From positions 1 to 31,363 of the IMG/VR virus record IMGVR_UViG_3300048912_000059: a stretch of DNA of 31,363 nucleotides; one strand, given 5' to 3'. The position numbers and the translations under genes were made by a program. Numbering within the stretch: position 1 is the first letter of the stretch; the number at the start of each line of letters is the position of its first letter. Shown piece after piece: positions 1 to 31,363 of the stretch. This DNA comes from a virus. The notes beneath the pieces were generated by a model. The model ran no database searches and was not told the DNA's origin. It was given only the letters and a program-made list of their open reading frames with translations.

Positions 1-446
1 AGAATGGACCAGAACCCTCTGTTAGTTATGTTGTGATCAATGTTTTGAATGTTGAGCAACAAGGACATCATAGCACATCAACTTTAGTTAATACTGATGA
101 AACACTAACATTTCAAGTTGCATATGAAATAATGTGTCAGTTTAGTTTTATCGGTAGCTTGAGTGGTGAGATGTCACAAAGCTTTAACAACAATGTCAAT
201 AACAATCCCCTTACACGGTTGGAATTGAATAGAAACAGATTGGGTTTTATGAGGAAGAGTCAGATTCGTAGGGCACCTCAAAAACGAGATACAAAGTGGG
301 TTGAATACCATAACATGGACGTGACTTTTAGTTATATTGTTGTTACAAACCAACTTATTGACTCTGTTGATGGTGTAGTCATTGCTGACGAAACTTCAGA
401 GATTCCAGTAATTATAAAAATTCCAGAAAGTATTATTTACCCGTAG
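1..446 (+). CDS. Neck / tail-terminator-like protein, 5' end outside window
   Basis: The frame is already open at base 3 (AAT GGA CCA GAA CCC, reading NGPEPSVSYVVINVL), so the gene begins to the left of the window; the GTG at 33 is an internal codon. About 147 residues are visible and the frame stops at 444-446. The motif NGPEP near the start, then a beta-rich stretch with FQVAYEI and a C-terminal half with repeated short strands, recalls the neck/tail-terminator proteins that cap the sheath-tube end in many myoviruses. Its place directly before the sheath gene, 33 bases away, fits that job. The family assignment is from remembered resemblance plus gene order, so it is moderate only. Confidence 0.6.
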   Translation, partial: NGPEPSVSYVVINVLNVEQQGHHSTSTLVNTDETLTFQVAYEIMCQFSFIGSLSGEMSQSFNNNVNNNPLTRLELNRNRLGFMRKSQIRRAPQKRDTKWVEYHNMDVTFSYIVVTNQLIDSVDGVVIADETSEIPVIIKIPESIIYP

Positions 447-479
447 CAATCGCTACATAATTAAGGATCATAATAAAAT

Positions 480-1772
480 ATGAGTGATTTAGATGATGTA
501 GTTAGGGTAGTTATTACCGATCAGACTACTGCAATCGCTACGGCTTCTTTTGCAATTCCCCTCATTCTTGCCACCTTCACTAATTTTGCTGAACGTGCTC
601 GTACGTACTTGACTATCAATGAAGTAGGCGCTGATTTTCCGACCACTAGCAATGTCTATAAAATGGCTAGTAAAGCGTTCGGTCAAGACTCTGTAATCGG
701 TGCTCCAATTCTTTCTTTAGTTATTGGTCGTCGTCAAGTAAATAGCGTTACTGGTACAGTAACTGTTGCTAATTCAACAGTATATTCCATTAGCATTAAT
801 GGGACTACCTACACCTTTACTTCTGATGCTTCTGCAACTGCTATTGAAATTGTTGCAGGTCTCGATACTGCTGTTGGTTCTCCTACAGGTATTAATTTTA
901 CCGATAACTTGGATGGGACTTTCACAGTAGCTCCAACTACGCCTGGTAGTGCTTGGAGTCTGACAAGTTCGTCTAATGTGACACTAACCAATGCTACTCC
1001 AACTGAAACTTGGCCTGATGCCCTGTTGGCAGTGGATGCTGAAAATGATGTATGGTATGAGCTTCTCGCTGAAACACAAGTTGTAGCTGAACAAGAGGCT
1101 TTGTCTGATACTATTCAAGCCATGGATAAGATTTATGGTCTTTCTTCTGCTGACGTAGTTGCACCAACTGGTGGCGTTACAGATATTGGTTATAAGCTAA
1201 ACGCTAAGTCTGCTGGTCGTACTTTCGGCGTTTATTCTGCAACTGCTGCAACCGAGTTTCCAGAAGCCGCATGGTCTGGCAGTCAACTGGCCGTAACTCC
1301 TGGCTCAAACGACTGGGACTTCAAGCGCGCTGTTGGTGTTACTCGTAGTATCCTCAGCCCCAGCCAGATTGGCAATCTACGTGACAAATCGTGGAACTTC
1401 TTTCGCCGTAAAGGTGGTGTTGATGTGTTCCAAGATGGTAATATGTTTGATGGAAAACCTATTGATATTCAAATTTCCAAGGATTGGTTAAAAGCCAGAC
1501 TTCAGGAAGGTATCTATTTCCGTATCATTAACAGCCTTAAAATCCCCATGACTGACCCAGGTCTTTTGATTGTAGAGAACGAAATTCGTTCTGTGCTATC
1601 TCTGGCTGAAAGTAATGGTATGATTGATTCCGGCTGGACTGTGCAAACCCCCCCTGTGCTGTCAATCAGCCCAACACTACGTGCTCAACGTGCTGCTGGT
1701 GTATTTGTAATTAGAGCACGTCTTGCCGGTGCGATTCGCAGCGTCGATATTCAATTTTACCTTTCTGTTTAA
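480..1772 (+). CDS. Tail sheath protein (DUF3383-like)
   Basis: The 430-residue protein would polymerise around the tail tube and contract to drive the tube into the host envelope. The N-terminal segment (residues 1-80, with IPLILATFTNF and RTYLTINEVGADF) and the C-terminal half (from about residue 235, including WNFFRRKGGVDVFQDGNMFDGKPIDI and the end SVDIQFYLSV) match the sheath-like DUF3383 family as I know it. Between residues about 87 and 178 lies a Thr/Ser/Ala-rich module (NSTVYSISINGTTYTFTSDA and onward) that looks like an inserted surface domain. A close relative of this module sits in the gpJ-like baseplate protein at about 10215-10500. The ATG has an AAGGA ribosome binding site upstream. 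It is followed at once by tube-like genes, the usual order. Confidence 0.85.
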   Translation: MSDLDDVVRVVITDQTTAIATASFAIPLILATFTNFAERARTYLTINEVGADFPTTSNVYKMASKAFGQDSVIGAPILSLVIGRRQVNSVTGTVTVANSTVYSISINGTTYTFTSDASATAIEIVAGLDTAVGSPTGINFTDNLDGTFTVAPTTPGSAWSLTSSSNVTLTNATPTETWPDALLAVDAENDVWYELLAETQVVAEQEALSDTIQAMDKIYGLSSADVVAPTGGVTDIGYKLNAKSAGRTFGVYSATAATEFPEAAWSGSQLAVTPGSNDWDFKRAVGVTRSILSPSQIGNLRDKSWNFFRRKGGVDVFQDGNMFDGKPIDIQISKDWLKARLQEGIYFRIINSLKIPMTDPGLLIVENEIRSVLSLAESNGMIDSGWTVQTPPVLSISPTLRAQRAAGVFVIRARLAGAIRSVDIQFYLSV

Positions 1773-1787
1773 TCTGGGAGATTAACA

Positions 1788-2321
1788 ATGGCTTCAAATT
1801 ATATTGGTAACTACTCCCCTGACGATTTTACAATTGTTATTTCGAAAGGTGACTTTGTACACACTGTAAGCGGCTTTGCAGACGGGACTTTCGTTTCAAT
1901 GAACCGTTTGGTTCCAAGTTCTACCCCCTATCAGGGTGTTGGCACTTCTAACTCATTTGGCCGCGTTAAGCGTAAAGTAACTGGTATGACTGTTGATGTT
2001 ACTGTGCATCAATATTCACCATCAAACACTGTTTTGCAACAACTTCAAATCGCTGATGCTCAAACTACAGATAATACGTGGGTGTTCTCTGTAACCATCA
2101 AAGATTTGAGTGGTCAGACCGTTGTTTCTTCTAACAGTGCGATCATCGCTGCACCACCTGCTGTAGAGTTTAGTTCAGAAACTTCAACTCGTGATTGGCA
2201 GATCTATCTGTTTGGTAGCGACTTGTTTATTGGTGGTAACATTCCTCTGGCTCCTGCTGAAGTGGCTGCTGTTGAGGCTGCTGGTGGTACGGTTGAGAGT
2301 CGGTGGCGGTTGAATCCTTAA
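1788..2321 (+). CDS. Tail tube-like protein 1 (DUF3277-like)
   Basis: This 177-residue beta-rich protein is the first of three related consecutive genes. Shared landmarks are FADGTFVSMNR near residue 31, a central strand region ending in VTIKDLSGQTV (about residue 100), and a C-terminal RDWQIYL. The pattern fits the DUF3277 family, whose members are tail tube proteins in many myoviruses. It begins 15 bases after the sheath stop behind GGGAG, so it is probably co-translated at high level with the sheath; I take it as the best candidate for the main tube subunit. A hairpin follows immediately downstream. Which of the three paralogues builds the tube and which act as tail-tip or initiator proteins cannot be read from sequence. 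Confidence 0.75.
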   Translation: MASNYIGNYSPDDFTIVISKGDFVHTVSGFADGTFVSMNRLVPSSTPYQGVGTSNSFGRVKRKVTGMTVDVTVHQYSPSNTVLQQLQIADAQTTDNTWVFSVTIKDLSGQTVVSSNSAIIAAPPAVEFSSETSTRDWQIYLFGSDLFIGGNIPLAPAEVAAVEAAGGTVESRWRLNP

Positions 2322-2329
2322 TGCCTAAT

Positions 2330-2347
2330 AGGGGCTGAAAGGCCCCT
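2330..2347 (+). promoter_or_regulatory. Intercistronic hairpin after first tube gene
   Basis: AGGGGC and GCCCCT form a perfect six-base-pair stem around a six-base loop (TGAAAG), nine bases after the stop codon of the first tube gene. There is no T-tract after it, so a full intrinsic terminator is unlikely. A GC-rich stem at the 3' end of a highly expressed cistron may protect the upstream mRNA from 3' exonucleases or lower read-through into the next genes. That role is inferred. Confidence 0.5.
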
Positions 2348-2364
2348 GTACTTAAGGAATAATA

Positions 2365-2862
2365 ATGACATTAGCAAATTACTCTCCAGAAGCTGTCAAT
2401 TGTCTGGCTTTCGGTATACCCTTAAATGGATTCGCTGACGGGACTTTTATCAGCATAAGCAAAGATAAAGTAGCCTACGGTTCCACAGAAACAACAGATG
2501 GGCAAGTTGCTAGGATATACACTAACAGTCAAACCTACACGATTTCACTGACTTTCCACCGTGGCTCCACGTCTAATGATATTCTAACTAAGCTTTGGCA
2601 ACTAGATGAGTTATCTCAGGTTGGCAAATTTCCTCTGTTTATTAAGGATTTATCAGGGACTGACCTTTTCTTCTCCACCAGCACTTGGATTGAAGGTGTA
2701 CCTAATATGGTTCAAAGTACAAACTTTGACACTCGTACTTGGATACTGAAATCCTCACAAGCTGTTATTAACATTGGTAGTAACCAAGACGCTAGTGGTA
2801 TTCTACAAGATCTTATTAACCTTGCATCTGGTGCTGCTTCTGTTATTGAAGGGGTGCTCTGA
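2365..2862 (+). CDS. Tail tube-like protein 2 (paralogue)
   Basis: This 165-residue protein is a diverged copy of its left neighbour. It keeps GFADGTFISIS (about residue 21), a threonine-rich strand region around QTYTISLTF, FIKDLSGTDLFFS near residue 92 and RTWILKS near residue 124. Its C-terminus differs from the other two, ending in a hydrophobic SGILQDLINLASGAASVIEG segment. Its start follows AAGGAA, and it overlaps the next gene by the single base in TGATGG (stop TGA, start ATG). In related phages the additional tube-like proteins are thought to form the tail-tip or baseplate connection; that would suit its place but is inferred. Confidence 0.7.
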   Translation: MTLANYSPEAVNCLAFGIPLNGFADGTFISISKDKVAYGSTETTDGQVARIYTNSQTYTISLTFHRGSTSNDILTKLWQLDELSQVGKFPLFIKDLSGTDLFFSTSTWIEGVPNMVQSTNFDTRTWILKSSQAVINIGSNQDASGILQDLINLASGAASVIEGVL

Positions 2863-3359
2863 TGGCTAATGGTTTTACGGTTCAAACTTACAACCCCAAA
2901 GATGTAATTCTTACCATCGGTGGCTATCAATTAACTGGTTGGCAGAGTGTTACTATCTCAAGAACAGTTAAAGGCTTTGCTGTAGTTAGGGGTATTAGAG
3001 GTAAGAATACTCGTGTAAAGAATGTAGATACTTCAGCGACACTGACAATATCTCTGCTTCAAAGCTCTCAAGGTAATGATGTACTTTCATACATTCATGA
3101 ATTGGATTTGGATGAAGGTACTGCTAGAATTTCTCTTATGCTAAAAGACAGATCTGGGAGGAGTGTATTTTCTTCCAATGAAGCTTTTATTACAGGGTAT
3201 CCAACAGCAACATTTTCTGGACAGTTTGAATACCGAAACTGGGAATTCTTTGCACAAAACACAGACACTTATACTGTCGGAGGCAATGCTAAACCTGCAA
3301 CGGACTTGTTAGACAGAGCATTGAGTGAGGCTGGTAAATTCATAGACAATATTTTTTAA
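2862..3359 (+). CDS. Tail tube-like protein 3 (paralogue)
   Basis: At 165 residues this is the third copy of the tube-like fold. Conserved points are GGYQLTGWQSVTIS (where the first two have GFADGTF), MLKDRSGRSVFSSNEAFITG around residues 95-110, and FEYRNWEFFA near residue 124. It also ends in a helix-like tail (DLLDRALSEAGKFIDNIF). Its start overlaps the stop of the second copy, so translation is coupled. The glycine-for-FADGTF change suggests it has drifted furthest and may have a specialised place at one end of the tube. It is followed by the tail assembly chaperone genes, as is usual for tube genes. Confidence 0.7.
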   Translation: MANGFTVQTYNPKDVILTIGGYQLTGWQSVTISRTVKGFAVVRGIRGKNTRVKNVDTSATLTISLLQSSQGNDVLSYIHELDLDEGTARISLMLKDRSGRSVFSSNEAFITGYPTATFSGQFEYRNWEFFAQNTDTYTVGGNAKPATDLLDRALSEAGKFIDNIF

Positions 3360-3380
3360 TTTATATCTGAGATAAAATAA

Positions 3381-3704
3381 ATGGCAGCTCCACAATTTCA
3401 AGTATTAGAACAAACAACTATTACAGTTGATGATGTAGACTATTTGGTTAGTGCTATGCCAGCAACTAAAGGCCTGATGTTTATTGAAAAGCATCAAGCA
3501 GCAATCGATGAAGGTAAGGCAGATCTTAGCCAGATGAAACAAATCATCTGTAACTATGTGTCTAAAGACAATATGCAAATTACTGAAAAAAGCTTTGATG
3601 TACATTTCTCTCGTAAGTATGCACATCTCAACAAGCTGTATAAAGAGGTGCTGAATTTTAACTTTGAAGAACTTTTTCAGGCACCCGATACAGAAGAAGC
3701 TTGA
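3381..3704 (+). CDS. Tail assembly chaperone, first frame (gpG-like)
   Basis: The 107-residue protein is mostly alpha-helical and acidic at its end (NFEELFQAPDTEEA). It sits between the tube genes and the tape measure gene, where tailed phages almost always encode the chaperone that coats the tape measure before tube assembly. A second frame runs on directly in the -1 register (3668-3961), as in the gpG/gpGT pair of lambda. The identification is by position, size and frame arrangement; no sequence motif is diagnostic. The start ATG follows GAGATAAAATAA. Confidence 0.65.
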   Translation: MAAPQFQVLEQTTITVDDVDYLVSAMPATKGLMFIEKHQAAIDEGKADLSQMKQIICNYVSKDNMQITEKSFDVHFSRKYAHLNKLYKEVLNFNFEELFQAPDTEEA

Positions 3705-3961
3705 CTCCAAGTGGGTCAACTGCATCGGGAAAAGCTCCACCCACAAATTTAGAAAAAGAAATTGATTCAAAATTCTCACAGTCTTGGAGTATTTACAGAA
3801 TAGCCATGCACGAGAAGGGAGGTCTTGAATTAGCCGCTGAGATGGAGTGGAAATATTCTACACGTCAACTTTTGAAAATGATTGAAATGTTGGATGTGCA
3901 TGATTCTTTGAATCAACAAGCCATAAATAAAGCTAAAGCTGAAAAGAATAAACCCAAATGA
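3701..3961 (+). CDS. Tail assembly chaperone, second frame (gpT-like)
   Basis: The frame is open from 3668 (the TGA at 3665-3667 closes it upstream) to 3961, in the -1 register relative to the first chaperone gene. Read alone it could start at the TTG of 3701, overlapping the stop in TTGA, and give 86 residues. Read by a -1 slip somewhere in 3668-3704 it would extend the first protein; a shift at the CTTTTTC run (3672-3678) would give about 193 residues. The sequence is helical and charged, with MEWKYSTRQLLKMIEM in the middle and a lysine-rich end. No canonical XXXYYYZ heptamer is present, so either the slip is non-standard or the TTG is used. Confidence 0.6.
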   Translation: MTPSGSTASGKAPPTNLEKEIDSKFSQSWSIYRIAMHEKGGLELAAEMEWKYSTRQLLKMIEMLDVHDSLNQQAINKAKAEKNKPK

Positions 3962-3975
3962 CGGAGTAATGAAAA

Positions 3976-4784
3976 TTGCAGATTAGTAAGTACTTTGCCA
4001 GCATGGGGATTGAAGTTGATAAATCTTCTGTTAAGAAAGTTGATAAAGCCCTTGACCATGTTGAAAATAGACTAAAGAAATTAGGTAAGTTTGCAAACAC
4101 ACCAATCACTCTATCTCTTGGAAGGTTTGATGTAGACCAACGAAGACTGAACATAGCCCTGGGCAATGCCTTAGACATGGCTTCCTCTAGGTTAGTGTTT
4201 GAGATTAGCCGCTTTGATGTCAACCAGCAACATCTTAACAGAGTAATGACAGCTGCCACAATTCAGGCAACCCGTGTTGCTGGTGAAGCTGCCACTATCA
4301 GACCGAATGTAAGGCCGGGTGTTGGTGCGGGAGGACAGGGCCTTGCTGCCGGAGCTGTTGCAGGTAGTGTAGGAGGTCTTCGCGGGATGCCTAACCTATT
4401 TGGTCCGGCACTTGCATTGGGATTGGGCGGATATGGCCTTGGCGCCCTAAATAGACGTAACCAAGAAGTTGTCTCTGCTCAATTACAATCCTCTGCTGTT
4501 GTGCAACAAGCTGGTGGCACAGCACAGCAAGGTTCTGATTCCTTTCAATATTTAAGGTCTGAGGGACAGCGAATAGGCTTCAATTTCCTCGATGCCTCTG
4601 GAGACTATAATAAGTTAATATCGGGTCTAACAGGTTCTGGTATTGGATTAAAAGAAAGTCAGAAGGTCTTCTCAGGATTTGCTGAGTTGGCACGAGTCAA
4701 TAAGTTGGACAAGACGACTCAAAACAGGCTATTTAGGGCGCTCTCCCAAGTAGCCGGTAAAGGTAAGCTCATGAGCGAAGAGCT
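3976..4784 (+). CDS. Tape measure protein, exon 1
   Basis: This is the N-terminal part (about 269 residues) of the tape measure protein, which sets tail length and occupies the tube lumen. Visible are an N-terminal helical region (residues 10-45), a Gly/Ala-rich hydrophobic stretch (about 110-160), then a conserved segment ending KGKLMSEEL that is typical just before a 'GQxxEALPGA' motif. Reading continues only to a stop at 4804-4806, inside the intron. The missing continuation reappears at 5519. The predicted exon end is after CT of a Leu codon (4783-4784). The start is a TTG at 3976, nine bases after GGAG; the nearby ATG at 3969 is out of frame and stops after five codons. Spliced length is 622 residues, short for this family but compatible with a tail of about 90-100 nm. 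Confidence 0.8.
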
Positions 4785-5518
4785 TAATATTAGGCTCGCT
4801 GCATAGAAATATGCAGAAAAATTTACCCCTTTAATTGCTGGAAAGTCCTTATTAATAGTTGACTACAACGTAGAACCTAAGTATAATATATGGTTCAAGC
4901 GTGAATGTTTGAAAACAACTATTTTGGAAAATCAGCAGCGAAGCCCGAAAGGGAACGTTCAACGACTATCGAAACGGCACATTAATGTGGAACGGAGTAG
5001 AGTAGGCTACAAGCGTAGCCGAAACAGGGGGGGTGTTACTTGTATAAAATTTGTACGTATTGCAAAGAAGAACTGGAAATTATTAAGTTCTTTAAAAGAA
5101 AAGACCGTGACCACTACCAAGAAGATAATCCTTTAAAGTACAGCACTATATGCTTTGAATGTTTAGCTTTAAAAACAAAAATAAAGTTCGTTGGTATAGA
5201 AAAAGCTGAGTATGATCATCTTAGACTTATACAAAACGACTGCTGCAAAATTTGTGGTAAACACGAGAGTATTTGCAGAAATGGTAGAAATATCTACTAT
5301 GGATTAAATATTGACCATTGTCATGCAACAGGCAAGGTTAGGGGTCTTCTTTGTAATAGTTGTAATTTAATCATTGGTCACGCAAAGGATCAAATTGATA
5401 TCTTACACAACGCAATCGAATATTTACAAAACACCAAGATGTAGTCTATTCTATAGCGAGAGTTATAGCAGTTCCTTGAGAACGGGGCAGAGAGTAGCGT
5501 CTCTGCTTGAATATAAAG
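4785..5518 (+). mobile_element. Group I intron in the tape measure gene
   Basis: About 734 nt interrupt the tape measure frame and show group I core elements. P1: GAGCTTA (4780-4786) pairs with TAGGCTC (4791-4797), with T4784.G4793 as the conserved wobble pair that marks the 5' splice site. P4: TGCTG (4836-4840) pairs with CAGCA (4933-4937). P7: GACTA (4964-4968), inside GTTCAACGACTATC, pairs with TAGTC (5442-5446), inside AAGATGTAGTC. A P9-region stem pairs 5487-5493 with 5500-5506. The intron ends in G (5518). Joining 4784 to 5519 gives MSEELTGQIAEALPGG, an unbroken frame with the motif expected in this family. The endonuclease gene lies between the two P7 strands, probably in the P8 region. 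Splice coordinates are inferred from structure and protein continuity. Confidence 0.85.
5040..5444 (+). CDS. Intron-encoded endonuclease VII-like homing endonuclease
   Basis: This 134-residue protein has zinc-type cysteine pairs C5/C8, C38/C41, C69/C72 and C105/C108. Around residues 90-112 it has the hallmark LNIDHCHATGKVRGLLCNSC of the recombination endonuclease VII / HNH (beta-beta-alpha metal) group, with D92-H93 and H95 as likely metal and catalytic residues. Such enzymes cut intronless alleles and so spread the intron by homing. It starts at a TTG preceded by a G-rich ribosome binding site (GGGGGGG at about 5027-5033). Its TAG stop (5442-5444) lies inside the 3' strand of P7, so gene and ribozyme share bases. 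Cleavage specificity, presumably near the exon junction in tape measure genes, is inferred. Confidence 0.85.
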   Translation: MYKICTYCKEELEIIKFFKRKDRDHYQEDNPLKYSTICFECLALKTKIKFVGIEKAEYDHLRLIQNDCCKICGKHESICRNGRNIYYGLNIDHCHATGKVRGLLCNSCNLIIGHAKDQIDILHNAIEYLQNTKM

Positions 5519-6578
5519 TACAGGTCAAATCGCAGAAGCCCTCCCCGGAGGTACAGCACTCTTCGCACAAGCATACCAAGCTAAGCTGGGAGGAAACAAA
5601 ACTGGTGCTGACGCCATTCAGGCTCTTTTAGCTGATATGAAAAAAGGTAAAGTTACTAGTGATATCCTGACTTATGCCGGCGCTGCTGCGTCACAAAGAG
5701 CAAACCAAGGGGGTGCGTTGGCAAATGCCTCTCAAGCATCCCAGGCTGAACAAGCCCGCTACCAAAACTCTGTAAACGACATGGCTGTACTAGCTTCAAA
5801 TTCAGGCGTAGAGGAGGGTTTTGCGCGTATTTTCCGTACCCTTAATGCTGGTTTGAGTGAGAGTGGTGGGTTGGTCAGGACTTTAGCCGAGGGCTTTAAT
5901 GAAGCCACTAAATGGGCTGATGATTTACTTCTTTTTCCTCAATCTTTTATCAGGGCTTTAGAGGGTAAAGATAGCGTAGTTGCTGATTGGCTGGGAATTG
6001 ATAAAACAAAGCAACTACAGGAAGATTGGAAAAATATCCAACAAATATTTACAGACATATCTTCTATTAAATTTGACTTCTTACCAACTTTAGAGTCAAC
6101 CGCTCGTGAAATTGCTTCTATTATGAATGCAATAGCTGAATTTCAAAAGTGGAAGAGTGGAACGCTCCCTACAGAGCCTACAAACAATAGCGCAACAGAA
6201 AAAGCCAATTTATTTGGTTTAGAGTACGCATCTCCTGCTGCAATTGTTGGAGACATCATTAATAACACTGGTGTTAATATGTCTAGGGCCAGGGAACGCG
6301 GCAGGGCTGTATACGAAGATCCAAATTCTTTGTACTATCACGATGCGGCTGGTTATGATGATCAACAAGCTGAGATGGCAAAGGCTGCTGCTGAAGATAA
6401 GGCTATGGGTATTGTGAATAACAATAGTAATGAAATCAATATTGAAGTTAATGTTGATGGATCAACCCTTCAAGGTTTGGATGCAACTGCTCAAGCTCAA
6501 GCTATCGGTGAGGCAGTTGCAAATATGTTTGTTCAGTCTTTTGACCAAGTAAATGTTCAATTTCCAGTGAAACAATAA
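5519..6578 (+). CDS. Tape measure protein, exon 2
   Basis: The second exon starts with T completing the split Leu codon, followed by ACA GGT CAA ATC GCA GAA (TGQIAE) and then ALPGGTALFAQAYQAKLGG. The rest is about 353 residues: an Ala/Gln-rich helical zone (SQASQAEQARYQNS), the segment FARIFRTLNAGLSESGGLVR, a hydrophobic helix DDLLLFPQSFIRAL, and a C-terminal region with a strand-like NNSNEINIEVNVDGSTL. The ATG at 5637 is internal, not a start. Without splicing this part of the protein would not be made, so the intron must be removed for tail assembly. Codon use and composition match exon 1. The next gene follows after AAGGAG. Confidence 0.8.
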
Positions 6579-6588
6579 GGAGTCACCT

Positions 6589-7386
6589 ATGAGTTTAGCA
6601 ATCGGGTGGGGTGACTCCTCAATTGACGAGGGAGGTTTTATCTACTGTGATGCAGTCCAGACCTATACACAGAACTATTCTGGGAGTGTTACAAAACATC
6701 CAGTAGATCAAGGTGGAAATATCACGGACCATTTTATCCGTAATAATCCTGTATTTACTATTAGTGCCGTTATTACAGGTGTAGATATTTCTACAGGAAC
6801 CTATTTAATCCAAGATTTGGATGGTAACGCCCCTTACAATAGCAACGAGGCACCTACAGCTGTTAGTGTAAACTCAACCGATAAAAGCGTTCTCAAGAAA
6901 TTTATTCCAGATAGTATTGGACAGTTTTTATCTGACAGTACACCAGAAGTTGTAGTAGATAGCAGACGTACAGATCTAATTGAGCAGATTAGACAAGCCC
7001 TTATTGACCTTACTGCCGGAGTTGTCTTCAACGAAAAATCAGGCCAATTTGATCCTAATATACAACTTGTTCGTTTATTCGAATATGATAATACCCTTCT
7101 TCGTAAGCTGATTAACAACCTTGTAATGACTAAGATCACCTTTAAGGAAGATGCTAATACAGGTTATGGATTGTATTGTGACATTACATTCGAACAAGTT
7201 ACCTTTGCTTTCCTCAAAAAAACTGTAATTCCTAAAGATGTACAAAACTCTCTTAAGAAGAAAGCTTCTAGTAAAGCATCCAAAGGCAAACAAGACAGCA
7301 CACCCCAGAATGTTGATGGAGCTAATGCAGGGGACAATGCCCCTAAAGACACTGACCCATTAAGGAAGGCTAGAGAAAATGGCTGA
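6589..7386 (+). CDS. Dit-like baseplate/distal tail protein
   Basis: This 265-residue protein has an N-terminal domain with SVTKHPVDQGGNITDHFIRN (residues about 33-51) followed by FTISAVITG, the characteristic opening of Dit-like tail proteins that form the ring joining tube and baseplate. The C-terminal 40 residues are low-complexity, lysine/alanine rich (KKKASSKASKGKQDST) and probably flexible. It lies just after the tape measure gene, the expected place, behind a strong AAGGAG site. Its end overlaps the next start by eight bases. Product class is fairly secure; the exact role (hub ring or tube-end) is inferred. Confidence 0.75.
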   Translation: MSLAIGWGDSSIDEGGFIYCDAVQTYTQNYSGSVTKHPVDQGGNITDHFIRNNPVFTISAVITGVDISTGTYLIQDLDGNAPYNSNEAPTAVSVNSTDKSVLKKFIPDSIGQFLSDSTPEVVVDSRRTDLIEQIRQALIDLTAGVVFNEKSGQFDPNIQLVRLFEYDNTLLRKLINNLVMTKITFKEDANTGYGLYCDITFEQVTFAFLKKTVIPKDVQNSLKKKASSKASKGKQDSTPQNVDGANAGDNAPKDTDPLRKARENG

Positions 7387-7711
7387 TAAATATGTAACAA
7401 TGCCTTTATTTCCAGATCCTTACTACACTTATACAATAGCTTTTCAAGGTAATTCTTACATAATTGAGTTCGTCTATAATGAAAGAGTTGGTTTGTATTT
7501 TATAAGTTTATATGACTCCGAGAGTAATCCAATTGTACTTGGTGAGGCATTAGTTCCAAATTATCCAATTCTAAAAGATTACGCTATTTTCCCACTTACT
7601 GGGTTTATTTGGATGGAAGAAAAGGCAGATATTATTTCTGAACCCTATAAAACCTATCCAGACTCAATTGATCAGTACTATAACTGTTTTTATATTTTTA
7701 GAGAAGAGTAA
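7379..7711 (+). CDS. Baseplate plug-like protein
   Basis: The 110-residue, aromatic-rich beta protein (PLFPDPYYTYTIAFQGNSY, then GLYFISLYDSESNPI and LGEALVPNYPIL) resembles the small baseplate plug family encoded between Dit-like and hub genes in myoviruses such as Pam3. The hallmark features are a short double-sheet with a conserved V-P-N-Y-P loop and a G-F-I-W end. It overlaps the previous gene by eight bases and is followed after three bases by the hub gene, so all three are likely translated as a coupled set. The family call depends on recalled resemblance. Confidence 0.65.
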   Translation: MADKYVTMPLFPDPYYTYTIAFQGNSYIIEFVYNERVGLYFISLYDSESNPIVLGEALVPNYPILKDYAIFPLTGFIWMEEKADIISEPYKTYPDSIDQYYNCFYIFREE

Positions 7712-7714
7712 TAT

Positions 7715-8611
7715 ATGGACCTACTACAACGCAACAGGCAGTATCGTTTGATAGTGGGTGATTATCAATCTGGAGACGCGCTAGAGATTACAGATCTTCA
7801 GGTAACTTTTGATATTTCTAAATCTTCAGATAATAAGAAAAAAACTAACAGTGCTGCTATTGAAATTTACAATCTAAGTGAAGATCATATAAAACTTTTA
7901 GACACCGATTACCCAGCAGCAGTTTTTGAAGCTGGTTATCTAGATACAGGCGGTCCACAAAGATTGTTTTCTGGGCAAGTAACACATGTGAGTACTAGAA
8001 AGTCTGGGACGGATAGGGTGACTCAGATCACTTTAGGCACTGGCTATGTTGAATTGAATCATCAAGTCTTGTCTGAATTTGTCCCCGAAGGACAATCTCC
8101 TAAAGATGCTGCCAACAGATTAATTAAAGCAATTGGGGCAGATAGGGGGGTTTTCAATGGTACAAATCTTAACAATCCTTTGCTTTATGGTTACCCTTTA
8201 AGTGGTACACCTAAAGAAATGTTAAATGAATTGTGTGAGAAGTATGCGTGTAATTGGCAACTTGATGATGGCGTTGTTTATATCCATGACAACGACAGAG
8301 GAAACACTGAAAACTTTCAAGAAGCCTACGTTATTTCTAAATACACAGGCTTGATTGAAACCCCATATCGAGTCTCTGGGGATCGTCAAAGATCTAAGAA
8401 AGATAAAGTAAAAAAACCTGGCATCCAAATGAAGATTTTATTAAACCCAGATATTCGGGCAGGCGATATAATAAAATTAGAAGACACTCTAATTAATGGC
8501 TGGTTAAAGGTTGAATCGTTGAGACATACTGGAGGCTGGAGAAGCTCAAGTTGGTATACAGAGATTCGTGCAACAAGCCTTGAAAAAGTTATTAAATCAG
8601 GAGGTAACTGA
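7715..8611 (+). CDS. Baseplate hub protein (gp27-like)
   Basis: This 298-residue protein starts with a strand-rich domain (QYRLIVGDYQSGDALEITDL, residues 8-27), followed by SAAIEIYNLSEDHIKLL, YDTGG-type loops and LFSGQVTHVS. This layout is typical of gp27/gpD-like hub proteins that form the trimeric collar beneath the spike. The C-terminal part (GIQMKILLNPDIRAGDIIKL, then WLKVESLRHTGGWRSSSWYTEI) matches the final barrel of this group. It ends one base into the spike start (TGATGA), so translation is coupled with the spike it would hold. Confidence 0.75.
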   Translation: MDLLQRNRQYRLIVGDYQSGDALEITDLQVTFDISKSSDNKKKTNSAAIEIYNLSEDHIKLLDTDYPAAVFEAGYLDTGGPQRLFSGQVTHVSTRKSGTDRVTQITLGTGYVELNHQVLSEFVPEGQSPKDAANRLIKAIGADRGVFNGTNLNNPLLYGYPLSGTPKEMLNELCEKYACNWQLDDGVVYIHDNDRGNTENFQEAYVISKYTGLIETPYRVSGDRQRSKKDKVKKPGIQMKILLNPDIRAGDIIKLEDTLINGWLKVESLRHTGGWRSSSWYTEIRATSLEKVIKSGGN

Positions 8612-9396
8612 TGAGTTCAGAAGCAGTTGCAGCAATCCAAGCTTCAATGGTCAGTGCCTTTAGTAGTCAGATGGATAATGTCTTTACAAATATTCCTTGT
8701 ATTGTTGTAGCTGTCAGAGATGGGTTGAATGGTCAAATGGTTGATATTCAACCTACTATTAATCAAAAGTTTCAAGATGGTACAGTTAAAGAGTACCCAA
8801 TTCTCGCCGGTATACCGGTTTCTTTCCAAGTTTCTAAGAAGTCTGGCTTTACCTTTCCTATCGAGGTTGGGGATACAGGAATGGCTATATTCTCTATGCG
8901 TAATATGGATGGATGGAAATCTGGTAACGGAAGACCATCTAGTCCTATGAATTTTGCTAAGATGGATAAAAGTGATGCCATCTTCCTTCCGGGTATTCAA
9001 CCTCCTGGAACTGCTGTCAATAATCCATCTAAACACATTCTCCCGCATGATACTAAAGATACTGTAATTTTTGGCAACTTAAGTGGTACTGAGGCAGAGA
9101 TTAGGATTAGGGCCGATGGTAGTATAGGTATTACAACGAGTAATATGCCGATTATTATTAATGGTTCTGATGTAACTATCAACGCTGCAAGTAGTTTGAA
9201 TTTTAACACTCCAAGTTTGATAGTAGATGCTGATATAACACAATGGATTGGAAATATTAATCTACAAGGTAATCTGACTCAAGTGGGGAACTACACCATA
9301 ACAGGTATTGCCACCTTTAATGGAATCCCATTTTCAACACACAAACACATTGGGGTTACACCCGGTAGTGGTACTTCTGGTACTCCTACAGTATAA
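8611..9396 (+). CDS. Membrane-puncturing spike (gp138-like)
   Basis: The 261-residue protein has an N-terminal OB-like domain (CIVVAVRDGLNGQMVDIQPT, then AGIPVSFQ and VGDTGMAIFSMRNMDGW) followed by LPHDTKDTVIF. From residue about 150 it has a repetitive beta-helix (EIRIRADGSIGITTSNMPIIINGSDVTINA). It ends in STHKHIGV with H244-x-H246, the metal-binding apex motif seen in P2 gpV and gp138 spikes. It would sit at the tip of the tube and pierce the outer membrane on contraction. It overlaps the hub gene by one base and is followed by the gp25-like gene. Confidence 0.8.
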   Translation: MSSEAVAAIQASMVSAFSSQMDNVFTNIPCIVVAVRDGLNGQMVDIQPTINQKFQDGTVKEYPILAGIPVSFQVSKKSGFTFPIEVGDTGMAIFSMRNMDGWKSGNGRPSSPMNFAKMDKSDAIFLPGIQPPGTAVNNPSKHILPHDTKDTVIFGNLSGTEAEIRIRADGSIGITTSNMPIIINGSDVTINAASSLNFNTPSLIVDADITQWIGNINLQGNLTQVGNYTITGIATFNGIPFSTHKHIGVTPGSGTSGTPTV

Positions 9397-9406
9397 GGAG
9401 TTACTA

Positions 9407-9778
9407 ATGGATTTTAAACTAAATCTAGATGGAGATATCATCTGGCGGAATGGGGCGTTGCTTAAACAAGACACAACTCAAACACCAGTAGAAGTTACAG
9501 GTCAAAGACTTTTAATTCTTCTTAGAACGTGGATGGAAGAATGGTTTTTAGATACGACTTACGGTATACCTTGGGAACAAAGAATACTTGCCAAAAAGCA
9601 AACTTCAAAAGCAGCAGTTGATTTAATACTACAACAAAAAGTATTATCCGATAAAGGTGTTAAAGAAATTGTTTCTTGGGATTCTACTTTTGTTAATAGA
9701 CATTATAATCTCATTTTTAAAATTAAAGTTGTGGACGGGACAATCTCAGCACCCCTCACTTTAAACCCTATAAATTAA
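9407..9778 (+). CDS. Baseplate wedge protein (gp25-like)
   Basis: From the ATG at 9407, seven bases after AAGGAG, the product is 123 residues. It opens with a strand pair (DFKLNLDGDIIWRNGALLKQ), has RLLILLRTWMEEWFLDTTYGIPWEQ in the middle and closes with a helix-strand region ending in ISAPLTLNPIN. This matches the small gp25/GpW-like wedge proteins that seed sheath polymerisation. Its position between spike and gpJ-like gene is the standard one. The frame is open further left but overlaps the spike gene without a ribosome binding site. Confidence 0.75.
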   Translation: MDFKLNLDGDIIWRNGALLKQDTTQTPVEVTGQRLLILLRTWMEEWFLDTTYGIPWEQRILAKKQTSKAAVDLILQQKVLSDKGVKEIVSWDSTFVNRHYNLIFKIKVVDGTISAPLTLNPIN

Positions 9779-9787
9779 GGAAATAAA

Positions 9788-11230
9788 ATGGCGGGTATTT
9801 CTGACCAAGGCTTTACAATAAAAAGAATGACAGAGATACTTTCAGACTTACGAGCTGAAGCTACCTCTTTATTTCAAGATCTCATAGAACCCGGTGATCA
9901 GGTCGATACATCTGATAGCTCAGCTTTAGGTAGACTAATCGCGCTTGTATCTCCTAGTATGGCTGATTTGTGGGAAGTTGCACAAGCTGATTATCAAGCA
10001 TTTGATCCTAACTCTGCAACAGGTATTGCTCTGGATAACCTTGTAGCCCTTGGTGGTATCACCAGACAGGAACAGACCTATTCCACGGCACAAGTGATCA
10101 TTTCTGGTGACAACGGTACTCTGGTATCATCAGGGCTCACTGTAGGCAGCTCAATTGACAGTAGTCAGTGGACTATTCTGTCTCCTGTAGCTCTTTCTCC
10201 TTCTCAAGCTGTCGGTGTTACGGTCACTCCTATAACGGTTTCTAACACCACAGTTTATAGCATAACTTATACATCCGTCACTACTGCTAATACGATCAAT
10301 TTCACAAGTGATGCATCTGCTACAGCTGCTGAAATTGTTGCTGGGTTGAATGCTGTAATAATTGCAAGCCACCCAAGTCTTGTTAGCAGCATTGAAGGTA
10401 CGGCTCTTAAAATTAGTCGTGTTGATGAATTTTCTGCTGTAACTTTCACTGTTACCTCTAATATTGGAATCACTAAAGTACAAAAGCTTGGTGAGGTTCA
10501 GAGCAGTGTAGTGGGAGAGGTTAATGCTGAAGCTAATACTTTGAATGTTATTCTTACCCCTCAGCTTGGTTGGGACAGCGTTACAAACCCCCAAGCTGCG
10601 AGCCCCGGACGTAATCTTGAAACAGATGAGGAACTTCGTCTACGGTTTAGAGAGACTAAATTTGAACGGGCTTCTAATATTCTTGAAGCTTTGTACTCAG
10701 CATTGATTAATCTTGAAGGTGTTGAGGAAGTAAGAATCTACGAAAATGATACAGATGTTGTAGATGCCTTTGGTGTTCCTGCACACAGTTTTATGCCGAT
10801 TGTTCTTGGTGGGGTTAGTATTGATATTGCAAACACCATTTGGGAAAATAAACCAATGGGTATCAGAAGTTATGGTGACACAGTTGTAGTTATCTATGAC
10901 ACTCAAGGTTTTTCTCATAATATTGGTTTTGAACGACCTGATCCACTACCTGTTTATATTACGATCAACCTCACTACTGATAGTGAATTCCCAGGTACGG
11001 GTGTTGACGACATCAAATCAGCATTGATTGCATACTTTGATAGTAATCTTGGTATTGGTGATGATGTTATTTGGAGTAGATTATTTACCCCAATTAACAC
11101 AGTCAAAGGACATGAAGTAGATAGCTTGTTTATTGGAACATCTCCCAATCCTACAAGTACAGATAGCATTCCAGTTTCATTTGATATGATTGCTTCACTA
11201 TCCTCAGACAACATTATTATCAATACATAA
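9788..11230 (+). CDS. Baseplate J-like wedge protein
   Basis: The 480-residue protein shows the gpJ pattern: an N-terminal FTIKRMTEILSDLRAEATSL, then ALGRLIALVSPSMADLWEVA and ATGIALDNLVALGGI (residues about 77-91), and a core from TDEELRLRFRETKF through VEEVRIYENDTDV. The wedge would link baseplate hub and fibres. Residues about 145-235 carry an extra Thr/Ser-rich module containing NFTSDASATAAEIVAGLNAV. Almost the same string occurs in the tail sheath. At 480 residues it is longer than usual for gpJ, in keeping with this insertion. An ATG after AAGGAAATAA begins it. Confidence 0.8.
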   Translation: MAGISDQGFTIKRMTEILSDLRAEATSLFQDLIEPGDQVDTSDSSALGRLIALVSPSMADLWEVAQADYQAFDPNSATGIALDNLVALGGITRQEQTYSTAQVIISGDNGTLVSSGLTVGSSIDSSQWTILSPVALSPSQAVGVTVTPITVSNTTVYSITYTSVTTANTINFTSDASATAAEIVAGLNAVIIASHPSLVSSIEGTALKISRVDEFSAVTFTVTSNIGITKVQKLGEVQSSVVGEVNAEANTLNVILTPQLGWDSVTNPQAASPGRNLETDEELRLRFRETKFERASNILEALYSALINLEGVEEVRIYENDTDVVDAFGVPAHSFMPIVLGGVSIDIANTIWENKPMGIRSYGDTVVVIYDTQGFSHNIGFERPDPLPVYITINLTTDSEFPGTGVDDIKSALIAYFDSNLGIGDDVIWSRLFTPINTVKGHEVDSLFIGTSPNPTSTDSIPVSFDMIASLSSDNIIINT

Positions 11231-11240
11231 GGAGTGGTAT

Positions 11241-12041
11241 ATGGCTATCACGCCTTTTGAAGAAATCGATTATCTTTCTGAAGCTCGTGAACGAGTGACG
11301 GAGCAGTTTGTAGGAAAGGAAGTTTTTGATAAATATCTTCAACTCCTTATCAACGCTCAAGTAGAAATTCAGAAAGTATTCAAAGATTTGATGCAGCTTA
11401 GAAGTCTTGATACTGCTACAGGTGCTCAGCTTGATGTAATTGGTAGAATCGTTGGTCAAGAGCGTATCTTATTGAATGCTGACTTTTATGACTTCTTTGG
11501 GTTTCAAGGTGCAACTAAAGCAGCAAGTTTTGGTGAACTTGGTAACACAGCAGTAGGGGGCATGTTCTACGACTTTGGTAAACCACTTGGAGGTAATATT
11601 GAACTGGACGATGCGACCTACAGACTTTTTATTAAAGCCAAGATCTTCAAGAATACAACATCATCTACACCAGAAGAATTTCTAGCAGTACTTAATCTTG
11701 TTTTCGGGACTGATACGACAGTATTAACAGAAGAGGGAGACGCCTCTATTACTGTATTGTTATCTAGAACCTTAACTGACTTTGAAAGAGCGCTCCTCTT
11801 CTACATCAGTAATGAACCGGGTTACCCATCAAGACTTATCCCAAAGACGGTTGGTGTTAGGATAAATTTTGGAGAATATGATGGAGACAATTTCTTTGGT
11901 TTTGACGGAGTACCAGGGGCTAAGGGTTTCGGGGAATTTACAGGAAGCTATGGCTGGGGGCTTGGTTATGGTTTAAACTACGGAGATAGTGACTACACTA
12001 CAGTTTCTGGCGGATATTTTGCTAGCCTCTACCAAATTTAA
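11241..12041 (+). CDS. DUF2612-like tail/baseplate protein
   Basis: From the ATG at 11241 (after AAGGAG) the product has 266 residues. The region around residues 25-80 (LQLLINAQVEIQKVFKDLMQ, RSLDTATGAQLDVIGRIVGQ) carries the ATGAQLDxIGxIVG motif of DUF2612 / gpI-like wedge-tip proteins. A central domain (FRLFIKAKIFKN-like, TSSTPEEFLAVLNLVFG) follows, and then a glycine/aromatic-rich tail (GFGEFTGSYGWGLGYGLNYG) that probably binds the fibre. The position between gpJ-like and fibre genes supports a role as fibre adaptor. The last codon lies just before the terminator of the opposing gene. Confidence 0.7.
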   Translation: MAITPFEEIDYLSEARERVTEQFVGKEVFDKYLQLLINAQVEIQKVFKDLMQLRSLDTATGAQLDVIGRIVGQERILLNADFYDFFGFQGATKAASFGELGNTAVGGMFYDFGKPLGGNIELDDATYRLFIKAKIFKNTTSSTPEEFLAVLNLVFGTDTTVLTEEGDASITVLLSRTLTDFERALLFYISNEPGYPSRLIPKTVGVRINFGEYDGDNFFGFDGVPGAKGFGEFTGSYGWGLGYGLNYGDSDYTTVSGGYFASLYQI

Positions 12042-12046
12042 GTAAG

Positions 12047-12069
12047 AGAAAAAGCCCCATTAGGGGCTT
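12047..12069 (-). terminator. Intrinsic terminator of the reverse-oriented HNH gene
   Basis: AAGCCCC (12052-12058) pairs with GGGGCTT (12063-12069) around ATTA, and the minus-strand transcript runs into TTTTTCTC. On the plus strand the stem is followed by AGTAAG without a T-tract, so late transcription should pass through while minus transcription stops. The stop codon of the HNH gene lies inside the stem. Confidence 0.75.
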
Positions 12070-12682
12070 AGTAAGTATAGTTCTCATAGCGTTCAATAAG
12101 AGCCTTGGCAATTCTTTCATCAGACTGCTCAGATGCCAATATCTTGGCTTGCTCTAGTTTGAAAGCTAACCATGCTTGATGAGCTTCTTCGGCTGTATCA
12201 AAATAGCCTAAGTGTTTTCGTTTACCAGACTCCGCAGAACAGCACTTTGCTGTGTATTTTTTATCCCTCTTATGAAAACACACACCGATAGGATAGTCTC
12301 CGCGTACTGCACCATTTTCTAGAAGAAAGGTGTTAATTCTCGGATCAACAAATACACAAGTTTCAGGGTTATAAGTCTTGTTTCCTTTAAACAAGATGTC
12401 TTTGTCCAGGTGCTTACCTTCCCAATTTTGTTTCTCCATCCAAGCCTTAAAAGTAGAGAACAGATGCCACTCTTCCGTAACGGAGCAACCTACATAGGTA
12501 GGGAATTGCTTTTGGTACTTAGGGCAGTAACATCTAACTAACATACTACCCCATGTATTGTAAAATGGACAAATCCAAGTCATCTTTCTTTTACCTTCTA
12601 CAATACCATATTCATAGACATTGTAGTTTGCATCATTAACACCTACGCCGCTAAGTAATTTGTTTCTCTTTCTCAGTTTCAC
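12068..12682 (-). CDS. Free-standing HNH endonuclease with AP2 domain
   Basis: This 204-residue protein is encoded against the direction of all neighbours, between baseplate and fibre genes. The N-terminal half has TWGSMLVRCYCPKYQ (residues 43-57), the HNH-like region LDKDILFKGNKTYNPETCVF (92-111) and R-I-N after it. Residues about 131-175 form an AP2-like DNA-binding domain (PIGVCFHKRDKKYTA, then KHLGYFDTAEEAHQAWLAF). This is a well-known family of free-standing phage homing endonucleases. The start is a GTG after GAGG. It has a private sigma70-type promoter and terminator, so it is a complete selfish cassette. Confidence 0.85.
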   Translation of the reverse strand: MKLRKRNKLLSGVGVNDANYNVYEYGIVEGKRKMTWICPFYNTWGSMLVRCYCPKYQKQFPTYVGCSVTEEWHLFSTFKAWMEKQNWEGKHLDKDILFKGNKTYNPETCVFVDPRINTFLLENGAVRGDYPIGVCFHKRDKKYTAKCCSAESGKRKHLGYFDTAEEAHQAWLAFKLEQAKILASEQSDERIAKALIERYENYTY

Positions 12683-12718
12683 TTTATAACCTCAATTAAG
12701 TTTTTTGGTAATGTCGAA

Positions 12719-12747
12719 ACTATAACACAATCATGAATTCTTGTAAA
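12719..12747 (-). promoter_or_regulatory. Sigma70-type promoter for the reverse HNH gene
   Basis: On the minus strand TTTACA (12747-12742) and TATAGT (12724-12719) are separated by exactly 17 bases, close to the TTGACA-N17-TATAAT consensus. The expected transcript starts about 30 bases before the GTG of the endonuclease. It points into that gene alone and would allow host polymerase to express it early, independently of the late genes around it. Confidence 0.7.
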
Positions 12748-12761
12748 GGAAAAATATAGAC

Positions 12762-13658
12762 ATGGCTGAAATAACCAAACCTGCTGATATCAATAAAATA
12801 TGGGCCGCTGCCGGTGATGTCTTAGCTCCATCTGATTCAAAAATTGCTACAGGCTGGCAGGTTGAGATTCCAGCAAGGCAATACTTTAATTACATCGATA
12901 ATAAACAGGACCAAGCTATTGCCCACATCAATCAGCATGGTATTGCTGTTTGGGACAATACTACAGAATACCAGTATAGTTTAAGCGGCACTAAATCAAT
13001 TTGCATGGGTTCTGATGGGATTATTTATCGCGCAAAACAAGTAAGTATTAACCAAAACCCAGTAACAGATACCACTGATACCTATTGGGAAGTTGCCTTT
13101 GCTAGTGCAGCAGACTTTTATACTTCAACTCAAAGTGATGCCCGATACTTACAAAAATCGGCTAATCTCTCTGACCTAACAAATACAGCGGTCGCCCGTA
13201 CAAATCTTTCTGTATATTCACAAGCTCAGACTTATACTAAAACAGAAGTAGATGCCAAGACCACAGTTGCATCCACAGCACAAGCGCAAGCTCAGAGCAG
13301 TGATACGGTGTTAATTTCTGCGCTGAAGCTTGCGCAATCTTTCCAAGGCGCTAATCAGTCACTCACAAATCCAGGTTTTCAAAAGTTTCCAGGTGGCCTT
13401 ATTGTACAATTCGGATTGACCACAACTTCTGCAAGTGAGGACATTCTTGTAACATTCCCAAAAGAATTTACCACAATCTTCAGTGTAGTAGCTACGTCTG
13501 ATGTTCCGGTCGGAGGTGATCCTGCACTATATGCTGTAGCTCAAACATCGTCTGTAGCTACTACAAATTTTAGGTTGAGAGCATCTGTCAATGGTGATAG
13601 CAACCCCGTTGGTCAACGTATATCGGGACAAGTTAGATGGGTAGCAATTGGTATCTAA
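12762..13658 (+). CDS. Tail fibre protein
   Basis: This 298-residue protein has an N-terminal adaptor (ADINKIWAAAGDVLAPSDSK). A small carbohydrate-binding-like module follows around residues 65-115 (GIAVWDNTTEYQYSL, IYRAKQVSIN, DTYWEVAF). Then comes the fibre repeat DARYLQKSANLSDLTNTAVA (about 129-148), a helical alanine/glutamine segment (TVASTAQAQAQSSDTV), and a C-terminal beta domain ending in GQRISGQVRWVAIGI, like the trimerising tip of gp53-type fibres. It probably forms the shorter fibre that first touches the host. Its ATG follows AAGGAAAAATATAGAC. Separation from the baseplate genes is due to the HNH insertion. Confidence 0.75.
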   Translation: MAEITKPADINKIWAAAGDVLAPSDSKIATGWQVEIPARQYFNYIDNKQDQAIAHINQHGIAVWDNTTEYQYSLSGTKSICMGSDGIIYRAKQVSINQNPVTDTTDTYWEVAFASAADFYTSTQSDARYLQKSANLSDLTNTAVARTNLSVYSQAQTYTKTEVDAKTTVASTAQAQAQSSDTVLISALKLAQSFQGANQSLTNPGFQKFPGGLIVQFGLTTTSASEDILVTFPKEFTTIFSVVATSDVPVGGDPALYAVAQTSSVATTNFRLRASVNGDSNPVGQRISGQVRWVAIGI

Positions 13659-13691
13659 GTTACAACAGCCTCTAAAATTTAAGGAAATTAT

Positions 13692-16592
13692 ATGACTCAG
13701 CAAACATCTCCATTCCTAGAAGCCAAATATGGTTGGAACTACGGAGAAAGTGGTTGGAATACGGGGATGGATGAAAACCTAACTAAGTTTTCTTTCTTGT
13801 TTGACAAAAACATCGACGGTATTGTTTCATCACTTCCTTCGGTAGTTAATGGTACAGCTTACTTTTTAACTACTGATAATAGGATCTACTTTGGTGTTTC
13901 GGGGGCGTGGTATTCGACACCAACCCCTAAGTGGTTTACATTAATCTTACGTTCTTCCGGCGCCAGTTACCAATTCAACGGTACTGCCCTTACGGCTGTA
14001 GCAAATAACACCGACCTTTCATCACAACTTCAAGCAATCCAAGTTACTTTGTCCTCTTTAGGGACGGCTGCTTTTCAAAATACCGAGTATTTTGCATCCA
14101 ATTCTGAGTTAGACGTGGCATCCGCACAGGCCAATAGCTACACCGATTCTCTCAGAACTGACCTAGCAACACAAGCAGCCCCCACACTTGGTTCCACACT
14201 GGTTGGATACAGAAATCGAACTGTATATAGCCGACTTAACGACCAAGTACAATATGCTGATTATCCTTCACTTCAAGCAGCCCTTTCAACAGGTAAACGT
14301 GTTTGGATACCCTCCTCTGTTACAAGCATAACACTAGATGCTGCTGCCGTGACAGCCGCCCTGCCACTTTTAAATATGATTGACGTAGAGACAGATTTAA
14401 CAATAATTGTTCCGGATGGGACTTTTACTTTTACTTCTGGTAATATTGTCAATGTAGGACAAAATGGTAAAATCACCCTAACCGGTTCTACACCCGCTTC
14501 TACGACACTGGTTAGTGTTAACTCTGTAACTGGTACTTCTGGTAACTACACTGTCGTATATAATGTATCATCATCTTCTGGTATGGTGGTTGGGGATTAT
14601 CTGAAATTGGATAACGTTGTTCCCCTTCTACCGCTTGCGGGTGATCAGTCTGTATTCAGAAAAAGGGTGTCTCAAAATGAGATACTGCAATGCTCAGCCC
14701 TTCTTGGTAATATAACTGCAAACACTGGTGGTGGCTCCGCCGCGTGGACCTCAATAGCTTCAGGCGTATTAACAGATTATATATCCGTAGGAGATTTATT
14801 AACAATAAGAGGGCAGACTAGGGAGATTACCAGTGTTTCTACCTTATCTGTTGGAATTTCCGGCGCATGGACCCTGGGCACAACAGGCTCACGGGGATGG
14901 AGACTTACTCGTCCTAATACAGGTACTATAGGAACTGGTGGTGTAAGCAGTTCAACTGTAACCGGGACTTCAAGTCTGTTCACTACAGAAGCAAATCTTG
15001 GAGATTATTTACTCTGCGATGGAGTTATGTCCACCATTACAGCAATAAACTCAGCAACTAGTATTACAGTAAGTCCCGCTGTTGTCATTGCAAATGGAAC
15101 TAAATATTCTATAATCACCCCCGGCGTTTCTCATCAAGGTACATTTGAGATTACTGCTGTTTCAGGCAATCAAGTTACAGTTAAGAGTGGTTGGAGAGGC
15201 CCGTACTCCCCTCCGATTAATAAAATTAGTGGGGGAGAAGTAAAAACTATTAAAGTTGTTTTGAAAAACACTTCCTCAGGTGATGGGGTGTTTTTCTCTT
15301 GTGGGTCTAATCTTAAATGGATTGACAATATGGTTCTTGTCAATACTACAGGGAGTACAGGAACCCACGGTATAGCTATAAACGGCAGAACCCCCGAAGG
15401 TCCAACACAGACTGGACCAGTTAACAACTTCCAAGCTGGTGCAGGATTTGCTCTAATTGGTTGGGGTCGTGGGGTTTTTGCAGGCATTGGCTGTAGTGCG
15501 CAACTACGTAAGAGTCATATTCTCAATTCAACTGCATTTGGTGTGTGGGCTCTTGAAGGTACAAATGTAGCACTCAGAGAGTGTGTAGTGGGTAGTACCT
15601 TAGGACGAGGTGCGCAACTAAATTCCGGTTCAACCTCAATAATTACAGCTTCTTGGTTTCAGGGTAACACTTCTGATAATATTAATATTGTCGCCGGTGC
15701 AACTGCTTACGGAGAGATTATTGTCGTTTACGGAGCTGGTGTCATGGGCGTTCGTAACGATGGTGCCAACTTCGACGCCCCTGAAGGTTTTTATGGAAGT
15801 TGTACGGGTTCTGGGTATTTCAGTACGGGTTCCGCTACAGCAACGTTATCAAGAGCTTTAATTGTTGGTAATGCACGAAATAATATTGAGATTTCTGAAA
15901 ACTCGTTGGTCGCTGTGGTAGAAACCACGAGTGTGGGCTCTCTAGGCACAACAGGCTCTGGTTTTGGTATTACAGCGACCGATTGTATCCTATCGGGACT
16001 AGGTTTAAACAGTTATGGTAATGCATCAACAGCTGTGTCCTTATCCGGGCCGTTTAGCTGTATGAACACTCCAGCAGCCTTTTTATCAAATGTTAGTTAT
16101 TCACAGCTTAGTCGTGCTGTATTGACAGGGAGTAAGCTTAGTTCAACTGTAGGTATTACAGTCGCTTCTGGTGCGACTGTGCTGGCAGACTCTATTACCC
16201 CAACTCCTGGCATCTCTGGCGTTGCAAGATTTGATGAATATGCAATCAATGGTGCCATGATTAGTACTGGCTCAGCCGCCACAGCTTATGGGATTAATAC
16301 CCTCAGAGTTAATGGTGGTGCACTGCTCACCAAAGTATTGACAGCAAGCCAAGTTGCAAGTTTTGGTACGGTTGCAGCAAATAGCTCTACCAGTATCACT
16401 ATAACAGTAACAGGCGCATCTGTGGGAGATGTCGTAACTGTATCTTCGGTGTCTGGCTTAAGCGTAGATGGCATTATAATGGATGCAGCAGTTACGGCGA
16501 CCAATACAGTTACTGTTCGGGCGCAAAATAGGACAGGGGCGGGGATTGTCTCAAACCCTACATTGCGTGTGGTTGTTATCAGCGCAGCATAA
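13692..16592 (+). CDS. Large tailspike / tail fibre, parallel beta-helix
   Basis: The 966-residue protein is the largest in the window. Residues 1-80 (FLEAKYGWNYGESGWNTGMD and onward) form a virion-binding head. A helical linker follows around 120-165, then GSTLVGYRNRTVYSRLND (about 172-190), a segment common at the entry of beta-helical tailspikes. From about 190 to 880 the sequence is Ser/Thr/Gly/Val-rich with short repeated strands (VNVGQNGKITLTGS, GAGFALIGWGRGVFAGIGCS, GVWALEGTNVALREC). This is expected of a right-handed parallel beta-helix that binds or depolymerises surface polysaccharide. The C-terminus (ASVGDVVTVSSVSGLSVDG...) looks like a trimerisation domain. No catalytic acid triad can be assigned by eye. 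Confidence 0.75.
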   Translation: MTQQTSPFLEAKYGWNYGESGWNTGMDENLTKFSFLFDKNIDGIVSSLPSVVNGTAYFLTTDNRIYFGVSGAWYSTPTPKWFTLILRSSGASYQFNGTALTAVANNTDLSSQLQAIQVTLSSLGTAAFQNTEYFASNSELDVASAQANSYTDSLRTDLATQAAPTLGSTLVGYRNRTVYSRLNDQVQYADYPSLQAALSTGKRVWIPSSVTSITLDAAAVTAALPLLNMIDVETDLTIIVPDGTFTFTSGNIVNVGQNGKITLTGSTPASTTLVSVNSVTGTSGNYTVVYNVSSSSGMVVGDYLKLDNVVPLLPLAGDQSVFRKRVSQNEILQCSALLGNITANTGGGSAAWTSIASGVLTDYISVGDLLTIRGQTREITSVSTLSVGISGAWTLGTTGSRGWRLTRPNTGTIGTGGVSSSTVTGTSSLFTTEANLGDYLLCDGVMSTITAINSATSITVSPAVVIANGTKYSIITPGVSHQGTFEITAVSGNQVTVKSGWRGPYSPPINKISGGEVKTIKVVLKNTSSGDGVFFSCGSNLKWIDNMVLVNTTGSTGTHGIAINGRTPEGPTQTGPVNNFQAGAGFALIGWGRGVFAGIGCSAQLRKSHILNSTAFGVWALEGTNVALRECVVGSTLGRGAQLNSGSTSIITASWFQGNTSDNINIVAGATAYGEIIVVYGAGVMGVRNDGANFDAPEGFYGSCTGSGYFSTGSATATLSRALIVGNARNNIEISENSLVAVVETTSVGSLGTTGSGFGITATDCILSGLGLNSYGNASTAVSLSGPFSCMNTPAAFLSNVSYSQLSRAVLTGSKLSSTVGITVASGATVLADSITPTPGISGVARFDEYAINGAMISTGSAATAYGINTLRVNGGALLTKVLTASQVASFGTVAANSSTSITITVTGASVGDVVTVSSVSGLSVDGIIMDAAVTATNTVTVRAQNRTGAGIVSNPTLRVVVISAA

Positions 16593-16608
16593 ATTTAATG
16601 GGATGTTT

Positions 16609-17187
16609 ATGACAAACTATTCAGAAGCTGCAAAGCTCTTGGGTGTAGAGGAGGCAGCCGTAAAGGCTGTCGCTTCTGTCGAGAGTAATGGATATGGTTT
16701 CATCAAGGATGCTACTGGAGCTGATGTGCCTAAGATTCTTTTTGAACGTCATATCATGTTCGAGAGACTTAGGGATTTCACCCCAATCAAGTCTAAAGAT
16801 ATGGCTGCTAAGTATCCTGATATTGTCAATGAATCTCCAGGCGGTTATAAGGGAGGTTTAGCTGAATGGGAACGTCTTGAAAGGGCCATTAAGATTGATC
16901 GTGTATCGGCTTTGGAAAGTGCCTCTTGGGGTTCGTTTCAAATAATGGGTTTCCATTGGAAGGCTTTAGGATTTAACTCTGTTCAAGAATTAGTAAATAA
17001 GGCTTATACAGAAGAAGGTCAACTTGATCTTTTTGTTAGTTTTGTTAAAGCAAGCCCAAATGTCTTGAGGGCTTTGAAAGCTAAAGACTGGGTTGGTGTG
17101 GCTCGTGGTTACAACGGTCCTGGGTACGCCGTTAATAAATATGACATTAAGATGAAAGAAGCTTATGAACGATTCAGTAAAAGTTGA
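16609..17187 (+). CDS. Endolysin, N-acetylmuramidase type
   Basis: From the ATG at 16609 the product is 192 residues. It fits the N-acetylmuramidase (DUF3380-like) endolysins that cleave the glycan chains of peptidoglycan. AVKAVASVESNGYG holds the likely catalytic Glu at residue 25, followed by PKILFERHIMFERLRD (41-56), SASWGSFQIMGFHW (104-117) and the C-terminal YNGPGYAVNKYDIKMKEAY. No signal sequence is seen, so it depends on the holin for release. An in-frame ATG two codons earlier (16603) is possible; GGGA is better spaced from 16609. It overlaps the holin gene by 23 bases. Confidence 0.85.
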   Translation: MTNYSEAAKLLGVEEAAVKAVASVESNGYGFIKDATGADVPKILFERHIMFERLRDFTPIKSKDMAAKYPDIVNESPGGYKGGLAEWERLERAIKIDRVSALESASWGSFQIMGFHWKALGFNSVQELVNKAYTEEGQLDLFVSFVKASPNVLRALKAKDWVGVARGYNGPGYAVNKYDIKMKEAYERFSKS

Positions 17188-17506
17188 AGATACTGTAACA
17201 CCCATCACAAAAGATACAGCTGTTGAAGCAACTATCACTTCCACTCTGTCATCTACTCCTACTAAATTAGCGCTCGTGCCCAATTGGAAAAAAGTTCTCA
17301 AAACTTATTCCTTTTGGACTACTGTATTGTCTGCCCTGTTGTCGTTGGTTGAAATCATTCTTCCATTCTTTTCTCTCCTTGAACCTACAATGTCTGTAGC
17401 AGCCTATGGGACATGCATGTTCGTGCTGAACGTCTCAGCTGCTGTTTTCAGGATGATTAAACAACATAAGTTGTGGCAGCCAGAGGATAAGGATAATGTT
17501 CAGTAA
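17165..17506 (+). CDS. Holin
   Basis: This 113-residue protein has two predicted membrane segments (about residues 49-71, SFWTTVLSALLSLVEIILPFF, minus the last bases, and 76-96, MSVAAYGTCMFVLNVSAAVF). A basic segment RMIKQHK follows. The long polar N-terminus is Thr-rich. Two membrane spans and a place directly after the endolysin suggest a holin that opens the inner membrane at lysis. Its start overlaps the endolysin and its end overlaps the inner spanin by eleven bases, so the lysis cassette is translationally coupled. The holin label is by context and topology. Confidence 0.7.
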   Translation: MNDSVKVEDTVTPITKDTAVEATITSTLSSTPTKLALVPNWKKVLKTYSFWTTVLSALLSLVEIILPFFSLLEPTMSVAAYGTCMFVLNVSAAVFRMIKQHKLWQPEDKDNVQ

Positions 17507-17984
17507 CCTATTCTCTGGTGCCAGTCTGTACATCATCCTAGCCTTGTTAGCTTCAACAGCAGGGTTTGGCTATCTTTCATATAGTTTGAGCAACGATAAG
17601 GCTGTAGCAGTAGCTCAGCTTAAAGATGCTAATGATGCGATTGTAGGGTATAAAAAGGATGCCGAACTAAAGGATTTGAGCTGTAAAATTGATGACCTTA
17701 GTGCCTCAGAATTAACAGAAGACAAAAACAAGATTGATGAAGCTATTTCTCCCATTAATGATCAATTAAGAGACTTAGCCGCTGTTAAGAAAATTCCTAA
17801 TAAAGCTGTCTCAAGTGCAGCTATTTTACCAAAAGAGACTACTAAAGATGAAAGCAATTTCTTGCCTGATGATGGGCTTCTTAGTCCTAATGTTAAACGG
17901 CTGCTCAACAACGGGTGGTGTTCGGTCTACCCCGACAGTAACCAATGTCTTCCCACCAGACAGTCTTCTGATAAACCCCTGTAA
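17496..17984 (+). CDS. Inner-membrane spanin subunit (Rz-like)
   Basis: The 162-residue protein has one N-terminal membrane helix (about residues 9-29, SLYIILALLASTAGFGYLS). A long periplasmic helical region follows (DKAVAVAQLKDANDAIVGYK through INDQLRDLAAVKKIP) and then a proline-poor tail. This is the form of i-spanins, which with a lipoprotein partner fuse inner and outer membranes in the last step of lysis. The partner gene (17848-18120) begins inside this gene in the +1 register, the usual embedded or overlapping arrangement. Its presence shows that the host has an outer membrane. Confidence 0.8.
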   Translation: MFSNLFSGASLYIILALLASTAGFGYLSYSLSNDKAVAVAQLKDANDAIVGYKKDAELKDLSCKIDDLSASELTEDKNKIDEAISPINDQLRDLAAVKKIPNKAVSSAAILPKETTKDESNFLPDDGLLSPNVKRLLNNGWCSVYPDSNQCLPTRQSSDKPL

Positions 17985-18120
17985 GGCCAAACCATCGGGT
18001 GAGAGCCTTATAGACCTAGCTATTGCCCAAAACACTAATGTCGCTTGCATTGGTAAGTGGGAAAAACAAATGCAAAAGCTTCGTGATAATAAGAAAGACA
18101 AGGAGGAACTTTACAAATGA
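17848..18120 (+). CDS. Outer-membrane spanin lipoprotein (Rz1-like)
   Basis: From the ATG at 17848 the product is 90 residues. A signal peptide with a short hydrophobic core (MKAISCLMMGFLVLMLNGC) ends in the lipobox LNGC, with Cys19 to be lipidated. The mature part is short and contains a proline-rich segment (TPTVTNVFPPDSLLINP), as in Rz1 proteins, then a helical region. It overlaps the inner spanin gene over 137 bases in another frame and continues 136 bases beyond it. Translation is then coupled to the next gene through an ATGA overlap. Confidence 0.8.
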   Translation: MKAISCLMMGFLVLMLNGCSTTGGVRSTPTVTNVFPPDSLLINPCKAKPSGESLIDLAIAQNTNVACIGKWEKQMQKLRDNKKDKEELYK

Positions 18121-18431
18121 CAGGGAATGACGCCAACAACCGTATTAGCAACTTGTTTGAGAAGGCTTGCCTTGCCCTTCTTTCTCTATTTGTGACAATC
18201 ATGTTCATTACCTACCAAGGTATGAAGAGTGATTACAAAGAGATGCAGACAAGCATAAACCAGCTTCAGATGATTAAAGTAAATAAAGAAGATTTACGTG
18301 AAGTTGAGGTTAGGCTTAACACAAAGATTGAATCCCTAGGAGCAACCTTATCAGCTAACTCAATGGCTAATAAAGCAGATATCCTAGGAAGGATGGATTT
18401 GTACTTTGGAAGTTTAAAAAATAAGAAATAG
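18117..18431 (+). CDS. Small membrane protein with coiled coil, late operon
   Basis: I do not recognise this 104-residue protein. It has one membrane segment (about residues 17-33, ACLALLSLFVTIMFITY) near the N-terminus and then a charged heptad-type coiled coil (KSDYKEMQTSINQLQMIKVN, ..EDLREVEVRLNTKIESL). The start overlaps the stop of the o-spanin (ATGA). The topology resembles accessory lysis proteins such as antiholins or lysis timing factors and is similar to the next gene. It is not a plain copy of the spanins because it has no lipobox or proline segment. Function is not known. Confidence 0.7.
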   Translation: MTGNDANNRISNLFEKACLALLSLFVTIMFITYQGMKSDYKEMQTSINQLQMIKVNKEDLREVEVRLNTKIESLGATLSANSMANKADILGRMDLYFGSLKNKK

Positions 18432-18440
18432 GAAGGAAGT

Positions 18441-18782
18441 ATGTTTTGGGTTATAGTTGAGCGTTCGGTACACCTAACTACCCTAGTCCTTCTAATTGTG
18501 ATGTTATCCATAATTTTCACGAATAACAGAAGCACTCATGATTTCACTTCTTTGGAAACAAAGATAGAAAGCTCTAAGAGTGATTTGAGAAAGGTTATAT
18601 CCAATAATATGGATTATACAGACGGTAGAGTTAATAAGCTGTCTGAGAATCAAGATAACTATCAAATACTTGTTGATCGCAGAATGCATATAATGGAGAT
18701 GCAACTTAAAGGTTTGGTGGAAGATAAGAAGTCCAATCAGAAAATCGTGAATAACAATATAAATACACTTACCACGAACTGA
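18441..18782 (+). CDS. Second small membrane protein with coiled coil
   Basis: This 113-residue protein is unrecognised by name. Residues about 9-27 (SVHLTTLVLLIVMLSIIFTNN) form a membrane segment. The remaining 85 residues are polar and heptad-like (DFTSLETKIESSKSDLRKVI, DNYQILVDRRMHIMEMQLKG). Layout and size match the gene just upstream, so the two may be ancient duplicates. It is the last late gene before the terminator. GGAAGG precedes the ATG. A role in lysis timing or in excluding other phages is possible but not shown. Confidence 0.65.
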   Translation: MFWVIVERSVHLTTLVLLIVMLSIIFTNNRSTHDFTSLETKIESSKSDLRKVISNNMDYTDGRVNKLSENQDNYQILVDRRMHIMEMQLKGLVEDKKSNQKIVNNNINTLTTN

Positions 18783-18815
18783 AGAATAAAAACAATAACA
18801 AGCCAGTAGGCACGC

Positions 18816-18835
18816 TAAGCTGCGCCATCAGCTTA
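18816..18835 (+). repeat. Short perfect hairpin in intergenic spacer
   Basis: TAAGCTG (18816-18822) and CAGCTTA (18829-18835) form a seven-base-pair stem with the loop CGCCAT. It lies between the last late gene and the main terminator. No T-tract follows. It may be part of the 3' end structure of the late transcript. Confidence 0.45.
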
Positions 18836-18848
18836 TCTCAGATACTTA

Positions 18849-18886
18849 AAAGCTCCCTTCCGTGATTGGATAGGGAGCTTTCTTTT
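18849..18886 (+). terminator. Bidirectional terminator between late and early operons
   Basis: AAAGCTCCCT (18849-18858) pairs with AGGGAGCTTT (18872-18881), ten base pairs around a 13-base loop, followed on the plus strand by CTTTTGCC. Read on the minus strand it is followed by TTTTAAG. It lies exactly at the convergent junction of the late plus-strand genes and the long minus-strand operon, so it can end both transcripts. Confidence 0.85.
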
Positions 18887-18898
18887 GCCTAAATTTTA

Positions 18899-19273
18899 TC
18901 AGATATAACTTTCAGAATAAAGTGTGTCACCCCATTCATGCCTGTCATTCAGTTGACCAGCCGCTCTGGCAATCACATAAGCATCTTTTCGGTTATAGAA
19001 TGTCCCATATTGGTCAGTGAAGCCTTGAACCATATCATCAGGGTGACACCACTCATCAAGTACATCATCACCAATAGCAATCATCTGTAGTTGCATAATG
19101 GGACAGCTGTGACGTGTCCCTGTAACAATATAACCATTAAAGTCATAAGCTGCTTGAGCAATACGAAGTTGTACGCCGTAGTATTCTGCACGGTGACGTC
19201 CATCTTCCATGATATTTCCAGCAGTCATTTTCTTGTAGACTTCGATGGCATCTTTGATCTTTTGAATACTCAC
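18899..19273 (-). CDS. Conserved phage protein, RH-x and QGF/GTF motif
   Basis: This 124-residue protein is the last gene of the minus-strand operon. The middle region YIVTGTRHSCPIMQLQM, then QGFTDQYGTFYNRKDAYVIA and RAAGQL through LYSESYI, matches a widespread phage family of unknown job whose members share VxGxRHxxI, GFxTxxGxFVxRxEAxxIA and LxSEDL elements. No membrane segment or signal is present. GAGGAAACAAA precedes its GTG start. The family is common in the gene blocks of nucleotide metabolism. I assign no function. Confidence 0.7.
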   Translation of the reverse strand: MSIQKIKDAIEVYKKMTAGNIMEDGRHRAEYYGVQLRIAQAAYDFNGYIVTGTRHSCPIMQLQMIAIGDDVLDEWCHPDDMVQGFTDQYGTFYNRKDAYVIARAAGQLNDRHEWGDTLYSESYI

Positions 19274-19291
19274 TTTGTTTCCTCCACTTCT

Positions 19292-19432
19292 TCACATAAA
19301 GACCTTCACAGCCGACTTTGTATACTCTACCCTGTATCCATTATGGTAAAGATCTTCAGAAATACTTTTTGTGTAGTCATCAAGAATTTTAAAGAAAGAT
19401 TCTTTCTTTTTCTTACGATTTTTATTTTTCAT
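19292..19432 (-). CDS. Small basic protein, 46 aa
   Basis: An ATG at 19432 preceded by GGAGGAAACAAA gives 46 residues, starting MKNKNRKKKKESFFKILDDY and ending in KSAVKVFM. The very lysine-rich N-terminus suggests nucleic acid contact or just a short adaptor. It overlaps the stop of the membrane protein upstream (ATGA) and ends 19 bases before the next gene. Strong ribosome binding site and tight packing support it as real. Function unknown. Confidence 0.65.
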   Translation of the reverse strand: MKNKNRKKKKESFFKILDDYTKSISEDLYHNGYRVEYTKSAVKVFM

Positions 19433-19656
19433 TTTGTTTCCTCCAAATTAGTTACTTTAACCGCCGACTCAAAAGACTTTTCCAATTGTACTTTACTCTT
19501 GCTGGCTTCTTGTTTCAACTCCAACCTCTGTTCAATTTTATGCAAGCTTGGTTCTGAATCCTTCTTATGTTTAATGAAGTACTGACCAAGAGCGACTACA
19601 GCTAGCATGCACAGAAGGATGGCTAGAACGTCTACCAAAGGGTTGTTGTTTTTCAT
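19429..19656 (-). CDS. Small single-pass membrane protein
   Basis: From the ATG at 19656, nine bases after GGGAG, the product is 75 residues. A GTG two codons before lies too close to that site. Residues about 7-26 (LVDVLAILLCMLAVVALGQY) form one membrane helix. The remainder is charged and probably helical (KIEQRLELKQEASKSKVQLE). It overlaps its upstream gene by four bases and its downstream gene by four. No family recognised; small membrane proteins of this kind are frequent in early phage operons. Confidence 0.65.
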   Translation of the reverse strand: MKNNNPLVDVLAILLCMLAVVALGQYFIKHKKDSEPSLHKIEQRLELKQEASKSKVQLEKSFESAVKVTNLEETK

Positions 19657-20249
19657 ATCCACAAACTCCCACGAATTTTAATCAGCCGAATAAGCATTTC
19701 TTCTTCTTGTTTAAGATATTCTTCTTCGTTCTCAAAGTCAACATCTTTTCTGTCTTTATTGGTCTTATACCACTTATAGATCTCGTTCTGTTCAATAGCT
19801 GCAAGAGCTTGTGGTGTCAGAGTTCCATATTTAGGGTCATCTGGTAAAACTCCCCAGTCTTCATCATAAGTAAGCTTCATTTCCCATTCATGTGTCTCAA
19901 GTCCTTTCTCTTGTTCGATAAACTTCTCAAGCTCGTAGAAAAGGCAAACAGGGATACGATATACAAGATCATACCACTGACCTTTGTTCAACCCACCATC
20001 AAGGACATGAGTGTTCCCTTTTGAGTTCTTCATATAAATCTTTACAGAGTAGATCAAATCCGAAGGGAACAAGATTATGTCTTGAAGCTTATCAATGAAG
20101 AGTTCAATCAAAGGGTCTTTTGTACAGATGCTTGCAATCATTTCATCAACTGTAAATGACTTAGGCTGCTTTACCTTTTCAGGAAGCATCCAAGAGAATA
20201 CTTTTGAGTCAGACCAGTAAGACTTTCGGTATTGTTTATAGAATTTCAT
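19653..20249 (-). CDS. Conserved phage hypothetical protein, 198 aa
   Basis: The protein has an aromatic- and acid-rich C-terminal half with ELEKFIEQEKGLETHEWEMK (about residues 107-126) and ALAAIEQNEIYKWYKTNKDR (about 148-167). That pairing of ELxxFxExE and ExxxIYxWW/Y-xxR segments belongs to a family seen in many phages without a known function. The N-terminal part contains FTVDEMIASICTKDPLI. No membrane helices or catalytic motifs are visible. A good AGGAGAGTAAA site precedes the ATG. Likely a cytoplasmic early protein. Confidence 0.65.
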   Translation of the reverse strand: MKFYKQYRKSYWSDSKVFSWMLPEKVKQPKSFTVDEMIASICTKDPLIELFIDKLQDIILFPSDLIYSVKIYMKNSKGNTHVLDGGLNKGQWYDLVYRIPVCLFYELEKFIEQEKGLETHEWEMKLTYDEDWGVLPDDPKYGTLTPQALAAIEQNEIYKWYKTNKDRKDVDFENEEEYLKQEEEMLIRLIKIRGSLWI

Positions 20250-20258
20250 TTTACTCTC

Positions 20259-20498
20259 CTAATATTGGATATGTTTAAAAGTAGAACACTCATCTTTATC
20301 TAAATAGAATGACCTACCATCTGTAATGTGTTCGTGACTAAAGTAAGGATCACCGCGATGGTTGAATCCACGTACAATCAGCTTATCACCCTTCTCAGCA
20401 CAAATACAGTGCCCATGACAATCATTCCACTCTGTAAGCTGTTTAAGTGCGTAGACAACGCTCCCTATTTCTAAGTGGTTCCAGTTTTCTGTTAACAT
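20259..20498 (-). CDS. Small SH3-like protein
   Basis: This 79-residue protein opens with WNHLEIGSVVYALKQL and continues EKGDKLIVRGF and YLDKDECSTF, the strand-turn-strand arrangement of small SH3/KOW-like barrels in phages. There are two cysteines and three histidines around HGHCICAEKGD, which could hold a metal. Its ATG overlaps the stop of the upstream small gene (TAATG), so translation is coupled. The fold call is weak; no function is assigned. Confidence 0.6.
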   Translation of the reverse strand: MLTENWNHLEIGSVVYALKQLTEWNDCHGHCICAEKGDKLIVRGFNHRGDPYFSHEHITDGRSFYLDKDECSTFKHIQY

Positions 20499-20659
20499 TA
20501 CAAAGTACTCCAGTCTTGTGCAATAACCTCACCCTCTAGGTATACTTTAACACAGACTGATGCGCTTTCATAATAGCTTTCAGATGTTGTCTCAATACCA
20601 ATGTAAAGGTTTTCTTTGATGTATGCTTTTATCAGCTCTTTTAATTCATCTTCGTTCAT
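20498..20659 (-). CDS. Small acidic protein, 53 aa
   Basis: An ATG at 20659 after AAGGAGAATTTAAA gives 53 residues. The N-terminus is a helix (MNEDELKELIKAYIKENL) followed by a strand-rich second half (SYYESASVCVKVYLEGEVIA). Its stop overlaps the start of the next gene. The layout of a LxxLIKxYIKE helix followed by a beta hairpin recalls small phage proteins of unknown role in Felix O1-like genomes. Its ribosome binding site comes just after the terminator of nrdB, so it may depend on read-through or a promoter that I cannot see. Confidence 0.7.
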   Translation of the reverse strand: MNEDELKELIKAYIKENLYIGIETTSESYYESASVCVKVYLEGEVIAQDWSTL

Positions 20660-20674
20660 TTTAAATTCTCCTTA

Positions 20675-20710
20675 AAGAAAAAGGCCACACATCCCGAAGG
20701 ACATGCAGCC
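20675..20710 (-). terminator. Strong intrinsic terminator after nrdB
   Basis: On the minus strand twelve pairs (20710-20699 with 20694-20683, including several G.U) enclose a UUCG tetraloop (20698-20695) and are followed by TTTTTCTTT (20682-20674). The stem starts 26 bases after the nrdB stop. This is a classic stable tetraloop terminator. It would reduce expression of the eight small downstream genes relative to the reductase. Confidence 0.8.
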
Positions 20711-20735
20711 AAGGATAGCACATCAGATTATTGTG

Positions 20736-21752
20736 TCAAGCCACGTTTTCAAGCAAATGACGATATTTGTTATAATTCACTTCTCCCGGAAGCTCCGAGT
20801 GTTGGTAGTCCGTAACCTTCTTCTCAAAGAAATTTGAATGCTTGTTTGCACCTAGCAACCATTCCATCCATTCCAAAGGATTCTTAGGCACATCCTTAAG
20901 ACTGACGTAGCCCCGCTGGTAGAGACGAAGTTTACCAAGATATTTGATGTATCCTTTCATCTCTTCAGATGTCAAACCCTCAGCACCGCCCATCTCAAAT
21001 ACCAAGTCAATATATTTGTCTTCGGCCTGTTCAAACATATCAACAAACTTCAAGGTGATAGCTTTCAAAGCAACACGTTCTACTTCTGAAAGATCTTTCT
21101 CCATTTCCTCAACAACACGAATGTTCTTTGCAACATGTTCAGCTTCATCAAGAAGTGACCACTCATTAACATCGTTGAAGCCATTCAGAATACCACTACG
21201 CTTTTGGTTAAGGAGAGTAGCGAATGCACCAAACAAACCAATACCTTCTCCCAAGAAGATTTGTGTAAGTTTAATGGCAGCTTTCAATTCGTTAGAAGCA
21301 CCTTCTGGAGTTAGATCCTCAAGCATAATATCTAACTTATCAACCATCTCTTTATAGTCAGCAAAAGCCAACCAATCAGAGTTGCTAAATCCAAAGGTTT
21401 CGGCTGCAAGAGCATACGCACGCTGGTGAACAACTTCACGGGCTGCGAATGTCAACAACATATTACGAATTTCATTATTCTTGATCAGAGGAAGAAGTTC
21501 AGTGTAACCTTCTCCAACTGTCTTATCCATCTCTGTGAACAGGCACAAAGTCCGATCAAGGATATTCTTATTCTGTTCGTGAGATACAGTGGCTGTCTTC
21601 AACCCATCTTTTGAGAAGTACTGTTGAACATCATCTTGCAAATTTAGTTGATGAATATCCCAGAACATATCAATGGAATGTTTCTGTGCTGCTTCTGCTG
21701 CCCAAGAATAGGTAAACGGTCGATACGATTTACTAGCTTTAAATACTGACAA
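20736..21752 (-). CDS. nrdB: Ribonucleotide reductase small subunit
   Basis: The 338-residue protein supplies the di-iron tyrosyl radical for class I ribonucleotide reduction. The ligand set can be read out: D76, E106 and H109 (REVVHQRAY), E169 (LGEG), E203 and H206 (DEAEH). Y113, four residues after H109, is in the place of the radical tyrosine. The spacing E169-E203 of 34 equals that in E. coli NrdB (E204-E238). The C-terminus (SELPGEVNYNKYRHLLENVA) would bind the large subunit. It follows nrdA by 12 bases and ends at a terminator. The subunit is complete. Confidence 0.95.
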   Translation of the reverse strand: MSVFKASKSYRPFTYSWAAEAAQKHSIDMFWDIHQLNLQDDVQQYFSKDGLKTATVSHEQNKNILDRTLCLFTEMDKTVGEGYTELLPLIKNNEIRNMLLTFAAREVVHQRAYALAAETFGFSNSDWLAFADYKEMVDKLDIMLEDLTPEGASNELKAAIKLTQIFLGEGIGLFGAFATLLNQKRSGILNGFNDVNEWSLLDEAEHVAKNIRVVEEMEKDLSEVERVALKAITLKFVDMFEQAEDKYIDLVFEMGGAEGLTSEEMKGYIKYLGKLRLYQRGYVSLKDVPKNPLEWMEWLLGANKHSNFFEKKVTDYQHSELPGEVNYNKYRHLLENVA

Positions 21753-21764
21753 AACCCCTCCTTA

Positions 21765-23621
21765 TTATGCCTCACAGGCAAAACATGTTTCATATTCAAT
21801 CTTCTTACGTACAGGAACAGCATTCAAAGGCTTTTCTGTACCAGTCCCGATATCTGCTTTATCTGCACCTTCAGCTCGGCAGTAGTATAATGTCTTTACA
21901 CCAGATCCCCAAGCTTTAATGTGAATATCCGACATCTCTTCTTTGGTGATATCCTTTGTTACTTGAATATTCACACTAGTTGATTGACAAATGTATGGTG
22001 TACGTGCTGCTGCCTGTTCAATCACATACATAGGATTGATTTCACTGAAAGTTTTGAAGACAGACTTCTCAAGATCAGTTAGAAAATCAAGATGCTGAAC
22101 ACTCCCTTTATTATCCTGAATTGATTTCCAGACTTCCGGCACATCCATGGAATAGGCCTTTAGAATCTTTTCTAGGTACTTGTTCTTAATAAGGAATGCA
22201 CCAGCCCGTCCGTCCGCGACAAAATAATTGTCTTTCCAGGGCTCAATACTTGGACTTGCCCCTACGATAGACGAAGAAGATGCGTTGGGTGCGATTGCTA
22301 ATAGATGGCTGTTACGCATACCACTACCAACACAATCTGGTGACTCTCCCCGTTCGTTAGCCAATTGTTTACTCGATTCAACAGCACGTTCCTTGATTAG
22401 GCTGTAAATTTTATGTGTATGTTGAATAGCACTATTAAAACCGCCACTTTCAAAAGGAATCATCTTGCTTTGAAGGTAAGAATTCCAGCCCAGACTCCCT
22501 AATCCGATTGCTCTTTCTTTATAAGCTGAGTAAACGGCACGATTAAGTTGTGCTGGAGCTAGTCGAATAAAGAACTCTAAGACGTTGTCCAAGTAACGAA
22601 CAAGGTCTTGCACAATCGTTGTATCTTTCCAATCCTCATATTTCTCAAGGTTGAGACTTGAGAGACAGCAAACAGCAGTTCGTTTCTCAGAAGTCCAGAG
22701 GGTAATTTCCGAACATAAGTTACTTTGTCCTACTGTGTAGTGTGGGTTTTTAATCCACTCAGGAATAGACCTATTAACAGTGTCCTTGAACATGATGTAT
22801 GGTTCCCCAGTTTCAAAACGCATCTGAAGAATCTTTTCCCATACTTCACGAGCTTTTAGGAACCTTCCTGTACCACCATGTTTAGGGTCAACAAGTTCAT
22901 ACTCCTCACCTTTAATAACAGCGTGCATAAACTTATCTGTAATGTTCACTGCGTTATTCAGGTTAAAGCATTTTTTGTTCTGATCACCACCTACGGGATC
23001 ACGCATAGAGATAAACTGAACAATCTCAGGATGATCAATATCAAGATATGCTGCAATACTGCCCCGGCGAGATTCTTTCTGTTTGTAGGCAAGAGTATCA
23101 GCATCATAGCCCGACATGTGCGCCATCACACCAGTAGATTTCTCATCAGGACCGCGATTAGAGGCCCAAATACCTACACCGCCACCCATCATAGACAGCC
23201 ATTTAGCCTCGCTACTAGATTCCACTAAACCCTCTTTAGTATCAGGAATTTTCACCAAGAAACAGCTGATTGGCATACCATCTGGGTCTACGTTCTCTGC
23301 AAGCCAATCACCAGCTTCTTCAAACTGTTCTTTAGAGAACACAGGCCACTCAATCTCTACAGCATTACTTAATACGGGGCTTGCATTTGTGAACCAACCC
23401 TTACTTGAGTATTCGTAAATACGATCAGCTAGCTCATAATCCCCAAAGCAATAACAAGTAGCAGCTCTTGCAAACCCCTCTTGTGGGCTAGTTTCCCAAT
23501 CCTTTTTATAAAACCCTTTACGGGTAAGCATTAAGAAACCTTGTTCTGGGATATCTTGGTCTCGTGAAAGATCAATGATAATACCAAGATGTTCTTTGAC
23601 TGTATCTTCCACTTCTTTCAA
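21765..23621 (-). CDS. nrdA: Ribonucleotide reductase large subunit
   Basis: This catalytic subunit, 618 residues, reduces ribonucleotides to deoxyribonucleotides. Conserved residues are the redox cysteines C120 (MPISCF) and C318/C319 region (AVCCLSSLNL), and the active-site triplet N301-x-C303-x-E305 (SNLCSE). Further along are the radical-transfer tyrosines in TLYYCRAEGAD and the C-terminal thiol pair ETCFACEA. It is far shorter than E. coli NrdA (761 residues) and starts directly at the ten-stranded barrel lead-in. The N-terminal ATP-cone (overall activity site) is therefore missing, as in several phage enzymes, which frees it from dATP inhibition. nrdB follows after 12 bases. Confidence 0.95.
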   Translation of the reverse strand: MKEVEDTVKEHLGIIIDLSRDQDIPEQGFLMLTRKGFYKKDWETSPQEGFARAATCYCFGDYELADRIYEYSSKGWFTNASPVLSNAVEIEWPVFSKEQFEEAGDWLAENVDPDGMPISCFLVKIPDTKEGLVESSSEAKWLSMMGGGVGIWASNRGPDEKSTGVMAHMSGYDADTLAYKQKESRRGSIAAYLDIDHPEIVQFISMRDPVGGDQNKKCFNLNNAVNITDKFMHAVIKGEEYELVDPKHGGTGRFLKAREVWEKILQMRFETGEPYIMFKDTVNRSIPEWIKNPHYTVGQSNLCSEITLWTSEKRTAVCCLSSLNLEKYEDWKDTTIVQDLVRYLDNVLEFFIRLAPAQLNRAVYSAYKERAIGLGSLGWNSYLQSKMIPFESGGFNSAIQHTHKIYSLIKERAVESSKQLANERGESPDCVGSGMRNSHLLAIAPNASSSSIVGASPSIEPWKDNYFVADGRAGAFLIKNKYLEKILKAYSMDVPEVWKSIQDNKGSVQHLDFLTDLEKSVFKTFSEINPMYVIEQAAARTPYICQSTSVNIQVTKDITKEEMSDIHIKAWGSGVKTLYYCRAEGADKADIGTGTEKPLNAVPVRKKIEYETCFACEA

Positions 23622-23634
23622 AACTTACTCCTTA

Positions 23635-24006
23635 TTAATTATCTGATTGGATTCCGTGCTTCTGAGCGTAGTCTAGCGAATCACCAGTTGACCACATCTT
23701 GCTCATATTCTTAAGGTCAATTCGTAGGTCTAAACTAGAGTGCTCCACAACGTTACTCCAAGTTGCATTGCCACTAGACAACCATTCAGGGCTCGAAAGT
23801 TCATGGCCTTGATACATCAAACAATTAACTACTTTACCTTGAAGATTACGGTGCTGACAGACAACTTCTTCCACTCCCATAGACACGTCAAATCCGTTCT
23901 GTTCAAGAATCTTATAGATAGTTTGTTTATCGTCCTTACCGAAAGCTTCAGCAAAGTTATCAACTAACATCAAGTCACTCAGTGAAAGATTAAATCCAAT
24001 ACTCAT
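23635..24006 (-). CDS. Conserved phage protein upstream of nrdA
   Basis: The 123-residue acidic protein contains SLSDLMLVDNFAEAFGKDDK and YKILEQNGFDVSMGVEEVVC (residues about 8-50), then QHRNLQGKVVNCLMYQG. These match a small family seen next to nucleotide metabolism genes in phages, whose function is not known. Two cysteines flank a basic loop. Its start overlaps the end of the upstream gene by four bases and it ends 13 bases before nrdA, so it is co-translated with the reductase. It could be a reductase accessory protein, but this is only suggested by its place. Confidence 0.65.
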   Translation of the reverse strand: MSIGFNLSLSDLMLVDNFAEAFGKDDKQTIYKILEQNGFDVSMGVEEVVCQHRNLQGKVVNCLMYQGHELSSPEWLSSGNATWSNVVEHSSLDLRIDLKNMSKMWSTGDSLDYAQKHGIQSDN

Positions 24007-24200
24007 ACTTCTACTCCATCTGCCAAGTCTTGCTGAAAGTATTCAAATGCACTAATGTCTTCAGTAATTGCAATCTCAATGTCTTGGATACTGTCAACGA
24101 TGTACCTACTAGATTCCGATATGCTCATTCCAAGACGAACCATATAAAGATTCTGTAGCTCTTGAATGAAATTGGAAATTGTGTAATCAAAGTCTTTCAT
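24003..24200 (-). CDS. Small conserved hypothetical protein, 65 aa
   Basis: This acidic, fully helical protein (FDYTISNFIQELQNLYMVRL, then SISESSRYIVDSIQDIEIAI) follows thyX by one base and overlaps the next gene. Such small helical proteins beside thyX are common in myoviruses. A TTCTCC-type site (GGAGAAATAAA on the coding strand) supports the start. No motif is recognisable and no function is assigned. Confidence 0.65.
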   Translation of the reverse strand: MKDFDYTISNFIQELQNLYMVRLGMSISESSRYIVDSIQDIEIAITEDISAFEYFQQDLADGVEV

Positions 24201-24201
24201 T

Positions 24202-24861
24202 TTATTTCTCCATAACTTCTTTAAGGAACGGGAAGTATTTTACCACTTCTTCTTTACATTTGATAGCTACATCTTGATGTTCTAGTTGTGTACCGTTGGC
24301 TTCGCGTAGGGAACAATAATGTAGCCAACTACGCACAGTCCCATTCATGTACATCTTACTCATTGTCAAACCTTCTGGAAGGATAACACGAGCAATCTCT
24401 TTAGCAATACCCATACCCAAAGATTTTTTATAAAGAGCTTCAATGAAACTGTTTAATTTTAGTTGCTCTAGCTCCCACCAAGTTTCAAGTACAGTATTAT
24501 CACAAGGTAAACTGTTCTGTCGGTTCTTTGTATCCTGCATTCGACATTCCCGAGTTACAAAGTTTGTCGATTCTGCGTAACGTTGGCTGAACTCTTGAAA
24601 GCTAAAGCTACGGTGACGAAGAATCTGCCGTGCAATGTCTCGTGGAGCTTCAATCTCCATTGTAATATTACAGGTTTCAAATACTGAATAGTGTTGATGT
24701 TCTACACAATACTTTAGAAGCTTTGCTGCTGTATCAAAATTGCTTTGATTCTTTGGGGCACTTACTCGTGCTGCGTATGAGATAATACCTTCACTATCTG
24801 GAATGTCTTCTACAACAGGTTGTGTCACCCCGATTACACGACACTTAATGAAATCAAACAT
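24202..24861 (-). CDS. thyX: Flavin-dependent thymidylate synthase
   Basis: With the ATG at 24861 the protein has 219 residues. It converts dUMP to dTMP using FAD, NADPH and methylene-tetrahydrofolate. The ThyX signature is clear: RHRSFSFQEFSQRY at residues 82-95, upstream HYSVFET (58-64) and downstream RSWLHYCSLREANGTQLEHQ. A GTG two codons further upstream is only three bases from the GGAGG site, whereas the ATG is nine bases away, so I prefer the ATG. It overlaps by eight bases the small gene before it. With NrdA/NrdB it supplies dTTP for replication. Confidence 0.95.
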   Translation of the reverse strand: MFDFIKCRVIGVTQPVVEDIPDSEGIISYAARVSAPKNQSNFDTAAKLLKYCVEHQHYSVFETCNITMEIEAPRDIARQILRHRSFSFQEFSQRYAESTNFVTRECRMQDTKNRQNSLPCDNTVLETWWELEQLKLNSFIEALYKKSLGMGIAKEIARVILPEGLTMSKMYMNGTVRSWLHYCSLREANGTQLEHQDVAIKCKEEVVKYFPFLKEVMEK

Positions 24862-25009
24862 CCCCACTCTCCTCCAATTCTTCCAAACATTCTTCCCAGC
24901 TCAAAGGCATCGAAGGATAAAGTTCCCAAGCTAACCCTGTAGAAACTAATTCATTATAATAGTCTTTTGTTCTTACGTCAAGCTTCCAGTTCATTGTGGG
25001 CTTAGTCAT
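24854..25009 (-). CDS. Small protein upstream of thyX, 51 aa
   Basis: The ATG at 25009 overlaps the preceding stop (ATGA), and the frame runs 51 residues, starting MTKPTMNWKLDVRTKDYYNE and ending with the acidic SWEECLEELEESGDV. The stop lies eight bases inside thyX. Tight coupling on both sides supports expression. Tryptophan-rich, acidic, no family recognised. Confidence 0.65.
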   Translation of the reverse strand: MTKPTMNWKLDVRTKDYYNELVSTGLAWELYPSMPLSWEECLEELEESGDV

Positions 25010-25491
25010 ACTTTAAACTCTTCTGGAATACAGATAATAAGATCAGGTCGTACATGGGACTTCAATTTCATTACTTTATTATCAGAACTGCGTTTGACAG
25101 TATACAGACGTTCGCCTTCAAACAGAGTTTCGTCAATGTAAAACTCACCTTTTTCACGAGATTCTAGATATTCTTTGCTGCTTTGTGCGTAAGTATAGCT
25201 GGTTGTAATCTTCTGTGCATTGTTTGAGCAAACAGTTTCCCAAGCTTGCTTAGTCTTGCATCCATAAGCTTCAAGCAAGTGCTCCAAATAAGTGTTGAGG
25301 TACTTAATGTCCATACAAGCATCTAGCACTTCTAGAAGATCTTCCTCTGAACAAGCATCCTCAAGTTCATTCACTTCTTCTAGAATAAGCTTAGACTGAG
25401 CTTTAACTTGCCTCCATACTTCCCAATGATCACCCATAGCTGGTTGATTACCAATTGCATAACCAAACTTAATACACTCTTTCTTTGACAC
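25006..25491 (-). CDS. MazG-like nucleotide pyrophosphohydrolase
   Basis: The 161-residue protein has an all-alpha core with LILEEVNELEDAC followed by DLLEVLDACMDIKYLNTYL, the EExxE...ExxD arrangement of MazG/PRA-PH-type NTP pyrophosphohydrolases. The helix after it (AYGCKTKQAWETVCSNNAQK) has the K-x-x-x-A-W-xxVxxxNxxK pattern common to this family. The C-terminal 50 residues are an extra beta-rich part. Phage enzymes of this group probably lower alarmone or unusual nucleotides during infection. The GTG at 25491 is seven bases after AGGAG; a TTG just before it is also in frame. Confidence 0.75.
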   Translation of the reverse strand: MSKKECIKFGYAIGNQPAMGDHWEVWRQVKAQSKLILEEVNELEDACSEEDLLEVLDACMDIKYLNTYLEHLLEAYGCKTKQAWETVCSNNAQKITTSYTYAQSSKEYLESREKGEFYIDETLFEGERLYTVKRSSDNKVMKLKSHVRPDLIICIPEEFKV

Positions 25492-25502
25492 CAAAACTCT
25501 CC

Positions 25503-26054
25503 TTAATTTAAATATTGATCACAGAAATCTTTCACACTAAAGCTTTCCCAATCATCAACCACATAACCAACACCACATGTTTCATTCTGTGAATAAGGCG
25601 TGTTGTAGAACACTCTCTTGTGCTGAGCAAACCCTTGAAGATTATCCAAGCGATCATCTATCATAGCGCATACTGAGTTATTCATCAAGAACTTTTCTTT
25701 AGTTGCTATATATCCCTTGAGAAACGGGAAATGTTCTTTGAGCCAATAGTATTTTTCTTTATTGTGCTTACCCTTAATTGCTGAGATAAACACAATATCA
25801 AAGTAAGTACTCAATTGTTCAAGCTTCTCTACAGAACCTTTCAGTGGCTGAAACTGTGAGTACTCAAGAGAACGCCAGTATTCAAAGGGGTCTTCCACGG
25901 CAACATAAAGTTCAGCTAGATTATAAGGTTTACCTTTCAAGTATTCTTTATAATGCTTTGGCCCTGTTGTCCTTTCTTGTAGCCAATTACTCCAGCCGAT
26001 ATCACTTGGGCATACTGTTAGATCAACATCTACCCCGATGATGCGCTTAGTCAT
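25503..26054 (-). CDS. HAD-family 5'-nucleotidase-like protein
   Basis: This 183-residue protein carries the HAD signature DVDLT (motif I, D9-x-D11-x-T13). A region with FDIVFISAIKG gives motif II-type Ser/Ala, followed by a lysine-rich part with K-E-K-F and the terminal acidic motif MIDDRLDNLQG (motif IV). It resembles phage 5'(3')-deoxyribonucleotidases that recycle or adjust nucleotide monophosphates. It starts with ATG overlapping the gene upstream by four bases. Neighbours MazG, ThyX and NrdA/B support a role in nucleotide handling; the precise substrate is inferred. Confidence 0.8.
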   Translation of the reverse strand: MTKRIIGVDVDLTVCPSDIGWSNWLQERTTGPKHYKEYLKGKPYNLAELYVAVEDPFEYWRSLEYSQFQPLKGSVEKLEQLSTYFDIVFISAIKGKHNKEKYYWLKEHFPFLKGYIATKEKFLMNNSVCAMIDDRLDNLQGFAQHKRVFYNTPYSQNETCGVGYVVDDWESFSVKDFCDQYLN

Positions 26055-26521
26055 TTATTCACCCGCTCAATCTCACTAAGAAAGTACCTTACCTTGTTGC
26101 AGTCATAAGGAATGTCTGTACCTTCTTTACCTTTACCTAGTGTTGCTAAGTACATACGGCGAAGAGCTTTTACACAGTTACCGAAGTCAAAGTCATTACC
26201 TACCAAAGCACGAATAACATCACCAGTTTCACACTTGATTGACTCGCCAGCTTTGTTTGTGATAGTGAGTTCGTAATAGGAGGAACTACCTCCATCCGAT
26301 TTTACTTTATCGGAAGTATTTTTAAAATCTGTAACTTCTCCTGTAAAATACCAATCACCTTCTTCAAATCGAGAATTTACTTCTTCTTTTGTATACCGTT
26401 GAATCCAGTCTTGTCCAGAATCATCCTTCCACAGAACTTTAAAATCTCCACTGAAAAGTGTATGGAGAGTGTAAACCGTCATATCATCTTTACACTTAAA
26501 CAGTTTGTTCTTTACCTGCAT
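26051..26521 (-). CDS. Conserved phage hypothetical protein, 156 aa
   Basis: From the ATG at 26521 (GAGGAGAGGGTTG upstream) the product is 156 residues. The N-terminal half is beta-rich (DMTVYTLHTLFSGDFKVLWK, WIQRYTKEEVNSRF). Then comes SYYELTITNKAGESIKCETG, and a C-terminal helix pair GNCVKALRRMYLATLGK and CNKVRYFLSEIERVNK. I do not recognise the family. It overlaps the coiled-coil gene upstream by 26 bases and the HAD gene by four. No membrane segment. Confidence 0.6.
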   Translation of the reverse strand: MQVKNKLFKCKDDMTVYTLHTLFSGDFKVLWKDDSGQDWIQRYTKEEVNSRFEEGDWYFTGEVTDFKNTSDKVKSDGGSSSYYELTITNKAGESIKCETGDVIRALVGNDFDFGNCVKALRRMYLATLGKGKEGTDIPYDCNKVRYFLSEIERVNK

Positions 26522-26678
26522 CAACCCTCTCCTCATTCTGTTTAGCAATATTCTTCAATTTCTGTATTTGGTCAAGCATACCACTCATTTGTTGGTTTAA
26601 AGTATAAACCTCTTTTGTCAGGATGTCTACTTCTTTTTCCAACCGTGATACGCTATTCTTTAGGCGAAAATCTTCCAA
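26496..26678 (-). CDS. Small coiled-coil protein
   Basis: This 60-residue protein is predicted almost entirely as a coiled coil (VSRLEKEVDILTKEVYTLNQ, then QMSGMLDQIQKLKNIAKQNE). It starts with TTG, five bases after GGAGA. Its 26-base overlap with the next gene means both frames are used there. Small coiled coils may serve as oligomerising regulators. No family recognised. Confidence 0.6.
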   Translation of the reverse strand: MEDFRLKNSVSRLEKEVDILTKEVYTLNQQMSGMLDQIQKLKNIAKQNEERVDAGKEQTV

Positions 26679-26849
26679 CTAAATCTCCAAATAATCTTTA
26701 TAATCTAAATATTGTAAAGCATTTTCATAGCTGTCGTAGCAAGCCAAATATCTAGAGTAATCAGGTGTAAAATAATAACAATCTGTCCAGAATATAAAAG
26801 ATTTCTTCTGCACTTGATAGCCTCCGTTCTTTTGTATGATTCTGTACAT
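26679..26849 (-). CDS. Small aromatic-rich protein, 56 aa
   Basis: An ATG at 26849 after AGGAAGTAAATA gives 56 residues with many Tyr and Phe (MYRIIQKNGGYQVQKKSFIF and DCYYFTPDYSRYLACYDSYE). It ends one base before the coiled-coil TTG gene. The pattern Y-x-I-x-x-x-x-x-x-Y-x-V and then S-x-E-x-A resembles short DUF-type phage proteins with a beta sheet and one helix. No function assigned. Confidence 0.65.
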   Translation of the reverse strand: MYRIIQKNGGYQVQKKSFIFWTDCYYFTPDYSRYLACYDSYENALQYLDYKDYLEI

Positions 26850-26859
26850 TATTTACTTC

Positions 26860-27168
26860 CTAAAGTCCAGTGATCTTAGCTAACCATTTAGCAAACTTTG
26901 TGTGGTCATTTACACCAGCAGAACCTGTGATGATCCATTTGAATGGGGCTACCACCCACCAGCAAGGAATCACCCACAGACGGTTAAAACGCTGCATGAA
27001 TGTGGTGCTGTCATACTGGTCTTTGTAGTGATAGATCACATATTCACTATATTCATCAAACAAGAAGTCTAGCAAACCTTCTGGTGTTTTGGGAAGATAT
27101 TTGTTTTCATTGAAAGCATTCAAGACTTGATGTCGGTATGCCTCGTTTACTCGGTTGTGAATGCTCAT
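26860..27168 (-). CDS. Phage hypothetical protein with a hydrophobic segment
   Basis: This 102-residue protein has a helical N-terminal half (TPEGLLDFLFDEYSEYVIYH) and a hydrophobic aromatic segment, RLWVIPCWWVVAPFKWIITG (about residues 63-82). That segment may insert in or lie on the inner membrane. The closing motif, VNDHTKFAKWLAKITGL, is typical of a family I recall from other phages, next to replication genes. The start overlaps the stop of the HNH gene by four bases. Confidence 0.6.
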   Translation of the reverse strand: MSIHNRVNEAYRHQVLNAFNENKYLPKTPEGLLDFLFDEYSEYVIYHYKDQYDSTTFMQRFNRLWVIPCWWVVAPFKWIITGSAGVNDHTKFAKWLAKITGL

Positions 27169-27728
27169 TTTCCGTGCCTCTCTGTGAAATTACCTTGATC
27201 TTCTTGCCATCTTTCACGGGCAAGTTTAGCATCTTCTAGGTTGATATACGAACCTAAATTAGTCTTCTTGTGGACCCCAGCCTCTGTGTAATGACCCTCA
27301 GCGACCCATTTATTGTTAGCTTTGTTCCAGTATACACCATTTACGCCAGAGGTGTTATTACTAGATAAACCACAATTACGTCCGTTGCTGATTGATGTAG
27401 CTTGTCGCAAATTATCCCATCTGTTATTCAACCCATCACCATCTTCATGGTCTATAAGTTGCTCAGGCCACTCAGCGTTCACATAGAACCAAGCTAACCT
27501 GTGTGCCAGAAAGAGCTTACCCTTAATACGTATTTGAAGGTAATATAAATCTTTCTCGCCGTATTTAGATGGATAGCCTGCAACCTTGCCAGCAAATCTT
27601 CCAAGGTATGTGTTTCTGGCATGTGTATTCTTGAAGTGCTCCAAGGGTCTGTCAACTTTCCATGTAAACAGACCAGTTTCTTTATTATAATCTAATGCCT
27701 CATGCAAGATTTTATGTGTTAGTTCCAA
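27165..27728 (-). CDS. HNH endonuclease with AP2 domain
   Basis: The 187-residue protein has AHRLAWFYVNAEWPEQLIDH (residues 75-94), then EDGDGLNNRWDNLRQATS, the HNH signature with H76, D93-H94 and N102/N106. An AP2-like DNA-binding domain follows at about 127-172 (SGVNGVYWNKANNKWVAEGH, LGSYINLEDAKLARERW). It is a free-standing homing endonuclease. The start is a TTG inside the last codons of the metallophosphoesterase gene (17-base overlap) and the end overlaps the next ATG (ATGA). It uses its neighbours' translation and has no promoter of its own that I can see. Confidence 0.85.
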   Translation of the reverse strand: MELTHKILHEALDYNKETGLFTWKVDRPLEHFKNTHARNTYLGRFAGKVAGYPSKYGEKDLYYLQIRIKGKLFLAHRLAWFYVNAEWPEQLIDHEDGDGLNNRWDNLRQATSISNGRNCGLSSNNTSGVNGVYWNKANNKWVAEGHYTEAGVHKKTNLGSYINLEDAKLARERWQEDQGNFTERHGK

Positions 27729-28611
27729 CCCAACGACCCTCTGAATTTAACCGCATCGGCTCCAGCACAGGCATAGAGTCAATAATCAATCCGGTTCCAA
27801 TGATTGGACGTTTAATATTTACATTATTGTAGTTGAATGCAAGTTTGTCATCATCAATCAAACAACCACACTGCATACCCCAATACAACCCTGTACTATT
27901 ACCCCAGTAATCAATCTTGAATGTCTCGTGGTAGTGACCTTGAGTCGCATTCATACCCATCTGCTGGCTCAGCTGAATAATGTTGCTTGTCTTACCATGA
28001 TGCATGTAACACTTTTGACCATTAGGAAGGTCAACCGTAAGATCAAAGCTCCACTTCCAACCGCTATCTACGCCCAATACCTCATTATAACTTTTGATGT
28101 AATGTTTTGGAATACCAAACACTTTAGCTTTGCGCCACACCAAACTACCATGGTTACTTTCAAGAATGTCCATTTTAGGGAAGATCTTGAACAGCTCTGC
28201 AATTACAGGAAGTGCTTGACGAATTTCATCACCAGCACTTGGCAAATCTGGATCACTATCATGGAAACTCAAGGCATGGCCGTCAACCTCATCACCCAAA
28301 CAGATAACACGCGTTGGGTTGTATTTCTCTTTCAAATGCAGCAAGAAAGCAATAGCATCTTGGTGATGATAAGGAATATGCAAATCACTAATCAACAAAA
28401 TACGACTGTTATCATGCTCTACACCATCATTCTTACGAACAGAATAAGTCTCCGATGATTTACGATTATCCACTACAACTTGGCTAAATTCTTTACGAAG
28501 GTAATCAGAAACAGTTGAACGCGGTTTGTCCAACAGCTCTGAAATCTTCCTCCAGCTCTTACCAGTCTTAGCTAGCTCAATTGCCTGTTCTTTCCAATTA
28601 ACTTCGATCAA
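27712..28611 (-). CDS. Metallophosphoesterase with N-terminal helix-turn-helix
   Basis: With the TTG at 28611, seven bases after AGGGG, the product is 299 residues; a TTG at 28626 is also open. Residues about 1-40 (VNWKEQAIELAKTGKSWRKI, then SELLDKPRSTVSDYLRK) form a helix-turn-helix. From residue 70 the calcineurin-like motifs follow: SDLH (75-78), GDEVDGH (106-112), ESNHG (151-155), HHGKT (204-208), GHYHE (225-229). The two metal sites look complete. DNA binding joined to a phosphoesterase suggests a phage DNA processing or repair role; the substrate cannot be told. Its 3' end overlaps an HNH gene. Confidence 0.85.
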   Translation of the reverse strand: MIEVNWKEQAIELAKTGKSWRKISELLDKPRSTVSDYLRKEFSQVVVDNRKSSETYSVRKNDGVEHDNSRILLISDLHIPYHHQDAIAFLLHLKEKYNPTRVICLGDEVDGHALSFHDSDPDLPSAGDEIRQALPVIAELFKIFPKMDILESNHGSLVWRKAKVFGIPKHYIKSYNEVLGVDSGWKWSFDLTVDLPNGQKCYMHHGKTSNIIQLSQQMGMNATQGHYHETFKIDYWGNSTGLYWGMQCGCLIDDDKLAFNYNNVNIKRPIIGTGLIIDSMPVLEPMRLNSEGRWVGTNT

Positions 28612-28622
28612 ACCAATTCCCC

Positions 28623-28862
28623 TCAATTATTCAAATGAAATTCATGACGTTTACGTAAATCCATATAAAGCTTAAACAGATCCTTATTCATAACCGTCAG
28701 GCTCTCTACAACTTCGTACTTGTCTCTAACAGACAATGTATTAAATTCATCCAACACTTCCTCAAGTTTATTATGGAAGTCTGTAATAATTTCCTGTGGC
28801 TCTCTGTTAGATGTAGTGACCTGTACAGCCTTCTTAGGAAATAACTCTCTGACGTCTCCCAT
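28623..28862 (-). CDS. Small hypothetical protein upstream of phosphoesterase
   Basis: This 79-residue protein is helical after a short N-terminus (MGDVRELFPKKAVQVTTSNR, then EIITDFHNKLEEVLDEFNTL). Its stop overlaps the alternative TTG start of the phosphoesterase (TTGA). The start is placed three codons after the small membrane gene. No family recognised. The lysine/arginine end, KLYMDLRKRHEFHLNN, may contact nucleic acid. Confidence 0.6.
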   Translation of the reverse strand: MGDVRELFPKKAVQVTTSNREPQEIITDFHNKLEEVLDEFNTLSVRDKYEVVESLTVMNKDLFKLYMDLRKRHEFHLNN

Positions 28863-28864
28863 AG

Positions 28865-28978
28865 CTAAAACCCAAACAAATAAGTGTCAATGCAACTTAG
28901 CCACACATAAGCAAATGTATAATATTGAACTGTCATCTCAATATAGGTTGCAAGAGTGAATCGATCTTTAAGCATCAT
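28865..28978 (-). CDS. Very small hydrophobic protein, 37 aa
   Basis: Between two accepted genes lies an ATG at 28978 (in TAATG, overlapping the preceding stop), with GGAG eight bases upstream. It gives 37 residues with a hydrophobic stretch VQYYTFAYVWLSCIDTYLF that could be one membrane helix. A second ATG follows directly (28975). The coupling suggests it is translated, but its small size makes this tentative. Confidence 0.5.
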   Translation of the reverse strand: MMLKDRFTLATYIEMTVQYYTFAYVWLSCIDTYLFGF

Positions 28979-29217
28979 TATTTAAACTCCGTTGTAAAAG
29001 TTTCATCATCAACAATACCGGTTGTCTGGAATAGCTGGGATGTAGACAAACTATGTTTAAATTTTTCTATGTCAAATCCCTCACCAACACCTACAAAATC
29101 ATTATTGACAATGTAAGGCTTTTGTTGTTCAAGAAGCAGTTGAAGGACTTTATCAACTTTACTCTCAAGAACACCAATTTGAATACTCAGCTCTGTGTAA
29201 ACTTCATTCTTTTTCAT
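28978..29217 (-). CDS. Small hypothetical protein, 79 aa
   Basis: The product starts with a helix suited to coiled-coil pairing (SIQIGVLESKVDKVLQLLLE), followed by VNNDFVGVGEGFDIEKFKHS and a Thr-rich end. It overlaps the HNH gene upstream by 14 bases. No family recognised. It shares the one-helix-plus-tail plan of several small genes in this operon. Confidence 0.6.
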   Translation of the reverse strand: MKKNEVYTELSIQIGVLESKVDKVLQLLLEQQKPYIVNNDFVGVGEGFDIEKFKHSLSTSQLFQTTGIVDDETFTTEFK

Positions 29218-29743
29218 GTCTCATACTCTCCTCGATTTGCTTTCTACGTTTCGCAGCATTGCTTGCAGGGATTATATCATGATCTTTTAGCCATTGCACG
29301 TCTTTTTTAGCTTTACAGATAGCGATCACATCCTTGGTTATCCTTGCTGACTCAAAATCCACACCACTCCTTTCCTGTAGATTCTTAATCTTGTGGCAAG
29401 GAATACATACAAATTGTAGATCACTTTCTTGAACAAGTACAATTGATTCAATAAAAGATTGTAGGTCGGACAATTCCTTTAAAGAGTTGTTACCTATCTT
29501 GTGGTCTACGTTAAGCTGTTGAGAGGGGAAGTCTTTGTTGCACAAGGCACAGCTTCCGCCCCACACTTCTTTAACCTTTCCTTTAGGGTTTGGGTTCTTG
29601 ATACGCTTACGATACTTCTTGATAAATTCAAGCTTGATAGGGCTTCTATTCCATAAAGCTCTACGAATTCCCCCACGTATGAAACTTAGGAATGCAGCCT
29701 TTGTCTTCCAGATATGAGGATAATTAGTCCACGGATCACTCAT
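29204..29743 (-). CDS. HNH endonuclease, free-standing
   Basis: From the ATG at 29743 the protein is 179 residues. It opens with a basic N-terminal part (FIRGGIRRALWNRSPIKLEF, then IKKYRKRIKNPNPKGKVKE), followed by the HNH core: CALC (65-68), LNVDHKIGNN with D80-H81, and CIPCHKIKN with C113/C116 and H117. This is the usual zinc-supported HNH nuclease of phages. It overlaps by eight bases the end of the exonuclease gene and by 14 bases the next. A TTG four codons upstream is less likely. The neighbour is a 5'-3' exonuclease, so it sits in the replication block, a common site for homing endonucleases. Confidence 0.85.
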   Translation of the reverse strand: MSDPWTNYPHIWKTKAAFLSFIRGGIRRALWNRSPIKLEFIKKYRKRIKNPNPKGKVKEVWGGSCALCNKDFPSQQLNVDHKIGNNSLKELSDLQSFIESIVLVQESDLQFVCIPCHKIKNLQERSGVDFESARITKDVIAICKAKKDVQWLKDHDIIPASNAAKRRKQIEESMRHEKE

Positions 29744-30734
29744 ATGACACACCAAGCTTATCCATCACATCATAAGCATTCAAGTTCTCACCCTCAAACC
29801 TTAACATCCTAGCCATCACAAACATCTCATTCAAAACATAATCCCAAGTGAGGTTGATAGGGTCATTTCTCCAGCCTAAAACAGTCTTTTCTTCGGGATA
29901 AAGGTACTGGAAAATCCCTTTAAGCTTCTCCCATGCCTCATTGTCTGTCTTAGCTTCTACAAGGCTTTTGTAGGCTGATTTCCCCGCCCACTTAATGTCT
30001 GAGAAGCAATTAGCTGCGTAGTTGTCAGAGGTGTCATTGCTTGCCATCTGCCAGTATAGGTGCATCCTGCCAATACCCCGAACATCACCTTTATCGTCTA
30101 ACCACAAACTACCAAATTGATTACAGTCTTGAATACCTTCCTCTGGACGATTGACGTTAAAGAAGTTCACTGGAGCTGAATAATAATCCTTGTCCAACCC
30201 CTGAATCACAGCATTAGGATTGTTGTAAGCCTCAATCACACAACGGTCGTCTGCTTCGATGGTTGTTACAATCTCCGCTTTAAACTTTCGTTCAAGATAC
30301 TCTGTCACAGCATCCATATGCAAAGGGCGTAACATATCCTTTCTGTTATCTTTGTACTTTTTAAGGGTAGATAGTTCAACACGAAAGCTATCACCTTTAC
30401 CTAAGAATGCTTTGTATTTGTTTGTACCAAGTCGCTTTAGATCACCTTCAACTTGAGTCTTTGCAATCTGCAATACGTGATCAATTGGTTCTGCAATCTG
30501 TTGATCTACAATCTCAAATTCATCCACAGCAAATGGGCTATCACGTTTAGAGTTTAGTTGACCAAGCCAGCCACCAGATTTAGCTTTGTCACGCCCGTAA
30601 AATTCAGTTCGTGTGTTAAACTGTTTCTCACGTCCTGATGATTTGTGAGTGACGATGATAGAACGTTTTTCACCAACTGATGCAGAAGCATACTTTACGT
30701 AATCTAGGTCAATTATTGATGTTAGTTTTGTCAT
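29736..30734 (-). CDS. 5'-3' exonuclease (PIN/FEN-like, T7 gp6-like)
   Basis: With the ATG at 30734, five bases after GGGAG, the product is 332 residues. It has the layout of phage 5'-3' flap exonucleases: an N-terminal acidic pair D9/D11 (IIDLDYVKY), KKYKDNRKD (125-133), EADDR (160-164) and the further metal site LDKDYY (180-185). The C-terminal part has helical turns (WEKLKGIFQYLYPEE). Such enzymes remove RNA primers and degrade host DNA. A further ATG upstream is in frame but lacks a binding site. It overlaps the HNH gene by eight bases. Confidence 0.8.
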   Translation of the reverse strand: MTKLTSIIDLDYVKYASASVGEKRSIIVTHKSSGREKQFNTRTEFYGRDKAKSGGWLGQLNSKRDSPFAVDEFEIVDQQIAEPIDHVLQIAKTQVEGDLKRLGTNKYKAFLGKGDSFRVELSTLKKYKDNRKDMLRPLHMDAVTEYLERKFKAEIVTTIEADDRCVIEAYNNPNAVIQGLDKDYYSAPVNFFNVNRPEEGIQDCNQFGSLWLDDKGDVRGIGRMHLYWQMASNDTSDNYAANCFSDIKWAGKSAYKSLVEAKTDNEAWEKLKGIFQYLYPEEKTVLGWRNDPINLTWDYVLNEMFVMARMLRFEGENLNAYDVMDKLGVSYE

Positions 30735-30735
30735 T

Positions 30736-31029
30736 TCAACTCCCGTAAGTAGAGAGGAACAAAACACCCTTCTTACCTGTGATCTTTGTAAACTGTTGAT
30801 GTGCTTTTGTCACTTTTTCAGACCAACTAAACTCATCAATTTCTGTATAGCCAAAATCATCACAGTGACTTACAAGAACTCCAAATAATGAAGCCCCATA
30901 ACTTGCATCATAATAAGGACTGCAAACATACAGCCCCACATCATAAGGATCATCTAAACCTTCTAAGAACTCTTCAAGATCTTCGTGAGGAAGACCAACA
31001 ATAATTCGTGCTGAATATTCTACGCCCAA
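30736..31029 (-). CDS. Small hypothetical protein after terminator
   Basis: The likely start is a TTG at 31029, seven bases after AAGGAG, giving 97 residues. A longer frame to 31095 runs through the terminator and is unlikely. The N-terminus, VEYSARIIVGLPHEDLEEFL, then YVCSPYYDASYGASLFGVLV, shows an alpha/beta arrangement with conserved-looking aromatic residues. No family is recalled. It ends one base before the exonuclease start. Confidence 0.65.
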   Translation of the reverse strand: MGVEYSARIIVGLPHEDLEEFLEGLDDPYDVGLYVCSPYYDASYGASLFGVLVSHCDDFGYTEIDEFSWSEKVTKAHQQFTKITGKKGVLFLSTYGS

Positions 31030-31043
31030 TTTAGTTCTCCTTG

Positions 31044-31073
31044 GTAAATAAAAGGGAGCAAAAAAGCTCCCCT
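31044..31073 (-). terminator. Intrinsic terminator within the early operon
   Basis: On the minus strand GGGAGC (31071-31066) pairs with GCTCCC (31059-31054) around a TTTTTT loop and is followed by TTTTATTTA. It is placed 19 bases after the stop of the upstream gene. It should lower read-through from the promoter upstream of the window into the exonuclease and nucleotide block. A promoter downstream was not found. Confidence 0.7.
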
Positions 31074-31091
31074 CAGTAATACTGATATTTA

Positions 31092-31349
31092 TCAATCGTA
31101 TTTTGTAAGCTCTTTATACTTAGCAATCACAGCAGCATTATCGCCACTAAATTCCTCAAACTGCTGTTTTGCCTCAAGCTTTGCAGCAGCACTTACAAAC
31201 TTAATATCGTCTGCGCTGATACCGTTTGGATTTGTTTCTTTATGGAACTTTACATCTTTCTTAAGCTGTGAAATATCCTCAGCCAAAGTTAGTGCTTCTT
31301 TATTCAGATCAACCAAACGATCAAACAGTTCCTGTTCCGACATGCTCAT
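31092..31349 (-). CDS. Small helical phage protein, 85 aa
   Basis: The ATG at 31349 follows GGAGAAGTAT. The sequence is helical and charged: LFDRLVDLNKEALTLAEDIS, QLKKDVKFHKETNPNGISAD, VSAAAKLEAKQQFEEFSGDN. This pattern of LNKEAxxLxEDIxxLKK and KLEAKQxFEE is seen in short phage proteins next to single-strand binding or replication genes; it loosely resembles GapR-like helical proteins. No function is assigned. The gene lies at the right edge and is complete. Confidence 0.65.
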   Translation of the reverse strand: MSMSEQELFDRLVDLNKEALTLAEDISQLKKDVKFHKETNPNGISADDIKFVSAAAKLEAKQQFEEFSGDNAAVIAKYKELTKYD

Positions 31350-31363
31350 ATACTTCTCCTAAT

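Follow-up and report, generated by a model that had tools for sequence, protein, structure and literature searches.

A predicted HNH-AP2 homing endonuclease gene, antisense at a phage baseplate/fibre junction, with promoter-like and terminator-like sequences at its ends

The junction and its antisense gene

We analysed a virus record of 31,363 bases, referred to below as the window. On its plus strand, a gene for a baseplate-type DUF2612 protein (11190-12041; Pfam DUF2612, E 2e-25; phrog_587) lies upstream of a tail fibre protein gene (12762-13658; phrog_2282, E 2e-48; Gp53-like_C), and the same strand also codes for sheath, hub, spike, baseplate J, muramidase and spanin. In the phage collection, the nearest DUF2612 proteins are those of Pseudomonas phages such as vB_PsaM_M1 (54.7%) and psageK4e/phiPsa374 (43.8%). 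The HNH/AP2 gene found between the two genes runs from 12682 to 12068 on the minus strand; the first-pass annotation rightly described it as opposed to the late operon, since the DUF2612, fibre and other tail genes are on the plus strand.

Past 19.6 kb, the minus strand holds a ribonucleotide reductase gene and most long open reading frames. A hairpin predicted by folding at 18848-18882, between the convergent late (plus) and minus-strand gene blocks, is stable in either strand, at -20.3 kcal/mol (z -4.1) and -21.2 kcal/mol (z -5.2), and may terminate transcription; it is absent from the list produced by the terminator scan. Another terminator-like hairpin, of 12 pairs, is found at 20683-20710 on the minus strand, just 3' of the minus-strand gene 20736-21752. 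The Rfam and tRNA searches of the window gave no match, and comparison with plasmids gave no DNA match. The search for PF00940 RNA polymerase matched 0 of 10 relatives, and its control search was equally without a match, which makes the negative uninformative.

The antisense gene (12068-12682, minus strand) has a GTG start and a TAA stop, and its 204-aa product matches phrog_953 (E 1e-91); phrog_953, 374 and 2081, all labelled "HNH endonuclease", cover the HNH part of the protein. Pfam AP2 was matched at residues 132-177 with E 9e-6, which is below the curated cut-off; the Pfam HNH domain was not matched at E 0.1, in keeping with the IPA-HNH class described below, whose N-terminal HNH domain is too far diverged for the standard HNH_3 profile, and the NCBIfam search gave no match. 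An AlphaFold (AF2) model built on a 27-member family alignment has a mean pLDDT of 91. Foldseek returned nothing at E 0.001 for this model, and the VIA fold comparison ranked plant AP2 domains highest: 7wq5 (Z 7.2, 2.8 A over 62 residues), followed by 1gcc (Z 6.8, 2.4 A over 59 residues). WRI1, the protein of 7wq5, was also matched by the family profile on sequence (E 4e-5). The fold of the HNH part had no clear relative in either Foldseek or VIA, PacI reaching only Z 3.6. The residues LDKD (92-95), N101, C109, F111 and N117 do not vary among the 27 aligned family members. In our own alignment to HNH motifs, Lys94 presumably stands at the position of the usual first histidine.

A named counterpart is ORF209 of phage ICP1 (RefSeq tag gp211), which we take to be the gp209 of the IPA-HNH paper (PMC10448857). 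The two proteins share 36% identity over 162 aa (E 6e-30; hhalign 99.7%), the same top PHROG and the LDKD motif. Judging from sequence, the gene is a free-standing homing endonuclease gene of the IPA-HNH class.

Occupied and empty alleles of the junction

The first-pass annotation regarded the gene as a reverse-oriented cassette inserted between the baseplate and fibre genes, and the comparison of relatives with and without it supports a compact minus-strand unit at this site. Two close relatives, L006 and L007, are empty: the stop and start codons of the neighbouring genes are separated by 18 nt without an HNH gene, and the DUF2612 proteins are 95.8% and 94.7% identical to that of the window. 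Relative to these, the inserted cassette spans 12042-12742, with ends that are ambiguous by a few bases because GTAA is present at both. Two other relatives, L005 and L009, are occupied, with HNH proteins 78% and 81% identical to that of the window in the same place and orientation.

The presence of the gene at this locus is patchy. It lies between the DUF2612 and fibre genes in 3 of 37 records that have both genes, the window included; these records were counted by hand, and some of them probably represent the same phage. Twenty-nine junctions were inspected in detail. The HNH gene is present in three of them; 20 are tight, with 13-35 nt (including the stop codon) separating the fibre start from where the DUF2612 match ends; and six contain a longer stretch without an HNH match. 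The records outside this set (L018, L020, L021, L028, L029, L039, L049 and L053) have no HNH match between the two genes. One junction, in L045, carries a sense ORF of 162 aa (2943-3431) that resembles, by eye, a SAR-type lysozyme, and a similar stretch of about 500 nt is also found in L038 and L042. Because these three records hold such a stretch, the junction seems to be open to insertion.

Sequences at the two ends of the cassette

Upstream of the HNH gene, the minus strand contains TTTACA (12742-12747) and TATAGT (12719-12724) separated by 17 nt, 37 bases 5' of the GTG codon (12719 to 12682), exactly as the first-pass annotation had noted. The two hexamers match the consensus at 10 of 12 positions, and the -10 hexamer is preceded by a TG extension, which is present in the window and L009 and absent in L005. 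A probable Shine-Dalgarno sequence of the HNH gene, GAGG, is found at 12690-12693 (minus strand). No hairpin sequestering it is predicted: a search for an RBS-hiding structure of the T4 type showed that the 53-nt leader folds no better than its shuffles in the window, L005 and L009.

The claim that this promoter is private to the cassette does not hold. The right-hand sequence GTAAAGGAAAATATAGACATG, common to the empty alleles, L005 and the window (with one extra A), comprises the ribosome-binding region and the start of the fibre gene. TTTACA is the complement of TGTAAA, in which five bases are those of the recipient and one is from the cassette; bases 12743-12747 of the -35 hexamer are thus also present in the empty alleles, within the ribosome-binding region of the fibre gene. 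In the place of the -35 hexamer the empty alleles have TTTACT, with no -10-like bases at that spacing. Since five of the six -35 bases come from the recipient and the -10 hexamer from the cassette, the insertion completes a promoter-like sequence and does not bring a wholly private one. A promoter completed in this way may help the junction to tolerate an antisense copy.

Such a sequence could also be fortuitous. According to this alternative, which we consider rather unlikely, the -35 hexamer merely reflects its complementarity to the fibre ribosome-binding site, and any transcription of the HNH gene is read-through on the minus strand, coming from the right. The recipient origin of five -35 bases is in agreement with it, as is the abundance of similar sequences nearby: in the region 8000-18000, we found 37 promoter-like matches versus 23.1 expected, an excess, and eight further sites there likewise score 10 of 12 to consensus. 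Because such matches are common in the surrounding AT-rich DNA, the promoter-like sequence taken alone is weak evidence. For the hexamer pattern with at most two mismatches, there is no excess over the whole window (7 found versus 5.79 expected), and the HNH site is the only perfect instance of the pattern in it. The promoter score of this site, built on E. coli position frequencies, is 11.1; for random stretches of 176 nt, the 95th percentile is 9.8 and the 99th is 12.0. In the L005 genome, a score of at least 10 was obtained for 14% of 50 gapped (gap of at least 60 nt) versus 10% of 84 ungapped gene starts, so that the score is a poor discriminator between them; the HNH start ranks 7th among the 50, and the three other HNH copies of this genome score at most 7.6.

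At the other end of the cassette, a hairpin with a U-rich tail (12049-12069, minus strand) overlaps the stop codon of the HNH gene. The stem-loop at 12052-12069 has 7 pairs, 5 of them G-C (-12.8 kcal/mol, z -4.3; 0 of 200 shuffles as good), and is the sole minus-strand candidate at or below -9 kcal/mol in 1-18800 (own script, loop of 3-8). The tail that follows reads UUUCUCUU on the minus strand versus AGUAAGUA on the plus strand; therefore, the T-tract is restricted to the minus strand, as proposed. The stop codon had been placed in the stem, where two of its three bases are indeed found, the third being outside. In all three occupied copies, a stop-overlapping hairpin begins two bases inside the HNH gene and a C interrupts the U-rich tail; the stem of L009 is altered yet paired, with one G-C changed to G-U. 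A one-way intrinsic terminator is expected to consist of a GC-rich hairpin and a U-rich tail confined to one strand, and we regard this hairpin as a predicted terminator of this kind.

It was also suggested that the arrangement leaves late transcription unblocked. This is consistent with the terminal hairpin, which lacks a U-tract on the plus strand, and less so with the interior of the gene, where the window has three weak hairpins (-4.7 to -6.3 kcal/mol) that look like terminators on the plus strand. L005 has two such hairpins, at other places, and L009 has none.

We then considered HNH copies elsewhere. In 19 of 20 related phage records (one of which, L003, was obtained through its HNH), there are 1-7 matches to the HNH protein each, at 63 places, of which 60 were taken into the analysis; one of the 60, L144, is without a BLAST match. 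Family samples consisted of the best 80 of 565 and the best 80 of 546 matches, with a further 15 loci, and near-duplicates, recognized by the 15-mers they shared, were discarded (139 to 113 copies in the first set, 229 to 171 in total). Of the 171 non-redundant copies, 93 are sense to both flanks and 8 are antisense; 10 are convergent, 5 are divergent, 50 are mixed and 5 are undecided. These strand classes are approximate because genes were called longest-ORF-first.

A hairpin at or below -6 kcal/mol at the stop codon was found in 3 of 8 antisense copies, all at the junction site of the window, and in 4 of 93 sense, 2 of 10 convergent and 3 of 50 mixed copies. No antisense copies other than those three combine such a hairpin with a promoter score of at least 8.6. 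In the first set of 113 copies, this score was reached by 5 of 5 antisense versus 7 of 64 sense copies (Fisher 7e-5), three of the five being those at the window junction. We considered a general rule that antisense copies of the family bring their own promoter, and dropped it: in the next 58 copies, 0 of 3 antisense (scores 8.4, 5.4 and 3.1) versus 2 of 29 sense copies reached the threshold. The pooled counts are 5 of 8 versus 9 of 93 and, by site, 3 of 6 versus 9 of 93 (P = 0.02). The failure of the fresh antisense copies is a further point in favour of a fortuitous promoter, as is T4 segD, an antisense gene for which no promoter was found, according to PMC2988022.

Three of the surveyed copies have features of their own. 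A stretch of about 400 nt without a called ORF, 3' of another antisense copy (L094:3160-3560), looks structured, and its Rfam search gave no match at E 0.1 or better. Directly 5' of an antisense HNH gene, L171:3901-3968 matches the int-alpA RNA with a score of 35.0, versus the gathering score of 35.8. In the L005 phage, an HNH copy of 45% identity (L107; G001:79588-80163) has one in-frame TAA in the aligned stretch and is possibly decaying.

What speaks against a fortuitous promoter is recurrence. TTTACA and TATAGT are kept at the exact 17-nt spacing in all three diverged occupied copies, with scores of 10.1-11.1 in 3 of 3, although the invariance of the -10 hexamer, judged within the leader alone, has P = 0.05 across the three copies. 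Transcription by read-through from the right would, in addition, have to pass the strong both-strand hairpin at 18848-18882, which lies ahead of the HNH gene. Because the specificity of the score is poor, the case for a real promoter rests on the three-copy recurrence; as far as sequence can tell, what lifts both the promoter-like sequence and the hairpin above chance is that two diverged relatives have them at the same position.

Mobility of the cassette, its possible expression and known systems

The cassette and its left flank have discordant histories. Between the window and L005, the nucleotide identity of the cassettes is 73% (pS 0.77, near saturation; pN 0.145), versus 91.5% for the DUF2612 genes (pS 0.33), so that either the divergence of the cassettes predates that of their left flanks, or each cassette was acquired independently. 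At its 3' end (11970-12041, plus strand), the DUF2612 gene exists as two nearly synonymous haplotypes: the last 69 nt are 95.7% identical between the window and L005 and 97.1% between L006 and L007, versus 65-68% between the groups, and only 2 or 3 of 23 residues differ at the protein level. This makes it a candidate co-conversion tract or target region. A chimeric contig, L030, from metagenome 3300020045, which is the source of the empty L007 as well, has the occupied-type tract together with the hairpin and the 3' end of the HNH gene. L009 is occupied yet has a third flank haplotype (46/63 to the window, 49/63 and 47/63 to the empty alleles). The right flank does not go along with occupancy, the 5' end of the fibre gene being 73% identical between the window and L005 and 84% between the window and L006. 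In each of the four pairs that we compared, the tail-fibre region is mosaic; its DNA identity to all four relatives drops to 39-49% at window positions 13400-13658 and 14200-15400 and is about 60% in 13692-14200. Co-conversion during homing would be the best single account of the flank pattern, the alternative being ordinary recombination of tail modules.

Taken at the sequence level, these comparisons establish the insertion, the recurring end signals, the history discordant with the left flank, the switched flank tract in two occupied versus two empty relatives and the recipient-supplied -35 bases. We propose, with a probability of roughly 65%, that a mobile free-standing homing-endonuclease cassette entered the baseplate/fibre junction in antisense orientation and forms a small minus-strand transcription unit of its own. 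The basis of this reading is one site with three related copies. Host sigma70 polymerase would produce an mRNA of about 650 nt, from about 12712 to the hairpin, and its translation could be immediate because no hairpin hides the HNH ribosome-binding site. The AP2 domain would then bind, and the HNH domain cut or nick, co-infecting empty-allele genomes close to where the baseplate gene ends; with the occupied genome as repair template, the cassette would be copied together with its flank. Cleavage and homing into empty alleles may occur early. Later, plus-strand transcription would cross the promoter and yield RNA antisense to the whole HNH mRNA; therefore, the gene should fall silent late in infection without a dedicated repressor. 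The timing is the least secure step of this scheme.

A stronger version, in which geometry itself times the endonuclease, is tentative and, as a whole, somewhat unlikely. Here, the complement of the recipient ribosome-binding site completes a sigma70 promoter, the gene is expressed early and silenced by late antisense transcription, and the one-way terminator spares the baseplate gene and leaves late transcription free. If this were true, cutting would hit co-infecting empty-allele phages before their replication.

Two other explanations concern the role of the nuclease. It might be kept chiefly to interfere with co-infecting phages at the tail locus, with homing being incidental. The value of pN between HNH copies is well under that of pS, and PMC11620839 describes a phage intron endonuclease in the competition of co-infecting phages. 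However, the patchy presence (3 of 37 records) and the spread of the family over many sites look selfish, and we consider interference as the chief role quite unlikely, with the proviso that it overlaps with homing. Least probable is an inert passenger, no longer active as a nuclease and moved by ordinary tail-module recombination: the mosaic tail-fibre region and the lysine presumed to replace the first histidine of HNH motifs would fit, but the frame is intact, pN/pS of the HNH gene is about 0.2, LDKD 92-95, N101 and N117 are invariant in the 27 aligned family members, and LDKD recurs in ICP1 ORF209.

The proposed mobile antisense cassette can be compared with several known systems. The IPA-HNH (ICP1-like Phage AP2-associated HNH) proteins (PMC10448857) share with it an atypical N-terminal HNH and a C-terminal AP2 domain, membership in phrog_953 and multiple copies in phages. 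ICP1 ORF209 has the orientation of its annotated neighbours, in contrast to the window gene, which is antisense and flanked by promoter and terminator signals. Certrevirus CB7 is similar in that it carries 21 HNH homing endonucleases, some of them free-standing and others intronic; however, the available part of its description (PMC7344957) does not mention any antisense unit provided with a promoter and a terminator of its own.

The remaining parallels come from T4-like phages, as given in the available part of PMC2988022. T4 segD is, like the window gene, an antisense free-standing endonuclease gene amid late structural genes (23 and 24), and every T4 homing gene except segD is co-oriented with its neighbours. 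Unlike the window gene, segD belongs to the GIY-YIG family, has no specific promoter that could be found and has terminators both upstream and downstream; its transcript level is probably very low. The same source lists antisense transcripts among the consequences that insertion may have. Endonuclease-specific promoters adjoining the ORF are described there for T4 segB, Aeh1 mobE and I-TevI; however, endonuclease-specific promoters are said to be middle or late, never early, and on earlier transcripts of these three genes the RBS is hidden by a hairpin, whereas the window gene has a sigma70-like match and no RBS hairpin.

Among the papers listed for antisense, opposite-strand and late-operon homing genes and for early promoters of free-standing ones, the arrangement is absent from titles and the beginnings of abstracts. 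The unit appears to be an element of a known kind, with T4 segD as the antisense precedent, in an arrangement that we did not meet at the level of titles and abstracts. An antisense copy with its signals kept in three diverged phages, together with natural empty alleles, represents a clean test case for how selfish nucleases fit into phage transcription, for whether late antisense RNA shuts them off, and for their possible role in driving exchange where baseplate and fibre genes meet.
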